Shown in pieces: positions 1 through 64,000 of a stretch of DNA of 64,000 nt. This DNA is from Desulfurococcaceae archaeon MEX13E-LK6-19 (lineage in GTDB: Archaea; Thermoproteota; Thermoprotei_A; Sulfolobales; Desulfurococcaceae). Positions within the stretch are counted from its first letter, which is position 1; each line of letters begins with the position of its first letter. The stretch covers positions 1,513,612 through 1,577,611 of the forward strand of contig CP072660.1 in assembly GCA_029637525.1 (NCBI GenBank). Direction: 5' to 3'. The notes below the pieces were generated by a model that worked only from the letters and a program-made list of their open reading frames with translations, ran no database searches and was not told where the DNA came from. Position numbers and translations under genes: made by a program.

Positions 1-269
1 CTTTTAACGCGTATTTTACAATCGAATTTAAGTAGTCCATAAAGACAAAGCAACCCCTCAATCGTGAAGAGATAAAACCAGACAATACAGAGAAACAAGA
101 GAACCCAGAAGCCAGGATGATTCCATCCTGAACGAGTCCAACCAAGAATTAAAAGATAAATAAATACAGCAAGAGGAATAGACAAAACACCGTGTATAAA
201 AGTCCTTATAATCAGCGAGTACACAGCTCTCCGTCTACGGTCTGTACAAGTCTCCTTAAGACGGTTCAT
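1..269 (-). CDS. Partial integral membrane protein (left edge)
   Basis: An open frame starts with ATG at 269 and runs off the left end without a stop (89 codons visible). It has a GGGGGA ribosome-binding site 5 nt before the ATG and a TATA-like box at 321-329. The visible product begins MNRLKETCTDRRRRAVYS. A cluster of four arginines is followed by two strongly hydrophobic stretches (about residues 17-42 and 54-75), typical of a multi-pass membrane protein with a cytoplasmic N-terminus. I do not recognise the family, and most of the protein may lie outside the window. The plus-strand 67-codon frame over the same DNA is rejected in its favour. Confidence 0.6.
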   Translation of the reverse strand, partial: MNRLKETCTDRRRRAVYSLIIRTFIHGVLSIPLAVFIYLLILGWTRSGWNHPGFWVLLFLCIVWFYLFTIEGLLCLYGLLKFDCKIRVK

Positions 270-320
270 CGCTGTCCCCCAAAGAATCCGTGTACACCAC
301 TACCAAGGCATCTATCTTGG

Positions 321-329
321 TTATTTAAG
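321..329 (-). promoter_or_regulatory. TATA box for the left-edge membrane protein
   Basis: Read on the minus strand this is CTTAAATAA, a good archaeal box A. A start of transcription about 26 nt downstream would fall near 299 and give a leader of about 30 nt before the ATG at 269. Confidence 0.4.
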
Positions 330-460
330 TTATATTCAGTTATTGTGTTTCTGAGGAAGATTTACTATTTGCGGATCTACTATATCATTATGTAGGTCAT
401 GTTTTTAATGCCCTAAAAGTATTCTATTGCAGTTAGCTAGAGAGAAAAGGGTGCTGTAAT

Positions 461-835
461 ATGGCTGAGGAGTTGCCAGAGGAGTTGAAGCTAAAGATCA
501 TGAAGAAGCTTATGAAGAAGGTTGCCGAGGAGTCTATGAAGCAAAACCAGCAGCAAAGCCAGATGCTCGACCCTGAGAAGCTTGTTTGGAGTAAAGTCAG
601 CGATGATAGGGCTGCTGAGTTACTCGAGAAAACAAAGAATCTATATCCAGAAGCATACCAAGGTGTGATCAGGGTGCTTGCGTACCTCATCCAAACGGGT
701 AGTATCAGTGAACTCGATGGGTACACTGTGTACGCTATACTACAGAGACTCGGGATACCAGTTAAACCCGATTTAAGAATACGTTTCGTGAAACACGGCA
801 AAGAAGTTGACTTCAAGGAGTATGTTGAAGACTAG
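461..835 (+). CDS. Small helical protein of unknown function
   Basis: This encodes 124 residues with a GGGTG site 7 nt before the ATG. The first 40 residues are a charged, lysine- and glutamate-rich helix containing a QNQQQSQ stretch. The rest (LVWSKVSDDRAAELLEKTKN onward) looks like a compact, mainly helical domain, ending in a short beta/charged tail. The N-terminal charged helix recalls PDCD5/TFAR19-type DNA-binding proteins, but the core motifs of that family are not visible, so no function is assigned. There are no membrane segments or cysteine clusters. It stands alone, with about 200 nt of AT-rich DNA on its downstream side. Confidence 0.8.
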   Translation: MAEELPEELKLKIMKKLMKKVAEESMKQNQQQSQMLDPEKLVWSKVSDDRAAELLEKTKNLYPEAYQGVIRVLAYLIQTGSISELDGYTVYAILQRLGIPVKPDLRIRFVKHGKEVDFKEYVED

Positions 836-1050
836 GTTTGATAGACCATTATTTTAGGTGTTTGTTTAACGCAATTTATTCTGCCACAATATTAGAATAC
901 TAATTATGGTACTGGATTTCATAAACGGTTATTTAAATGCTATTACTGGTTATAGTTATAGATTGCAAGTATTTAAAAGAGTTTTTAAGATTATACTAGC
1001 ATATCTATGATTATACATAGGATTATACACAAATTTCATAGGGGTACGTC

Positions 1051-1674
1051 ATGAGAGGTAAGGGAGCATTAGGTGTTGTTGCAGGTAAACTTATAGTCTA
1101 TGGAATCCTGTTGACACTAATACTAGCATTAATTGACTACTTCTTTACAGGCATACTACCTTTACTAGAAGGTGTTTGGGAGAGCCTCGAAATCATTAGT
1201 GAGTATAAGAGCTACATTATGGTAATTGTTATCCTGGTATCTGGCTGGCTTATCATCAACTCTATTTCGAATACGCTATATCAGTTATTTGAACAAGTTT
1301 ATGGGAGACAAGGTGCTGGTGCTGTCCGTAGTGTCGTTAAAATACTTGGTATCGGAGCATTACTAGCCAGCATAGCTGGATGGATCGCAGGCGGCGTTGC
1401 TGGTGTTGCTTTAGGAGGTTTCATAGGTATTGTCGTAGGCTTTGCTACACAACAAGTTCTTGGACAAGCAATAGCTGGTTTATTCATTCTATTAGCTAGA
1501 CCATATAGAATTGGAGATATTATTGATCTTGAGAAAGAGAAAGAAAGCAATGTAGAAGTAGTTGATATCACTACCTTATTTACTATTCTTAAGCGCGCAA
1601 ACGGAGATATTGTTCTAGTACCTAACAACAATATTATTAATCAGAAAATTGTTATACACAAGAAAAACAAGTAA
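1051..1674 (+). CDS. Short MscS-family mechanosensitive channel
   Basis: The 207-residue membrane protein has transmembrane segments near residues 10-32, 50-70 and 92-125. The pore-lining region is glycine/alanine rich (IAGGVAGVALGGFIGIVVGF) and is followed by ATQQVLGQAIAGLFILLARP and YRIGDII, which is the signature linking TM3 to the beta domain of MscS. Channels of this family open under membrane tension and release solutes during hypo-osmotic shock. The protein ends just after the beta domain (IVLVPNNNIINQKIVIHKK), so the large C-terminal alpha/beta cage of E. coli MscS (286 residues) is absent. The start has a GGGGT site (TAGGGGTACGTC) before ATG. Confidence 0.88.
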   Translation: MRGKGALGVVAGKLIVYGILLTLILALIDYFFTGILPLLEGVWESLEIISEYKSYIMVIVILVSGWLIINSISNTLYQLFEQVYGRQGAGAVRSVVKILGIGALLASIAGWIAGGVAGVALGGFIGIVVGFATQQVLGQAIAGLFILLARPYRIGDIIDLEKEKESNVEVVDITTLFTILKRANGDIVLVPNNNIINQKIVIHKKNK

Positions 1675-1820
1675 TTGAGTTCACTTCATCTATATGTCTT
1701 GATGTCTTATGTAGTACTGGTAGTTATTGATAATAAAAACCGGTATTTTCAATGATTACCGCTTATTTTACTTATTAGAGAGAACTATCACTATATAGAC
1801 ACTGTAGAAGGGTGATCGAT

Positions 1821-2645
1821 ATGGTTTGGCCTAGTTATGTAGAGGTTGGGAAGAGGATTAGGCTTAACCGTATTCTCCGTGGTGGCAGAGCTGTTGTGTT
1901 TGCTTTCGATCACGGCGTGGAGCATGGGCCAAGTGATTTTCCTCCCGAGCACATTGACCCACGTGTTATCATCGGCAAGGTTGTTGAGGCTGGTGTCGAT
2001 GCTATTATGATGCTCCCAGGTATGGCCAGGATAACATGGGATATATGGGGTAATAAGACGAGCATCATAGTGAAGATTACTAGTAAGACCAATCTCCGTC
2101 CGAAGGACGAGAGGCTTCTCCAGTCTACTTTCGGTCTAGTAGAGGAAGCAGTTGCCTTGGGCGCTGATGCTGTTGCGGCAACAGTCTATTGGGGTAGCCC
2201 GTTTGAGGATGTTATGTTGGAGAGATGGTTTGCTATACGTAGTGCCGCTGAGTCCTATGGTCTTCCATGTCTACAACTAGCTTATCCTAGGGGTCCAGCT
2301 ATTGAGAACATGTATGACGTGGAGATCGTTAGGTATGGTGCACGTGCAGCAGCAGAATCCGGGGCAGATCTCATCAAGACATACTATACTGGTAGTCTTG
2401 AGACGTTCAGCGAGGTAGTCAAGGCTGCCAGTGGAGTACCAGTATTGATGAGCGGCGGGCCTAGAAGGGAGAGGGAGATAGATTTCCTACGCGATGTATG
2501 GAACGTTATACAAGCTGGTGGACGCGGTGTTGTAGTTGGGAGAAATGTTTTCCAGCACAAGAACCCACAGGGAATGATCAAGGCTATCATGGCTATTGTA
2601 CATGAGGACAAAGAGCCTGAGGAAGCAATCAAGCTAATTAGATAA
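1821..2645 (+). CDS. fba: Archaeal class I fructose-bisphosphate aldolase (DhnA type)
   Basis: A 274-residue TIM-barrel enzyme of the DhnA/FbaB group, which forms a lysine Schiff base and interconverts fructose 1,6-bisphosphate with dihydroxyacetone phosphate and glyceraldehyde 3-phosphate. Motifs typical of archaeal enzymes are FDHGVEHGP near the N-terminus, the barrel strand LIKTYYTGS with the probable Schiff-base lysine, VPVLMSGGP and [10 protein letters not shown] at the phosphate-binding end. The related ADH synthase (alternative shikimate entry) belongs to the same superfamily, but length and motifs favour the aldolase. ATG at 1821 follows GGTGATCGAT, a near-perfect site; the GTG at 1812 lies inside it. 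The next gene is a PfkB kinase in the same direction, a pairing I recall from Aeropyrum. Confidence 0.9.
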
Positions 2646-2700
2646 AGCTTCTTTTTCAAATAACTCTTTTTCTCGTGAAGAAACAAGCAAGGTGGTTGCA

Positions 2701-3627
2701 GTGGTGAAAGACTATGACGTAGTCACCATAGGTCACGCGCTAATCGATATAAGGTTTATTGTTGAACACTTTGCTAAGCCTGATGAAGAAAGCCCTATAT
2801 TGAGTCAGGCGCGTGGAGTAGGTGGTTCTGCAGCCAACGTTGCAATCGATGTGTCGAGACTAGGTGGTAGAGCCGGTATTATTGTCAAGCTTGGGCTAGA
2901 CAGCTTCGGTAGAATGATTGTTGACGAGTTGATGAGAGAAGGAGTTGATGTCTCTGGTGTCAGGGTTTGTATAGATGAAACAGGGTTTACTATAGTAATC
3001 ATAAATGGCGACGGAAAAATCATAATGTATGGGTTCAAGGGCGCGTCCGAGAAGCTTGAGCCCTATGATGTCGACGAGAGATTCATTGCTAGAGCCAAGT
3101 ATCTCCACATAGCTAGCCTGAGACTAGACACATCATTGAGAGCAGCTGAGCTCGCGAAAAAGAGTGATACAAGAGTCTCTTGGGACCCTGGGCGCGTGCT
3201 TGCTAGGAGGGGTATAGACTATTTCAAGAAACTACTAGAGAACACCGATATAGTCCTAGTCAACAGGCTTGAAGCAAAGCATCTAACAGGTCTAGACGAC
3301 TACAGGGAAGCTGCCAGAAGAATCATAGAGTATGGCCCAAGTCTTGTCGTGGTGAAGAAGGGTGCTGAGGGAATCTACGCCTACACCAGTGATGGCAATG
3401 AGTACGAGCTACCAGCATTTCATGTAGACAAAGTAGTCGATACAACAGGTGCTGGAGACGCTTTCGCTGCGGGACTACTACTCGGGTTAAGCAGAGGATA
3501 TAGCTTGAAGAAAGCTCTAGTCTATGGAAACGCTGTAGCAGCCCTAAAGGTAACCAGGCTTGGAAGCCACAATGTACCCGGACACAGCGAAGTAGTCCAG
3601 TACATATGGGAGCATGGTCTATGGTAG
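2701..3627 (+). CDS. PfkB-family sugar kinase, probable ATP-dependent 6-phosphofructokinase
   Basis: A 308-residue ribokinase-fold protein. The N-terminal glycine pair motif is GVGGSAANVAIDVSRLGG, and the catalytic DTTGAGDAFAAGLLLGL near the C-terminus carries the base aspartate and anion hole. The family phosphorylates sugars, sugar phosphates or nucleosides with ATP. The adjacent aldolase 56 nt upstream argues for fructose 6-phosphate as substrate, because crenarchaea such as Aeropyrum use a PfkB enzyme as phosphofructokinase. Ribokinase or 2-keto-3-deoxygluconate kinase activity cannot be excluded by reading. GTG codons at 2692, 2701 and 2704 are in frame; GGTGG at 2691-2695 best fits 2701. 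Confidence 0.83.
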   Translation: MVKDYDVVTIGHALIDIRFIVEHFAKPDEESPILSQARGVGGSAANVAIDVSRLGGRAGIIVKLGLDSFGRMIVDELMREGVDVSGVRVCIDETGFTIVIINGDGKIIMYGFKGASEKLEPYDVDERFIARAKYLHIASLRLDTSLRAAELAKKSDTRVSWDPGRVLARRGIDYFKKLLENTDIVLVNRLEAKHLTGLDDYREAARRIIEYGPSLVVVKKGAEGIYAYTSDGNEYELPAFHVDKVVDTTGAGDAFAAGLLLGLSRGYSLKKALVYGNAVAALKVTRLGSHNVPGHSEVVQYIWEHGLW

Positions 3628-3645
3628 TAAAAGAATTATTCGTTA

Positions 3646-5031
3646 TTAAATAGTGTTTTTCTCGATACATTCCTTAAACATACTGTCCTTAACTTCAACA
3701 GATTCAATACCCTTAATAGACTTGATCATATACTCTCCATCTTTACCTGGGTAAACTTCTATAGTCAAGTCGCACCACAAGTAGTAGGCTCTTGGAGGTC
3801 TTATAGTCTCTACTGGTGAAACGAATACCCTTATCCCGATAGTACCTAGTCTCCGTAGAACATTCAGAATATACGGGACATGAATATCAATAGCTTCTTC
3901 ACCATAGACTTGAACAAACTTCTCCAAACCATGAATAACCACTATTCCAACATCTTTACTAACAACAATCTCTCTTTCAAACGTTAAAAGATCTTCTCCA
4001 GAGGAGAGACCGGGATCCAAACGATATATAAGGAGTTTATCGCCCAATGCCTTCTTTTCTTCGAGAACATGCTCACGTATAAACTCTGAAGACTCTTTAT
4101 ATAAGTCATCTATTTTGACAAGAGTTCTTGTGGTAAAGCTTATGAGAGCACAGTTGTATCCCTGAAGAGCTACGCTTTTCTCAATAAGTTTCTGAACGTA
4201 TTTGATAAAGTTTCTAGCACCAGAGACCGGTCCCTTAAAGTGAATAAGGATCTGGGTTCCAGGAAGCAGTCTCGAACCAAAAATCTTTCTTGCTGCTGAA
4301 CATTCCACTTCTACGGGTTTTCTTCTTGTCAGAATTTTTTCAGCTATTCTATTGCTTACATAACTAAGGATTTTGATACCAGTGTTTGTGAAACCTATAA
4401 ATAACTTATATACATTTACTGTTTTACCCCTAAACTTTTTCACAACTAATTTTCGTACAATACTTTTTTCTCCATAGATAGATGCAGAAAGTTCTATAAC
4501 GATATCAGCGATATATTCGAGAAGTTTCACGTCCTCGTCATAATAGCTAAGAGTATCAGCAATAAGGACTAGTAGCAGGTCTTCCTGTTTGAATACTTGG
4601 TACAATGCCGTATGCAGGAAAGATCTTTTCATACCATAGTCTCTAAGGATTTTCACTAGAGGAGTGATGCTGTCAATAATAACTATTTTAGCTCCGCCAA
4701 TGACTCTCTCCATTATACTCTTTGACAAGAAGTCTACAATAGATGTATCGTTTATCATAGGCAGGCTTATGATATTTATCAGTTTTTTATTAATAAGCTC
4801 TTTTAGATCTAAACCAATGCTCTCAGCTACTTTCAACAGTTTTCCAGCATCTTCATTAGTCAATATGTACAATACCTTGTCTCCCTGAAGAGCATTAGCC
4901 GTCGCCAATTGTAGAGAGAAAGCTGTTTTACCAGTACCGGGTAACCCCTCTATTAAGATGACATACCCGCCTGGAACAGGTCCGTAAAGTTCGTCTAGTT
5001 CCTGGATTCCCCATGAAAATGACTTTGGCAT
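3646..5031 (-). CDS. KaiC-like RecA-fold ATPase with a degenerate second domain
   Basis: The 461-residue protein starts with a KaiC/RadA-like ATPase domain: Walker A GLPGTGKT at residues 29-36 and Walker B IVIIDS with aspartate near residue 120. From about residue 235 a second domain of the same size follows. Its Walker A position reads HFKGPVSGAR without the GKT, and its Walker B-like strand reads IVVIHG without the acidic residue, so it looks like an inactive KaiC copy. Archaeal KaiC-like proteins act in signalling and regulation of surface or motility systems; the target here is unknown. ATG follows GGGGTG. The gene is convergent with the kinase and divergent from the XPF gene. Confidence 0.8.
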   Translation of the reverse strand: MPKSFSWGIQELDELYGPVPGGYVILIEGLPGTGKTAFSLQLATANALQGDKVLYILTNEDAGKLLKVAESIGLDLKELINKKLINIISLPMINDTSIVDFLSKSIMERVIGGAKIVIIDSITPLVKILRDYGMKRSFLHTALYQVFKQEDLLLVLIADTLSYYDEDVKLLEYIADIVIELSASIYGEKSIVRKLVVKKFRGKTVNVYKLFIGFTNTGIKILSYVSNRIAEKILTRRKPVEVECSAARKIFGSRLLPGTQILIHFKGPVSGARNFIKYVQKLIEKSVALQGYNCALISFTTRTLVKIDDLYKESSEFIREHVLEEKKALGDKLLIYRLDPGLSSGEDLLTFEREIVVSKDVGIVVIHGLEKFVQVYGEEAIDIHVPYILNVLRRLGTIGIRVFVSPVETIRPPRAYYLWCDLTIEVYPGKDGEYMIKSIKGIESVEVKDSMFKECIEKNTI

Positions 5032-5104
5032 ACTGCTACACCCCTATGAGATACTGACCAAATCCCGTCCCGCTATGTCCCCATATTTATTATCACACGA
5101 CACC

Positions 5105-5154
5105 GTTTTATAGGGTTGTTCCAACCACATATAAACTGCAGTGGCTTATTTAAG
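5105..5154. promoter_or_regulatory. Divergent promoters between the KaiC-like and XPF genes
   Basis: On the minus strand CTATAAAAC at 5105-5113 is a TATA box serving the KaiC-like gene. On the plus strand CTTATTTAAG at 5145-5154 serves the XPF gene, with expected transcription start near 5176 and a leader of about 20 nt that holds GGGGGAG before the ATG at 5194. Confidence 0.45.
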
Positions 5155-5193
5155 TATTCATTGTAAATCTTAATTATGTTATGGGGGAGTGTA

Positions 5194-5922
5194 ATGTCTC
5201 AACTACTAGTTCCTGTAGACGTGATCATAGACTCTAGGGAGGCTAGCAAGCATCCAGAGATCCCGAGAGAACTACGTAAACGAGGACTCTCGGTATCAAT
5301 CCAGGCTCTTGAAGCTGGTGATTTCTATCTCCTTGCCGCCCCAGGTAAAAAGCCTCTTCTAGTTGAGAGAAAAACTGTGAGTGATCTACTCAATAGTATC
5401 CGGGATAACAGGATTTGGGAGCAAACAAAGCTACTTAAGGAAGCCGCCGAGAAAGATGGTGTACAGCCAATGATTATTATTGAGGGATGGATGGGTATTG
5501 TGGAGAAGTATAGGCAATGGCGGATCCAGAGCGTGTTACGTGTAATAGATACCATTATTCTCGAGTACAAAGTCCCCGTTCTCCATACACCCAACATCAA
5601 GGCTACTATAGAGTGGATTGCAGCGAAAGCAAAGAGCCTAGGCAGAACCAATGAGAAGAAAATAGTGAGGATGAGAACCGAGAAAAAGCCGATGACTCTA
5701 CACGAGAAAATACTCTATGTAGCAGAAGGACTCGTTGGACCAACATTGGCGAGGAAACTACTCAAGCACTTTAAGACACTAAAAGCAGTAGCCAATGCAA
5801 GCATTGCAGAGCTGACGAGAGTGGAAGGCATTGGAGAAAAACGTGCAACAGAAATCTACGCGATATTCAACACACCATGGAGAGAACCAGGCAGTAAAGA
5901 GGATACGTCAAAGAAGAACTAA
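5194..5922 (+). CDS. xpf: Crenarchaeal XPF/Mus81-type structure-specific nuclease
   Basis: The 242-residue protein carries an ERCC4 nuclease domain: IIDSRE (D13), GD at 42-43 and VERKTVSDLL (E58, R59, K60, D64), the metal-binding GD/ERKxxxD core. From about residue 178 a tandem helix-hairpin-helix domain follows (GLVGPTLARKLLKHF and RVEGIGEKRATEIYAIF). Crenarchaeal XPF lacks the helicase domain of the euryarchaeal Hef form and works as a homodimer with PCNA, cutting 3' flaps and nicked or branched DNA in repair. The last residues (REPGSKEDTSKKN) are a flexible tail without an obvious PIP motif. ATG at 5194 follows GGGGGAGTGTA; an upstream in-frame ATG at 5176 has no site. Confidence 0.93.
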   Translation: MSQLLVPVDVIIDSREASKHPEIPRELRKRGLSVSIQALEAGDFYLLAAPGKKPLLVERKTVSDLLNSIRDNRIWEQTKLLKEAAEKDGVQPMIIIEGWMGIVEKYRQWRIQSVLRVIDTIILEYKVPVLHTPNIKATIEWIAAKAKSLGRTNEKKIVRMRTEKKPMTLHEKILYVAEGLVGPTLARKLLKHFKTLKAVANASIAELTRVEGIGEKRATEIYAIFNTPWREPGSKEDTSKKN

Positions 5923-5954
5923 TGCTATGCATTTCTATTACGAAAACATATACA

Positions 5955-7226
5955 CTAGGCAATGTTGTTAAGACATGCACTAACGTCTTCTCCATCCCTA
6001 ATAGCTGTGTAGAAACACCAGGCCTTACTCCGTCTAGGGGGATCCAATGCTATATGCTCCCATCCTACCACTCTACCGTCGCTATCGATCACTACTGCTT
6101 CCCAAGTACTATCTACACCTTCTTTAAGCATCTTGATTTCCGTTGAGAGACCTAGTTTATTTGCTTCAACCATACTTAACCCAATTCTCGTAACATGGAG
6201 TAACCCGATCCTCTCGTATATTGTTGGAATAACTCCTCTTACACTCTGCTCACCGTCATCCCTACCCGTGATTGCTTTAGCCGCTAAACGCGCATAATGG
6301 GCTGCAACAAAGCCGAGAGGCCTATAGATCTGTTTACCGGTCACATAGTCTCTACTCAATGCACAGTCTCCAACAGCATAAACGTCTTTTACCGTTGTCC
6401 TCCCCCATTCATCAACAACTAATGCCCCCTTTAGAGTCTCTAGCCCCGCGTCCCTTAGGAACTCTGTATTCGGTCTAACACCAGTAGCTACGACAACAGC
6501 ATCAGCTGACATGAAGACACCGTTTCCAAGGAGTACTCCTCTTATCCTGTGTTCTCCCAGTATCTTCTTGGCTGCTACCCCTAGGAAGAGCTTTACACCA
6601 TTCCTAGACAAGTATTCCTCGATAGGCTTGACTAACGGGTAATCGATTAACTGTGGGAGAACATGCTGCATGATCTCGACAACCGCGACTCTATGCCCCA
6701 GCCGGTTCAACGCCATAGCTGCTGTGAGACCAACAAGCCCTGCTCCAATGACTACTACCTTGCTGTGCCGTGGCAGTGTTCTAAGAGCCTTCAAGTCGCC
6801 TAGGCCATGGAAACTGTATACACCCTTCAGACTAGACCCTGGTATTGGTGGTTTGAAGGGTTTGCCTCCAGACGCTATGACTAGATTATCATAAGCCTCC
6901 TTGACTGTGCCATTACCGGTATCAATATTGACTACGTGATCTATAGTGTCAACACTTGTCACGCGCCCCTTGATCACTCTGACGCCTGCTTCTTCGAGAA
7001 TCTCTGAAACACCAAGATAGATACTCTCAAGTGGCGCCGAGCTCCCTAATACTTCTGCAAGCCTATGCCGAGTATACGTTGGCCATTCATCAGCCACTAT
7101 GGTTATACGATTGGCTGGCACTCCTTCGCGGAGGAGATTGAGAGCAGTATATGCCCCGCCTATACCACCGCCAATGATCAAGATACGTGACTCAGTATCT
7201 CCACAATGTTCACCTATCGTACCCAT
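5955..7226 (-). CDS. FAD/NAD(P)H oxidoreductase subunit of the AOR operon (AorC-like)
   Basis: A 423-residue pyridine nucleotide-disulfide oxidoreductase-fold protein. The FAD-binding site is ILIIGGGIGGAYTALNLL near the N-terminus, the NAD(P)-binding site is VVVIGAGLVGLTAAMALNRLG, and the second FAD motif is VYAVGDCAL. The usual CxxxxC redox pair is absent, so it resembles NADH oxidase/nitrite reductase-type flavoproteins rather than disulfide reductases. It is the last gene of an operon with AOR and two polyferredoxins; its size matches the FAD subunit AorC of bacterial AorABC, which passes aldehyde electrons to NAD. ATG at 7226 lies 6 nt after GGAGGT; an ATG at 7232 overlaps the preceding stop but directly abuts that site. 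Confidence 0.86.
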   Translation of the reverse strand: MGTIGEHCGDTESRILIIGGGIGGAYTALNLLREGVPANRITIVADEWPTYTRHRLAEVLGSSAPLESIYLGVSEILEEAGVRVIKGRVTSVDTIDHVVNIDTGNGTVKEAYDNLVIASGGKPFKPPIPGSSLKGVYSFHGLGDLKALRTLPRHSKVVVIGAGLVGLTAAMALNRLGHRVAVVEIMQHVLPQLIDYPLVKPIEEYLSRNGVKLFLGVAAKKILGEHRIRGVLLGNGVFMSADAVVVATGVRPNTEFLRDAGLETLKGALVVDEWGRTTVKDVYAVGDCALSRDYVTGKQIYRPLGFVAAHYARLAAKAITGRDDGEQSVRGVIPTIYERIGLLHVTRIGLSMVEANKLGLSTEIKMLKEGVDSTWEAVVIDSDGRVVGWEHIALDPPRRSKAWCFYTAIRDGEDVSACLNNIA

Positions 7227-7228
7227 AG

Positions 7229-7756
7229 TCATACCTCCTTGACTTTATGTTTCTCAACAATATCAAGCAGCGTCTTGACCACACGTTTCTCTCTAACGAG
7301 GTGCCTGCCAACGGGTGTTTTCACGAAAACTAATGCACCTTTACTACATGCTTTAACGCACTCTGGGTCACCACCACATAGATCACATTTAATTAATGAG
7401 CCATTGCTAGCCTCGATTATTGCGCCAAAGGGGCATACTGCCAAGCATGCCTTACAGCTAGTACAAAGAGATCTATCAAGAACAACCGCACCAGTAGACT
7501 CATCGATTCTTATTGCATTAAACTCGCATACCTCAGCACAAGGTGCTGGATGGCAGTGTCTGCACACAACTACATTAACTCTGATGCCCCCTTCTGTTCG
7601 AATTCTTATGGCAGACAAACTATAGTCAAGAATACCTGTTTTCGCGAGAGAACAAGCATAAACACAGTCGCCACAAGCATCGCACTTGTCCTCAATTACT
7701 TCAAGTATATACTTTACCGTATTAACCACCCGCCAATACTTCGCTTGAATAATCAT
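7229..7756 (-). CDS. Polyferredoxin subunit 2 of the AOR operon
   Basis: The 175-residue HycB/DmsB-type electron-transfer protein has sixteen cysteines in four [4Fe-4S] motifs: CDACGDCVYAC, CRHCHPAPCAEVC, CTSCKACLAVC and CDLCGGDPECVKAC. It is a paralogue of the next gene upstream; the last motif differs by one or two residues. It would act in the cytoplasm as an electron wire between the tungsten subunit and the flavoprotein. The first ATG (7756) has no Shine-Dalgarno site, but an AT-rich TATA-like stretch lies about 25 nt upstream. It may therefore be leaderless, with its own promoter inside the operon. The stop codon overlaps the flavoprotein gene's first ATG. Confidence 0.88.
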   Translation of the reverse strand: MIIQAKYWRVVNTVKYILEVIEDKCDACGDCVYACSLAKTGILDYSLSAIRIRTEGGIRVNVVVCRHCHPAPCAEVCEFNAIRIDESTGAVVLDRSLCTSCKACLAVCPFGAIIEASNGSLIKCDLCGGDPECVKACSKGALVFVKTPVGRHLVREKRVVKTLLDIVEKHKVKEV

Positions 7757-7822
7757 GATCGACTGAGGATATACAATAATAAAAAGAAAAGAAAATGACG
7801 ACTATAGTGGAAAGACACGCCA

Positions 7823-8395
7823 TTATATGTTTAGCTTCTTTCTCTCTTCCCATATCTTGTAGATTGTTTTCACAGCTTCTTCTGCTTCTGATGTTTTATC
7901 GCTCCGTGGCTCAAGCGTTATCCTGCTGTATACGTCGTATACTGTGCTAGCAACTTTTGACTCCTTGAGTTTTCTTAAGACAATATTCTCGGGTCCATAT
8001 ATGATTGCGTCGTGTGGGCATACTTTGACGCACTCTGGGTCGCCGCCGCATAGATCGCACTTGATGGGCATTCCATCCTTGTTTAGAGTTATTGCGCCGA
8101 ACGGGCATGCGTATACACATTCTTTGCATCCAATGCATTTATTGTAGTCTATTAGGTAGGCACCGATTTTCTCGTCGTAACGTATAGCGTTTACCGGGCA
8201 TACTCTGGCGCATGGAGCGTCTTTGCATTGTAGACAGAAGACTGGTATTGATACTGGTTTCTCCGGTCCTGTTATGATCGTTATTCTCGATAGGGTTGTC
8301 GTGAAGACTTTTTCGTGTACTAGAGAGCAAGCGAGTTCACAGAGGTGGCAGCCGGTACATTTCTCGTAGTTTACGGCGAGAATGTACCTGACCAT
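7823..8395 (-). CDS. Polyferredoxin subunit 1 of the AOR operon (AorA-like)
   Basis: This 190-residue protein has four [4Fe-4S] motifs in the HycB/DMSO-reductase-B arrangement: CTGCHLCELAC, CLQCKDAPCARVC, CIGCKECVYAC and CDLCGGDPECVKVC. It is homologous to the 175-residue protein that follows and to AorA of bacterial aldehyde oxidoreductase. A C-terminal helical, charged tail (KTSEAEEAVKTIYKIWEERK) is extra. The start is certain: ATG at 8395 follows GGGAGGTGAT, the strongest ribosome-binding site in the window, 5 nt after the AOR stop. The longer frame beginning at 8452 would overlap AOR and is rejected. Translation is probably coupled to AOR. Confidence 0.92.
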   Translation of the reverse strand: MVRYILAVNYEKCTGCHLCELACSLVHEKVFTTTLSRITIITGPEKPVSIPVFCLQCKDAPCARVCPVNAIRYDEKIGAYLIDYNKCIGCKECVYACPFGAITLNKDGMPIKCDLCGGDPECVKVCPHDAIIYGPENIVLRKLKESKVASTVYDVYSRITLEPRSDKTSEAEEAVKTIYKIWEERKKLNI

Positions 8396-8400
8396 ATGTA

Positions 8401-10356
8401 TCACCTCCCGCTCGGGTACTTGTCTAGAGGCCAGAGCTTTGGTCCATCCCATTCGGGGAACTCTTTTCCTTCTATTTCGTCGGCGACAAAGCCTATGCCT
8501 AGTCTCTCTAGGGTTTCTCTCTTCGGATACGCTGTCTCTGGATCACATCCTCTTCTCTTCAGATACTCTTCGACCATCTGCCAATGCTTCCTTAGTTCTT
8601 CTTGTCCCTGTGGAGTATTCTTTATCTCTGGAGGTAATGGTACTGCGTAGTGTTTCTTCTTAATACCCTGCTTTATGTTGAAAGCCATCTCAATCAAGTA
8701 GATCCTGTCCGCGATCTCTTCTATGTCCTTCTCGGTGAACTTTATGCCAGTAGCCGCTGTAAGGAGTCTTGCGACACCTCCCCATAATGGGTACTTCCAG
8801 ACGAGTGGTACTGCTTGTGGCCACGAGTTTATGGAGCCTTTACATCTCCCTATCGAGTCAGCGATAACGCATGCACGCTCACTAACTATCAGTGCTCCAA
8901 CAGGATCCTTCCTATAGTCAGGCAGACCGTTCTCGAGAAGCTTTAGTGGGAGCTCGGGATCCATGTTTCTGTCGTTCTCCCAGTAAGCCCAGGACCTGCC
9001 TCTCAAGTGGTCGGCTCCTCTAGTCGATGTAGCGTGTGCTAGCGTGAAGATCCCGTTCATGAAGTCTACGTGGTACCAGCCTCTACTCAAGCCCTTTACG
9101 TCGTAGCAGTACTCCAATGCTTTCTCGCCTATTAGTTTAGCAAAGTTCCTGTATCCTTCAGCTAGCTTATTGCCGAACCCTTCCCTGTAGGCGATCATAC
9201 GTATGAGCTCTATCTGTGTCTCGGCATCACCCCATTTAAGTGGTATACCGCCTGTATCCTCGTCAGTGATGATTCCTTTCTCGTAAAGGAACTTTGCTAG
9301 TGCTAGTGTATCGCCGAGTGTTATAACATCCATTCCATACTCGTCGGCCATGTGCTCCATTTTTAGCACTGCTTCTGGGTCGAGGATACAGTTGTTTAAT
9401 CCCAGCGCGTATATGGATTCGAACTCGCTGGAGACACCGTACTCGCCTGTACTCGGTATCTTGTATACATCCTTACATGCTATAGGGCAGCTGAAGCATT
9501 GTGTTCTCCCAACCTCGTACCTTGCCAGGGATTGTGGGCTAAGCTCCTTTGGCAGCTCGTCGGGCCCAAGGTATTTCTCAAAGTACTTCCATCCAGGATA
9601 CCAGTTCAGGAGACCGTAGTGTGTTCCTATGGTTGAGTATACTTTCTTCACGAACTCGTTTTTCTTGAAGTACTCTTCATCCTCCTTGGCAAGCTCATAG
9701 AATGTCTCTGGATCAGCTACCTCAACACCCTTGGTGCCTCTAACAGCTATTGCCTTAAGGTTCTTTGAACCCCATACTGCTCCAGTGCCCCTAGCTGCAG
9801 AATGATACTTGTCAACCATTGTCGTTGCAAACCTAACCAAGTGCTCGCCCGCTGGACCAATCCCTGCAACCGCTATATCGTCCCCATGCTCGTCGCGGAG
9901 CGCATCAACCATCTCGCTTGTAGTCATACCCCATAGGCTTGATGCATCTCTTATCTCAACGTTATCGTCCTCGATCCATATGTACTTCGGCTTGCTCGCC
10001 CTCCCAACTACCACGATCTGGTCGTATCCTGCATGCTTTAGTATTGCGGAGAAGTCGCCACCAGCATTACCGTCTCCAAGGATTCCCGAGAGCGGTGAGA
10101 GAGCACTTACATGCAGCCTACTAGTCATTGGAAGCACTGTACCGGCTAAGACGCCGTTGGCGAGACACAGAACGTTCTCGGGCCCCAGGGGATCTATGCC
10201 CGGCTTCACCATTTTGAATAGCATGTAGGAGTTAAGCCCTCTACCCCCTAGGAAGGTTTTCGCGATAGCGGGATCAAGAGGTTTCTTAATGATCTTTTCT
10301 CTGCTTAAGTCCACAATAAGAACTGTTCCTCCCCAGCCATAGACTTTCTCGCCCAA
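8401..10356 (-). CDS. aor: Tungsten/molybdenum aldehyde:ferredoxin oxidoreductase family, catalytic subunit (AorB-like)
   Basis: The 651-residue protein has the AOR N-terminal domain (GWGGTVLIVDLS, FLGGRGLNSYMLF, SPLSGILGDGNAGGDFSAILKHAG). [4Fe-4S] ligands are CFSCPIAC at about residues 286-293 with a fourth cysteine near 504 (GRCKGS), matching the Pyrococcus AOR spacing. The family binds a bis-pterin W or Mo cofactor and oxidises aldehydes, such as those from amino-acid fermentation, to acids. It is followed by two polyferredoxins and an FAD subunit, so electrons may go beyond plain ferredoxin. The substrate cannot be read from sequence. The start is TTG (10356) after GGGTGGCTAGTT. No convincing upstream ATG exists. 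Confidence 0.92.
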   Translation of the reverse strand: MGEKVYGWGGTVLIVDLSREKIIKKPLDPAIAKTFLGGRGLNSYMLFKMVKPGIDPLGPENVLCLANGVLAGTVLPMTSRLHVSALSPLSGILGDGNAGGDFSAILKHAGYDQIVVVGRASKPKYIWIEDDNVEIRDASSLWGMTTSEMVDALRDEHGDDIAVAGIGPAGEHLVRFATTMVDKYHSAARGTGAVWGSKNLKAIAVRGTKGVEVADPETFYELAKEDEEYFKKNEFVKKVYSTIGTHYGLLNWYPGWKYFEKYLGPDELPKELSPQSLARYEVGRTQCFSCPIACKDVYKIPSTGEYGVSSEFESIYALGLNNCILDPEAVLKMEHMADEYGMDVITLGDTLALAKFLYEKGIITDEDTGGIPLKWGDAETQIELIRMIAYREGFGNKLAEGYRNFAKLIGEKALEYCYDVKGLSRGWYHVDFMNGIFTLAHATSTRGADHLRGRSWAYWENDRNMDPELPLKLLENGLPDYRKDPVGALIVSERACVIADSIGRCKGSINSWPQAVPLVWKYPLWGGVARLLTAATGIKFTEKDIEEIADRIYLIEMAFNIKQGIKKKHYAVPLPPEIKNTPQGQEELRKHWQMVEEYLKRRGCDPETAYPKRETLERLGIGFVADEIEGKEFPEWDGPKLWPLDKYPSGR

Positions 10357-10666
10357 AACTAGCCACCCAATCCCTACAGTCTTTCCCGGAAACTAGGGTG
10401 TTAAGGCTCAACAGTTTTGAATTTTACCCATCTCGTCAAACAATATTATTGGACCCTACTGTAGTGTCTAAAAGAATCACTCTAGGTACATAGGATCTGC
10501 ATACAGAATAGTCAATAGAGTAGCATTACTGTCCTAGTATTCTTAGTAGTAAAATAAGTTATTTTGACATTGAGGAAATCAATTACAAAGACTACACATG
10601 AATGTACATACATGTTTACAATACTTACTAATATGCTCCAAAACCAATATTATTAACGTGATAGCA
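10357..10666. other. Divergent intergenic region, no gene seen
   Basis: About 310 nt between the TTG start of AOR (minus) and the ATG of the small membrane protein (plus). It holds the GGGTGG site of AOR at its left end and AT-rich stretches that could be promoters for either direction, such as 10411-10425 (reading GGTAAAATTCAAAA on the minus strand). No C/D boxes, tRNA or clear palindromic operator were seen. Confidence 0.4.
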
Positions 10667-11074
10667 ATGTCTTCTACTAATAGATACACAGGTTTTACAA
10701 TAATAGCTATCACGATCCTAGTCACAATTGGCGCCATGAATATTATTGAATCCCTAACAAACCTTAGAAGAACCCAATTAATACCAATGACCGATGAAGC
10801 TTCATTCTATCTAACCATTCTTGTCGTAGGAATAATGCTTGTCATAGGAGGGATCGTGTATATATACAGGAAGAACATTGGAGCCGTAATTGCAACAATT
10901 GGTACCGTACTAAACCTATACATCCTAGCCATAAGACCTTTCATAAAGCCGCCTTTCACAAGCTTCTACACAATATTCGCACTCACATTAACACCACTAC
11001 ATATACTTGCACTACTATTATTGGCAGTGGATATGTATCTACTGCAAAAAAGAAGAGAAAAAATAATGAAATAA
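10667..11074 (+). CDS. Small four-helix membrane protein of unknown function
   Basis: A 135-residue protein with four predicted membrane helices (about residues 8-28, 46-66, 72-94 and 103-124) and a positively charged C-terminus (QKRREKIMK), suggesting both ends are cytoplasmic. I recognise no family. ATG at 10667 follows GTGATAGCA, a partial ribosome-binding site at the right distance; an ATG at 10598 would add an unsupported 23-residue leader. It is convergent with the next gene; the stop codons are only 2 nt apart. Confidence 0.65.
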   Translation: MSSTNRYTGFTIIAITILVTIGAMNIIESLTNLRRTQLIPMTDEASFYLTILVVGIMLVIGGIVYIYRKNIGAVIATIGTVLNLYILAIRPFIKPPFTSFYTIFALTLTPLHILALLLLAVDMYLLQKRREKIMK

Positions 11075-11076
11075 TG

Positions 11077-11892
11077 TCAGCTCAAGGAAGCTGCTTCAGG
11101 TAAAGTGTTTTCTCCAAACAGCTTAGTCACCATTAAGGCTGTTGAAGAAGTCAGCCATAGCCCTACTATTCCTGCAGGTACTAGCATGACTACTATACCA
11201 AAAATTTTCATGTTTACTACAATTAGAGTAAATATGGAGGAGCAAATAATTGTAATGATCAAGAATAATAACGTGTACTTGAAGTACTCGCTAGTTACAG
11301 CAAATGACATTGATGCCTTTAACGCATTAGTTATATCCTTGTCTTTAGCGACGATAATAAATGGCGTAGCGTAGAGAAAATACGATAACACCAAGGTCAC
11401 GCTTACTAGCATCACTGCAGCTATGGGATTCCCGTACACCAGGAATACTACAAACACTATGACAACAAAGTAGAACAACAAATTATAAGCAATGACATCA
11501 ACAACTCTATTCCATCCTGCAACACCATTTAGCCCAATACCTTTCTCGAAAAGATACCTCAAGTAGATAAACGATACAATACCATAGACTATTGTAAATA
11601 GTAAGCCGATCACTATCATCAATACTATTGTAGACTCCGTGACACTATACGATATACCAGCTATTTCTACATAAACGGCTTGCCCACCAATATTTGGGAG
11701 AGACACAAGATCCCATAGATCAATAACTTCTTCTGGGAGAAGCGCTTTAAAACCAACATGAAAACCATTGAAGCTCAGCACCCGTGATATACTATTAAAG
11801 TCGATAACACTATACAGTATGTTGACCAATATTAATGGAAATACCTTGCCTGCAACATTAACTCCTCTAGAAAAACACTCTACCACATTCAT
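11077..11892 (-). CDS. Multi-pass membrane protein of unknown function
   Basis: A 271-residue protein with about six hydrophobic helices. Central features are the paired helices LMIVIGLLFTIVYGIVSFIYLRYLF and LLFYFVVIVFVVFLVYGNP, and a segment ATPFIIVAKDKDITNALKASM, where a cytoplasmic helix precedes a membrane span. That last pattern occurs in DUF4013/DUF7847-like archaeal membrane proteins, but this is a loose resemblance. ATG at 11892 follows GAGATGATGTGT, close to the consensus GAGGTGAT with the same spacing, so the two upstream ATGs are less likely. No enzyme motif is visible. Confidence 0.7.
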   Translation of the reverse strand: MNVVECFSRGVNVAGKVFPLILVNILYSVIDFNSISRVLSFNGFHVGFKALLPEEVIDLWDLVSLPNIGGQAVYVEIAGISYSVTESTIVLMIVIGLLFTIVYGIVSFIYLRYLFEKGIGLNGVAGWNRVVDVIAYNLLFYFVVIVFVVFLVYGNPIAAVMLVSVTLVLSYFLYATPFIIVAKDKDITNALKASMSFAVTSEYFKYTLLFLIITIICSSIFTLIVVNMKIFGIVVMLVPAGIVGLWLTSSTALMVTKLFGENTLPEAASLS

Positions 11893-12107
11893 ACACATCA
11901 TCTCAAGCATTCATGCTATTTTAAACTAGGTATGCACAAGCTATATTAGATAATTTCTCTAAGGATTAAGTATCAGTAAGTAATCTTGTTCAAAGATAAC
12001 TATAAATAATACAATAATGTAAAAACCAGTAAAGTGTAACTCTACATTACCACATTTATTTCTTGGAAAACATAAAAGGTCTCGTATATTTGTCCTAGGT
12101 GGCTACA

Positions 12108-12938
12108 ATGTCTTGGTTTGACCTATGTATCTACAAGGGGACGATTGCCCGCGGCGCTGAATGTAATGAAACAGATAAGTCAGCTGTATGGCTACATTCC
12201 GTCCATAAGCCCAAATGGTGCTCTAAATCATTCTTTTACATTGTCTCCGGTAATGTGCTGAGAGCAGGTTTCCCTATAGCTGTAATGGGGCGTTTACATA
12301 GCCTCTGTATTGAGGTTAGCGAGGACTCGTTGAAGACTTATGGGTCGAGGGAAGTCGAGAAACTCATATATGAGTCTATGAGTGATGTAGTGAAGTCTAA
12401 AGAAATCACTCCCCGGAAATGCCTTAAATCACTTTTTTCAACACTGATAGGACATTATCATAAGGAGTTAGCTGATCTAGATCATTCTATTGAGATCAGT
12501 ATTAATAAAATCATTGAGGGAGAGTGTACCCTAGCTAGTCTGTATCGCTTATATAACAAGTCAATTAAACTCCACAGAGGAGTCCACGGCCTCCTTTACG
12601 GCTTGCAAAGACTCAGTAGAACGTATGAAGAGCTTGAATCGCTTGCCGCTGATACTCTCATGCTCGAGAACATATATAGCTCAACAATAGATAGGATCAC
12701 GAAGGCTTTTAACTTATACTACACTGTGACAAGCGAGAAAACATCCAATCTAATAACTAAGCTAACCATCATATCAGCTATATTCCTCCCACTAACACTC
12801 ATAGCCGGGATATACGGTATGAACTTCAAGTACATGCCAGAACTATACCATCCACTCTCATACCCAATAGTATTGATAGCAATGGCTACAATAGCTGTAA
12901 GCGAACTAATATACTTCAAGAAAAAGAAGTGGATATAA
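12108..12938 (+). CDS. CorA-like divalent cation transporter
   Basis: A 276-residue protein with the CorA C-terminal architecture. A long helical stalk (about residues 110-215) leads to the first membrane helix (TKLTIISAIFLPLTLIAGI), the diagnostic YGMNF motif at about residues 236-240, then a second helix and a KKKKW cytoplasmic end. CorA proteins are homopentameric channels for Mg2+ and sometimes Co2+ or Ni2+. The N-terminal cytoplasmic domain is short (about 100 residues) and unusually cysteine-rich, and does not resemble the usual alpha/beta funnel, so ion preference is uncertain. ATG at 12108 follows GGTGGCTACA. Confidence 0.87.
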   Translation: MSWFDLCIYKGTIARGAECNETDKSAVWLHSVHKPKWCSKSFFYIVSGNVLRAGFPIAVMGRLHSLCIEVSEDSLKTYGSREVEKLIYESMSDVVKSKEITPRKCLKSLFSTLIGHYHKELADLDHSIEISINKIIEGECTLASLYRLYNKSIKLHRGVHGLLYGLQRLSRTYEELESLAADTLMLENIYSSTIDRITKAFNLYYTVTSEKTSNLITKLTIISAIFLPLTLIAGIYGMNFKYMPELYHPLSYPIVLIAMATIAVSELIYFKKKKWI

Positions 12939-13138
12939 AACTGATATCAGCCAACATATTTTCATGGGGAAAGCACTGTATTTACAATTCTCATCTAGTA
13001 TTTAGTATTGCGAATACCATGCTTTATTCGGGTGATATATGGATCTTGTTTAAAAACTACGAGGGCTTATCTAAATTACTAGTACTAGAGAAATATTGAG
13101 ATCACGTGTATTAATGGCAGCAGAATGGTGGATTATTT

Positions 13139-14155
13139 ATGGGTTTTACATTATTCACTGGCATCATAGGCTTCTTTGTCAGTTTCCTTGTCACATTTAT
13201 TGGTGTTAGCTGGTGGATTAACGTAGGCTCGAAACTCGGGTTCATGAGCCGTGACATGAATAAGCCTGGTGAAGTCTATGCTGTTAACGCTGGCGGTGTA
13301 TGGGTTAGTGTTGGAGCGAGTTTCGGGGTTCTCACGATCATAGCTTTCCACAGACATGTTTTCAACGAGGATTTCTACTTAGCAGAATACATGGCTTTAT
13401 CCCTCTTGTTGTTCATGGCTAGTTTTCTCGGGTTCCTAGACGATATACTTGGGTGGAAGAAGGGTCTACGGGTATGGCAGAGAGTAATCTTCATGGCTCC
13501 ACTAGCACTCCCCCTCGTGGTCATCAAAGCTGGTGTAACAACTGTAGCCATACCGTTCCTTGGCAGAGTAGACCTTGGTCTCCTGTACCCATTGGTCCTC
13601 GTGCCAATAGGTGTCTTGGGTGCCTCGAATGCCTATAATATGCTTGCCGGATACAATGGCTTGGAGGCAACACTAGGGATCATACTGTTCTCCTCAGCAG
13701 CCATCTACGCCTACATGAAGGGCATTACTGTAGCCGTATCCGTGTCACTAGTAATGCTTGCTGCACTCATAGCATTCCTTCTGTACAATAAGTACCCGGC
13801 TAAAGTATTCCCCGGCAACAGCATGACCTACGGTGTGGGAGCATACTATGCTAGCACAGTAATACTTGGTAACTTCGAGAAATTCGGAGTATTCCTCTTC
13901 ACACTATACTTCATAGAATTCCTACTCTTCATCCGCGGCCTCAAAAACCACGTGTATAAGGAGAATTTCGGGAAACCACGTCCAGACGGGACACTCGACG
14001 AACCATACGATAAAGTCTACTCGCTAACACACCTAGCAATCAAGATCCAGAAGAAAATCCGTGGAAAAGCGACAGAGAAAGGGGTCGTAGCAACAATATC
14101 CATAATGCAACTCATTGTCGCAATCCTTGCATTCCTGATAGCACCTATAGTATAA
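13139..14155 (+). CDS. GlcNAc-1-phosphate transferase family (MraY/WecA/Alg7-like)
   Basis: A 338-residue polytopic membrane enzyme with about ten helices. Catalytic landmarks of the polyprenyl-phosphate N-acetylhexosamine-1-phosphate transferase family are FLDDILGWKKGL (DD motif), SNAYNMLAGYNGLE (the NxxNxxDGxDGL-type loop) and FPGNSMTYGVGA (matching the FxGDxG-type loop, with N for D). In archaea such enzymes start the dolichol-linked glycan for S-layer and surface protein N-glycosylation, which fits the many sequon-rich surface proteins in this window. The C-terminal loop carries HVYKENFGKPRPDG. ATG follows GGTGGATTATTT. Confidence 0.88.
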   Translation: MGFTLFTGIIGFFVSFLVTFIGVSWWINVGSKLGFMSRDMNKPGEVYAVNAGGVWVSVGASFGVLTIIAFHRHVFNEDFYLAEYMALSLLLFMASFLGFLDDILGWKKGLRVWQRVIFMAPLALPLVVIKAGVTTVAIPFLGRVDLGLLYPLVLVPIGVLGASNAYNMLAGYNGLEATLGIILFSSAAIYAYMKGITVAVSVSLVMLAALIAFLLYNKYPAKVFPGNSMTYGVGAYYASTVILGNFEKFGVFLFTLYFIEFLLFIRGLKNHVYKENFGKPRPDGTLDEPYDKVYSLTHLAIKIQKKIRGKATEKGVVATISIMQLIVAILAFLIAPIV

Positions 14156-14270
14156 TCCAGTGAAAAACTATTGGTTCTATTGAACTCTTTATACACTTGA
14201 TTATTTGATGTTTTAGCTAGTAAGGTTTTTTGTTTACAATAACGATACTAGATGAATTGGTGTAGTTGTT

Positions 14271-16025
14271 ATGGATGGTATCCAGCGTATTGTACGTGTT
14301 CTCGAGTCAATTGTTCGTGTACCATCGTATAGCCTTCTTGGTGTTGCAGGTAATCGTATAGTTTATCTTAGTACAGCCGAAGGCGTAGTGAGTCTCTGGT
14401 CTATGAACTCCAAGGGCGGTGATAGGAGGAAGCTTGCTACAGAAGTACATGGTGTTGCACCTGTTGTCCCGGAAAGCAACTATGTCGTCTACACTAGGGA
14501 TGTTACTCGTGGACACGAGCTCCATAAACTATTCTATATTGATGCCCGTGGCGGCGAGGAGAAACTAGTTGCCGATACTCCTTTGATGAGGATTTTCGGC
14601 ATAGGCTTTGATGGATCAAGGATTGTGTTTACTGGTGCTACAGCTGAAGAAATAGCATTGTATCTCGCTAAACTTGATGGGAGCTGGGAGAAGCTCTACA
14701 AGCTGGATATAATGGCTTTCGTAACCGATATCGAGGGCAAGTATGTTGTTGGCTTCGGCAACTTGAGAAAAGACCCACGTACATTCGAGTTATTCATATA
14801 CAATCTAGAGACCAACGAGTTCAAAGTATATACTCCGAAACCTGGCTCGCAAAACAAGGCTCCTGTGATAAGGAATGGGAAGATAATGTTTGAAAGCAAT
14901 TATGAGGGCAAGAACAGGCTCTACATCTATGATCCTGAATCGGATCAACTAGAGAAACTAGTGTTTAAGCACAGTGACTACGAGAAATATGATCCTGTTG
15001 AACACGACTCCTATAATTGGACACAAGATGGTTTGGTATGGGCTGTCGGGAAAAAGAATGGTAGGAGCAAGCTTTTCCTAGATGGCAAGGAGATAAAGAC
15101 TCCTGAAGGAACTATCCATGGGTACCCCGTGTTCATCAAGGATAAAGTGTTGGTTGCCGTATCAGGGTTGTTGAAGCCTCCTAGAGTACTCGAAGTCAAT
15201 ATCAAGAAGAACAAGGTGAAGACACTAATCGACAACAAGTTACCGAAAGAGATAGAGAAATCTCTAGGAGAAGTAAAGTTTGTGAAATACAAGTCTTTCG
15301 ATGGACTCGATATACCAATGTACATAGCTCTCTCAAATGAAGCAGGGAAACCGGGTCCAACAGTAGTATATGTGCATGGGGGTCCTTGGAGCGAGGTACG
15401 TGACGTATGGAGTATCTCTATAGCGTCACTTGTTGCATCGGGATACCATGTTCTTGCACCCAACTTCCGTGGATCCACTGGGTACGGTGACGAGTTCCGT
15501 ATACTGGATATAGGTGATCCCGGTGGCGGTGATCTAGAGGATGTAGTCCATGCAGCGAAATGGGGTGTAGAGAACAAGATAGCTGACCCAGAGAAAATAG
15601 CCATAATGGGCTATAGCTATGGAGGCTACATGACCTACCTAGCCATGTGCAAACACCCAGAGATCTGGAGATGCGGTGTAGCTGGAGCAGGGGTAGTCGA
15701 CTGGGAGGAAATGTACGATCTGAGCGACGCCATATTCCGTCAATTCATAGACGTGTTGTTCGCCGGCAAGAAAGAACTCTGGAGAGAACGCTCACCAATA
15801 ACCTACGTAGACAAGGTAAAGAAACCACTATGCATCATACACCCCCAGAACGACACGAGAACACCACTCAAACCAGTACTAAGATACATGAACAAGCTAC
15901 TGGAGAAAAACAAGACATTCGAGGCACACATAGCACCCGACATGGGGCATGTCATAGTCAAAATGGATGATGCCGTGAAAATACTATTACCAGCACTAAT
16001 ATTCCTGGAGAGAAACCTAAAGTAA
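14271..16025 (+). CDS. S9-family acylaminoacyl peptidase / prolyl oligopeptidase-like enzyme
   Basis: A 584-residue cytoplasmic serine peptidase of the acylaminoacyl-peptidase type. The N-terminal two thirds (to about residue 335) form a beta-propeller of YVV/LFIYNLETNEF-like blades. The C-terminal alpha/beta hydrolase domain holds the oxyanion segment YVHGGPWSEV and the catalytic triad: Ser449 in GYSYGG, Asp528 in HPQNDTRTPL, His560 in DMGHVI. Such enzymes release N-acylated residues or short peptides from oligopeptides and serve peptide catabolism. There is no signal peptide. GGTG lies 9 nt before the ATG. Substrate specificity cannot be told from sequence. Confidence 0.93.
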   Translation: MDGIQRIVRVLESIVRVPSYSLLGVAGNRIVYLSTAEGVVSLWSMNSKGGDRRKLATEVHGVAPVVPESNYVVYTRDVTRGHELHKLFYIDARGGEEKLVADTPLMRIFGIGFDGSRIVFTGATAEEIALYLAKLDGSWEKLYKLDIMAFVTDIEGKYVVGFGNLRKDPRTFELFIYNLETNEFKVYTPKPGSQNKAPVIRNGKIMFESNYEGKNRLYIYDPESDQLEKLVFKHSDYEKYDPVEHDSYNWTQDGLVWAVGKKNGRSKLFLDGKEIKTPEGTIHGYPVFIKDKVLVAVSGLLKPPRVLEVNIKKNKVKTLIDNKLPKEIEKSLGEVKFVKYKSFDGLDIPMYIALSNEAGKPGPTVVYVHGGPWSEVRDVWSISIASLVASGYHVLAPNFRGSTGYGDEFRILDIGDPGGGDLEDVVHAAKWGVENKIADPEKIAIMGYSYGGYMTYLAMCKHPEIWRCGVAGAGVVDWEEMYDLSDAIFRQFIDVLFAGKKELWRERSPITYVDKVKKPLCIIHPQNDTRTPLKPVLRYMNKLLEKNKTFEAHIAPDMGHVIVKMDDAVKILLPALIFLERNLK

Positions 16026-16062
16026 GAAAAACAACTAGTCAAAGCTCTTTTCACTCCCATTG

Positions 16063-16072
16063 TTTTAAAATA
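16063..16072 (+). promoter_or_regulatory. TATA box upstream of the C/D box sRNA candidate
   Basis: TTTTAAAATA lies 33 nt before the box C of the candidate sRNA. A start about 26 nt downstream of its centre falls near 16094-16098, just before box C, as expected for a stand-alone sRNA gene. Confidence 0.4.
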
Positions 16073-16095
16073 AATAAAATCTTTAGCAGATACTA

Positions 16096-16163
16096 TTTAA
16101 GGAGACGATGTGGTGGGGATCCCTGGCTGAAGACGTGATGAGGTTTCGGTCGTTCCGAAGAAC
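16096..16163 (+). ncRNA. Candidate C/D box sRNA 1
   Basis: Boxes occur in canonical order and spacing: C-like ACGATGT (16105-16111), D' CTGA (16127-16130), C' GTGATGA (16135-16141) and D-like CCGA (16155-16158). Guide regions are 15 nt (16112-16126) and 13 nt (16142-16154), and the D'-C' spacer is 4 nt, all typical of archaeal 2'-O-methylation guides. A TATA box at 16063-16072 is correctly placed. Weak points are one mismatch each in C and D. It lies between convergent genes. Ends are estimated. Confidence 0.55.
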
Positions 16164-16924
16164 TACATTAACCCATATAGATCATCTATTCTCTCTTTAT
16201 TCCTTGGTTTCTCGATGCTGTTAAGGGACTCAATTATCATGTCTGCTGCTCTAACACCGCTTTCCAGCAGAGGAGTTACGTCGGGGAATGGTAGTGTTGC
16301 ACCGAAGATACTTGCTGCAGCAAGTCCTGTCGCCAAGATCATGTCTTCTATAACCCATTGTGTTTTCTCAACGACATCCCGTGACCCAGGGACAACGGGC
16401 CCAGGGCCTTGTGGTACTACTCCGGGTCTCAGGCTCTCGATAACAGATATTGTGGGTTCTGCAGACAATCCACTAGCATCAATAAGGTATTTTGACTCAA
16501 CAACACAGTGATCCTCCATTAACCCGTGGTCCTCGCTAGGTATTCTGAGAATCGCTCCAGCAAACCATAGCTCCCCGTTTTTCTCAACAAAAAACGGCTC
16601 TATATCATAACCTGTTATCACTACTCCTTTCCTACCATAGATACCCACGAGTAGTCTAGACAGTAATTCCAGTGAATCAATCCACACACCACGAGGGTCG
16701 CCAGCATCCATGCGGGTTTCTAGGCCAACGTCTCTGAGAACCCTATGTTCAACATAGACTTTCCCCTCGACACCAGCATAATACGCCGAGGGAACAAGGC
16801 CAGGGTTCTTGTCAACAACTACAACGTCTATACCTTGTGATAGCAGCTTATGTGCTGCTGCCAAACCAGAATAGCTTAAACCAACAATTACTACAGTTGA
16901 TTTAATACGATTACTCTTATCCAA
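16163..16924 (-). CDS. Divergent Thi4-like FAD/NAD-binding protein
   Basis: The 253-residue protein has an N-terminal dinucleotide site VVIVGLSYSGLAAAHKLL followed by VVVVDKNP. Its C-terminal segment KTQWVIEDMILATGLAAASIFGATLPFPDVTPLLESGVRAADMI matches the Thi4/thiazole-synthase pattern (dinucleotide-bound product loop and FGxxLxSGxxAA). Archaeal Thi4 makes the thiazole of thiamine from NAD, glycine and sulfur. Here the central region is shorter and the conserved catalytic TGHDxP is replaced by LIDASGLSAEP, so a different oxidoreductase role is possible. TTG at 16924 lies 8 nt after GGTG; a TTG at 16930 is too close to it. It stands alone, convergent with the peptidase gene. Confidence 0.6.
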   Translation of the reverse strand: MDKSNRIKSTVVIVGLSYSGLAAAHKLLSQGIDVVVVDKNPGLVPSAYYAGVEGKVYVEHRVLRDVGLETRMDAGDPRGVWIDSLELLSRLLVGIYGRKGVVITGYDIEPFFVEKNGELWFAGAILRIPSEDHGLMEDHCVVESKYLIDASGLSAEPTISVIESLRPGVVPQGPGPVVPGSRDVVEKTQWVIEDMILATGLAAASIFGATLPFPDVTPLLESGVRAADMIIESLNSIEKPRNKERIDDLYGLM

Positions 16925-17036
16925 AGCCAATACACCATAACGACCATACTATAGTCTAGATAGACTGTAGATGCGTTAATAATAGTTGCGATGAAGACGA
17001 GAATATGGGCATAAAATTAGTCGCTGCCGGGTTTGT

Positions 17037-17438
17037 TTATTGTTCGTAAAGTCTCGATAGTATCTCTAGGCATATCCTACATCTGCTAGGGTCTATACTT
17101 GGGTCTATTCGTGCATGATACCTGCATGCATATCCTTTCGCGAGGAAGTAGATTGTTATGCTCACGAGCCCCTTATAGATGGTATATGTGTCTATGTTTT
17201 CATAGGCGATTTCCTCAGCCAGCTTCTTTAGTTTTGCATCAACATCTTTATACCTAGAAATATCGATGAGCACTCCTCTCTTCATCGACAAGTATCTTGA
17301 AACAGCTGCTTGCGAGATCTCTAGTTTCTCCGCTATTTCTATCTGCTCGAGACCAAGTTCGTTGTGCAGTATTTCCACTAGCCTCCTTCTCATTGATGGG
17401 AACAAATACCTGTATCCGAGATCGAATAGTGTTAGCAT
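17037..17438 (-). CDS. HTH transcriptional regulator with C-terminal cysteine/histidine cluster
   Basis: This encodes 133 residues. An N-terminal helix-turn-helix (about residues 25-50, LEQIEIAEKLEISQAAVSRYLSMKRG) is typical of XRE-like archaeal regulators (COG2522-type). The C-terminal part reads YACRYHARIDPSIDPSRCRICLEIL, with three cysteines and a histidine that could bind zinc or an Fe-S cluster. The gene follows the DUF438/hemerythrin/PAS gene with one nucleotide between stop and start, so the two are co-expressed and probably form a sensor-regulator pair. No strong ribosome-binding site is visible, consistent with translational coupling. Confidence 0.83.
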   Translation of the reverse strand: MLTLFDLGYRYLFPSMRRRLVEILHNELGLEQIEIAEKLEISQAAVSRYLSMKRGVLIDISRYKDVDAKLKKLAEEIAYENIDTYTIYKGLVSITIYFLAKGYACRYHARIDPSIDPSRCRICLEILSRLYEQ

Positions 17439-17439
17439 T

Positions 17440-18759
17440 TTACAGTACCATTATCTTCTTCATTATTTCCTCGGGATTACGGATCACTTCTGTCATGTCT
17501 TCTACTATCTCTAGTGTTCCAAGGTATTTCCCTTTCTCGTCTCTAACAGCCACTATTAGTACTCTGATAATCCTGTCTCCTATTTTCGTCCAGAATTCCC
17601 TATAGTTCCTACTAGTTTCCTTCAGCTCCCTTATGACCTTCTTGACCAAGTACTCTAGTCTAGGTGGGTGGCAATACTCTACCTTCCTTCCAATAATGGT
17701 TTTCGTCCTTATGAAGCCCTTGGCTATCCTACTGTTTGTGTAGAACTTTACTCTATCATCATTATTTGCGTATGTTAGCTCCAGAGGTAGACTAGCGAAA
17801 ACAGCCTTGATCTCATTGGTGCTGAGAAATCCTGTATCCAGATCAATATCTTTCTCATCCCTGATCCTGTATTTGTCGGGCTCTATACCCCTATGAGCTA
17901 TTATACTCTGTAGTTCCTTCGGGAGTTTCTCAAGCTGTTCCTTAGGGACAACCGCTTCTTCTATCTCATACGGGTACACGGGCTTGGCATTAGAAGACCA
18001 TTCCTCCTCTACCTCAACCAGATAGCCTAAGTCCTTACTCAACTCCTTGATAGCAACCCATTCCCCTTCACTAAACAATGTCCAAATAGTTGGATACAAG
18101 ATCTTGTTTTCTCTGAACACAAGCTCGGATAAATCCCGCGCTATCTCAAGAGCTTTACTGGCTACATCTCTAGCCTGTTTAAGGTTCTTTATCTCTGTTT
18201 CAGCCAAAGTCTTCAATAACTCTCTTATCTTGAGCAAAACACGGTCTTCACGGCCCCAGAGAACTCTGGGAATAGCTACAATCCCTCTTCTCTCCAAGTA
18301 AGGAAATATGAGCATCTGTACTTTACGGTAATGTACTCTAATACTCTTGAGCTCTTTAACAATTGTCTTAATTGACTCAATATTACTACGTGCTTCATCA
18401 ACGTTCTTCGCCCCCAGAACAGCGTTAGCATATAATCCAAGAGCTTCAGCTTTCTTGAGAATATACTCGTTCTCCCTCACTAACACGTCAAGTGGATGAC
18501 CCTTAGGAACATCTTTGAGTTCCTTGGATGCAAGAAATTCTCTGAAAAGCTCAACATGCAGATCACACAACTTCAAGATCTCACTTATAGGTATACCTTC
18601 TCTGATAAGTTCTTGTTCAATCAATGGAATCTCGAAAGGAGACACTTGTAGGAGAACATCTCTAAACTTCTCTTTAATTGATTCAACACTTTCTCCCTGG
18701 TGAATACTCTTGAGGAGGTTTTTAATGAGATCTATTTTTCTCGAATCCTTTATTGACAC
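17440..18759 (-). CDS. DUF438 - hemerythrin-like - PAS sensor protein
   Basis: A 439-residue soluble protein. Residues 1-75 match the DUF438 helical domain (PFEIPLIEQELIREGIPISEILKLCDLHVELF). About 80-230 is an HHE-type helical bundle, with GHPLDVLVRENEYI, IRVHYRKVQMLIFPYLERRG and FRENKILYPTIWTLF supplying candidate di-iron ligands, although the second motif has few carboxylates. About 320-430 is a PAS domain (LELTYANNDDRVKFYTN ... GKYLGTLEIVEDMTEV). In related proteins such modules sense oxygen, NO or redox state. The downstream HTH gene suggests regulation of transcription. The start is GTG with GGTG 8 nt upstream. Confidence 0.85.
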   Translation of the reverse strand: MSIKDSRKIDLIKNLLKSIHQGESVESIKEKFRDVLLQVSPFEIPLIEQELIREGIPISEILKLCDLHVELFREFLASKELKDVPKGHPLDVLVRENEYILKKAEALGLYANAVLGAKNVDEARSNIESIKTIVKELKSIRVHYRKVQMLIFPYLERRGIVAIPRVLWGREDRVLLKIRELLKTLAETEIKNLKQARDVASKALEIARDLSELVFRENKILYPTIWTLFSEGEWVAIKELSKDLGYLVEVEEEWSSNAKPVYPYEIEEAVVPKEQLEKLPKELQSIIAHRGIEPDKYRIRDEKDIDLDTGFLSTNEIKAVFASLPLELTYANNDDRVKFYTNSRIAKGFIRTKTIIGRKVEYCHPPRLEYLVKKVIRELKETSRNYREFWTKIGDRIIRVLIVAVRDEKGKYLGTLEIVEDMTEVIRNPEEIMKKIMVL

Positions 18760-18807
18760 GTGGTATACACCATGTATCCATATGGCTTTACTAGTTTAAA
18801 AAGCTGC

Positions 18808-18830
18808 CTATTATAACAGCGCTATAATAG
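18808..18830. promoter_or_regulatory. Inverted repeat upstream of the DUF438 gene
   Basis: CTATTATA and TATAATAG form a perfect 8-nt inverted repeat with a 7-nt spacer. It lies upstream of the AT-rich TATA-like stretch TTTTTAAAC (minus strand, about 18796-18805) of the DUF438/HTH operon, where a regulator could bind. AT-rich palindromes also arise by chance. Confidence 0.3.
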
Positions 18831-18948
18831 TTTTTCTGAAAAGAGAAGTATAATAAACGAGTATAATAGCAAAAACTTAATTATGCTAAATATATACATA
18901 TTGTAATGCATAACAAATAAGTAGGTGCAAAAAATATTTTCATACAAA

Positions 18949-19641
18949 TTACACTGCTAATAAAGTGATCTCACCGCTTGGCTCCATATACGCATAGCCT
19001 TTACTAATCATTTTCTGGACTATAAGAGCAGCCCAGTAGTCATGCACTCTAAGTGTTTTAGCCAATTCTCTTACGCTACCTACTTTCTTTTTCTTCTTCA
19101 TGACCTCTAGTGCTTCACCGACAAGATACTCTATGATTTTATCAGTGTAAGTGTTTATGTAATCAACTATTTTTATCGCTGTATTGGTGTCTACTCCCAA
19201 GGTTTCAGCAACGTTCTTCACGCTTATAGCGAGGGGTAGTACACCGCTTTCCCTCTTCTTATTGATATACTCTATTGCAAGAGCTTCTATCTCTTTGAGC
19301 TCCTCCTCCACGGATTTCTCGTCGAGCCGGAGAAAGAACTCAAGGTTTATCTCCAGAGTGATCGTCTTCGCTGCTAGAAAGTATTTCTTGAGCGTCTTCC
19401 TGCCCTCCTTGACATTCTTAACGATCACAAGACCTGATTTGACTAGGTCATTTAAGTGGGATAGTGCTGTCGGCAGTTTTATCTTCAGCTTATTAGCTAT
19501 CTCCCCAGCTGTAACACCATTCTCTTTTTCTTCAAGCAGTATCTTGAGTATATTGAGTTTGGGGCCACTATTGAGTGCATCAATAATCCTTCTGGCAGCT
19601 AGGGGTCTGTCGTAGGGTATTACTAGTTTCTCGCTCGTCAT
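18949..19641 (-). CDS. ArsR-like winged-helix regulator
   Basis: The protein has 230 residues from the ATG at 19641 (MTSEKL); an ATG at 19653 would overlap the upstream gene. Residues 15-85 form a winged HTH (NILKILLEEKENGVTAGEIANKLKIKLPTALSHLNDLVKSGLVIVKN...GRKTLKKYF), followed by a coiled helical region. A second HTH-like segment lies near the C-terminus (VRELAKTLRVHDYWAALIVQKMISKGY). It probably acts as a DNA-binding repressor or activator of its own operon, which also encodes a DUF4097-like membrane protein and a Yip1-family protein. The fusion gene at 56577-57890 joins the same two kinds of domain in one chain. Confidence 0.83.
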   Translation of the reverse strand: MTSEKLVIPYDRPLAARRIIDALNSGPKLNILKILLEEKENGVTAGEIANKLKIKLPTALSHLNDLVKSGLVIVKNVKEGRKTLKKYFLAAKTITLEINLEFFLRLDEKSVEEELKEIEALAIEYINKKRESGVLPLAISVKNVAETLGVDTNTAIKIVDYINTYTDKIIEYLVGEALEVMKKKKKVGSVRELAKTLRVHDYWAALIVQKMISKGYAYMEPSGEITLLAV

Positions 19642-19646
19642 CGTGC

Positions 19647-20501
19647 TTACCATCTATTGATTTCTATATCTGCTACTCCACCTGAAATATCGAGGGCTAT
19701 GTTTAGTTTCGAGGATGCTTCGTTGTATCCTTGCTCAGTATATGGTAAGCTAATCTTGTTGTTGTCCACAGTAATTGTTTCAACACCTCCTGTAATAGAG
19801 CCTGTGATGGCTATTTTTGTTCTTGTAGACAGCTTTATCGTTGAGTCAAGAACTCCTCCTGATACCGTTATCGATAGTTTTGATGAACCTGTGAATTCTC
19901 TGTATTTGAGGTCCAGGTTGCAGACACCACCGTCAATATCGAGAGTTATGTTGCTGACACCTATGTCTACAGCCTTGAAGTCTATTACTCCCCCCGATAT
20001 AGTGGCTGTCACTCCCGTTAGTCTACCCGCATTTATATCGAGTTCTACAGCACCACCAGCCACGTTAACTACTAGACTCCAAGTAATATTGTCTGGTACA
20101 AGGACCTCTAGGTAGTATCCTTCTACACTAATACTAACAGTATTATTGGTTGTAACAATACGGTATTCTTCTGTACCGGTAGTTCTGAAGAATAATGGTA
20201 GTACACGTTCTATCTCATATATTTTGACGATGATTTGACTAGTATTGCTGGTTACTATTCTTACTGCACCCGAGGAAGTACTTATGTCAAGAATCACTGA
20301 GTCGGTGACATTGATCTCCTTGGTTTCCACGAGCTTCTTAGTCATGTTAAACCATGATATAAACTTATGGAACCACTCATACCTACCTAGAGGGGTACCG
20401 TAGTTCCCGGTAACAATAGCTACTATAGGTACTAGCAAACCCATTATAATACCGGCTAAAACGAATATCCCAATTATTGTTTGAGTTGTGATATTCTCCA
20501 T
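19647..20501 (-). CDS. Membrane-anchored DUF4097-like beta-helix protein
   Basis: A 284-residue protein with one N-terminal membrane helix (about residues 8-31). A long beta-rich ectodomain follows, made of repeats in which ISGGV, VSGGV, VAGGA and IDGGV recur about every 25-30 residues. This is the pattern of DUF4097/toast-rack putative adhesins, which fold as a short beta-helix. There are many asparagine-linked glycosylation sequons. The gene sits between a Yip1-like membrane protein and a winged-helix regulator, all minus strand with gaps of 13 nt and a slight overlap, so they form one operon. ATG at 20501 lies 7 nt after GGTG. Its function is unknown; envelope stress sensing is a guess by analogy. 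Confidence 0.75.
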   Translation of the reverse strand: MENITTQTIIGIFVLAGIIMGLLVPIVAIVTGNYGTPLGRYEWFHKFISWFNMTKKLVETKEINVTDSVILDISTSSGAVRIVTSNTSQIIVKIYEIERVLPLFFRTTGTEEYRIVTTNNTVSISVEGYYLEVLVPDNITWSLVVNVAGGAVELDINAGRLTGVTATISGGVIDFKAVDIGVSNITLDIDGGVCNLDLKYREFTGSSKLSITVSGGVLDSTIKLSTRTKIAITGSITGGVETITVDNNKISLPYTEQGYNEASSKLNIALDISGGVADIEINRW

Positions 20502-20514
20502 CACAAACCACCCC

Positions 20515-21123
20515 CTATATCCATGAGAATACTACAAGTGTTGGTATGATAACACAGAGAAACACAATGATCACTAAGGGGAGTAGTATTGATGCAAAAG
20601 CTCTGCCAACACCATACTCATGTACCTCTGCTAGAGATAATACGACAAGTATTACACCCCAGCATAGACTAATGATTGTGACAAGCATCCATATCACTAG
20701 TGATGTCATATAGTCTGCGAACACGTAGACCGGGGCAGCTAGACCATGGATAAACCATGGGATCCAGAAAAACGATAACGCCATTAGCGTCTGTTCAAAC
20801 CCGTTCTTGCCGCCGAGAAGCACAGAGAATCCATGCACCAACAATCCTATTATAAGCCATAGTATGATTGATGCAATAACACCTAGTACAACAAGACCTC
20901 CAAGTGTAGCCGATACCACGAATCCTGGTAGGAAAGGTGCAAAACCCATGGCCTTAATGACAACTGCGTAAGTTGATACAATACTCACCATTATCGAGAA
21001 GACCAGCACTATAGCGAATCCATAGTACAGCTCTTTCCTCTCAGCCATCACTATCTTAGCGAACTGCCTTGGCGCCGTAACAGCTGTGCCAAAGTATTCT
21101 ATGAAAGCTGGAACTCCAGTCAA
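20515..21123 (-). CDS. Yip1-family membrane protein
   Basis: A 202-residue protein with five to six membrane helices in the Yip1 arrangement. The N-terminal amphipathic segment with TAPRQFAKIV precedes the spans, then come the central GLVVLGVIASIILWLIIGLLVHGFSVLLGG, the typical FEQTLMALSFFWIPW loop and a hydrophobic C-terminus. Prokaryotic Yip1 proteins are of unknown function and often lie in operons with membrane or stress proteins. TTG at 21123 lies 7 nt after GGTG; the ATG at 21138 has no site. It is the first gene of the operon with the DUF4097-like protein and the regulator. Confidence 0.75.
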   Translation of the reverse strand: MTGVPAFIEYFGTAVTAPRQFAKIVMAERKELYYGFAIVLVFSIMVSIVSTYAVVIKAMGFAPFLPGFVVSATLGGLVVLGVIASIILWLIIGLLVHGFSVLLGGKNGFEQTLMALSFFWIPWFIHGLAAPVYVFADYMTSLVIWMLVTIISLCWGVILVVLSLAEVHEYGVGRAFASILLPLVIIVFLCVIIPTLVVFSWI

Positions 21124-21194
21124 ACTTAGACACCACATTAATGTGAAACCTAACTGGCTTAAAAGCTTTTACCACATGAATAACTCAGCACTGT

Positions 21195-21215
21195 AATGTG
21201 AATCTCTATCACATT
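21195..21215. promoter_or_regulatory. Palindrome in a divergent promoter region
   Basis: AATGTGA and TCACATT are a perfect 7-nt inverted repeat with a 7-nt spacer, lying between the divergent Yip1-operon and the GH99-like gene. The size and place suit a dimeric winged-helix regulator, for which the product of 18949-19641 is an obvious candidate. Confidence 0.4.
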
Positions 21216-21280
21216 GGCTACAGCGGTAAGTCTTTTTACTACAAATAATAGTGACAGTTTCATTATGGGGTAGACATGTA

Positions 21281-23362
21281 GTGTCTCAGCTAAGGCAGTG
21301 TATTGTATTTATATTTGTTTTACTTACAATATCTTCACTGGTATCACCAATGACAAGCAATGTGTTAACCCCAACGCCTCCGATGCCGTCGAAGGATATG
21401 TTGAGAAAATTTCTTGAATCACAATATGTGCCCGAAGCAGGATTGCTTAGAGCTGCTGTCTACGCTAAAGGGGAGAACACGACCATCTATGTTGCTTCAG
21501 ACAACCTCCTTGCTTCTAGGGCTCTACGTGTTCTCGGCAGTCCTCTCGCTGATATAATTAAAAAGAATTTAATGAACTATCCTAACCATGGACACTCTTT
21601 TCTACACGAAGTACTCTTGGGTATAAACATACCTGATGAGATAAGGACTTCGAAGGTCTATGTGCTAGACAGGGTTTATTCCCAGAAATTCAACACTGAT
21701 TTCGTCATCAAATACGAGGTACGTAATGGCTCACTTGTTTTCTTCAACTGGTATAATTTCGCTGACTTAATCGTCTATAAGGCTCTTGATAAAATGCTTG
21801 AAGGCAATATTAGTTTTGCCGAAGAGTGCTTCAGGAGACTAATGAGTAAATGGGATGGACATGGTTTCGCTGATATCAGTAGCGATACCTATGAGACATA
21901 CAAACTCGCATTAGCAATATTCCTTTACCGTGCACTAAAAGCAGCTGGTTCAACAATAGTCGACGAGTACACTGATACAATAAACAAGATCTATGAGATC
22001 CTGGTGCAACTCCAGAGAGAAGACGGGGGCATGGTGACACACTACAGGATCGAAGGAGACAGAGTAGTGTATGCTGGTGACGCCAACACCGAGACCACAA
22101 GTATTGTTGTGCTAGCTTTGTACAGCAGGTACCCAGACATAATAGGTTCTATTGCGAAACTCTCGAACAGCAAGGTTGTTGGGGTATATTATTACGTATG
22201 GTATGGTGATGGAGGCTATGGGAAGGGAAGACACTGGAACAATACTGTCTACGGGTTAGTCCTTGAGGGAGACAAGCCGGTTATAGGATACTACTCGAGT
22301 CTAAACAAGAACGTAGTAGACTGGCAGTTATCGCTGATGAAGAAAGCCGGTATAGACGTGGTATTTATATCATGGTGGGGGCCCAAGAGCTACGAAGACT
22401 GGGCTGCAAGGATCGTGTTTGAGAAACTCAGGGAATATGGGCTGAAAGCCGCTATACTCGTGGAGCCGTTTCTTGGAGGAGACCCTAATCTCTATGACGA
22501 GGAGTTTTGGAATACTGTATTCGACTACATTTACAGGGAATACCTCACCGAGTACACGGACGTGTTCTTCTACCTAAACGGTAAACCGTTGATTCTAGCA
22601 TACAATCCTATAGGAATGACATACAGACCCAATAGTAATTTATTTGAAGTAAGGATCATTGGAAACGATATCGATAACGCAAAATACCAGGACTGGGACC
22701 TGTGGCCAGACTACTTGGCCCCATGGACTAAACCCAAGGACATAGAGCTGAGGATTAGGAGAGACGGCTACGTAGCCATAGCCCCTAGGTTTGATGACAT
22801 GCACTTCTGTAAACACGGTGTTAGAGTAGGATGCGCCTACAGACTCCTTGACCCAGACTATTCTCTCAACGCATACCGTGAACAATGGAGATGGATTGTC
22901 GAGCACAGAGACAAGATAAGAATAGTAGCGATCTACAGCTGGAACGAATACCACGAGAGAAGCATGATCGAGCCACACTACGATGCAACAGCCCAAAACA
23001 ACTACGACCCATACAAACTATACAACGACACAATAAAATACATCAAGTCATACAAAGAAGGACTCCCAATAGAAATAGAAGAAACCACAACAACACAAAC
23101 AACAACAGCCACAGAACAAACCAGCGAAAAGGAAGAAACAGAAACCACCACCCAAACACTAATGTCACCCACAATAACAACAACTACAACAACAGCAAGC
23201 ACTGCAAGTCAACAAACAAGTACTACAACAGCATTAACACAAGATATTATTCCTCCTGAAACACACCACGAAGAAGGCTCCCGGAATATTGTTGCCTTAA
23301 CCATCTTGATCGCTATACTAGCCACGATAATCCTTCTCTTAGTTATTTTAAAGATAAAGTAA
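21281..23362 (+). CDS. Surface-anchored GH99-like (endo-alpha-mannosidase-type) protein
   Basis: A 693-residue exported protein. A signal peptide (QLRQCIVFIFVLLTISSLV) is followed by a helical domain (about residues 80-290) resembling an alpha/alpha toroid. Then comes a TIM-barrel domain of the GH99/WbsX-like group (about 300-590: VGVYYYVWYGDGGYG, VFISWWGPKSYEDWA, AILVEPFLGG, YLNGKPLILAYNP, IYSWNEYHERSMIEP). These enzymes cleave or bind mannosides, possibly on surface glycans. The C-terminus has a threonine/serine/glutamine-rich stalk (about 60 residues), a membrane helix and KIK. GTG at 21281 lies 9 nt after GGGGT; the catalytic residues cannot be assigned surely. Confidence 0.77.
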   Translation: MSQLRQCIVFIFVLLTISSLVSPMTSNVLTPTPPMPSKDMLRKFLESQYVPEAGLLRAAVYAKGENTTIYVASDNLLASRALRVLGSPLADIIKKNLMNYPNHGHSFLHEVLLGINIPDEIRTSKVYVLDRVYSQKFNTDFVIKYEVRNGSLVFFNWYNFADLIVYKALDKMLEGNISFAEECFRRLMSKWDGHGFADISSDTYETYKLALAIFLYRALKAAGSTIVDEYTDTINKIYEILVQLQREDGGMVTHYRIEGDRVVYAGDANTETTSIVVLALYSRYPDIIGSIAKLSNSKVVGVYYYVWYGDGGYGKGRHWNNTVYGLVLEGDKPVIGYYSSLNKNVVDWQLSLMKKAGIDVVFISWWGPKSYEDWAARIVFEKLREYGLKAAILVEPFLGGDPNLYDEEFWNTVFDYIYREYLTEYTDVFFYLNGKPLILAYNPIGMTYRPNSNLFEVRIIGNDIDNAKYQDWDLWPDYLAPWTKPKDIELRIRRDGYVAIAPRFDDMHFCKHGVRVGCAYRLLDPDYSLNAYREQWRWIVEHRDKIRIVAIYSWNEYHERSMIEPHYDATAQNNYDPYKLYNDTIKYIKSYKEGLPIEIEETTTTQTTTATEQTSEKEETETTTQTLMSPTITTTTTTASTASQQTSTTTALTQDIIPPETHHEEGSRNIVALTILIAILATIILLLVILKIK

Positions 23363-23458
23363 AAGTAAGAAAAACAAACCAAAAACACCCTGTTGCACAA
23401 CATCAAAAGTACGGATATACCCGAAGCATAAAGTGTGGGGAAAATATTGGAAAAACAA

Positions 23459-25057
23459 TTATTTTACCATCATCTTCTTCATGATGAGAAGCAGAATAAC
23501 GGTGACCATTATTGCTGCTAGTAAGATGACTATGTCTTGTCTAATCAACGTCTTTGCCTCTTGTTTTTGTTGTTCAGTTGTTGTGGTTGTGGCTGTAGAC
23601 ACAGGTTCTCCAGTATTATTCACCTCAGCGTTACTCATCGGCGTTGATGTAGTAGTCGTTGTCGTCGAGACCTCCTCTATTTTCTCTTCATCTTCATTGT
23701 TTCCATTATTTGTTCTACCGTAATACCTGTTAAAGAAATCATCAATACGGACCCTAAACGTTATAGACGATGGCCTGATTTTTGCTGCACCCCAAAGCGG
23801 TGAAATAGAGGTTGTAATAACAGCTTCTCCCGTATCGGCATAAATCAAGGCTATTGTTAATTTATCGTATTCATCATGGCCTCTTCCTATAGTTTCTTTG
23901 TACATGAACAAGTAGACAGGTCTAATAGTGCCATTAGTTGTTAGACCAATATATTCTTGCAGATTCTTATACACATAATCTACATCAACACCCAGCTCTA
24001 GAGACAAAAACTTCGTCACAGTAGCTCTATCATACTTCCAGACAGGCTTCTTCAATACAGGCATACTATTAATTATCTCGGCCACTTTATAGAAGCTTGA
24101 CAACCCACCAAGACTGAAGTGAAAAGTCGATGAACCCCACCAGTAGAAAGCCATTGCCACCGCTCCATCACTAAAATATGTTCCTTTACTATTTATTATT
24201 GCAACAACTCTATTATCATAACGTAACTGAATTGACACACCAATGTCTTTATCAAGCTCGAAAAAGCTTCTATTATACTCTAGGACAGTCACTATCTTGA
24301 AGCCCTGATGTCTAAGCTTAAATCCGTAGTGATTTACGAGGTAGTCGTATGCAATCATTGTATAGTTGAAATACTTGTACTTCTCTATAATGTTCGTCAG
24401 CTCCTCTAGACCATCTTCTTCCTGGTAATCGCGAGGTATCATAACAGTTATGTCAAATCCATCGAATACAAGCTTATTACCGACAACAACAAAGTCAACA
24501 CTTACATCAATTGGAATCCTAGATAGTATAACAGTATATCCTTTCTTGAGTAAATCACTATTATCTTCAACTACCGTCATTGAGAGACCATATTTCTCGA
24601 TATAATTGTAGAGATCATTAAAGTTTTCTCTGAAATACGTGTTAAACCATGATAAAGCCATGCCTACTGCTTGATTCTTATACGTTGGATCAAACTGTAG
24701 GTAACCATCCCCAACAATAAGAAGTTCATTAGTTGGTGTGCTGTTTAAATATTGCCTATAGATTTCTCCTTCCCCAACATAATCAATTACCTCCATTAAA
24801 ACACCAAGTGTTTTCTCAGTTTTCAAAGAATACCCGCTCATATATTCTCTGCGAATATCATCATAAGCATATTTAGCTGCGATCCATAAGTAGTAAGGAT
24901 GGCTTTGATCCAACATGGAATGCATTAATCTCTTAACAAATTCATCCCACATAGACGCATAAGGACCTGTAGATACATCTACTACGTTACATACTGGTGT
25001 CAGCAATATTGCAGTAATCAAAATTACTATAACAAATAATCTACCATAAGACAACAA
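23459..25057 (-). CDS. Surface-anchored exoprotein of unknown function
   Basis: A 532-residue protein with a signal peptide (LFVIVILITAILLTPVCNVV), an ectodomain of about 430 residues without recognised motifs, a threonine-rich stalk (STTTTTTSTPM ... STATTTTTEQQ), a membrane helix and a KKMMVK tail. The ectodomain has alternating helical and beta segments, including IEKYKYFNYTMIAYDYLVNHYG and a late beta stretch. The design matches the convergent GH99-like neighbour. TTG at 25057 lies 5 nt after GTGAT. I do not recognise a family; a role in the envelope is inferred only from architecture. Confidence 0.8.
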   Translation of the reverse strand: MLSYGRLFVIVILITAILLTPVCNVVDVSTGPYASMWDEFVKRLMHSMLDQSHPYYLWIAAKYAYDDIRREYMSGYSLKTEKTLGVLMEVIDYVGEGEIYRQYLNSTPTNELLIVGDGYLQFDPTYKNQAVGMALSWFNTYFRENFNDLYNYIEKYGLSMTVVEDNSDLLKKGYTVILSRIPIDVSVDFVVVGNKLVFDGFDITVMIPRDYQEEDGLEELTNIIEKYKYFNYTMIAYDYLVNHYGFKLRHQGFKIVTVLEYNRSFFELDKDIGVSIQLRYDNRVVAIINSKGTYFSDGAVAMAFYWWGSSTFHFSLGGLSSFYKVAEIINSMPVLKKPVWKYDRATVTKFLSLELGVDVDYVYKNLQEYIGLTTNGTIRPVYLFMYKETIGRGHDEYDKLTIALIYADTGEAVITTSISPLWGAAKIRPSSITFRVRIDDFFNRYYGRTNNGNNEDEEKIEEVSTTTTTTSTPMSNAEVNNTGEPVSTATTTTTEQQKQEAKTLIRQDIVILLAAIMVTVILLLIMKKMMVK

Positions 25058-25095
25058 TTTGGATCACTATAGACGTGTAATCCATACAGGACACG

Positions 25096-25174
25096 TATTT
25101 TATATAATATTTCACCACTGGTATTTTTTTATCTATTTATAGTGCGAGACATGTTGATATTTTATATAATATTT
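25096..25174. repeat. 17-nt AT-rich direct repeat, two copies
   Basis: TATTTTATATAATATTT occurs at 25096-25112 and 25158-25174, 62 nt apart, in the 282-nt AT-rich region between the exoprotein gene (minus) and thiI (plus). Both copies contain TATA-like sequence and might be tandem promoters or regulator sites. The rest of this region shows no gene. Confidence 0.5.
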
Positions 25175-25339
25175 TTCTTTTAGATATCACAGCCATGATT
25201 ATATTTAATAATATAGTTTATTGGAAAAGACGGTTATGCTTATTCCGTGTTCTTTAGATTGTTTTATTATTGTTTATGCACCATATTTATTTGGTAATGT
25301 TTTACCGGGTACCAACTACGTGGGCAGGGATGCAGTGGC

Positions 25340-26803
25340 ATGCCTATGTATATTGTTGCTTTATCTGGAGAGGTTGTGTTGAAGTCTCGGAGGACTAGGC
25401 CGAGGTTTCTGCGGAGACTTGTCTCTAATATAGAGGATGCTCTGCGGAGACATGGCATCGATGGCTATAAGGTTTGGGTTGATGGGGCTCGCGTGTTTGT
25501 CGAGACTCCTGTTGATGTCTCTGACGTGCTTAGGAGGATCTTTGGGATCTATAGGTTTGGCGAGGTTGTTGAGCTGGAGTTCAAGGATCTACGTGATCTT
25601 GCGGAGAAAGTGGCTTCTCTAGCCAAGGACATGGTTGCAGGTAAGAAGTTTGCTGTACGAGTACATCGTACTGGAGAACATGATTTCACGTCTATTGATG
25701 CCGCTAGAGAGATCGGTAATCTTCTCTACAAGTACTCGGCCGGCGTCGATCTGGAGAATCCCGAGGTTGAAGTATGGGTTGAGATACGTGGAGACAAAGC
25801 ATACCTGTATAAATCAAGGATAAAAGGACCTGGAGGATTACCGATCGGTGTTGAGGGACGAGCACTCGTATTGTTCTCCGGTGGATTCGACTCGCCTGTA
25901 GCCTCATGGTATATGGCTAGGAGGGGTGTACAAGTAGATTTCCTACACTACATTATGGCATCCCCCCAGTCAGCCTACCTAGCATACAAGGTGGCGAGGT
26001 ATCTTGCCGAGAACTGGCTCTACGGGTACAAGCCAAGACTAATCATAGCCGACTTCAGGAAGATAACAGAAGCTATTAGAGAGAAAGTTAGGAGAAGCTA
26101 TCGCCAAGTAGTACTACGTGCAATCATGTATATTGTCGGGGAACGTGTAGCGAAGAAGATAGGCTACGATGCTCTCGTCACTGGAGAAAGTCTTGGACAA
26201 GCAGCCAGTCAAACACTCGCAAACCTTAACGCCATAGAGAAAGTCATTGATATAAAGACGGTTATCCTGAGACCACTCATAGGTTTTGATAAAGAAGAAA
26301 TAATCGATATGAGCCGTAGAATAGGAACACACGATCTATCGGGTTGTGTAGCCGAATTCTGCGCTATAGCACCTACTCTCGTAACCACCAAGGCAAAAGT
26401 ACACGAGCTTGAGAATGAGCTGAATAAGATACCGAGCACCATCATTGACGATGTAGTCTCCAATATCAAGATAGTAGATATACTTGAAACGAAACCAGAA
26501 GAGCTACTACCCGAGGAGGACATAGAGATCGATTACATACCCGACGAAGCAGTCATAATAGATCTAAGGACCAAGGAAGAATACGAGAAGTGGAGACACC
26601 CACAAGCAATACATGTATCACAAGTAAAAGACTGGAACATGTTCAAGGGTAAAACAGTTGTCCTATACTGTGATCATGGGCATATAAGCTATATTCAGGC
26701 AAGAGTTCTCCGGAGACAAGGAATAAAGGCTTATAGTCTCCGTGGGGGGCTCAACACGCTCAAGAAACTACTTTTAAAAGTTAAGAATTCTAACCATCCA
26801 TGA
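25340..26803 (+). CDS. thiI: ThiI: tRNA 4-thiouridine synthase with rhodanese domain
   Basis: A 487-residue protein with the full ThiI set. The N-terminal ferredoxin-like and THUMP domain spans residues 1-165 (FAVRVHRTGEHDFTSIDAAREIGN). The PP-loop pyrophosphatase domain has SGGFDSPVAS near residues 179-188 and GESLGQAASQTL. A C-terminal rhodanese domain follows from about residue 390, with the likely persulfide cysteine in YCDHGHIS near residue 443. It uses ATP to adenylate U8 of tRNA and transfers sulfur to give 4-thiouridine, and in some organisms also feeds thiazole synthesis. ATG codons at 25340 and 25346 are both possible. It stands alone. Confidence 0.94.
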   Translation: MPMYIVALSGEVVLKSRRTRPRFLRRLVSNIEDALRRHGIDGYKVWVDGARVFVETPVDVSDVLRRIFGIYRFGEVVELEFKDLRDLAEKVASLAKDMVAGKKFAVRVHRTGEHDFTSIDAAREIGNLLYKYSAGVDLENPEVEVWVEIRGDKAYLYKSRIKGPGGLPIGVEGRALVLFSGGFDSPVASWYMARRGVQVDFLHYIMASPQSAYLAYKVARYLAENWLYGYKPRLIIADFRKITEAIREKVRRSYRQVVLRAIMYIVGERVAKKIGYDALVTGESLGQAASQTLANLNAIEKVIDIKTVILRPLIGFDKEEIIDMSRRIGTHDLSGCVAEFCAIAPTLVTTKAKVHELENELNKIPSTIIDDVVSNIKIVDILETKPEELLPEEDIEIDYIPDEAVIIDLRTKEEYEKWRHPQAIHVSQVKDWNMFKGKTVVLYCDHGHISYIQARVLRRQGIKAYSLRGGLNTLKKLLLKVKNSNHP

Positions 26804-26955
26804 CAAATGAATGAGAAAATATAACAGATTACTTATACCTGTGAATAAATAGTTTCTACGATACCTACTAGTTTCCACGTTCTAGCTGTTTAAATGTATG
26901 GATTAGCTATAGAAACGAATATATAGAGTGTTAAGGAAATTCTTAATAAAGCCTA

Positions 26956-27018
26956 GTTCTCACCGCCCTGGAGACTCTTTTCTCTGACATAGGGGTTTCT
27001 GGGACAGTGGACTAGGAC
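26956..27018 (+). other. Structured element A upstream of the giant gene
   Basis: The segment is bounded by CCTAGT and ACTAGG, which can pair, with an inner CAC/GTG pairing. Inside is CTCACCGCCCTG followed by a small hairpin GAGA-N6-TCTC. A second copy of the inner motif, with a variant hairpin, lies at 55434-55467. It ends 24 nt before the giant gene's ATG and could be a leader structure, a small RNA or a protein-binding site. Confidence 0.35.
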
Positions 27019-27042
27019 TTAGGTTAGTGTGGTTGAATATGG

Positions 27043-30000
27043 ATGCCATATACGTCTATGAAACCCTTGTTGTTATTATTCATAACCACTATTATTGTAC
27101 TAAGCCTGATCTCTCCTAGTACCACAGCATTAACAATGAATACTGATAGTGTCGAAGGTATTGATCTGTTGAAGCATGCTCTTGTATCCGAAATAGATGT
27201 CTGGGAAGAAGCCCTTGCTAATGAAGTTTTGTTGAACCTTATCCTTGTGGACATCATCCCCCCTGATGGCAAGTACTATGATCCATTGGTTGAAAGGTTC
27301 TTCTGGGAAACAGTAATACCTAGTGGTGTAGGTAGGGATGAGTATACTGTTCTCTTGTTTAAGTACCTCATACCAAGCAACTTTAGCAATAGCTACTACT
27401 ATACCGCGTTTTTCAACAGAATAATAACTGAAGGCTACAGAATGTATAGATTGAATAGAGAAGCTGATCCCCTTGTCAATAAGGATTCATTCCTATTTTA
27501 CCATAGGCTGCTCTTCGCCTATCTTGTACCAAGTAATTTCAGTGATGGGTACTACTATGACCAGGTATTCTATGTATTATACAGAGAAAACAAGTGGGGG
27601 TTTGCTGAAGTACTGGCATGGATAGCCTATTACAATGAGTTCGGTCCATTCTATGCCACAATACTAACGAAAATAGATCTCGAGGAACAATTCAGGAGCC
27701 TCTTGACAAATTGGGAGCCGGGAGAACCAGTCAATCTGGCCGAGCTCACGCAGCCTGGTAAACTTCATCTAGAACTCTATGGACCCACTGGGCCTTTACA
27801 AGGAGTCTATGTAGTCATATACGATGAGACACTCTGTGATATTGGTTACTGTTACTCCGACAGAGTCTCCTATGGGTTAACCAATGGAAGCGGTGTTGTT
27901 GAATTCGAGCTACCTCCAGGTGTATATAGAGCCAAGCTCTATGGAGCAGCTTACGGTGAAATACATGATATACGTGTTGAGACCAATAAAACAACTAATG
28001 TAACCGAGCTTTTAGGCAAGCTAACCATAGTATTTACTGATTCTTCCGGAAACGGTATTCCAGGACTATCATTTACGTTGTATGAACAAATACTATCCTC
28101 TGGAGGTATTGTAGAACAAGGCTCTCCGATAGCATCACTAACCCTTGATGCAAATGGATCAATTAGCTTCTACATAGTAGAAGGAAGGTATATGGCACGC
28201 CCCTACCTTCCAGGGCACAATACGTATTTCAAAGACATTATTGCCAATGCAGGTGTAGAACACACTTATGTGTTTAACCTTGATGTAAGACAAGTTACCA
28301 TAAGAGCAGTCACCCCAATACCATCAATGCCATTCTACTTCAGTTACCGGATATACGGTCCCGTCCCCGGAGTACCCTACACCTATACCTATACTTCCAA
28401 CTATGAAGGAGTAGCAACCATCTGGTTGAAGCCAGGCGAGTACGCAGTTGAAGTAACGGAGGTTAGTGTAGGGAACCTCGATATAGAGGCAAGTATCTTG
28501 ATCAACTTCACCGTAGACTCTAATAGTGAGGTATCAGTTGAGATCCCATTCTCCGTAGTGGCCGTGAATATAACAGGTATACTACCGGAGACAACACTTA
28601 GGTTCAATGCCTGGAGGCTCCTTGACGATGGAAGCATGATTAGAGTCAGGAATCTTGGGTCAATAGATCTAGGCCAAGCAACAGTAATACCATTGCCTAA
28701 GGGTACATATTACTTTGAGCTAGTGGCTGGCTGGGGTTCACAAAAATACAACTTCACTGTTACCATAAACCCTGTTAACAGTGTATACAATGTAGCCCTA
28801 GACATCCCTGTAGGCTACTTAAACCTATCTACAATACCTGTCGATGGAGGAAATGTTAGAAGATACTACTCTGTATATTTACAGGAGACCATTGGGAACA
28901 TTACTTACTACACCGACTATGTCGGCACCGGTCTAACAGGTTCTTTGACGCCATTACTTCCAGGAAACTATACAGTTATCATCAACGATATTGGTTTAGC
29001 TGAGCCTATATACAATATAGTGATAACAGAGGGTGTCATTACATATAAGAGCATACATCTAGGCAGAATAGTAGTTAATGTAACTACATTCAATTATATG
29101 GGTACTTCCGTACCCATACTGGTATTCCCCTACAATACCACATCAGGGGAACCAGTGTGGAATACATTAGTATACTCGACATACACTAGTGGAGACGGTA
29201 TAGCTGTAATAGACATAGTACCCGGTACATACGCTGTAGCCATACCTGGAGAAAACATCACATTTTACTGGTGGACAAAAATAGGTTATGGAGAAGTCGT
29301 CTTAAACTTAACAGTCGACACCGTCCATACAGTGAATGTTAGTTTCTCTCTAGGAAAACTCTTAGTGAACCTTAATCCTCCATACGATTACAGAGCATAT
29401 ATTGACGAAGATTATTTCATCTACATACTTGAACAAAAAACAGTTAATGGAACACCTGTTTATGGTGACGTCATTAAGTCCATGTATATATGGAGTTTAC
29501 CGATGGTTTTCGACTATGATCTAACACAAGGCGTTTACGCCATAGGAATAGGTTCATACTATGGCGTGTTTAACGACACTGTAATATACAATGTTGCCAT
29601 ATCACCCAACGGGATTACCAATATATCCTATAACTTTGGTATTATACAAATACAAGTTCTCCTAGATAATGGAGAACCCGTTAGCGGGCTATGGGTTGAG
29701 TTATACACGTCAGACGGATACTATCTTGGAGACGACATGACAGAAGTTGATGGTATTGCAAGATTTACTGCCCCTCCAGGAGAATACATGGTCATAGTAT
29801 GGACGCCCGATTATCAACCAATATACCTTAATGTAACAGCCATAGGCCTCGGGATAACATCGTATAACACTACCATACCAGCTGGGTTACTGAAAATACA
29901 TGTTAGGGGGCCTGATGGCGGCCCTGTTGTAGACTACTATGTTGAAGGAGAATCTCCAACATATTATTATTTTGATGGTTACACTGACGTCAATGGTACA

Positions 30001-33000
30001 TTGACTGTATACCTACCAGCAGGGACCTACACCATATACCCACACTACTATAGTGAAAACTTTACAGGCATAGAGGTCAATGTAACTGCTGGTTCTACTA
30101 CCGAGACAACGATTAATCTAAGTCTTGTACTAGCATACATAAACACTACATTTGACCAAAGAGCATATATCTACCTAGTCCTGTCAAACGATCCATACAA
30201 TTACAACTACATCTATACAGCTACAGACTATGAACCTGTACCAATATACTTGACTCCAGGACATTACGTTCTCGAGCTACCCGGCATCAATACCAGTCAC
30301 TGGGGCCGCTACGGCTATGGTGAACAAGTTAAGTTCACCATCAATGAATCAGAGATCAAGATAGTACGCTTCAACTTAACAGCTATAGCTTTAAGACTTG
30401 AAACATTAAGCATGCTGCCTAGAAATATCTACGCAAAGCTATACAGTCAAGTCGATACAAGTATTGACGAATACATCACTACTTGTATTCTACGCTATGA
30501 TCAAAGTCCATCAACATACATGCTAGTAACCCCTGGTACATACGCTGTAGTACTATATGGCCCACCCTATAGCTACAAATGGTCCTACTGGGGTGTGGCG
30601 GGACACAGCTATACATGGTATAATGTATCGGCAACAATGGACAATATACCATTCCTAGAGTACGAGATGGGTCTAGCTATAATCCGCATCAACACAAGCG
30701 ATTCTTCATTATCAATACCGCCAACTAGAGTGGATGTATACGCTCTATACAACGGTGATCTATATGAAGTATACCTCAAATACACTGATACCAACGGGTA
30801 CACGTACTTCTATTTGACGGAGGGAACGTATGTCGCATCAACACCCTACGGTACAACAGTATTCAATGTCACTAGAGGCGGAGTAACATATGTTACAATC
30901 AATGCATCATTCATCGAAGTATACCTGAAGGGTCCTGATGGAGAACCTGTAATCAACACTCTTGTGAACCTATATACTAATGATACAATGCTTATAACTT
31001 ATGGTTATACCGACGAGTATGGTAGAGTGCTATTCGCCGTACAGCCAGGCAACTATACCATTGTCCTCAAGGGGTTAAACTATTACTACTCACCATACAA
31101 TGGAGGTCTTTACAACAACATAAACCTAGGGTATGGTTTAGCCAGGAACGTAGAACTGTTTCCAAACAATAGCACTACAGTAATAATAAATCTCAGCAGA
31201 ATAGATATCGAGATCGGGTGCCCTCTAAGTGGAGCCGATGACCTAGCCGTTCTACTCTATGATAATGTCAGCATGGTTTTCATAAACTCTATGCTCACAA
31301 ATACTAGTGGCAAAGCCAGTTTCTATGTAACAAACGGTTCCTACAGAATACTGCTATTAGGCTACAGCCACGGTTGGAGCGATAGATACTACATAGGAGC
31401 GTATACATGGTATTCAGCAGGTTACGGGGCAGACCTTGGCTCCGTTAATATATCAGGTCTTGTCAAAGCATACTTTACATACAATATATCAGCCGTTTAC
31501 GTATTCCTGAAGACTTTCGACAACGAGCCTGTTATCGCTCAATGGGTAACGGTTTACTCAAGTGATCAAGTTGAACTAAGAGAAGGCTCGGTTAATAGCG
31601 ACGGCGAGCTCATTTTATACTTAACACAAGGATCATACTATATAGCAGTATATCCGTACGACCAAGAACCACTCAATATAACTAGTATTGGTATATATTA
31701 CTACAATAAGACGTTCTCAAAAATAAGAGTAACTATACGTGCACCACCATCCATAATAACAACATATACTGAATACGTTAGAATCTTATTCTATAAAGAC
31801 TATGTAAACTCTAGTTCTAGAGGAACATATATAACAAGCAACTATGTAGCTATAAACGAGACTATAACAACGTATATACTTGTAAACACATCAGCTGCAG
31901 TAATTATACCGGGATATAGGAGTCTTGGCTATACCAGTACTTACGGTTATGGTGATGTCAGATTATTCACTGCAAATACTTCAATAATAGACATTATATT
32001 CAATATGTCCAGGCTAACAATTAGAGTAGAGGGTCCATGGGGCCCTATTAATGGCATACTGACATACATAAGTCCAACAGAAGCCCCTTACGGCTATACA
32101 TACGAGTGGACGGACAGTAATGGCTATGCAGAATTCCTCATAACTGAAGGAAACTACTTCTACTGGACCTACGTGATACCATACACGCATAGAGACGTCG
32201 TATATGTTGATGCGTATACTGCTATTGAGAGAAATATTAGCCTAGGAGCAATACGTATAGTCCACGATCATCATCCCGATGACAGCAAGTTCATAAGGAT
32301 AATAATCTACGATGATAACTACGGATACTTATCATACTTAACAATATATGATGAACAAACAATTTACACGTACAACGGTACATACCATCTTGTATCAAGG
32401 ATCGACAACGGGTGGATTATTGAAAGGAATGTTACTGTACAAGAACTAAACGAGTCAATAGCCGTATTCCCTACGGGAATGATCAGGATACACTTGTTTA
32501 ATGTCGAAAACGAGACCATCATGGATTCACAAGTAGCTAGACTAAACTTACGTGAAGACAGTAGTATAGGCGACCAGGTGAGAATAATTTATTTCAGTAA
32601 TGGTGTAGCTGTAGAAGGTGCTTTAACTCCAGGCAACTATACAATAACATTCCCATACTATTATGCAAACCAATATGGTTACACTAGACTATATAATGTC
32701 TCCGTATATGCTTTACAGCTAACAGACTATGTTATCAAACTAGGGAGACTCCAAGTAAACCTTCTATACAATAATGGTACTCCTGCCGCAAACTATGAAG
32801 TAAAAGTTTATACTACATGGTCTGATGGTAGCATACAGTATCTTATAGATTCAAAATACACTGATGATAATGGCACAGTAGTATTTGATCTAACTAGAGG
32901 AGAGTATGCATTATGGTTGGAAGGACTAGGCTATGTATACGGTATAACATTGTACGATGGGAGACTAACGAATGTAACCTACACAGTATCACCAGCCGAC

Positions 33001-36000
33001 TTGACCGTAACGAATATAACATGGAGCCCCAAGGAGCCGGGCGATGGCGATATAGTGCTTGTGACTGCAAACATAACCAACCTTGGTCCAGGCCATGTAT
33101 TCAACGACTTCCGTGTACGCTTTTACCTAAACGGTACACTAGTGAAGACAGTTGAGGTGCATGGTCTTCTCGCTGGGTATTACGTGTTAGTGACAACACC
33201 TATCACAGCTATTGGCGGTATAGACGAGATCTCTGTTATTGTTGATGCTGAGAAGACTATATTCGATTCAAATAGAACAAACAACAACATGACAGCATAC
33301 ATAAGGGTACTGAAGCCAGACCTACTCGTGCTAAATGCTTCTATTGATGGAGAACTCGTTGATGGCGGCAGAGCAAGAATAACATTCAATATAACCAATC
33401 TAGGGCCTGGCAATACACACAGAACATTCTATGTAAGAGTACTTCATGAAGGAAGGCTTGTCAGAACACTTAGTGTTAACGGGCTAGATGTCAACGATAC
33501 AATAGAGTTATCAGCAGAATTCACTGTAATAGGAGGCGATAATGAGGTAACAATAATTATTGATCCAGACAACGATATTGGCGAGGAGAATGAAACAAAC
33601 AACATATACGTATTAACGTTTTACGCACCACCACCGGATCTAGCAATAATTAGTGCAAACATGAGCTATACTGATTTTATTGATGGCGGGCTGGCTTTAC
33701 TTAATGTAACAATCTCTAATATCGGCGCAGCCAAGACCTATAGGGCATTCTTCGTCAAACTATTTATTGACGGAGAATACGTGTCATCAGCATACTATAG
33801 TGGAGGACTAGATGTAGGCGAGACAATTAACCTAATATTCTACATGCTACTGAGAGGAGGAGTCCACACAATAACGGTAATCATAGATCCCGACCACAGG
33901 ATCCCCGATCCAGATAGAGACAACAACGTATACACTATCAACTATACGTTGCCAGCACCAGACTTATCTGTAGAGAACCTCACTGTAGAACCATCTATTG
34001 CTGGCGAAGGAGAAGAAGTAACAGTAGCATTTACTGTTGCTAACAAAGGTGCTGGTGGAACCAAGACGAAATTCTATGTAGACCTTTACGTGGACGGTGT
34101 ACCATACGACACAACATACATAGATACACCACTAATGCCAAGTGATAATGTCACGAGAAGCTTTGTACTAGCACTGAGTGCAGGCAATCATACGCTCGAG
34201 ATAATTGTTGACCCTACTGAAAAAACTGGTGACATCAATAGAACAAACAACAATGCCACAATCATTGTAACTATCTTGAGTAGCGATATAGAGGTAGTAT
34301 CACTAGAAATCAATACATCCGGTGGACTCCATTACAGTGCTGAAGCAGAGGTCAAGGCTGTTATAAGAAACAATGGTCCAGGTTCAATAAACAAGACATT
34401 CTATGTGTCATTTTTCGATAACGATGAATTCATTAGACAAGTAGCAGTAAACAGTCTCGCTGTAGGCGAAAACATTACTATAACCATACCAATAGCTCTA
34501 ACCAGCGGTAACAGGACGTTTAAGGTTATTGCTGACGACCACTACATGGTATGCCCTACTCCAGGCGTATGTATATACAAGCATAGACACGAAATATCGG
34601 ATCTAGATAGAGGAAACAATAATGCATCCATAAGAATCTATGTACCCGGGCCAGACCTCATCATAACCAATATTACTATAGATCCAAGCGTACCCAAAGC
34701 ATGGGGTAATTTCACGGTATACTTAACGATCAAGAACATAGGCGACTACAAATTCAATGACACCCTAGATATACTGCTAAGTATAGGTAACAACAACTAC
34801 TTGATCCATGCAGGCACTATACTAGAACCAGGCGACGAAATAACAGTTGCCAAGAACATATACGAAGGCTTAATGCCAGGAAACCATAGCATTAAAGCCG
34901 TAGTAGACATATTCAACGCAATTATAGAACTCAATGAAAGTAACAACGACTATACAACAATATTGAGTATACCGTTACCAGACATAGAAATAACAAGAAT
35001 TCACGTTAATGCATCACAAGTACTCAATAACCTAGATGTATACAACATAACAATCACTATCAGGAACAATGGATGGAGCTTCAACCACTTCTTCTACATA
35101 GTGGTCAAGCTAGGCAATGTGAACTGGTATATCAAGAGAGTTGTTTTAGAAGGAGAATTTAGTACAGGAGAAGAGAAAAATGTTACCATACAGTTATTTG
35201 CAAGACCGCCAGGTGGGCAAGAATATGTTGTCTATGCTGATTTCGTTAATACGATACCTGAATCAAACGAGTCCAATAACATAATATACTTCACAACACC
35301 TCTAGTGCGTTCACTAGACATAAGCGAGCAAACATACACCCTATGGTATACGATTGTTGAAGAGTCTAGAATAAGAATTGTTAACACTGGTGGTGTACCA
35401 CTAGAGCTAGTTAACATAACATTCAATGAGCCATGGATAACCATTGACTATAATAGCACAATAGTGCTTGCACCGGGAGAACATATCGACCTAGAAATGC
35501 ATGTCAACACATCATACACTGGCATAGGCTCATTCCCTGTGGTCATAACAATTGAAACCAATACAAGTTATTCAATGACCGAAGAAATATATGTTCGTGT
35601 CATAGACCCGGACCTAATGTTCCGTGTCAGTACATCACAAAGCTATGTAGAGACCAGTTTAACTGGCATAATCAACCTAGCAATACATATATCATCGTCA
35701 TTCTATCCCACTAGCAACTATACTGTAAGGTTTTCAGGCAATGCAACAGTAATGATGACAGGTAGCCAAGAATTCATGGTATCAAGAACAGGGGCCTACG
35801 GGGTTTGTCTAAATGCTTCTCCATTACTAATCACGCCTGGCAAGTACGTACTTGAGGTAGAGGTTACCATAGTTGAGTATAATATATCAAAAAGAATGTC
35901 AATTAACATAACGATCTACGAGGATCCAATCATAATAGATATTATGCCTATGAATAACACATTCATACCATCAAACACTCTAGTTATCGCTTGGAGGACT

Positions 36001-39000
36001 AATGTACCGACAAATGGTACACTTTACTTCAGAGAAGTAGGAGAGCAGTCGTTTATAGAAATACCTTATGACAAAGACGTTAAACATGAATTCCATCTGG
36101 GAGGACTGCTCGTTAACCATTCATACGAGTTCTATATAGTTGCTGAAACAGACGCGGGTTCAGTTACAACGAAAATATACAGGATCACTGTACTGCCATC
36201 GGTGGGCTTTAAGGAACACGAGGTAACTGTAAGGATCAGACGAGACTACATGCAGGTCGTAACAATAGATGTAGTTAACAATGACAAGTACTTCAGCCAT
36301 GCCATAGTAGCATGGATCGCTAACCCATACCCAGACTTAATACTAAACTTTGTTGGCAGCGGCTCTATCGACAAAGAACTACGCGTATCACCAGAGTCTA
36401 CAGCAAGATTACAGCTCGTAATACACGCGGCAGACACTGTAGCAACAAACTATACCATCACTGCAATACTTGTCAACTTGGATAACAATGCCACGGATGT
36501 CATGACAATACATATTATAATCGAGGAACCCGTCTTCGATATCAGGCTTGAGTACCTTGGTATGGACAACTACACGCTTGTACAAGTCTATAAGCTCACG
36601 AACTACGGTGACACAATAACTGACCTATCAGTATATCTAGTTGGTCCCATAAGCGCATATGCTTATGTATACCCAGATATGAACCACATACTGATCAAAC
36701 ATGGCGAAACAATAATATTCTATGTCATACCAATACTCTCGCAGCTACCAGAAGACCCCAATTTAGTTGTGGGAACAATTGTTGTTGAGACAAAAGACCC
36801 ACGAAACATAGAGTTCAAGACGGACTACTTCAAACCTCCAGAAGGCTATAAGATCTATAGAGTTATGGTGGAAAGCATAACTATCCGTGCTAAGGCAAAT
36901 GACTGGTATTGTACCAATAGACCTCGTGTCACGACAAAACTGAGGATATCAAGCGACCCACCAGACGACACAGGAACAGCAACACTCTACATAACATTCC
37001 TACCTAAATCAGATGTTCTGCCTCATGACGGACAGATACTTGTCAATGGTGCACCCGTGTATTCGTGGAGTAATGATGTCCCAAGAGGAGTTGTTGCCGT
37101 AGAAGTACCTCTGAGTGTACTAAACCTTAACCCAAGTGGCGGGATCTCCGAAGTAACTATAGAGATAAATACAGAGCATATGAATGGCGGACACTACGTT
37201 GTTGCAACAGGTTTCGAGCTACTAGTCAATGTCAAAGGCGGAGTGTACTATGTAGCTGCTAAAAACTATGAAGAGGCTAGAGAGAAAGTCTATAGTATAT
37301 TCAAGCCAAACCTGGTTCACATAGACCCAATCGATTGTGAGACAATACAGAAACCACCAGCACTCATAAAAGCGATAGTAGGAACACTGAAGTCAGGCAT
37401 ATCACTTGACATAGGCGAGATAACTAGTTTCCCAGACCTGATAAAGGGTCTTCTAGGGAGTTTCATCGAGGTAGACGCCAAGATCGAGGGTAGCGTAGCG
37501 GAGACACTGACCACTATAGATATCACTCTTGCAGGCAAGCTTGAGCTAAAGTTTGCCACCGAGATAGTCCGTGGGGAAGCCTATGGTAAACTAGGATGGG
37601 CTATTATGAACTGTGAATGGAAGTTTACTGGTGGTACACTAGGTGGTTCATTAAAGTACGGTAAGACCATGCCATTCCCATTACCGAAAACATGGCTTTC
37701 CTACATCAATAAACATGGTGTCAAAGTTAATGCTGAGGTACTCATAGGTGTAAGCAACGTCGTCATAAAAATCGATGAACGCCTCAGCATAGTAGCTATA
37801 CCTTCATTCCTCATAGGAATAGAGACATCCGGTATAGCAGAACTCGAGCTTAGTGAAGACACAAAACTAAAGATCACATTCAAGCTAACAGGTGATATAG
37901 GTTGGGAGGACAATAACCCAACAGGCAAGATCGCTGTTAGTGTTGCAGGCGATGTTTCACTAGAATTTGGTCCATGGGAATACACGTACAGTGGTGAATG
38001 GGGAGTAAAGTTCTTGGCAAGATACAATGTTGCTGCAGGTAAATGGGAATGGGGTGTAAGACCATTAAGCGATCCTGGGGCAACAACCAGACAATACTAC
38101 TTCTATGCGGATCAGCTAGGCTACCCGTATATAGTTCTTGCAGACCAGTATTCCTCATCAAACCCATCGTTATCATACATGCCTGGAGTAGGTCTTGTTG
38201 CAGTATGGATTGCCTCTAACGAGAACACCACAAAGATCATGTACTCAGTATACAATGGCTCTAGCTGGAGTGAACCAAGCCAGATACCAGCCCCGGATGG
38301 GCCATGGTATATTAGTGTTGAAACCAGTGTTGTTTCTGGAAAACTCGTTGTCTTAGTAACCGCTATAGACCCATTTGACCCAACGAATATGACCTATGAA
38401 GAGGTCGCAGCAATACTAGAGAACAAAACACTATACTACACGATATGGGACGGCAATACATGGTCTACACTAACAGCTATCACACATGGTGTAGCAGGAC
38501 TACTTGATACTGCTTCAACAGGAGAAAAGATTCTTGCCGTATGGAAAACTATTGTAGACGATAAGGAGGCCATAACTTATAGTATCATGGAGGCTATGTC
38601 ATGGACTTCACCATCGATACTAACAAGCACCATAGTTGATAACGAGACACTATCTATACGTAGCATAGCTGCAGTATTCATGGACGACAAGCCAGTAATA
38701 GTATGGACACGCGACATCTACAGGAACGAGACTGGATCACAGATCCTACTATACACCGGAATGTACTATATCATGTATGAGAACAGTACGTGGAGCCAGC
38801 CTGAACTAGTAGAAAACGTTACAGACCCCATATCAGTAGACGCCGTATCGAATCAGACAAGTTTATACGTTATATGGAGTAGTGAAGAGGACTACCTATA
38901 CGTTATAGCATTCAATGGTACATCATGGCTAAATAACACCGTGATCGGTAGAGGCTCACTGCCTACAATAGCGTTTTACAACAATACTATAGCTGTTCTG

Positions 39001-41592
39001 GCTAGAAGCTTCTACAACACAACATACACCGATGTATCAATGTACATAGTTGGCCTAGAGACACTATCGTCGACAACAATACAGCATATAACAGTTGACG
39101 AGCTTGAGGACAATGATTACGATGTAGAGTACTATAATGGCGAACCAATCCCTATATGGACGAGAAGATATGAAAACACAAGTGATTTACCGGAAGGCTA
39201 TGTTTATGCTTATGGCTTGTACTATGTAAAACCTGTAGAAATCGCTATAACAGGGTTCAAGGCAACACCTACCGCGACCATTGAGGGTAACCCGATTAGT
39301 GTTGAAGTAAATATTACAAATAGAGGTGAAGACAACGCTACATTCAATATTCTAGCATACCTTAATGACACACTAGTTTATAACCAGAGGCTAAGTATTG
39401 TCAGTGATACAACAATAACCCATAGCTTCAACGTAACACCAATAGATAAAGGCGTCTATGTGTTAAGGGTTGTTGTAGCAGACTCAACACCACCCAATAT
39501 CTTAGGCGAACCAGAAGCTTCAGCAATAATCAACTCTACTAGACTACTTGAAGTCACGACTCCAGCGAACATGAGTTTTGTAGAAAACACAACGAGAATA
39601 ACTGGTGTTGTAAAAGGCCTCGTGCCAGCTAACGTAACGGTTTATATCATTGAAGAAGAAGAGCGAACACCTATAGCTTCCCTAGGATTTGTTATAGGCG
39701 AGTGGGAAGCCCCACTTAATACGACAACACTAAGCGACGGCCCCGTGAAGATACTTGTCGAAGCATCAACCGGTGGTGCAATAGATTCTTGCACACTAGT
39801 ATTACTCGTGGACAACACTCCACCAACAATAAACTTCATAACCCCGACCAACAACAGTTTTGTAGCCAGAGAAATAGCGATTAATGTAACAGCTTATGAC
39901 GAGTATTACAGTCTGCCAAATATTCCATTCTACAGAATCAATAACAGCACTTGGACCCCGATGCAATACCTAGACAACAACACTTACTACATACTCGTGG
40001 ACACTAGGAACCATACTGACGGCATACCATTGATCATTGAAGTAAACACTACGGATCTCTCTGGAAAAACCACGGTAGAGAAAATAGTACTCATACCAGA
40101 TAATACACCACCAGAAACTATTGATAACACTACTACGGCATGGCTAAACAGGGATGTAACCATAGTCCTCGATACTATTGACAACGTATCCGGTATAGCA
40201 GAAACCTTCTATAGAGTTGATGGAGGAGAATGGATTTCTGGCACAATAATACTGATACAAGCTTTCGCCAACCACAGTAATGATGGTGTTCACGTAGTAG
40301 AATACTATAGTATCGACAATGTCGGTAACGTCGAGCCAGTAAAGACAGCCTATGTGTATGTAGATACAACTCCGCCTACAATGAGTGTAGAAGGATTATA
40401 TAATGATTCCTATGTTAAAAACTCAGTACTCATCAACGGCATCGTCTCCGATGAGCTATCCGGCGTAGCGTTTGTTACAATATCTATTGATGGCTCTGAG
40501 CCTATAGAAATAGAGCCAGTGAACGACACATGGAGCTATCTATTAGATACAACGATTTATGGTGATGGATTACACCAGATGACCGTGACGGTTATTGATA
40601 ACGCTGGAAACAACTATACAACCACAATAGAATTCAACATAGACAACACTCCACCAACAGCAACATTCACCGCACCCCAGCCAAATAGTGTAGTTAGCAG
40701 AGCTACTGTCTTAGAGTTCAGCTACAGCGACGACAACATAGACAAGGCAATACTAATCATCAACGGGACATCTATTGATGTAACTGGACGTAATAACTAT
40801 ACAATAGACACAACAATATATCCCGACGGAGCTCTTGTAGTAATGCTGAATGTTAGTGATAAAGCAGGAAACTATCATGTAACCAATGTAACAGTAATTA
40901 TAGACAACACGCCACCAACAGCAACCATAGTAAGCCCGGCATCATACACACTGGTATCAGGAACTACAACCATAGAGTTCACATACAATGACACCAACTT
41001 CTACAAAGCAATCCTATACATAAACAATATAGAATACAATGTCACTGGACGCAACAACTACACTATAGACACTTCACTCTATACAGACGGTTACTTAAAC
41101 ATAACATTAAAAGCAGTAGACCTTGCCGGAAACACCAACACATCATCAATAATTATAGTCGTAGATAACACACCACCACAAGTAACCATAATGAGTCCAA
41201 GCAATGGAACAAAAGTAGAGTCAGGCATACTAGCAGTGTCATGGAACATAATAGAGCCACACCTAGACAAAGCCATCCTGTACATTGATGGAGAACCCGT
41301 CGATGTAACGAGTATTTCAACCTACAATATAGATGTCGACTCTCTAACACTAGGAGTACATACGATAACATTGTATGCCGTAGACAAACTAGGCCACGAG
41401 TCTAACACTACAATAGTAATAGAAAAGATAGAAGCAGTAACAACAACTACGACAACCACAACAGCGGAGACAACGACAACAACGACCCCACCAGGATTCA
41501 CTATAGGAACTGCTGTAGCAATAACTGTACTAGTCCTGTTAGCCATAGCCCTTATATTACTACTGAGAAGAGGTAAACTCCTTAAAACATAA
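27043..41592 (+). CDS. Giant modular cell-surface protein, 4849 residues
   Basis: After a signal peptide (KPLLLLFITTIIVLSLIS) and a helical domain to about residue 230, about 20 beta-sandwich modules of the carboxypeptidase-regulatory/SpaA type (each about 87 residues, ending PGxY/EGxY) extend to about residue 1985. Seven CARDB modules follow to about 2750 (PDLxxxN starts, xxTNNN ends). Further beta-sandwich regions lead to a distinct domain (about 3270-3690). A WxxxSW-rich predicted propeller spans about 3690-4060, then one more CARDB-like module and about seven Ig-like modules with DNTPPT joints (about 4160-4800). The end is a threonine stalk, one membrane helix and RRGKLLKT. It is probably a heavily N-glycosylated filament or adhesin on the cell surface. 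ATG 27043 or 27058 could be the start. Confidence 0.92.
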   Translation: MPYTSMKPLLLLFITTIIVLSLISPSTTALTMNTDSVEGIDLLKHALVSEIDVWEEALANEVLLNLILVDIIPPDGKYYDPLVERFFWETVIPSGVGRDEYTVLLFKYLIPSNFSNSYYYTAFFNRIITEGYRMYRLNREADPLVNKDSFLFYHRLLFAYLVPSNFSDGYYYDQVFYVLYRENKWGFAEVLAWIAYYNEFGPFYATILTKIDLEEQFRSLLTNWEPGEPVNLAELTQPGKLHLELYGPTGPLQGVYVVIYDETLCDIGYCYSDRVSYGLTNGSGVVEFELPPGVYRAKLYGAAYGEIHDIRVETNKTTNVTELLGKLTIVFTDSSGNGIPGLSFTLYEQILSSGGIVEQGSPIASLTLDANGSISFYIVEGRYMARPYLPGHNTYFKDIIANAGVEHTYVFNLDVRQVTIRAVTPIPSMPFYFSYRIYGPVPGVPYTYTYTSNYEGVATIWLKPGEYAVEVTEVSVGNLDIEASILINFTVDSNSEVSVEIPFSVVAVNITGILPETTLRFNAWRLLDDGSMIRVRNLGSIDLGQATVIPLPKGTYYFELVAGWGSQKYNFTVTINPVNSVYNVALDIPVGYLNLSTIPVDGGNVRRYYSVYLQETIGNITYYTDYVGTGLTGSLTPLLPGNYTVIINDIGLAEPIYNIVITEGVITYKSIHLGRIVVNVTTFNYMGTSVPILVFPYNTTSGEPVWNTLVYSTYTSGDGIAVIDIVPGTYAVAIPGENITFYWWTKIGYGEVVLNLTVDTVHTVNVSFSLGKLLVNLNPPYDYRAYIDEDYFIYILEQKTVNGTPVYGDVIKSMYIWSLPMVFDYDLTQGVYAIGIGSYYGVFNDTVIYNVAISPNGITNISYNFGIIQIQVLLDNGEPVSGLWVELYTSDGYYLGDDMTEVDGIARFTAPPGEYMVIVWTPDYQPIYLNVTAIGLGITSYNTTIPAGLLKIHVRGPDGGPVVDYYVEGESPTYYYFDGYTDVNGTLTVYLPAGTYTIYPHYYSENFTGIEVNVTAGSTTETTINLSLVLAYINTTFDQRAYIYLVLSNDPYNYNYIYTATDYEPVPIYLTPGHYVLELPGINTSHWGRYGYGEQVKFTINESEIKIVRFNLTAIALRLETLSMLPRNIYAKLYSQVDTSIDEYITTCILRYDQSPSTYMLVTPGTYAVVLYGPPYSYKWSYWGVAGHSYTWYNVSATMDNIPFLEYEMGLAIIRINTSDSSLSIPPTRVDVYALYNGDLYEVYLKYTDTNGYTYFYLTEGTYVASTPYGTTVFNVTRGGVTYVTINASFIEVYLKGPDGEPVINTLVNLYTNDTMLITYGYTDEYGRVLFAVQPGNYTIVLKGLNYYYSPYNGGLYNNINLGYGLARNVELFPNNSTTVIINLSRIDIEIGCPLSGADDLAVLLYDNVSMVFINSMLTNTSGKASFYVTNGSYRILLLGYSHGWSDRYYIGAYTWYSAGYGADLGSVNISGLVKAYFTYNISAVYVFLKTFDNEPVIAQWVTVYSSDQVELREGSVNSDGELILYLTQGSYYIAVYPYDQEPLNITSIGIYYYNKTFSKIRVTIRAPPSIITTYTEYVRILFYKDYVNSSSRGTYITSNYVAINETITTYILVNTSAAVIIPGYRSLGYTSTYGYGDVRLFTANTSIIDIIFNMSRLTIRVEGPWGPINGILTYISPTEAPYGYTYEWTDSNGYAEFLITEGNYFYWTYVIPYTHRDVVYVDAYTAIERNISLGAIRIVHDHHPDDSKFIRIIIYDDNYGYLSYLTIYDEQTIYTYNGTYHLVSRIDNGWIIERNVTVQELNESIAVFPTGMIRIHLFNVENETIMDSQVARLNLREDSSIGDQVRIIYFSNGVAVEGALTPGNYTITFPYYYANQYGYTRLYNVSVYALQLTDYVIKLGRLQVNLLYNNGTPAANYEVKVYTTWSDGSIQYLIDSKYTDDNGTVVFDLTRGEYALWLEGLGYVYGITLYDGRLTNVTYTVSPADLTVTNITWSPKEPGDGDIVLVTANITNLGPGHVFNDFRVRFYLNGTLVKTVEVHGLLAGYYVLVTTPITAIGGIDEISVIVDAEKTIFDSNRTNNNMTAYIRVLKPDLLVLNASIDGELVDGGRARITFNITNLGPGNTHRTFYVRVLHEGRLVRTLSVNGLDVNDTIELSAEFTVIGGDNEVTIIIDPDNDIGEENETNNIYVLTFYAPPPDLAIISANMSYTDFIDGGLALLNVTISNIGAAKTYRAFFVKLFIDGEYVSSAYYSGGLDVGETINLIFYMLLRGGVHTITVIIDPDHRIPDPDRDNNVYTINYTLPAPDLSVENLTVEPSIAGEGEEVTVAFTVANKGAGGTKTKFYVDLYVDGVPYDTTYIDTPLMPSDNVTRSFVLALSAGNHTLEIIVDPTEKTGDINRTNNNATIIVTILSSDIEVVSLEINTSGGLHYSAEAEVKAVIRNNGPGSINKTFYVSFFDNDEFIRQVAVNSLAVGENITITIPIALTSGNRTFKVIADDHYMVCPTPGVCIYKHRHEISDLDRGNNNASIRIYVPGPDLIITNITIDPSVPKAWGNFTVYLTIKNIGDYKFNDTLDILLSIGNNNYLIHAGTILEPGDEITVAKNIYEGLMPGNHSIKAVVDIFNAIIELNESNNDYTTILSIPLPDIEITRIHVNASQVLNNLDVYNITITIRNNGWSFNHFFYIVVKLGNVNWYIKRVVLEGEFSTGEEKNVTIQLFARPPGGQEYVVYADFVNTIPESNESNNIIYFTTPLVRSLDISEQTYTLWYTIVEESRIRIVNTGGVPLELVNITFNEPWITIDYNSTIVLAPGEHIDLEMHVNTSYTGIGSFPVVITIETNTSYSMTEEIYVRVIDPDLMFRVSTSQSYVETSLTGIINLAIHISSSFYPTSNYTVRFSGNATVMMTGSQEFMVSRTGAYGVCLNASPLLITPGKYVLEVEVTIVEYNISKRMSINITIYEDPIIIDIMPMNNTFIPSNTLVIAWRTNVPTNGTLYFREVGEQSFIEIPYDKDVKHEFHLGGLLVNHSYEFYIVAETDAGSVTTKIYRITVLPSVGFKEHEVTVRIRRDYMQVVTIDVVNNDKYFSHAIVAWIANPYPDLILNFVGSGSIDKELRVSPESTARLQLVIHAADTVATNYTITAILVNLDNNATDVMTIHIIIEEPVFDIRLEYLGMDNYTLVQVYKLTNYGDTITDLSVYLVGPISAYAYVYPDMNHILIKHGETIIFYVIPILSQLPEDPNLVVGTIVVETKDPRNIEFKTDYFKPPEGYKIYRVMVESITIRAKANDWYCTNRPRVTTKLRISSDPPDDTGTATLYITFLPKSDVLPHDGQILVNGAPVYSWSNDVPRGVVAVEVPLSVLNLNPSGGISEVTIEINTEHMNGGHYVVATGFELLVNVKGGVYYVAAKNYEEAREKVYSIFKPNLVHIDPIDCETIQKPPALIKAIVGTLKSGISLDIGEITSFPDLIKGLLGSFIEVDAKIEGSVAETLTTIDITLAGKLELKFATEIVRGEAYGKLGWAIMNCEWKFTGGTLGGSLKYGKTMPFPLPKTWLSYINKHGVKVNAEVLIGVSNVVIKIDERLSIVAIPSFLIGIETSGIAELELSEDTKLKITFKLTGDIGWEDNNPTGKIAVSVAGDVSLEFGPWEYTYSGEWGVKFLARYNVAAGKWEWGVRPLSDPGATTRQYYFYADQLGYPYIVLADQYSSSNPSLSYMPGVGLVAVWIASNENTTKIMYSVYNGSSWSEPSQIPAPDGPWYISVETSVVSGKLVVLVTAIDPFDPTNMTYEEVAAILENKTLYYTIWDGNTWSTLTAITHGVAGLLDTASTGEKILAVWKTIVDDKEAITYSIMEAMSWTSPSILTSTIVDNETLSIRSIAAVFMDDKPVIVWTRDIYRNETGSQILLYTGMYYIMYENSTWSQPELVENVTDPISVDAVSNQTSLYVIWSSEEDYLYVIAFNGTSWLNNTVIGRGSLPTIAFYNNTIAVLARSFYNTTYTDVSMYIVGLETLSSTTIQHITVDELEDNDYDVEYYNGEPIPIWTRRYENTSDLPEGYVYAYGLYYVKPVEIAITGFKATPTATIEGNPISVEVNITNRGEDNATFNILAYLNDTLVYNQRLSIVSDTTITHSFNVTPIDKGVYVLRVVVADSTPPNILGEPEASAIINSTRLLEVTTPANMSFVENTTRITGVVKGLVPANVTVYIIEEEERTPIASLGFVIGEWEAPLNTTTLSDGPVKILVEASTGGAIDSCTLVLLVDNTPPTINFITPTNNSFVAREIAINVTAYDEYYSLPNIPFYRINNSTWTPMQYLDNNTYYILVDTRNHTDGIPLIIEVNTTDLSGKTTVEKIVLIPDNTPPETIDNTTTAWLNRDVTIVLDTIDNVSGIAETFYRVDGGEWISGTIILIQAFANHSNDGVHVVEYYSIDNVGNVEPVKTAYVYVDTTPPTMSVEGLYNDSYVKNSVLINGIVSDELSGVAFVTISIDGSEPIEIEPVNDTWSYLLDTTIYGDGLHQMTVTVIDNAGNNYTTTIEFNIDNTPPTATFTAPQPNSVVSRATVLEFSYSDDNIDKAILIINGTSIDVTGRNNYTIDTTIYPDGALVVMLNVSDKAGNYHVTNVTVIIDNTPPTATIVSPASYTLVSGTTTIEFTYNDTNFYKAILYINNIEYNVTGRNNYTIDTSLYTDGYLNITLKAVDLAGNTNTSSIIIVVDNTPPQVTIMSPSNGTKVESGILAVSWNIIEPHLDKAILYIDGEPVDVTSISTYNIDVDSLTLGVHTITLYAVDKLGHESNTTIVIEKIEAVTTTTTTTTAETTTTTTPPGFTIGTAVAITVLVLLAIALILLLRRGKLLKT

Positions 41593-41597
41593 AACCT

Positions 41598-41610
41598 AAT
41601 CTTTTTTCCC
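41598..41610 (+). terminator. T-rich terminator motif AATCTTTTTTCCC
   Basis: This lies 6 nt after the giant gene's stop. The same motif with five T follows the DASS transporter (50448) and the RAM-domain gene (58362), so it is probably a U-tract transcription terminator. Confidence 0.5.
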
Positions 41611-41622
41611 TAAACACTATTC

Positions 41623-41946
41623 TTATTTAATTATACGGCTCACCTTCGCGTATATACCAAGATTTATAAGCAATATCACTATCAACGCAAAAGCAATAAT
41701 GATCGATGGTATCGACTGCACATCCCTCACAAACTCGTCTATAGCACTAGCAGTACTACTTGCATAAGGGGATAAGAAGTACCCTATTACAAGGCCGAAT
41801 AGGAACAATAATAGATCACCAACACGAATACCCTTCACCTTGACTCCATGCTTTTTAGATAGGCCAGCAGCTAAACCTATTAGGAAACATACGATCCCGA
41901 AAATTGTTACAAAGCCGTACTCAGCCTCTATTAGCTCAATCACCAT
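41623..41946 (-). CDS. Small membrane protein of unknown function
   Basis: A 107-residue protein with three hydrophobic helices (about residues 8-28, 40-60 and 78-100) and a basic C-terminus (KVSRIIK). ATG at 41946 follows GGGTGATGCTA, a near-perfect ribosome-binding site; the longer frame from 41991 is therefore shortened. It is convergent with the giant gene, with 30 nt between the stops. No family is recognised. Confidence 0.7.
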   Translation of the reverse strand: MVIELIEAEYGFVTIFGIVCFLIGLAAGLSKKHGVKVKGIRVGDLLLFLFGLVIGYFLSPYASSTASAIDEFVRDVQSIPSIIIAFALIVILLINLGIYAKVSRIIK

Positions 41947-42106
41947 TAGCATCACCCAACAATACCTTAGACCTACAATAATACCATGCATACAATACTT
42001 ATTAGCATTACGCTAAAACACTGCATTAAAGAATAGGAAAAGTAATAGTGGGCAACAATAAGCAAATGTTATAATTGAGTTAATTACGTTCTAACAATGT
42101 TCTTTA

Positions 42107-42724
42107 TTATACCCTGATCAACCGATAAAGCCTTATGAGCTCTTTTACAGGATCCTTTGAATAGTCTATTCTCAGATCCAGTATCTTGTCGTAATATGGT
42201 AGATACTCTGTCTTGCCAACGATTATTATTGCTGCACTAAGATCACCACGTCTATCTCCTCCCATGTCGTGAGCTTCTCTCAATGCCTCGAGTAAAGCTT
42301 CAGCCAGCCCCATGTTTATTGACACTTTAAATGTCTCACACATAGCCTTCGGTATGTCTTTTGATACAACAAGATTAGCTATACATACACAATTATCCAA
42401 AGAATAACCTGCATACTCATCAGGAATATCTTGGCCGCAGTAAAAGGCTGACCTACCATTCCAGTCTAGTACAGCTACTTGTCTCAACTCCTTCCTAGGA
42501 TCATTACTTAACGCTTTTTCTAGTGCCTCATTAGGACTAAGCCCTTTTTGAAGGTAATCTAGTATGAGTGGCCCCAAAGCAGGGTTAGTATATGCCTGCG
42601 TAGCGACGCCTCCTACAAGATATCTTGCCCAGGGAACACGTGAACCTACAGCAATACTGCCCGAGGCAACAGCAATACCGAGCACGTTATTCTCTTTATC
42701 GATACCAATAATACTGTAAGTCAA
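42107..42724 (-). CDS. DUF1028-family Ntn-hydrolase-like protein
   Basis: A 205-residue protein matching DUF1028: TYSIIGIDKENNVLGIAVASGSIAVGSRVPWA at the N-terminus, GGVATQAYTNPALGPLILDYL, and GGDRRGDLSAAIIIV near the end, the family signature. DUF1028 has the Ntn-hydrolase fold and is thought to act on small peptides or amides, but no physiological substrate is established to my knowledge. TTG at 42724 lies 8 nt after GGTG. There are no membrane segments. It stands alone, between a membrane-protein gene and the broken exoprotein. Confidence 0.87.
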   Translation of the reverse strand: MTYSIIGIDKENNVLGIAVASGSIAVGSRVPWARYLVGGVATQAYTNPALGPLILDYLQKGLSPNEALEKALSNDPRKELRQVAVLDWNGRSAFYCGQDIPDEYAGYSLDNCVCIANLVVSKDIPKAMCETFKVSINMGLAEALLEALREAHDMGGDRRGDLSAAIIIVGKTEYLPYYDKILDLRIDYSKDPVKELIRLYRLIRV

Positions 42725-42830
42725 CTATATACCACCGCTTAAACATTTTCTTGACTCTAATTCATCAATATTCTAGGCAAGTTATAATCTTATATATTCA
42801 AATTGTAAGTAGAACCTGTACGGATGAACA

Positions 42831-44064
42831 ATGTCTCACACAAAAACACTCGTCGCTATAATTATTATACTATTAGTAGTTTCTCTTGCAGCCTACATTT
42901 TTCTCACAAATATACTGGGATCGAGAAAGCATATTACTGTATACTATAGAATAGAGCCCAAGGAGCATAGTAATTGTATAGAACTTGGTGTCCTCAAGAA
43001 AAACAATCCCAGAGTATCACACTATAGTAGTGATATGTAGAATATGTATTGATGAATCAATGTTACAGCTGGATATAGACTACAAAAACGGTGCTCCAAT
43101 AACATCATCATTTAAACTAGTATTGTTAAATCCCAAGGTAATATTCTATCAATCCGACAGCAACTATACTGAGACTTTAATGGAGTACTTTAAGATCAGT
43201 AGTAATGATTGTGAGAACGAAGGAGGCTTACTAGTATGTAGACCAAGAAGAATAGTACTGGAGAGAACATATGAGATTAAAGACTGGGTTCTCACACAGG
43301 GTAACGGTGTTAACATGCCATGGATTTGGAGCCTACCAAGCGAACTCTATGAAACACTTATACCAATACCATACACTAATCCTAAGATAACATTGTTCAA
43401 CAACACCTATCCTATTGCTGGACTACTTGTCTACGATGAATCAAATACTGTAGAAAACAAGACTTTCAGCTATGAGAGACTCGTCAAAGCAGAACCTGTT
43501 GTATTAAAGAAGCTCACAATATACAATCCCTCCCAGCAAGACTACAGACTAGCCAACATGATACTGGAGAGAACGCCTGGAAACTGCACCATAGTCGAGA
43601 ACACAAGTAAAGCTATCAGCGTGGTCTGTGGATTAAACGCCCTCAATATTTATAACGAAGTAAAAGATAAGCTGCCATGGAGTATAGAAGAGTACCGTAT
43701 TAACAAAACCATTAATGGCAAGACATTCACTATTACGTATTACATGCTTGTACTTAATGGCAATAAACACGTAATCGCCACAAATAGTACAGAATCTTAT
43801 TGGAGCCCAGAGTATCACTTGCTGATTGAGTACCACGGTAAAGCTATGACCGACCTACCGCCACTCTATGATCTACTGAGCCCTAGCAAAGACATTAATG
43901 TAGTTGAGTCCCCAGACACCATAGTTAAAGCAGTATTGGTTTCCGAAGAACAGAGATGCTTTAATATAAGTATTGAACCCAAGCCTCTAGCATTGGTATT
44001 AATAACAGTGATAATAGCTTCTTTGGCTATTGCCTTATACTTGCTGCTGAGAAAACGTATTTAA
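42831..44064 (+). pseudogene. Membrane-anchored exoprotein interrupted by a +1 frameshift
   Basis: Two overlapping frames give one sensible protein if one A is removed from AAGAAAAAC near 42995-43000. The first frame (42831-43040) supplies a signal peptide/membrane helix (LVAIIIILLVVSLAAYIFL). The second (to 44064) supplies a sequon-rich ectodomain of about 330 residues with paired cysteines and a C-terminal helix plus RKRI. Joined, the protein is about 410 residues. The initial ATG has GGATGAACA before it and a TATA box (CTTATATATTC, about 42789). It is a sequencing error, a true mutation or, less likely, programmed frameshifting. The family is unknown. Confidence 0.65.
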
Positions 44065-44072
44065 AACCAATA

Positions 44073-45194
44073 CTATATTGGACCGTCTACAACTAGCTTA
44101 GATAGCTTCTCTTTTTGTTCAACTATTTTCTCGAGCTTATTGTGATGGAGTTTCAGAGGCCTCCTAATTATCTTCGGGTAGTTCGTATAGTCATTTTTAT
44201 CAAGTATTTTTGCTGTAATGTACGGCCGTATTTTATCACTAAGATACTCGTGTAGAGTCTTCCTCAACGCGTAATAGCTTCGTGTATGCCAAAACTGGCA
44301 GCAATCAAATCCCGGCCTACTATATTCCTTCCATACTCCTTCCTTACATAATGTCAAGGGTTTACCATAGGTTCTCGCAATAGTTTCTAGTTTCCTGAAG
44401 ATTCTTGCCCTCCAGCCGATATCGGGGTGGAGCAGCGGTTTCATGTAGTCTACTTCTATGAACTGGTATGGCTCCCATTGAACAATCTTCATGTAATCTC
44501 CAGGGCTGATACCTATAATTTTTGCTATCTCTTGTAGTCCTTCCTTTGTCTCCCTAATAGACTCCGTGATCAATCCCTGTGCCCCGTGTTCTAGTGCTTG
44601 TCTTGCCGTCTCTAATTGTTCTTCTTCAATACCTGGTATGAGCGGCTGGATCCGTGCTACAACAGGCACGTCGTGTTCTCTTAGATACTCTATTGCCTCT
44701 AGTCTTCTCCATGAGGGAGGGGCATGTGGTTCAAGTTTTACTCTATGGTACTCATTGATTGTTGTTAAACTATATTGTATTAGAACTAATCTCTTATCCG
44801 CGAGGCGGAGGACAACATCGAGCCAAGGGCTTCTCGTAACCAGCAAGGATTTTGTGTTGACTACAAGAGGTACTTCGTACCGTAGAGCAATCCTCATCAT
44901 TTCAAGTGAGATGACTCGTTGTATCTCAATGTTTTCTTGGAAAGGCTCCGAGAGCGTCGAGAGTCTAAAGTATATCGGGGGATTCAATGATTTTTGTAGA
45001 CTACGTGCAACACGTTTCCACAACCCTAGTAATTTACCCGGGTTGACAAGTGGTTTACTCCATCTATACCATCTAGCATAACAGTATATGCAACCATAGC
45101 TACAACCACTATAAGGCTCCAGCCTAAATACGGAGTAACACAGGCTACTTATATAACTACTTGGTTTTATTGCAAAAAGCATCCAATCAGACAT
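44073..45194 (-). CDS. Radical SAM protein, SplB-like (COG1533)
   Basis: A 373-residue protein with the radical SAM motif CSYGCIYCYARW (C31, C35, C38) that binds a [4Fe-4S] cluster and S-adenosylmethionine. The following partial TIM-barrel includes IYFRLSTLSEPFQ and VVARIQPLIPGI, typical of the spore photoproduct lyase-like COG1533 group. Additional cysteines near the C-terminus (GFDCCQFWH) may hold another cluster or metal. The reaction is unknown. GGTG lies 10 nt before the ATG. It is divergent from the NifX/MinD cluster. Confidence 0.85.
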   Translation of the reverse strand: MSDWMLFAIKPSSYISSLCYSVFRLEPYSGCSYGCIYCYARWYRWSKPLVNPGKLLGLWKRVARSLQKSLNPPIYFRLSTLSEPFQENIEIQRVISLEMMRIALRYEVPLVVNTKSLLVTRSPWLDVVLRLADKRLVLIQYSLTTINEYHRVKLEPHAPPSWRRLEAIEYLREHDVPVVARIQPLIPGIEEEQLETARQALEHGAQGLITESIRETKEGLQEIAKIIGISPGDYMKIVQWEPYQFIEVDYMKPLLHPDIGWRARIFRKLETIARTYGKPLTLCKEGVWKEYSRPGFDCCQFWHTRSYYALRKTLHEYLSDKIRPYITAKILDKNDYTNYPKIIRRPLKLHHNKLEKIVEQKEKLSKLVVDGPI

Positions 45195-45251
45195 TAATAT
45201 ATAGCACCATTGCCGTTAGTTATCTGGCTATATAGGTGTTGTCTTCAAGGC

Positions 45252-45278
45252 AAATATTTATAACTGTGCTATTGCACA
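45252..45278 (+). promoter_or_regulatory. TATA box with palindrome for the NifX/MinD operon
   Basis: AAATATTTATA (45252-45262) is followed directly by TGTGC-TATT-GCACA (45265-45278), a perfect 5-nt inverted repeat placed between the TATA box and the expected start near 45283. A protein bound there would block initiation, so it is a good repressor-site candidate. Confidence 0.42.
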
Positions 45279-45298
45279 AAATCTAGAGGGTGAATATC

Positions 45299-45775
45299 AT
45301 GTCCCAGTATTATGGCAGAGGACAAGGCTATGGAGCAGGAGGCCCACCACCATGGGCTGGTGGTGGTAGAGGCGGTGGAGGCCCGCCTTTCGTGAGACAA
45401 CCATTACTACAGCCGCTACAGCCACCGGGTCCCGGTGTATTGAGGGTTGTTGCTACTACATCTGATGGGCGTGGACTAGACTCACTTATTGCTCCAAGGT
45501 TTGCTAGAGCACCATTTATCACTGTTGTTGATATTTCTGGCGGTAGGGTAGTTGATGTAAAGAGCTTCCAGAACCCCTATGCTACTGCCCCACAGGGCGC
45601 TGGTATGGGTTTTGCCCAATGGGTTATATCGTCTGGAGCAAGAGTTGTCATAGCACCCAACGTTGGACCCAACGCCGCTATGGTTCTTCAGCAAGCAGGA
45701 GTAGCTATCTATACTGTACCTCCTGGCGTAAGGCTCGCTGATGCACTTAGGAACCTCGGGCTTGCGAGGATATAG
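45299..45775 (+). CDS. NifX/NafY-like (dinitrogenase FeMo-cofactor biosynthesis family) protein
   Basis: The protein has 158 residues. The C-terminal 105 residues match the NifX/NafY/NifB-C domain: RVVATTSDGRGLDSLIAPRFARAPFITVVD, the central GAGMGFAQWVISSGARVVIAPNVGPNAAMVLQQAGV, and a VPPGVRLADALRNL end. The first 50 residues are rich in Gly, Pro, Tyr and Arg (GGGRGGGGPP) and look disordered. Such proteins bind iron-sulfur or metal clusters; outside nitrogen fixers they occur beside MinD/ferredoxin ATPases, as here. The start at 45299 follows GGGTGAATATC. No nitrogenase genes are in the window. Confidence 0.85.
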   Translation: MSQYYGRGQGYGAGGPPPWAGGGRGGGGPPFVRQPLLQPLQPPGPGVLRVVATTSDGRGLDSLIAPRFARAPFITVVDISGGRVVDVKSFQNPYATAPQGAGMGFAQWVISSGARVVIAPNVGPNAAMVLQQAGVAIYTVPPGVRLADALRNLGLARI

Positions 45776-46666
45776 TTGGCTATGGAGATTGTTGTCGCAA
45801 GTGGGAAAGGCGGGACAGGAAAGACGTTTATTTCATCCAACCTTGTGTTTTACCTGCATAAACTAGGGAGAAGAGTAGTAGCTGTTGACGCTGATGCCGA
45901 GGCTCCTGATCTACTGCTTGCCCTCGGAGGCCCTAAAGAAAACATTCTTGTCCACAAGATATCCAGCTCTAGGAAAGCAGTAATCGAACATAGCCGGTGT
46001 ATAGGTTGTCTAAAATGCGTTGATGTATGTAGATTTTATGCGCTCGAAGTAGAGAACCATAAGCCACGTGTTATCAGGGAGTATTGTGAAGGATGTGGTG
46101 CATGCAGTATCGTATGCCCTGTTAATGCCATAGAGTTCTACAACATGGACACCGGGGTTGTGAGAATCGATGTATCTCGTGTCGGCGTCCCCGTAGTGAC
46201 CGCTGATCTCGTGGTTGGCGGTAGGAATACTGGTGAACTAGTGTATAAAGCTAAGGAGGAAGCTAGTAGGCTAGCCTATGAGAATAAAGCTGATGTAATC
46301 GTGGTTGATGCAGCCGCTGGTATTGGATGCCCTGTTATATCAAGTATAGCTGGATCAGATGTTCTCCTGGTAGTCGTAGAGCCTGTGCCCCCATCTCTCC
46401 AAGGCGCTGAGAGACTACTTAAACTAGCTAGGCAATTCAATGTAAAACCATTCCTCATAATCAACAAGTATGACCTAGACCCACAATACTCCAATGAAAT
46501 AGTTGACAGACTTGGCATAGAGGTTCTAGGGAAAATACCTTATGATAGAGCTGTAGCCGAATCATATGCCAACATGGAGCCTATACTATACTCCAAGCCG
46601 GATCATCCTGTATCCCATGCTTTATCAAGTACTTTCAAGAACCTATTGGAGTGTGTAGAAGGATGA
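45776..46666 (+). CDS. MinD/Mrp-type P-loop ATPase with inserted 2x[4Fe-4S] ferredoxin domain (1)
   Basis: A 296-residue protein of the COG1149 type. The deviant Walker A is SGKGGTGKTF with the signature second lysine. A ferredoxin insert at about residues 72-125 follows (CIGCLKCVDVC and CEGCGACSIVC), then the Walker B-type VIVVDAAAGIGCP and switch segments (VVEPVPPSLQGAERLL). These ATPases are thought to load or move iron-sulfur clusters or electrons. TTG at 45776, directly after the NifX stop and 4 nt after GAGGAT, fits better than the ATG at 45782, which remains possible. It overlaps its paralogue downstream. Confidence 0.88.
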   Translation: MAMEIVVASGKGGTGKTFISSNLVFYLHKLGRRVVAVDADAEAPDLLLALGGPKENILVHKISSSRKAVIEHSRCIGCLKCVDVCRFYALEVENHKPRVIREYCEGCGACSIVCPVNAIEFYNMDTGVVRIDVSRVGVPVVTADLVVGGRNTGELVYKAKEEASRLAYENKADVIVVDAAAGIGCPVISSIAGSDVLLVVVEPVPPSLQGAERLLKLARQFNVKPFLIINKYDLDPQYSNEIVDRLGIEVLGKIPYDRAVAESYANMEPILYSKPDHPVSHALSSTFKNLLECVEG

Positions 46667-47544
46667 CGAAAATAATTGTTGTAGCCGGTGGGAAAGGCGG
46701 TGTAGGAAAAACATTCATTGCAGTCAACCTCGCCTATGCTTTATACAATAAGGGATCCCGTGTACTCCTCGTAGACGCTGACGTGGAAAACCCCAGTGTT
46801 CTCACTATTGTTAAAGCAAAAATAACCAACACAATCGTATCCAAGAGCTTTAGACCAGTTATAAACTACAGTGTATGTGATGGATGTGGTATTTGTGTAA
46901 ACTATTGTCCCGAACACGCTTTGGTGCTACTACCCGGCAAGAAGCTTGTATTCTACGAGACACTCTGTGGCGGATGTAGTGTATGCAAACTCGTATGCCC
47001 CCAAAATGCGATAGATGAGGGCGAGCGCCGTGAAGGAGTATTCAAGTACGGTATTGTAGACAAAGGCTTTGATGTTATTGTAGGAGAACTAGAGCCGGGT
47101 AACAGGAGAAGTATTGTACTAATAACGAAGCTTATTGAAGAACACAAGAAGAGGTTCAACAACTATGACTACGTAGTCATAGACTCGCCTCCAGGCACGG
47201 GTGCTGGCTTATACTCTATTCTCAGGTATGCAACCCATATAGTTGCCGTAACCGAGCCAACACCTCTGGGAATAAGCGATTTGACGAAATTCCTCAAACT
47301 AATAGAGGCATACAAAGAGAATACGAAAACAATAATCGTAGTAAACAAGTACGGGCTATCAGCCAAAGCCTACAAAACCCTAGAGGAAATAATCACCCAA
47401 AAAAGACTCCCATACATAAGAATACCATACACGAAACTAGTCCAAGAATCTTATACTGCTGGACAACCACTGATCCTCTACAACCCAGATCCAAATATTA
47501 TCTCGAAAATAGAGGAACTAGCAAACCTAGTCAAGAAAGAGTAA
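46663..47544 (+). CDS. MinD/Mrp-type P-loop ATPase with inserted 2x[4Fe-4S] ferredoxin domain (2)
   Basis: The 293-residue paralogue of the preceding protein has Walker A AGGKGGVGKTF, ferredoxin insert CDGCGICVNYC and CGGCSVCKLVC, and VVIDSPPGTGAGL. The pair probably forms a heterodimer, as in other archaea where two such genes follow a NifX-like gene. The ATG overlaps the previous TGA by 4 nt (ATGA), indicating coupled translation. A role in building or repairing a metal-sulfur cofactor, perhaps for the tungsten and Fe-S enzymes of this organism, is inference. Confidence 0.89.
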   Translation: MTKIIVVAGGKGGVGKTFIAVNLAYALYNKGSRVLLVDADVENPSVLTIVKAKITNTIVSKSFRPVINYSVCDGCGICVNYCPEHALVLLPGKKLVFYETLCGGCSVCKLVCPQNAIDEGERREGVFKYGIVDKGFDVIVGELEPGNRRSIVLITKLIEEHKKRFNNYDYVVIDSPPGTGAGLYSILRYATHIVAVTEPTPLGISDLTKFLKLIEAYKENTKTIIVVNKYGLSAKAYKTLEEIITQKRLPYIRIPYTKLVQESYTAGQPLILYNPDPNIISKIEELANLVKKE

Positions 47545-47585
47545 TGACCAGAAGACATAAGCGAGCTTAATACAACTAATAAACC

Positions 47586-47595
47586 CTTATAAAAA
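47586..47595 (+). promoter_or_regulatory. Strong TATA box of the 47.6-kb structured RNA
   Basis: CTTATAAAAA, preceded by AAAC as a possible BRE, lies 25 nt before the first paired bases of the structured RNA. No open reading frame starts downstream within the usual distance, so it is best read as an RNA gene promoter. Confidence 0.55.
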
Positions 47596-47610
47596 CTAGT
47601 TATTCTACTG

Positions 47611-47692
47611 GACGGCGGAGCCCTCGCCTCTACGAGATCCCCGTGTCCACGGGGACCGATGAGTAGAGGATCCGTCGGGCGGCTTCCATTTT
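47611..47692 (+). ncRNA. Stand-alone structured small RNA, class unknown
   Basis: About 80 nt with a strong fold. An apical hairpin CCCCGT-GTCC-ACGGGG sits on an internal loop GAGAT/ACCGATGA that can form tandem G-A pairs (kink-turn like), above a 7-bp stem CCTCTAC/GTAGAGG and a lower pairing GCCC/GGGC or GACGG/CCGTC. A TATA box lies 25 nt upstream and a T-run (ATTTTTCTC) ends it. The kink-turn suggests L7Ae binding as in H/ACA or C/D RNAs, but no ACA or C/D box set is present. It is GC-rich against an AT-rich flank. It is not a tRNA. Confidence 0.6.
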
Positions 47693-47697
47693 TCTCT
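47688..47697 (+). terminator. T-run ending the structured RNA
   Basis: ATTTTTCTCT directly follows the last paired segment of the 47.6-kb RNA, matching archaeal U-tract termination. The following 150 nt to the HD-domain gene are AT-rich with no feature seen. Confidence 0.4.
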
Positions 47698-47847
47698 ACT
47701 TCTGGTATTCTCATTTAGGTGATTTCGTTTATTGTGGTAATAGTGTTTATTAGTGTGTTTTACAGGAGTTTATTAGCAATAGCGGCTTTGCATCTCTTTG
47801 ACTCACGATTACGGATAAATATGAATCTTTAAGAGGAGGGGTAAGGA

Positions 47848-48639
47848 ATGGTAGTTGTTGGTCCTGATTTACTCAATAAGTTTTTGAAGACTAGACCAAT
47901 ACTTAGGAGAGCTTATAATGCTCTTGTTGGTGATCCTGAGACTCGTGAACTATGGTATATGAGTAATGTTATGGCTGTTAAGAGGCTTAGGTATAACGAC
48001 CATGGACCTGTCCATGCCCATATTGCTGCTGGTGCTTCACTAGAGATCTATAGGATCCTCAGGGAACACGGTGTAGAGTCAACACTTGTCCGTGACGGCG
48101 TTATCTCCGACGAGGAACTAGCATGGATTGTTGTTCTCTATGGCGCACTGCTACACGATGTCGGTAATGCTATTCATAGGGATCTCCACGAGAAACTAGG
48201 GTCACTACTGGCACAGCCTCTCATAGATAGAGCGCTGGCTAGAGTTATTGATGACCAAGCTACTAGGATTAGGCTACGTCAAGAGATAATGCATAGTATA
48301 CATTGTACAGCCTATGACGTATCATGCCTAACACTTGAAGCAGGCTGTGTAGCTGTTGGCGACGGCCTCGATATGGCTGAGGGACGTGCCCGTGTACCAT
48401 ACCGGATGGGCCAGGTAAACATCCATAGTGTCTCCGCGTTAACTATAAAGAAGGTAGAGATCCTTGAAGGCGATAAAGCTCCCGTGAAAATAGTAGTCCA
48501 TATGGATGAGCTTGCAGGTATATTCCAAGTAGACGAAGTGCTCATGCCGAAACTGAGAACTACTATGCTTAGGAATTACATAGAGATTAGTGCCGTTGTT
48601 AACGGGAAAGAACTAAAAACCTATACGCCCACACAATAA
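47848..48639 (+). CDS. HD-domain metal-dependent phosphohydrolase
   Basis: A 263-residue protein. The HD core includes DHGPVHAHIAAGASLEIY (first histidine ligand region), LYGALLHDVGNAIHRDLHEK (H103, D104), IMHSIHCTAYD and GDGLDMAEGRARVPYRMG (last aspartate). HD enzymes hydrolyse phosphate esters of nucleotides or signalling molecules using two metal ions; the substrate here is unknown. The last 60 residues (VEILEGDKAPVKIVVHMDELAGIFQ) form a beta-rich accessory part. ATG lies 6 nt after GGAGGGG. The transporter gene follows after 21 nt in the same direction. Confidence 0.87.
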   Translation: MVVVGPDLLNKFLKTRPILRRAYNALVGDPETRELWYMSNVMAVKRLRYNDHGPVHAHIAAGASLEIYRILREHGVESTLVRDGVISDEELAWIVVLYGALLHDVGNAIHRDLHEKLGSLLAQPLIDRALARVIDDQATRIRLRQEIMHSIHCTAYDVSCLTLEAGCVAVGDGLDMAEGRARVPYRMGQVNIHSVSALTIKKVEILEGDKAPVKIVVHMDELAGIFQVDEVLMPKLRTTMLRNYIEISAVVNGKELKTYTPTQ

Positions 48640-48660
48640 TGATCCTTTGGTGGAAGCAAA

Positions 48661-50427
48661 TTGGGCGATCGCACTAAGGTGCTACTGCTTATTATAGTTG
48701 CTTTTATGGTTGGAACAATAATATACAACATTACGCCACCGGACTGGACCCCGGGAACATACCACATAGATGTAGCGGTGAAAACAGACGAAACAGAAAT
48801 CAAGACTAGTCTAGAGCACATTATTGGCCTCAGTAACTCAACTGATACCACGGTAACAACGTGGAGTATTGTGGACGGAAAGAATTATACCATAGAAGTG
48901 TATGCATCAAAACTAACTGTTATAGAGCCGGGTAAGAAATGGTATCTAAAGGTTAGACTTCTCGCTGATGGCGAGCCTGTCCATAAGCCACTGTCAAGCT
49001 ATACAGTGTGTGTAAGGACGCCTGACGGGAGGGAATACAGCTACTATCCACGGTCAATGACTTCTGATGGATGGGTTGTTTTCGAGATACAGCCATACAT
49101 TAAGGCCAGAGAAGCCGGGTTCGTATTCGGGTCAGCAATAATATTGTTTGCTGGTGCAAGCATCATAAGCTATGTTATAACAGGTTTGTACTCGACAGTA
49201 GCACTAGCACTACTAGGAGTGATCGCCGTAAAGTCTGCTTTCACAAAATACATGAGCACGATAATACTCGTATTCATTGCTGGTAGCGCTCTAGAACTCA
49301 TAATACGTAACAATAAGCTTGACGACCGTGTAGCAAGACTCTTGGTTAGAGTAGCTTCATCACCAACAAGACTAATTATTGGAGCAACATTCCTAGTAAG
49401 CTTCCTAAGCATGTGGATGAGTAATACAGCCGCTACCTACGTTATGCTACCACTTGTTCTAGCACTCCTAAAGGAGATCCAGGCTGAAGACAAGAGGTTC
49501 TCTTCACTACTCCTAGTAGGAATAGCTATGGGTGCCAGCATAGGTGGTACAGCAACATTAATAGGAACACCACCAAACCTTATTGTCACAGGCTTCCTCA
49601 ACGACATAGTCTACAAGACAAGTAGGATAGGGTTCTTCGAATGGCTACTCATAGGCTTCCCGGCATGGGTTATAGGTTATACGGTTGGAGTCCTACTTCT
49701 AATACTATTCATAAAATTCACTGCTGGACACGAGCTAAAGGAAATCGGAGAGAAACTACGTGAAATAGGTGCAAGAAAAGAAAAGAGACCATGGAGTAAA
49801 CGCGAGATCCTAGCATTAGCCAACATATTGTTCCTAGTAGGACTATGGCTTACAGAACCAATACACCACATAAACACCGGTATCGCCGGCGCCATAGGAC
49901 TCATAGTATTCTTCGCCACAGGAGTACTGGACGTCAAAAAGCACTTCAAGCAACTAGCATGGGACCTCATGGTATTGTTCGGCGCAGGCCTAACACTAGG
50001 TACAGCACTCATGAACACCGGGTGGGCTGAAGTAGTATTAGCCCACTTGGCTGGCGTGAAATCACTAGGGTTCCTAGCATGGTTCCTCATAGGATTCACA
50101 GCCTATCTCATAGGAACATTCATATCAAGCCATACAAGCGCATCTGCATTCGTAGCACCATTAACAATACCTCTTGGCGCATTACTTGCAACAATAATGG
50201 GCATACCTGCCGAAGCAGGTGCAGCAACAGCATCAATTGTAGCTGTCGTCTCACTAAACAACGCTATCGCATTACCAATATCAACACCGCCATCAGCTAT
50301 CGTATACTCGACTGGCAAAGTAAGAATGAGAGATCTAATAGCTTATGGACTGTTGTTCGGCATAATAGCAAACACCCTAATAATAGCGTTGCTTACAAAC
50401 TACTGGATAGCACTACTTTCACCCTAA
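48661..50427 (+). CDS. DASS/ArsB-type anion transporter with an N-terminal ectodomain
   Basis: A 588-residue protein. From about residue 155 it is a polytopic transporter of the divalent anion:Na+ symporter/ion-transporter superfamily: two SNT/SSHTSA-like motifs (SNTAATYVMLPLVLAL and SSHTSASAFVAPLTIPLG) and the substrate loop GGTATLIGTPPNLIVTG. Substrates in the family include dicarboxylates, sulfate, phosphate and arsenite. Unusually, a first membrane helix (LLLIIVAFMVGTIIYNI) is followed by a beta-rich external domain of about 110 residues with sequons (residues 30-145). TTG at 48661 lies 7 nt after GGTGG. The upstream HD hydrolase may be co-transcribed. Confidence 0.86.
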   Translation: MGDRTKVLLLIIVAFMVGTIIYNITPPDWTPGTYHIDVAVKTDETEIKTSLEHIIGLSNSTDTTVTTWSIVDGKNYTIEVYASKLTVIEPGKKWYLKVRLLADGEPVHKPLSSYTVCVRTPDGREYSYYPRSMTSDGWVVFEIQPYIKAREAGFVFGSAIILFAGASIISYVITGLYSTVALALLGVIAVKSAFTKYMSTIILVFIAGSALELIIRNNKLDDRVARLLVRVASSPTRLIIGATFLVSFLSMWMSNTAATYVMLPLVLALLKEIQAEDKRFSSLLLVGIAMGASIGGTATLIGTPPNLIVTGFLNDIVYKTSRIGFFEWLLIGFPAWVIGYTVGVLLLILFIKFTAGHELKEIGEKLREIGARKEKRPWSKREILALANILFLVGLWLTEPIHHINTGIAGAIGLIVFFATGVLDVKKHFKQLAWDLMVLFGAGLTLGTALMNTGWAEVVLAHLAGVKSLGFLAWFLIGFTAYLIGTFISSHTSASAFVAPLTIPLGALLATIMGIPAEAGAATASIVAVVSLNNAIALPISTPPSAIVYSTGKVRMRDLIAYGLLFGIIANTLIIALLTNYWIALLSP

Positions 50428-50447
50428 GGATTTTTAATTAAAAACAT

Positions 50448-50459
50448 AATCTTTTTCCC
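50448..50459 (+). terminator. T-rich terminator motif AATCTTTTTCCC
   Basis: The second of three occurrences, 20 nt after the transporter stop. Both flanks are AT-rich. A TATA box for the next gene (ACATATTAAAT, about 50470-50480) follows directly. Confidence 0.5.
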
Positions 50460-50525
50460 AACACATCGTACATATTAAATCCCGTATACTTCACATACAT
50501 TAGCTGACCGAGGGAGGTAGTCTAT

Positions 50526-51467
50526 TTGAAAGTTGTTGTAACAGGTGGAGCCGGGTTTATAGGTAGTCATACGGTTGAGCTTCTTGTATCCGAGGGATAT
50601 GATGTAGTTGTAATAGATGATTTCTCGTCGGGTTCCATGAATAATTTATCCAATGTAGCTGAGAAAATCAGCGTTGTTAACAGGAGTATTCTCGATAAAG
50701 AAGCCCTTGATACTATTCTAAGAGATGCTGATGCAATCATACACTTAGCTGCCATAGTCAGTGTAGAAGAATCAATAAAAGATCCTGAACGCGTCTATCG
50801 GGTCAACGCTCTTGGAACACTATACTTGCTTGAAGCAGCGAGACGACACGATATAGAAAGATTTGTTTATGCATCAAGTGCTGCTGTCTACGGGGATCCC
50901 ATAGAACTGCCCGTTAAAGAAACACATCCTTGTAGACCAAAAAATGTCTATGGCTCGTCGAAACTCGCTGGCGAAACTCTCGTGTATAGCTATAAGGAAA
51001 CCTATGGCCTGTCAACAATTAGTCTCAGATACTTTAATGTATACGGTCCCAGGATGAAGCCCGGGGATTACGCTGGTGTTGTCTACAAGTTTTTTGAACG
51101 TATACTCCAGGGCAAGCCACCGATAATACATGGAGATGGCGAGCAAACACGTGATTTCGTGTACGTAGGTGATGTAGCTAAAGCTAATGTTATAGCATTG
51201 TCATCAAGAGAGACCGGTGTATACAATATAGGTACAGGTAAAGCCATATCAATTAACGAGCTTGCCGAGAAAATAATGGGGATTGTTGGAGTCAAACTAG
51301 AGCCAATACATGGGCCTCCAAGACCAGGCGATATAAGGTATAGTGTTGCCGATATAAGCCAGGCCATAGAGAAGCTTGGCTGGAAACCAGTTGTCAGTAT
51401 TGAGGAAGGATTAAGGAGGACTTTTGATTACATGAAGTATATGGTGAGTAAAAAACAACTTGGCTAA
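50526..51467 (+). CDS. NAD-dependent sugar epimerase (GalE-like)
   Basis: A 313-residue extended short-chain dehydrogenase. NAD site VVTGGAGFIGSHTVELL at the N-terminus, IHLAAIVSV, catalytic Ser in YASSAAVYG and the YGSSKLAGE YxxxK pair, then RYFNVYGPRM and GDGEQTRDFVYVGDVA for the UDP-sugar. It most likely interconverts UDP-glucose/UDP-galactose or the N-acetyl forms, supplying sugars for surface glycans. Other NDP-sugar epimerases of the family cannot be excluded. The TTG start is fixed by GGGAGGTAGTCTA upstream. The neighbouring surface proteins are possible end users. Confidence 0.9.
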   Translation: MKVVVTGGAGFIGSHTVELLVSEGYDVVVIDDFSSGSMNNLSNVAEKISVVNRSILDKEALDTILRDADAIIHLAAIVSVEESIKDPERVYRVNALGTLYLLEAARRHDIERFVYASSAAVYGDPIELPVKETHPCRPKNVYGSSKLAGETLVYSYKETYGLSTISLRYFNVYGPRMKPGDYAGVVYKFFERILQGKPPIIHGDGEQTRDFVYVGDVAKANVIALSSRETGVYNIGTGKAISINELAEKIMGIVGVKLEPIHGPPRPGDIRYSVADISQAIEKLGWKPVVSIEEGLRRTFDYMKYMVSKKQLG

Positions 51468-51489
51468 TATTGTATTTAAAAACATAGTG

Positions 51490-52938
51490 TTAGACTCTTT
51501 TCTTCATGTAAAGGAATATCATAATCCCTGCAACCACTATTACTACTATTGTCGCTATCAATAGTTTGGTTGATAACAATGGTTGTGATGGAGTTGTTTC
51601 TGTTTCAGTAGTTGTCGTAGTAGTCGTGGTCGTTGTTGTGGTAGTGGTTGTTGTCGTCGTGGTGGTTGTGGTCGTCGTAGTTGTTGTAGTAGTTGTAGTT
51701 GTGGTTGTTGTGGTGGTCGTAGTAGTTGTCTCTACTTTCAACTCTACAAGGAATTTTGCCTTGGAATCAGCTCCCGGTGTTGCAACAATTGTTTTATTGA
51801 GATCTCCTTCAGGTACTATGTAGGCATACCATTTTGTTGAATTACTGTACACAACTATTTCTCCTTGCCTAGAATTCGGTATTGGGTTCAAGCTAGCTTC
51901 TACTACTGTATCTCCATTAGGATTCGCCAGAAGCACTACTGTCACAATGTATCCGCTTACATTGAGTTCTACTCTAACAGGTATAGGTACTGGGTCCCCG
52001 AACAAGTTAAGTCTAGTGTTATGAATTACAACATATGTGCTGTTGACATAGCTTACATTGAGATAGCCCACGTCCTGGTCTACTTCAAACCATATTGGCT
52101 CATACTCGTACCTGCCATCAGGATAAAGTATTAAGACTAGATAGTGGTGTTTCCCTAAGACTACCACACCATCCTCTATACTGGTTGGGTAATCGTATAG
52201 AGGAGCTCCAGCACCACCGGTTATAATGTATTTGATCCCGTTGACAACTGTTTCAGCATATCCATGCCAGTGTCCTTGGAGTACTAATGTCACGTTATAG
52301 TATTCCAGCATCTTCTTTAAGGGAGTTCCTCTATCAGAGTCAATATTATGCATTACATATGGATAAAGTGGTCTATGAAATACAGCAATAATCTTTCTTC
52401 CCTGCGGAGCCTGTTCGAGAGTAAGGTTTGTCAAGGAGAGAAAATCGCTCTTGAGTCTTTCTTCAGTATTAATAAACGCTATATACCATCCAGGTATTTC
52501 TGACACTCCATAGAATGTGTCTGCTATAATACTTTTCCATAAATTGGCATAGGGATCGTCTTCAATATCGTGGTTTCCAACGGCAAGCCATACATTCTCG
52601 AGATCCTTGAGTGTATTATAGAGCTCTATGAGCTGCTCCTCTGTGCCAAGACCCACGTGATCACCTGTTCCTATTACAGCAAATGGCCTGATCTCCTTTA
52701 ATTCATCAACAATAGCATAAAAGACCTCGGGTAACTCAACTTGACTAGTATTCTCAGGTCTATTATCTCCTATTACAACAACTGGATACCATGGCAGATT
52801 CTGTGGCAGACTCCTGTAGGTCTTCTCGAATAAACGTTGATCAACACCTGCTTCTGCCCATAACACCATAGCATTCATGAAACTCAGTACCACAACGAAG
52901 ATAAGTATTGCCGCTGCTAAAACACCGCCCTTAGTCAT
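51490..52938 (-). CDS. Surface-anchored calcineurin-like phosphoesterase with a poly-threonine stalk
   Basis: A 482-residue protein with a signal peptide (VLAAAILIFVVVLSFMNAMVLW). The metallophosphoesterase domain has GDNRPEN, VIGTGDHVGLG, VGNHDIEDD, VFHRPLYP and LQGHWHGYAE, the dimetal ligands of the calcineurin fold. A beta-rich domain (about 290-415) follows. Then come 41 consecutive threonines (codons at about 51612-51734), TETETTPSQP, a membrane helix and KKRV. It probably hydrolyses phosphate esters or nucleotides outside the cell. The ACN codons are mixed, so the run is not a simple DNA slippage product. It is convergent with galE. Confidence 0.9.
   Translation of the reverse strand: MTKGGVLAAAILIFVVVLSFMNAMVLWAEAGVDQRLFEKTYRSLPQNLPWYPVVVIGDNRPENTSQVELPEVFYAIVDELKEIRPFAVIGTGDHVGLGTEEQLIELYNTLKDLENVWLAVGNHDIEDDPYANLWKSIIADTFYGVSEIPGWYIAFINTEERLKSDFLSLTNLTLEQAPQGRKIIAVFHRPLYPYVMHNIDSDRGTPLKKMLEYYNVTLVLQGHWHGYAETVVNGIKYIITGGAGAPLYDYPTSIEDGVVVLGKHHYLVLILYPDGRYEYEPIWFEVDQDVGYLNVSYVNSTYVVIHNTRLNLFGDPVPIPVRVELNVSGYIVTVVLLANPNGDTVVEASLNPIPNSRQGEIVVYSNSTKWYAYIVPEGDLNKTIVATPGADSKAKFLVELKVETTTTTTTTTTTTTTTTTTTTTTTTTTTTTTTTTTTTTTTTTETETTPSQPLLSTKLLIATIVVIVVAGIMIFLYMKKRV
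51612..51734 (-). repeat. Poly-threonine coding tract (41 codons)
   Basis: Forty-one successive ACN codons using all four third bases encode an uninterrupted threonine run between the ectodomain and the membrane helix. In archaeal surface proteins such tracts act as O-glycosylated stalks. Confidence 0.85.
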
Positions 52939-53104
52939 GGTACCACCCTTAAACGAGAATAGTCCTTGGACATAATATTTGTGTGCAAGCCAGTTTTATA
53001 TCTAGCTATAATGATATGGTTATTGTGAAACAAAACTTAATACCTTCACATACCCTATGGTATAGTTGAGTCCCATACTTTTTCTAACACGGAGGGTTGT
53101 GAAT

Positions 53105-53785
53105 GTGGTTAAGATAGAGTGGTTTTATGACGATATAATGTTTACTGGTATATCGCGTGAAAAACTTGAAGATACTATAAGTAAGAAGAAGGATATACTC
53201 AAGAAAATAGTTGATCATGTAAAAGAAATTGAGGGAGAAGCATACACTAAACTAATCGAGCTGAAAACACAGCCAGGCTATACCAGTAGATACATCGACG
53301 CAATGGTTTTGATGAACGCCGTTTTTCTAAGACTAGTACGTGAGAGATCCGAGAGACCTGAGGATGTTGAAAAGAAGGTTACCATACTTGGCGAAATACT
53401 TTTAGAGAATAATATTGTGGAACACGATCACGTTCATATTCATGAAAACAACAGTGATTCCTCTATCACCATTGACTGGTACAAGGATATCCTGGAATAT
53501 CTTCAAGTCACAGACGATGAAATAGAAGAGTACACCAAGCTTGTGAAGGAAAATATTGAGCGGATAATAAAGTGTATCGAGTATACACAAGAAACCCCCG
53601 ATACCGACTACCTATTCATCCTGAAGGGATGGGAGACTACTACTATGCAGGGACAAATATTCAAGCATGTTTCAGTACATGTAGCCGACGGGAAACCCTA
53701 CCTGATATATTCGGAGGAGTACGAGAGATACGGCGAACACATGATATACTACTTCAGATTAGGGAGAATAGTTATTGGAAAATAA
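53105..53785 (+). CDS. Helical protein of unknown function
   Basis: A 226-residue soluble protein. The first two thirds are charged helices (EKLEDTISKKKDILKKIVDHVKEIEGEAY, RSERPEDVEKKVTILGEILLENN) with a histidine-rich HDHVHIHE turn near the middle that could bind metal. The C-terminal 60 residues are beta-rich (DYLFILKGWETTTMQGQIFKHVSVHVADGKPYLIY). I do not recognise the family. GTG at 53105 lies after GGAGGGTTGTGAAT with the best spacing; GTG at 53099 or an upstream start is possible. It is convergent with the next gene. Confidence 0.72.
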   Translation: MVKIEWFYDDIMFTGISREKLEDTISKKKDILKKIVDHVKEIEGEAYTKLIELKTQPGYTSRYIDAMVLMNAVFLRLVRERSERPEDVEKKVTILGEILLENNIVEHDHVHIHENNSDSSITIDWYKDILEYLQVTDDEIEEYTKLVKENIERIIKCIEYTQETPDTDYLFILKGWETTTMQGQIFKHVSVHVADGKPYLIYSEEYERYGEHMIYYFRLGRIVIGK

Positions 53786-53805
53786 ATGATGTGTAGGAGG
53801 AAAAA

Positions 53806-55287
53806 CTACTCAAGTATTATACGTCCTCTAAGCTTCGCGTCTTCCTCAACAAGTCTAAACGATACTATTGCTCCTCTGCATGACTTCAAGTCTATAATGT
53901 TCTTTCCTTCATCTATACTAATTTTCTCGACCACACTACCGGCAGGAGGTATTGATAGATCGTATTCATAGATCTCTAGAGTATTCTTCTTAGATGCATT
54001 GATTACTAGTCGTGGTTCTCTGTATCCGTAAAGCGGTATTCCTCCCCAATGCTTGTTTGAAATCATCCAGCCATACACACTATACGTTACTGACGGGGGT
54101 GATTTTGTTAGTATGGAGTCTGGAAGTACTACAAAACTCTTTGTCCCAGTATCATTTGGTGTTGCATCATACCACATGTAGTTAGCATCATTGCTTACCC
54201 CAAGGACTATATTGCCGCCTACTTTCTCTATCGATGTTATCCTGGCTCCAAAAACACCAACAATTCTGGCTGAAGGCGGTGTAATATAGACTAGTACCGA
54301 TGGCCCGACAATAGTGTTCAAACTCTTTTTAATCATTTGCTCAAACTCATTACTAGGCCTTAATACTGCGTGAGTAAAAGCATTGTAGGCAACCAGTATT
54401 CCACCGCCAATATTAACTGCCTTTGTCCTCAAAGGACCGTAGCCACTTGTAACAAAGTCAAAGAGTCTCAGGAAATACATCGGTTCTTCCTCATCAGCAG
54501 GATTACCTATGAACAAGCCACCGCGCACGAAATCAAATAATCTACCGTAACACGACGCCATGGCACCAGTCATCGGGGCTTCAACAGATCCACCGTCAAC
54601 AACTCGTTCACCACTCCTTGGTATAGAATGTACCTGTATTTTCCCTGAAACAAGATCTACACACTGTATAGATTCCGTACCAACAAACCCAAATATATGC
54701 ACATTAAAGCATGCCTGTTCTCTAATAAGCGTCCCCTTCAGTACTGGTTTATCTGTTAGCCTAGTGATTTTCCTTGTCTTGTAATCAAGAGAGTAAATCC
54801 CCAGGTTCTCCATACCATCTCCGCGTGCAAGTAACAGTCTATCATTCACTGGATCATATATTATCTCGGATACTTCTCCTACCCATTTCTCTTTCTCATG
54901 AACACTATCCTTCCATAGGAGATCTATCGAGTCTTCAGAAATGTTATAGATATGCACATGGCTGTACTTGTTCTCAAAATTAATTTTTCTTTTCCCATTT
55001 TCTATAACGTATTTCGCTGGGGCGTGAACCCATCCACCAAAGAATATCAGATCGTCTACGGCGTCTACAGCATTATATGTGTCCCCGCCACTAGTAGGAG
55101 GACTACCCACCTTCTCGAAGCCATAGGTTTTCACAGAGTCCTCTCTAATGAAATATGCTTCCGCCTCAAACGCCACAGTGTAATAGAGTACTCCACGATG
55201 ATACTTTAACCCGAATATCCCGCCGCTACCCCATTCAGGACCATACCGAGGTGGATGTATCTGTAGCTTATCGATAATTCCGGGCAT
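53806..55287 (-). CDS. Predicted beta-propeller protein (DUF2139-like)
   Basis: A 493-residue protein without signal peptide or membrane helix. Blade-like repeats recur through the chain (RGVLYYTVAFEAEAYF, DLIFFGGWVHAPAKY, DRLLLARGDGMENLGIYSLDYKTRKITRL, GGLFIGNPADEEEP, GNIVLGVSNDANYMWYD). The layout, with GGDTYNAVDAVDDLIFFGGW, agrees with my memory of the archaeal DUF2139 family, but this is not certain. ATG at 55287 lies 7 nt after GGTG; the frame could extend to 55368 without support. A TATA box (TTTATATA, minus strand near 55343) precedes it. Function unknown. Confidence 0.78.
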   Translation of the reverse strand: MPGIIDKLQIHPPRYGPEWGSGGIFGLKYHRGVLYYTVAFEAEAYFIREDSVKTYGFEKVGSPPTSGGDTYNAVDAVDDLIFFGGWVHAPAKYVIENGKRKINFENKYSHVHIYNISEDSIDLLWKDSVHEKEKWVGEVSEIIYDPVNDRLLLARGDGMENLGIYSLDYKTRKITRLTDKPVLKGTLIREQACFNVHIFGFVGTESIQCVDLVSGKIQVHSIPRSGERVVDGGSVEAPMTGAMASCYGRLFDFVRGGLFIGNPADEEEPMYFLRLFDFVTSGYGPLRTKAVNIGGGILVAYNAFTHAVLRPSNEFEQMIKKSLNTIVGPSVLVYITPPSARIVGVFGARITSIEKVGGNIVLGVSNDANYMWYDATPNDTGTKSFVVLPDSILTKSPPSVTYSVYGWMISNKHWGGIPLYGYREPRLVINASKKNTLEIYEYDLSIPPAGSVVEKISIDEGKNIIDLKSCRGAIVSFRLVEEDAKLRGRIILE

Positions 55288-55399
55288 ACCCTTGCACCTA
55301 ATAGACTCTACTATCCTTCGGCAATAGTATATTAAGATGGTATATAAACACCGTTTACCCGAGAGCAATAGATTAGAATGATTTAAAGTATTTCTAAGA

Positions 55400-55500
55400 T
55401 CGCCTCAGGCTCATCACAGTCCCTCTGGGCCCCTCACCGCCCTGCAAGAGCTATTCTCAGAAACCCTAGGGAGTCACCACTATACTCATCAGCCCTAGTT
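55400..55500. other. Structured element B and C/D-like boxes upstream of 55629
   Basis: Plus strand 55434-55467 holds CTCACCGCCCTG followed by a small GAG/CTC hairpin and a CTAGGGA end, a second copy of the element before the giant gene. Minus strand shows CTGATGA near 55490, CTGA near 55457 and GTGATGAGCCTGA near 55415, but the spacing does not form normal guide units. No gene is seen in 55369-55628. Confidence 0.3.
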
Positions 55501-55628
55501 GTTAAAAAGAACTCAAACAACCCTAAACCACCATAAACAATATTTCCACCCCATACATTGTATAAAAAGTTTATTAGAATACTTTTTATTCTATAATTTA
55601 TCAAAACGATAACAGCAGGTGTAGGTCT

Positions 55629-56414
55629 ATGTCAAACGAGAAAATATGGTCTCTTCTCAATACGCTGAAGATATATAGAGCTAAGGCTAGTGAAACAGAT
55701 TACATAATGCCGACGTGGCTACCCTTTATAGGTTTGATACTAGTACTTATAGCCATGTTTATTATAATATTAGGCGCGTTACTGGAAACCTTTATTCTTC
55801 TCGGGGCAGGGCTTGCTCTCGCGATATTCGGCGGACTCGCTGGTTTTGCTGTATCGATATATGTTCTATACAAATGGATCGACAGAATGAACAACCATTT
55901 CAGGAGAACAATGATGTTCTACTCAACGTTAGCCGATATAGCTGAAGAACTTAAAATACCCGAAGCATCAAGAATAAGAAATCAAGTAAATGAGCTTAAA
56001 ATAGTGTTTGAAGAGAGAAGTCCTGTGTTATGGGTCATATTATCTATATTTGTGCCATTCATTGAATTCTACGTGTATCATTTCTTGAACAAGGATTTCG
56101 TAAAGCACTGCATTAGAGAACGCTTGATACTATCAAGTTTTGCCGATGGATTAAAAGCTATTGCTCCAGAATATACTATAGACATTGACAGACTATACAT
56201 GGTGCCGAATAGGAGTACACTACTCTACATAGTACTCACAATAATCACTCTAGGCTTATTCGGGCTATACTGGATATACACACTAACAGTCGACCCCAAC
56301 AGGCACTTTGAATCACACCAAATTATTGAAGAAAAGATTATTGCAGCCGTAGAAGCTGCGGCGAGAAAAACAATTACTGCAAGTACTAGTGGTGAAGGAG
56401 AACAAGCACAGTAA
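55629..56414 (+). CDS. Membrane protein with a DUF4234-like segment
   Basis: A 261-residue protein. Two N-terminal membrane helices (about residues 30-80) are followed by a charged region and a third helix pair. The segment LLYIVLTIITLGLFGLYWIYTLTVDPNRHF resembles the DUF4234 signature (ITLGIYGLYW). The C-terminal tail is helical and then polar (TASTSGEGEQAQ). Function unknown; DUF4234 proteins are often small envelope proteins. ATG lies 7 nt after GGTG. Confidence 0.78.
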   Translation: MSNEKIWSLLNTLKIYRAKASETDYIMPTWLPFIGLILVLIAMFIIILGALLETFILLGAGLALAIFGGLAGFAVSIYVLYKWIDRMNNHFRRTMMFYSTLADIAEELKIPEASRIRNQVNELKIVFEERSPVLWVILSIFVPFIEFYVYHFLNKDFVKHCIRERLILSSFADGLKAIAPEYTIDIDRLYMVPNRSTLLYIVLTIITLGLFGLYWIYTLTVDPNRHFESHQIIEEKIIAAVEAAARKTITASTSGEGEQAQ

Positions 56415-56507
56415 GAATCTATACCATGCTTAATCACTAAAACTAATGCTTTTCTCTACACTTTACCTGGACTAGGAAACATCTATTAGTAGAAGTAGAG
56501 AAAGCTA

Positions 56508-56582
56508 TCTAGGGTGATGAAGCCCGGCTTCGCCCTCTCTAGGGCTGAGCTCGTGATGTTAACGGCCGTGAGCTGATTACTT
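56508..56582 (+). ncRNA. Candidate C/D box sRNA 2
   Basis: Exact boxes C GTGATGA (56514-56520), D' CTGA (56545-56548), C' GTGATGT (56553-56559) and D CTGA (56573-56576). The D'-C' spacer is 4 nt and the second guide is 13 nt (56560-56572), both canonical. The first guide region is long (24 nt) and contains a small GGC-TTC-GCC hairpin and an AGCCC/GGGCT pairing. The 3' end overlaps the tail of the convergent HTH fusion gene. Ends are estimated. Confidence 0.6.
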
Positions 56583-57890
56583 TCTAGTAATCCTTATTTT
56601 TGTGTTACCGCTATCGTTTTTAGCTATTATTTTTAGTCTGGACTTAGCGTTGTCATAATCCTTGTCTATATAGTGTTTACCCATGTATCCATCAATATCT
56701 ATAAAGCCTGTCCCCTCTTCTATGAATGCTTGTATTCTCGTGTCCCTAGGCACTATTATCCTCATTGATATATTTGAGACATCTGCGTCTACAGTAATCT
56801 CTGATTCTCCTTCGTATTCACTGTACTCTATATCGAGATCAATGTTTGATGCATCGGCCCCCAAGTGGAATACGCTTTTACCAAGCTTACCTATCTCTAA
56901 ATCGATATTGCTTGCATCGCTCTCGATGGATAATTCTCTTACACAATCTTCTATGACTCCGTCTATAGTGGAGGCATCAACTTTTATGTCTACTCTGGAC
57001 AACCCCTTGGGGTAAAGTATTGTTGCCGATCCAACATCTATTTCTATAGACGCCTTGTCTCCGTCTATATTGAGTTTGGGCTCACTGCCTCTATAGAATT
57101 CTCCTTCGACAACTATTTCTCTAGACGATGTGTTTGGGCTAAAACTTACTTTCGATGCATCAATACTTGCTTTAATAGAGTACTCTGGTGGTACTTCCCC
57201 AGTTAGTTTGGCATGGAATTTTTCTCCTTTACTAATAGCTTGCCAGGGTGCTTTGGCTACACTACTAGCTACAGCATTAACTATGGTTCTAACTAAACCG
57301 CCGATAAATCCTCCGAAAATACCTCCTTTACCCGTAATAAACACGTCTTTGCTTTTCAAGTCAACAATATGCTTCAAATGCTTTGGAACATTAACTACAA
57401 GTACATCACGCATGCCCTCAAGAACCTTGTCAAGAAGTTCTTCAGGCATATCCTCGATATTCACGGTAACAACATCAGTGATCAATATTCTCTTGCCTTC
57501 AGATGCGAGTTTCTCCGCGAGCTTCCTGGTTAGATCAAAGGAGAGCTTATCTGAGATCACTATTACTTCCTTCTTCTCCTCCTTCTCCACGGTACTCTTT
57601 TCAATAGTTGGTTCACGAGGCTTCTCTTCTCCATAAAGAATCTTTAGCGCTCTATAAGCTTTATAGCCTTCTTCTGTGAGCCTGTACTCACCTGTATTCG
57701 GATCCTTTTCCACAAGACCTTGCAGCATCCTCAAATGGAAAGCGAAAGTACCACTATCCTCGATCCCAGCAATTCTCATCAGCTCACTGTAACTCAAACT
57801 CTTTTTCTCAGCCAACGCAACAAGTACTTTTCTTCTAGCCGGGTGAGCTAGTGCTTTAAGGTATTTCTCCACACCATTATCTTGTCCCAT
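56577..57890 (-). CDS. Winged-helix regulator fused to a DUF4097-like beta-helix domain
   Basis: A 437-residue soluble protein. Residues 8-85 form an ArsR-type winged HTH (KALAHPARRKVLVALAEKKSLSYSELMRIAGIEDSGTFAFHLRMLQGLVEK). A linker of about 120 residues (charged helix, then EVIVISDKLSFDLTRKLAEKL) leads to a glycine/valine segment. From about residue 220 comes a beta-helix with recurring IDASKVSF, VDASTIDG, SDASNIDL, ADASNIDL, VDADVSNI every 25-30 residues. There is no membrane helix, so the beta domain is cytoplasmic here and may bind a ligand or partner. ATG follows GGGGGTGAT. Confidence 0.85.
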   Translation of the reverse strand: MGQDNGVEKYLKALAHPARRKVLVALAEKKSLSYSELMRIAGIEDSGTFAFHLRMLQGLVEKDPNTGEYRLTEEGYKAYRALKILYGEEKPREPTIEKSTVEKEEKKEVIVISDKLSFDLTRKLAEKLASEGKRILITDVVTVNIEDMPEELLDKVLEGMRDVLVVNVPKHLKHIVDLKSKDVFITGKGGIFGGFIGGLVRTIVNAVASSVAKAPWQAISKGEKFHAKLTGEVPPEYSIKASIDASKVSFSPNTSSREIVVEGEFYRGSEPKLNIDGDKASIEIDVGSATILYPKGLSRVDIKVDASTIDGVIEDCVRELSIESDASNIDLEIGKLGKSVFHLGADASNIDLDIEYSEYEGESEITVDADVSNISMRIIVPRDTRIQAFIEEGTGFIDIDGYMGKHYIDKDYDNAKSRLKIIAKNDSGNTKIRITRK

Positions 57891-57931
57891 GTTCTTTAAT
57901 CACCCCCAATCCCATGTATACTATATGCGAG

Positions 57932-57985
57932 TCCACAAGGATAAACCCTTGGTGGATTCTCTTCAACCTCACGTGTAGAGTCTAC
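57932..57985. promoter_or_regulatory. Palindromes in the HTH-fusion/RAM divergent promoter
   Basis: TCCACAAGG-N6-CCTTGGTGGA (57932-57956) is an inverted repeat of 9 pairs with one bulge, and GTAGAGTCTAC (57975-57985) is a perfect palindrome. They sit between the regulator gene and the RAM gene, where autoregulation is plausible. Confidence 0.35.
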
Positions 57986-58013
57986 TCCACATATAGCGGA
58001 TCCGTTGTCCCAC

Positions 58014-58023
58014 CATATATAAG
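58014..58023 (+). promoter_or_regulatory. TATA box of the RAM-domain gene
   Basis: CATATATAAG lies about 26 nt before an expected transcription start near 58045, giving a 24-nt leader that holds the GGTG site of the TTG start at 58069. Confidence 0.45.
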
Positions 58024-58068
58024 TTAATTAGTGTGGATAATAGAATAGTATATAGGTGTAATTCCATC

Positions 58069-58326
58069 TTGTCTCAAACCAAAGCCCGTGCGATCGTATT
58101 AATTCAGACTGACATCGGTGCTGAATCAAGTGTTATGGACAAACTCTACGAGCTCCCCGAGATACTAGACGTATACATAGTCTATGGAATATATGACGTG
58201 GTAGCATTAATTGAAGCCGATACACTCGAGAGAATAAGAGAAATCATAATAAACAAGGTCAGGAAAATAGATGGGGTCCGGACAACAACCACAATGATAG
58301 TAGTCGAAGGGAAAAGCAAGAAATAA
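58069..58326 (+). CDS. Stand-alone Lrp/AsnC-type RAM domain protein
   Basis: An 85-residue ligand-binding domain without the DNA-binding HTH. It shows the RAM pattern: AIVLIQTDIGAESSVMDKLYEL, ILDVYIVYGIYDVVALIEADTLERIREIIINKVRKIDGV, RTTTTMIVVEG. Such proteins bind amino acids and assemble with Lrp-type regulators or as decameric rings. TTG at 58069 has GGTG 10 nt upstream and gives the usual family length; the GTG at 58033 would place the start inside the leader. Confidence 0.87.
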   Translation: MSQTKARAIVLIQTDIGAESSVMDKLYELPEILDVYIVYGIYDVVALIEADTLERIREIIINKVRKIDGVRTTTTMIVVEGKSKK

Positions 58327-58361
58327 TTTTCTTTAATACATGTGCTAGTAAATAATTCCCA

Positions 58362-58373
58362 AATCTTTTTCCC
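58362..58373 (+). terminator. T-rich terminator motif AATCTTTTTCCC
   Basis: The third occurrence of the motif, 36 nt after the RAM gene stop. The remaining AT-rich region to 58587 shows no gene. Confidence 0.5.
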
Positions 58374-58587
58374 AAAACAAGTTCATTGTTATTCATCTTT
58401 TATTCTAGTAAACAAATAAAACGTAAATATTATTGCTAACAATTTTCTTGAAAGAAAGAAAATGGGCATGTATTGATTTCTAGAATTGAAAACTTTTGTA
58501 GTCTTGTTCTTTAACGCACAATAGGAATACGATTGTATATTTTACTTAATTTTTATGTAAAAAATAATTGTTTTGAAGAAAGAGACT

Positions 58588-59625
58588 TTACTTTGGTGCA
58601 TTGACTGCTCTGTTGAGTAAGTCTTCCCATACAGCGTCGACGTATTCTTGGAATTGCTTGAGTAAGTGCCTGTTCTCCGGTTTTAGTAGGTGTCTGAATC
58701 TTCCCTGTACCTCGAGGAACTTCTCTATTGGTTGTTTGAGCTGTGGGTTCTTGGCTATTGCTAGGCTTCTGTCTGTTAGCATGTATCCTTTGCCTCTCTC
58801 CCACTCCCATAGTGGGAAGTAGCATGTGTCTACTGCTCTCTTACAGATCTCTATTGCTAGGTCTAGGTCGTGTCTCCATCCACGGTTACATGGGCTTAGA
58901 GCGTGTATGAATGCTGGTCCATCTACCTCGATTCCTTTCCTGACTTTCTTTATCATGTCGGCCCAGTGTGCTGGTGTAGCTGTTGCGACATAGGGTATTC
59001 TGTGGGCTACCATGATATCTGCTATTGGTTTCTTCTCCTGGCTCTTGCCTGGGATCACTTTGCCTACAGGGCTTGTTGTAGTCCAGGCGAATGGTGGTGT
59101 ACCACCGCTTCTCTGTATACCAGTGTTCATGTATGCCTCGTTGTCGTATAGTATGTAGAGGACGTCGTGTCCACGCTCGGCCATACCGCTGAGTGCCTGG
59201 AGACCTATGTCGAAGGTACCACCGTCTCCAGCAAACACTATTACGTCAATGTGGTCGTAAGGTAGTCTACCAGTCTTCTTCATAGCCTTGATTGCTGCCT
59301 CGATACCGCTTGCAGTGGCTGCAGCGTTCTCGAATGCATTGTGGATCCATGGGACAGCCCAGCTTGTGTATGGGAATATAGTGGTTGCTACTTCTAGACA
59401 GCCCGTGGCATTGGCTATTATTGTGGGTCCTCTTAAAGCAAAGCTTACGAGCTTGACTATGATTGGTGCTGCGCAGCCTGCACAGAGCCTGTGTCCAGGT
59501 AGTATCATAGGTCTTCTTTCTTCAGCCAGCTGCCTGAGGTTAAGCGTCAATGGAAGATCATATTTCTTCCCGGGCTCGAATATGATTAGGTCATAGGGTT
59601 TCTCCGTGGGCTTGGGTTGGGACAC
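58588..59625 (-). CDS. porB: Pyruvate:ferredoxin oxidoreductase, beta subunit
   Basis: A 345-residue thiamine pyrophosphate- and [4Fe-4S]-binding subunit. Cluster ligands come from RLCAGCAAP, the ATGCLEV cysteine and LSPCNRGW. The TPP/Mg site is VIVFAGDGGTFDIGLQALSGMAERG with YDNEAYMNTG. It oxidises pyruvate with CoA to acetyl-CoA, CO2 and reduced ferredoxin. A 2-oxoisovalerate enzyme is similar; the AGDGGTFDIG and PYTSWAVPW forms favour POR. GTG at 59625 lies 8 nt after GAGG; the GTG at 59634 lies inside the GGAGGTG site itself. It is the last gene of the operon. Confidence 0.94.
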   Translation of the reverse strand: MSQPKPTEKPYDLIIFEPGKKYDLPLTLNLRQLAEERRPMILPGHRLCAGCAAPIIVKLVSFALRGPTIIANATGCLEVATTIFPYTSWAVPWIHNAFENAAATASGIEAAIKAMKKTGRLPYDHIDVIVFAGDGGTFDIGLQALSGMAERGHDVLYILYDNEAYMNTGIQRSGGTPPFAWTTTSPVGKVIPGKSQEKKPIADIMVAHRIPYVATATPAHWADMIKKVRKGIEVDGPAFIHALSPCNRGWRHDLDLAIEICKRAVDTCYFPLWEWERGKGYMLTDRSLAIAKNPQLKQPIEKFLEVQGRFRHLLKPENRHLLKQFQEYVDAVWEDLLNRAVNAPK

Positions 59626-59639
59626 ATGGGACACCTCCT

Positions 59640-60899
59640 TTACTCTCTTACACCTAGGAACCTGAGTTTGTTCTCAACAACACCCTTCTTTGCATCCTCG
59701 AGTAGCTCCATGAACATTTTCTCGACAAGATCTGGTGGTACATCCCTGCCTCCTAGTCCATAGACGTAGTTGACTAGTAGTGGTTTCTCCTTCAAGTCAT
59801 ATAGTGCTGTATTGACCTCTAGGAATGATGGTCCAAAGCTACCGAAGCTAATAGCTCTGTCCATGACGCCTACTACCTTGGCTCCCTTGAGTATTTCGCG
59901 TAGCTCCTCGAATGGGAATGGTCTGAAGAGCCTTATCCTCACTGTACCAACCTTGTATCCCTTCTGTCTTAGTTTCTTTACAACCCATCTTACTGTACCA
60001 CCAGTGCTGCCGAGAACAGTTACTATTACGTCAGCATCCTCTACCTCGTATGGAACCAGTATACCATCGCCATAGCTTCTACCACTTAGCTCAGCGTACT
60101 CGTCGTGAACTTCTTTCACAATCTTCTTAGCCTCCTTCATAGCCTCGACTTGATGCATCTTGTGCTCGAAGTAGTAGTCGTATAGGTCTAGTGGACCGAA
60201 GCTAAGCGGGTTAGCTGGATCTAGTTTAGCCTCAACTTCTTTACCAAGATAGTCCACGTATGTCTTGGCTACTTTCCTGGGTCCACCAAGGAACTCATAT
60301 ACAGCATCGTCTGGTAGCATGTAGATGTTCTCGAGTGTGTGGCTTAGGAAGAATCCATCAAGATTGACTGCAACAGGTAAGAGTGCTTTCTCAGCTATCT
60401 TGAATGCCTGTATGGTTGTGTCATATGCTTCCTGGACGTTTTCAGCGAATATTTGGATCCAGCCGGAATCCCTCATACCCATTGCATCACTGTGGTCACA
60501 GTGAATGTTGATTGGTGCTGATAGTGCTCTGTTTACAACGGCTAGGACTATTGGTAGCCTAAGGCTAGCAGCAATATAGAGGATCTCCCACATGAGGGCT
60601 AGTCCGTTTGCGGCTGTTGCAGTGAATGCTCTTGCGCCAGCAGCTGCTGCGCCAACACATGCGCTCATGGCTGAGTGCTCGCTCTCAACGGGTATGAACT
60701 CAGTGTGTACTTCTCCATCGGCAACGAACTCACTGTATTTCTCAACAATAATTGTCTGGGGAGTAATCGGGTAGGCTGCGACAACATCTACGTAGCATTG
60801 TTTTACAGCGTAAGCAACAGCTTCGTCTCCATTAACAGTCATGAGCTTCTGTTTCTCAAGAGGAATCTTGGGTTTTGATTTCTTGGAGAAGAAGATCAT
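59640..60899 (-). CDS. porA: Pyruvate:ferredoxin oxidoreductase, alpha subunit
   Basis: A 419-residue subunit with the pyrimidine-binding half of the TPP site: AAYPITPQTIIVEKYSEF, EFIPVESEHSAMSACVGAAAAGARAFTATAANGLALMWE and NRALSAPINIHCDHSDAMGMRDSGW, typical of PorA. A C-terminal transketolase-like domain (VTVLGSTGGTVRWVVKKLRQ) follows. It pairs with the beta subunit encoded 14 nt downstream. ATG follows GAGGTGGAAGGGTT. The first 18 residues are a lysine-rich extension (KKSKPKIPLEKQK). Confidence 0.95.
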   Translation of the reverse strand: MIFFSKKSKPKIPLEKQKLMTVNGDEAVAYAVKQCYVDVVAAYPITPQTIIVEKYSEFVADGEVHTEFIPVESEHSAMSACVGAAAAGARAFTATAANGLALMWEILYIAASLRLPIVLAVVNRALSAPINIHCDHSDAMGMRDSGWIQIFAENVQEAYDTTIQAFKIAEKALLPVAVNLDGFFLSHTLENIYMLPDDAVYEFLGGPRKVAKTYVDYLGKEVEAKLDPANPLSFGPLDLYDYYFEHKMHQVEAMKEAKKIVKEVHDEYAELSGRSYGDGILVPYEVEDADVIVTVLGSTGGTVRWVVKKLRQKGYKVGTVRIRLFRPFPFEELREILKGAKVVGVMDRAISFGSFGPSFLEVNTALYDLKEKPLLVNYVYGLGGRDVPPDLVEKMFMELLEDAKKGVVENKLRFLGVRE

Positions 60900-60914
60900 A
60901 ACCCTTCCACCTCG

Positions 60915-61205
60915 TTACTCCGTGGGTTCAGGGATCATTTTGATTGCTTTTACAGGACATTCATGTGCACATATTCCACAGCCTTTACAATAGTCTAGGT
61001 TTACAGAGACTTGCTTTCCATCCCATAGGATCGCCATTTCAGGGCAGAAAAGCCAGCACATCAAGCACTTAACACACTTACTCTGGTCTATCACTGGTCT
61101 TAGTGCTCTCCAGTCACCAGTCTTGTACTCTAGTGAGAGTTTGTATGGTAGAGCTGATAACGGTAAATCTCTCCATCCACGAGGCTCAGGTTTGGAACCA
61201 GACAT
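60915..61205 (-). CDS. porD: Pyruvate:ferredoxin oxidoreductase, delta (ferredoxin) subunit
   Basis: A 96-residue two-[4Fe-4S] ferredoxin subunit with motifs CVKCLMCWLFC and CKGCGICAHEC. It passes electrons from the beta subunit to free ferredoxin. The N-terminal SGSKPEPRGWRDLPLSALPY segment is typical of PorD. ATG follows GGAGGTGTAAACACGC. It lies between gamma (stop 6 nt upstream) and alpha. Confidence 0.95.
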   Translation of the reverse strand: MSGSKPEPRGWRDLPLSALPYKLSLEYKTGDWRALRPVIDQSKCVKCLMCWLFCPEMAILWDGKQVSVNLDYCKGCGICAHECPVKAIKMIPEPTE

Positions 61206-61211
61206 GCGTGT

Positions 61212-61772
61212 TTACACCTCCCGGGCTTCTTCATAAGCTTTCTTGACGAGCTCGATGTTCTTCTCGGCTACGGGCTCGGGGAATCTCTCTTTAATTGCCT
61301 TGAACACGTTGTCAAGGTCAACAAGGTTAGCTGCTTTAACAAGTGCTCCTATCATCGCTGTATTGGTGATGTTCCTCTTGAGAATGTCTAGTGCTAGCTT
61401 GGATGCCGGTACGGTCCATACCTTGTATTCGCCAGGCTGGATTCCTAGTAGCTTGAATAGCTTGTCTTTCTCGCCCTCGTAGTTGATTACGATTAATCCT
61501 CCCTTCTTGAGCCCGGCTACAACATTTACTGATGCGAGAAGCGTTGGGTCGAGTACAACAACTATATCTGGGTTATAGATCATGCTGTGTATTTCTATTG
61601 GCTCATCGCTTATTCTTGTGAATGCTAGTACTGGTGCACCAGAACGCTCTGGACCAAAAGCTGGGAAGCTCTGTGTATGCTTGCCGGCAAGCGCTACAGC
61701 CATTGCAAGAAGGTTAGAAGCAGTCCAAGCGCCTTGTCCGCCTCGCCCATGCCACCTAACTTCAATTAACAA
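61212..61772 (-). CDS. porG: Pyruvate:ferredoxin oxidoreductase, gamma subunit
   Basis: A 186-residue subunit with the family N-terminus VRWHGRGGQGAWTASNLLAMAVALAG and the central SFPAFGPERSGAPVLAFTRISDEPI, which binds CoA in POR enzymes. It heads the operon porG-D-A-B, an order common in archaea. TTG at 61772 lies after GGAGGGATCATGTC; an out-of-frame ATG in between gives only a three-codon peptide. A clear TATA box upstream was not identified. Confidence 0.95.
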   Translation of the reverse strand: MLIEVRWHGRGGQGAWTASNLLAMAVALAGKHTQSFPAFGPERSGAPVLAFTRISDEPIEIHSMIYNPDIVVVLDPTLLASVNVVAGLKKGGLIVINYEGEKDKLFKLLGIQPGEYKVWTVPASKLALDILKRNITNTAMIGALVKAANLVDLDNVFKAIKERFPEPVAEKNIELVKKAYEEAREV

Positions 61773-61914
61773 GACATGATCCCTCCATAAAAGACTGTCT
61801 ACCGCGTACCATATGTTCAGAAAAATAATCTACACATGAGGCTCCTTATTAATAATTACTCTTTCATAGATACCCCATAGATACCAGGGTAAATACTGAG
61901 CTAACACTCCAATA

Positions 61915-62412
61915 CTACGTGAGCTCGAGAACAACAGTCTCTGTTTTCTCAAAGGGTATCTCGGCTGTCCAGAGCCTTATTACTCCGAAGCTCTTTATGG
62001 GGAATAGTATCTTGCCTTTAACAGTGATCTCTATTTCGTTCTGGGTTAAAGTAAGTAGCATAGTTTTTATAACGCTCGTGGGTGTTGTTTCAAGAGTCAA
62101 AATAATCTCGTTCTCGCCACGATGAATTATAATGTTTTCTTTTTCACCAGAACCGAGATACTTTCCTTCAATATATACCTCATAGTAAAGCTTCTCTATT
62201 TCAATATCAGTGAGCCCATTGTTGACAACCTTGACGACGAACTCTACTTCAATATTGTTATCCATCATCTTGTATCTAACAGCCCTAATCTCTTTAAGTT
62301 CAACAGAAATAGCTTGGGCAGTCAAAGCAACAAGTATTAAGTAAACAATAAGACCGATAGCAATAACACCAGTAATGATACCCCAAAGCCTAGATATAGC
62401 TGGTCCCCGCAT
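61915..62412 (-). CDS. Membrane-anchored LEA14-like (WHy-type) protein
   Basis: A 165-residue protein with one N-terminal membrane helix (residues 9-33) and a beta-sandwich domain: VELKEIRAVRYKMMDNNIEVEFVVKVVNNGLTDIEIEKLYYEVYIEG followed by further strands. This is the LEA_2/WHy fold of stress-related proteins. Function in archaea is unknown. ATG follows GGGGTGTCTTTGG. It is separated from porG by about 140 nt. Confidence 0.75.
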   Translation of the reverse strand: MRGPAISRLWGIITGVIAIGLIVYLILVALTAQAISVELKEIRAVRYKMMDNNIEVEFVVKVVNNGLTDIEIEKLYYEVYIEGKYLGSGEKENIIIHRGENEIILTLETTPTSVIKTMLLTLTQNEIEITVKGKILFPIKSFGVIRLWTAEIPFEKTETVVLELT

Positions 62413-62523
62413 CCAAAGACACCCCAGTGCGTTACTTCGATATACTTAGACACAACATATTACTAAAATGTATCACGTTTGAAACAATTTAGCCCACTAT
62501 GGTATAGACGTAAACATAGTAGT

Positions 62524-62597
62524 TGTCAGCCAAGGGTGGGTTCTTCATCCCATAATCTCACAGGAGTCAAGCCCAAAGGTCCTCATCACCACGTATT
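62524..62597 (-). ncRNA. Candidate C/D box sRNA 3
   Basis: On the minus strand: box C GTGATGA (62589-62583), a 12-nt guide, D'-like TTGA (62570-62567), a 16-nt spacer, C'-like GGGATGA (62551-62545), a 15-nt guide (62544-62530) and D CTGA (62529-62526). A TATA-like CTTAAATATGA at 62632-62622 is well placed. D' and C' each deviate by one base and the spacer is long, so this is the weakest of the three. The rest of 62413-62845 shows no gene. Confidence 0.4.
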
Positions 62598-62845
62598 TCT
62601 TATCATACATTACTATTACGTCATATTTAAGTATCTATTTCTCATTTACTCTATAGCTTCTTGGAAACATACCCCAATATGCTTCATCCATAGATGATCT
62701 GTAGTGACATAGAAGATTTGTTTTACTTACATGAGGATAAAGTGGTTGTTTCTATAAAGGAGTTTGCAAAAACTTAATTTGTTTATTCTAACCTACTTAC
62801 ACATCATAGATGTAATGCTTTGCGGTACGAATATCTAGAGGTTGC

Positions 62846-64000
62846 ATGGTATTGAGTAATAGGTTAAGCAGGTTTGACAAAGAAAAAGTATTTACATACG
62901 TTAGCATTGTTCTATTATTAATTATTGTATCATATTATGTGTATAGTGAAATGTTATTTGTAGAAGCTATTACCAATGATGTTCTGAGTAAAGGTGATGA
63001 GGGATATATTTCTGACGAGATCTGGTATGTGGATGCCGCCAGGAATATTCTTCATAAAATCTTTGGTATAGACCCTAGGACTCCTTGTGGTGAATGCTAT
63101 ACAGTCTTCTTATATGAAAACGCTACCGCCATGCCTCCTGCCCTTTTAGATATAGCTGCCAAGAAGGCTAACGTCGAGATCCTTGATAAATACGTTAGAA
63201 CTGGTAAGGACGCCTACATATTTCTCTACGTCAATGCAAGTAGTAGGAGCAATCTTGAAGCTTTTATAAAAGAACTTGATAAACTGGGGATTAAGACACG
63301 TGATTATGTTCGTGGATGGATTTATGGTAAGGCGAAGGATATAGATAAATACCTTAATACAGAGCATCCACCATTGGTCAAGTACATTATAGCTTTGTCG
63401 ATGATACTTTTCGAGGACAAGCCCTTGAGCTGGAGAATACCAAGCATAGTAGCTGGAGCACTGATCCTTGTTTTCGCGTATCTGGTGACGAGAGAAATAC
63501 TTAGACAACGTTTTGGAAGAGCCTTCTCCTCAATAGCAGCCTTGGTTCCACCAATACTACTGGTATTCGATCCGGTGCACAAGTACTTGAGCGCGCTGGC
63601 ACTCCTCGATATTTATGTTGGTTTACTGTCCCTCATAGCATTCTACATATTAGTGAAAATAATTGACGACAACAAGAGAATCTTTAGTGTTGTGTCGGCA
63701 TCGACGGCGAAGTTCTCTGGTTTATTCATAGGGATAGCACATGTGCTCGAGAAATTTGTATGGGGTAAGTACGAGAAGTTTAGTGACAGAATATTTGATA
63801 CAATATACTTACTTGTCAAGTACTTCATGGTATTTATAATAGTCCAAGTGATCATATCAATACCATTAATAGCTTACCTTGGACCACTTGAATGGTTTAA
63901 CCAAGCCATACCCGGTGCTTTCAGATGGCATACCTCTATCAAACACGAGATAGGCCATGGACCCGTAGTGTCTACCCCGCTAGACTGGGTTTTGGGGAAG
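62846..64000 (+). CDS. PMT-family (GT-C) membrane glycosyltransferase, partial at right edge
   Basis: An open frame from ATG at 62846 (TAGAGGTTGC before it) runs off the window end without a stop (385 codons visible). Features of dolichyl-phosphate-mannose-type transferases are an N-terminal helix, a first external loop with SDEIWYVDAARNIL (acidic DE pair), TEHPPLVKYIIALSMILF (HPPL motif) and WRIPSIVAGALILVFAYLVTREI, then several helices. It would transfer sugars from a lipid carrier to proteins or lipids outside the membrane. An unusual ectodomain of about 130 residues with sequons (FLYENATAMPP, IFLYVNASS) lies between the acidic motif and HPPL. Confidence 0.85.
   Translation, partial: MVLSNRLSRFDKEKVFTYVSIVLLLIIVSYYVYSEMLFVEAITNDVLSKGDEGYISDEIWYVDAARNILHKIFGIDPRTPCGECYTVFLYENATAMPPALLDIAAKKANVEILDKYVRTGKDAYIFLYVNASSRSNLEAFIKELDKLGIKTRDYVRGWIYGKAKDIDKYLNTEHPPLVKYIIALSMILFEDKPLSWRIPSIVAGALILVFAYLVTREILRQRFGRAFSSIAALVPPILLVFDPVHKYLSALALLDIYVGLLSLIAFYILVKIIDDNKRIFSVVSASTAKFSGLFIGIAHVLEKFVWGKYEKFSDRIFDTIYLLVKYFMVFIIVQVIISIPLIAYLGPLEWFNQAIPGAFRWHTSIKHEIGHGPVVSTPLDWVLGK

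Follow-up and report, generated by a model that had tools for sequence, protein, structure and literature searches.

The window, a 64,000-nucleotide stretch of CP072660.1, carries at 27043–41592 on the plus strand a gene that runs from ATG to TAA without an internal stop and encodes a protein of 4849 residues. The host genome is a single contig of 1.91 Mb. Computed from the translation, the protein has a mass of 540 kDa, a pI of 4.5, 11 cysteines and 154 N-glycosylation sequons. The third-position GC content of the gene is 0.385, compared with 0.35–0.52 for genes of the window only, and is uninformative on expression. Searches of relatives, of the kind proposed in the preliminary description of this DNA, found homologues in other genera: among 99 relatives, colinear proteins with approximately 35% identity and few gaps occur in four other Desulfurococcaceae genera. 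The homologue in G023 (contig C50) is complete, with 5361 residues. Those in G001 (C51) and G014 (C90) have at least 4931 and at least 4718 residues, the former cut by a contig end and the latter lacking its start; G014 and G023 represent one genus. In G008 and G010 the homologues are present as fragments. The frame, initially described as single and unbroken, thus has open, colinear counterparts in assemblies obtained independently from other genera, and both a chance frame and an assembly error can be dismissed. Archaeal proteins above 5000 residues are rare (PMC11573180), in agreement with the earlier remark that such a size is exceptional in archaea. The retention of the protein across genera implies that a giant of this kind can be an old, selected gene.

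The two ends of the protein indicate secretion and anchoring. A signal peptide is assigned from hydropathy and sequence to residues 1–30 (27043–27132; plus strand, as for all parts of the gene), with a hydrophobic segment at approximately residues 5–28. Translation may instead start slightly downstream, at the ATG at 27058 (MKPLLLL...). Near the C-terminus, a Thr-rich linker evident in the sequence (residues 4791–4816; 41413–41490) precedes a transmembrane helix recognised by hydropathy at approximately residues 4817–4841 (41491–41565), followed by a short basic tail; this supports the membrane anchor claimed previously. Between these ends we find 20 SpaA/CnaB-like modules, 8 CARDB modules, about 7 Ig-like modules and one propeller, the same counts as in the preliminary description, together with three parts absent from it: a helical domain (residues 31–222), a core cassette (2951–3420) and a beta meander (3421–3680). 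There is good support for a stalk built from one chain of about 44 modules, with a signal peptide and a C-terminal anchor.

The helical domain (residues 31–222; 27133–27708) contains repeated LIPxNxSxxYYY motifs. It is all-alpha in the AF2 model, at moderate to low confidence, has no Pfam match and, among 229 genomes of the class, is confined to the protein family of the giant. It is followed by 20 SpaA/CnaB/carboxypeptidase-regulatory-like beta-sandwich modules (residues 223–1975; 27709–32967), assigned from a G-x-Y signature, AF2 and Foldseek. The signature, which is conserved in the homologues, marks 16 of the 20 modules between residues 293 and 1953, recurring every 75–100 residues; the other four modules were placed by the expected spacing, and one is degenerate. 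The AF2 model of the N-terminal part, including the first several of these modules, has a mean pLDDT of 62 and was built on a three-sequence alignment. Compared by Foldseek, its first modules resemble CnaB pilins and adhesins of Gram-positive bacteria, and a CnaB/SpaA-like fold is predicted for residues 223–960 with moderate confidence. Structure prediction of the chain, which had been suggested as a check, thus yields sandwiches of this type for the first modules, as well as a propeller further downstream. A conserved Lys-Asn isopeptide pair in each SpaA-like module was not found in the giant; because only one lysine is invariant among the 20 modules, there is no conserved isopeptide bond.

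Seven CARDB modules follow (residues 1976–2690; 32968–35112). Pfam PF07705 matches the giant above cut-off (1.2e-82, 273 bits) in eight stretches; an eighth CARDB-like module lies after the propeller, where it was placed from the sequence at approximately residues 4061–4160 (39223–39522). Two further Ig-like modules (residues 2691–2950; 35113–35892), read from the sequence and the colinear alignment, separate the CARDB block from the core cassette. Next to the membrane, Big_13/Big_7 matches and repeat analysis define an array of about seven Ig-like modules (residues 4161–4790; 39523–41412), including an OmpL47-type module at residues 4371–4440. This tail contains an exact 87-residue unit, whose copy number differs between genera.

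The blocks had been thought to have grown by tandem duplication, which holds for the CARDB block and the 87-residue Ig tail but not for the 20 SpaA-like modules. Neighbouring CARDB modules score 81 against each other, compared with 34 for non-neighbours, whereas the corresponding values in the SpaA block are 20.8 and 20.3, showing no neighbour effect. Duplicates are similar at the DNA level in the last Ig units only (61–75% at the nucleotide level), and recent DNA-level tandem duplication across the gene as a whole is rejected. For 14–16 of the 20 SpaA-like modules, and for all seven CARDB modules, the best match in other genera is the positional counterpart, indicating that both blocks are older than the split between genera. 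Within one genus, the tail copies of the two species are orthologous position by position, with 84–95% amino acid identity; the tail expansion is therefore not very recent. As judged from these alignments, the genera share a fixed and long-established number and order of modules upstream of the tail, and only the membrane-proximal tail varies in its copies.

The most conserved region of the chain is the core cassette (residues 2951–3420; 35893–37302), delimited by conservation and homologues, in which 39% of positions are invariant among the long homologues. It comprises an fn3-like domain, two Ig-like domains and a beta-sandwich bearing the motif DWYCTNRP...HMNGGHYVV. This sandwich is a module of its own, as in L053 a long insertion sets it apart from the rest of the cassette. 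Neither Pfam nor NCBIfam offers a model for the cassette, which gives weak fn3-type matches at most, and it has no sequence relative in the PDB. At least two domain families, the N-terminal tip and the core sandwich, are thus missing from Pfam and NCBIfam.

Within the family, the core is found in 6 of 40 Desulfurococcaceae genomes, representing 5 of 16 genera; some of these genomes are incomplete drafts, so that absence from them is weak evidence. Of 398 sampled genomes of the phylum, only two had it, both Desulfurococcaceae. Its presence in only six family genomes agrees with an accessory role at the surface. The G008 assembly contains three copies of the core and three of the N-terminal region, on contigs C20, C120, C130, C56, C111 and C177, which suggests three paralogous giants in one genome; on C130, what follows the core is different. 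Two scans of viral contigs revealed no relative of the core, and the viral fold matches of the giant are generic Ig and propeller folds; a viral origin is rejected.

Outside the family, a scan of 84,980 genomes identified core homologues in Chloroflexota (Anaerolineae, Aquidulcis), a Euryarchaeota MAG and Methanophagales, with more in those classes; many weak Chloroflexota matches cover the fn3 part only and are not to be counted as core. The homologues are parts of giants, in Methanophagales-type archaea as in Chloroflexota, and have different domains around them. Two Chloroflexota giants, L050 and L051, share the core at 30–31% identity and continue with DUF6531 and RHS repeats; in these proteins RHS, Big_1/Invasin_D3 and DUF11 take the place of the propeller and CARDB modules, whereas a Pfam scan found no RHS/YD repeats in our giant. 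L083, from an archaeon of the Methanophagales class, carries a Big_7 and a transglutaminase domain after its core. Upstream of the core, the distant homologues have stalks of Big_1/Invasin_D3, DUF11 or CARDB domains. The core thus connects surface stalks of archaea with giant RHS proteins of bacteria. We tentatively raise the idea that it is an unnamed hub, common to archaea and bacteria, which couples extracellular stalks to functional parts that can be exchanged and might serve as a common chassis for long-range cell contact. In Desulfurococcaceae the part would be a lectin-like propeller, in Chloroflexota an RHS shell and in the archaeon of the Methanophagales class a transglutaminase.

Downstream of the core in the giant, AF2 predicts a helical lead-in and a meander of approximately eight long antiparallel strands (residues 3421–3680; 37303–38082). 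Cys 3432 and Cys 3524 are invariant in this domain, which is essentially without a Pfam or NCBIfam model. Residues 3681–4060 (38083–39222) are predicted to form a lectin/sialidase-like beta-propeller, an assignment based on AF2, Foldseek and weak Pfam matches. The AF2 model of residues 2960–4085 has a mean pLDDT of 74, with values mostly of 80–93 in the propeller. Its Foldseek matches are the fucose lectins AAL, RSL and PLL3 (TM-score to target approximately 0.5–0.62) and the sialidase Neu2. The predicted fold is common to AAL/RSL/PLL lectins and sialidase propellers; sequence identity to the fold matches is low, about 12–16%, and no sequence-level match was found in the PDB. Pfam searches with the propellers of the homologues gave weak matches to Neuraminidase-like in two and BNR_2 in one. 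The arginine triad of sialidases is not conserved in the propeller region, where a single arginine is invariant. The propeller is thus similar to sialidases in fold but lacks their catalytic triad, and we reject its identity as a sialidase. The absence of the triad argues for binding rather than hydrolysis, and glycans are the probable ligand given the predicted fold.

The structure and anchoring of the giant are well supported, and from them we infer a role in adhesion. We lean towards a secreted, C-terminally anchored stalk, separate from the S-layer, that acts most likely in adhesion or aggregation, between cells or between cell and surface; the lectin-like character of the propeller favours adhesion. 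The fibre, cell-cell link or adhesin suggested in the preliminary description is plausible. Some 40 sandwiches of 3.5–4 nm each would allow the chain to reach about 150 nm from the membrane, with the helical N-terminal domain as the presumed outer tip. The propeller would bind glycans of neighbouring cells, of the biofilm matrix or of the glycoprotein coat of the cell itself, and the stand-off of propeller and core would be set by the membrane-proximal Ig array. The predicted position of the propeller, in the membrane-proximal third and away from the tip where the head of a classical adhesin is expected, speaks against this reading. If the propeller does bind glycans, the giant is a candidate long-range adhesin for hyperthermophilic archaea.

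Two other groups of large archaeal surface proteins are similar in outline. The SPEARE giants of nanohaloarchaea (PMC10266531) also combine a signal peptide, one or more beta-propellers, a long Ig-like array, a transmembrane anchor and an acidic composition. However, they have their propellers near the N-terminus and end in a cytoplasmic VirB4/TraG-like ATPase; the giant has a short basic tail after the transmembrane helix, and a Pfam scan found no such ATPase domain in it. The VARTIG Ig proteins of Thermococcales (PMC8416519) are likewise large, secreted and archaeal, with CARDB/Ig domains. They are encoded by the first genes of variable operons and have a hypervariable C-terminal Ig domain, whereas the giant is encoded by a stand-alone gene.

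A different role, which we consider unlikely, is that in this organism the giant helps to build the S-layer or outer envelope, as a very long stalk-and-arm protein that tiles the surface in place of tetrabrachion. Tetrabrachion, the S-layer stalk of Staphylothermus marinus (PMC5744192), belongs to the same family of organisms and shares with the giant a C-terminal anchor, beta-rich arms and a long projection. The anchor and the beta-rich chain also recall SlaB, and Foldseek matches of the N-terminal model include both SlaB and an S-layer protein (7ptp). Tetrabrachion, however, has about 1500 residues and a right-handed coiled-coil stalk (PMC5744192), and no such stalk is seen in the giant. We searched for tetrabrachion with a profile and with a coiled-coil stalk query, which is borne out by a 98% match in G022. 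G022, G014 and G010 carry tetrabrachion-type genes and G023 a fragment, at loci distinct from that of the giant; no full tetrabrachion was found in G001 or G008, and none in the genome of the window, where this result would fit an S-layer role of the giant. Because tetrabrachion genes coexist with the giant in G014 and G010, and as a fragment in G023, the giant does not simply serve as S-layer protein in these organisms. The giant is also missing from most members of the family. The profile match in G000 is a different protein and was set aside: L103:699-4133 (G000:C1, about 1217198–1220632) encodes 1144 residues that read like a C25-type peptidase; its C-terminal coiled coil and transmembrane helix resemble the anchor of tetrabrachion.

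It is improbable that the giant acts in antagonism or delivery, with the core as a chassis for exchangeable effector parts and the chain reaching a neighbouring cell. Such a role is suggested by the domains that follow the core elsewhere, DUF6531 with RHS repeats in Chloroflexota and transglutaminase in the archaeon of the Methanophagales class. In a Pfam scan, however, the giant itself shows neither RHS repeats nor a protease, a transglutaminase or any other known effector domain, and no partner or immunity-like gene is conserved downstream of it. The lectin-like propeller and a GH99-like protein encoded nearby (21251–23362) would also fit scavenging, in which the cell-bound giant holds extracellular polysaccharide for neighbouring secreted hydrolases, but its neighbourhood differs from that of the homologues, and we regard this role as doubtful.

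The genes directly after the giant are on the opposite strand, and we find no conserved operon: the giant shares no neighbours with its homologues in other genera. The protein at 21251–23362 (plus strand) is secreted and anchored, resembles a GH99-type glycoside hydrolase in sequence, and has a Thr-rich linker and a transmembrane helix. Another secreted, C-terminally anchored protein (51490–52938, minus strand) reads like a metallophosphatase, and over 40 consecutive threonines precede its transmembrane helix; a homologue with 34% identity is encoded downstream of the giant in G014. A secreted protein of about 390 residues is encoded downstream of the giants of G023 (C50, 22395–23603) and G014 (C90, 14641–15795), the two being 83% identical to each other; it has no counterpart in the window. 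Approximately 15 kb downstream of the giant of G014 lies L034 (C90, 28895–33571), which encodes a large putative surface protein of 1558 residues. At 45776–47544 (plus strand) of the window, two adjacent, related genes for ParA/MinD-type ATPases with ferredoxin-like inserts, 33–35% identical, follow a NifX-like gene.
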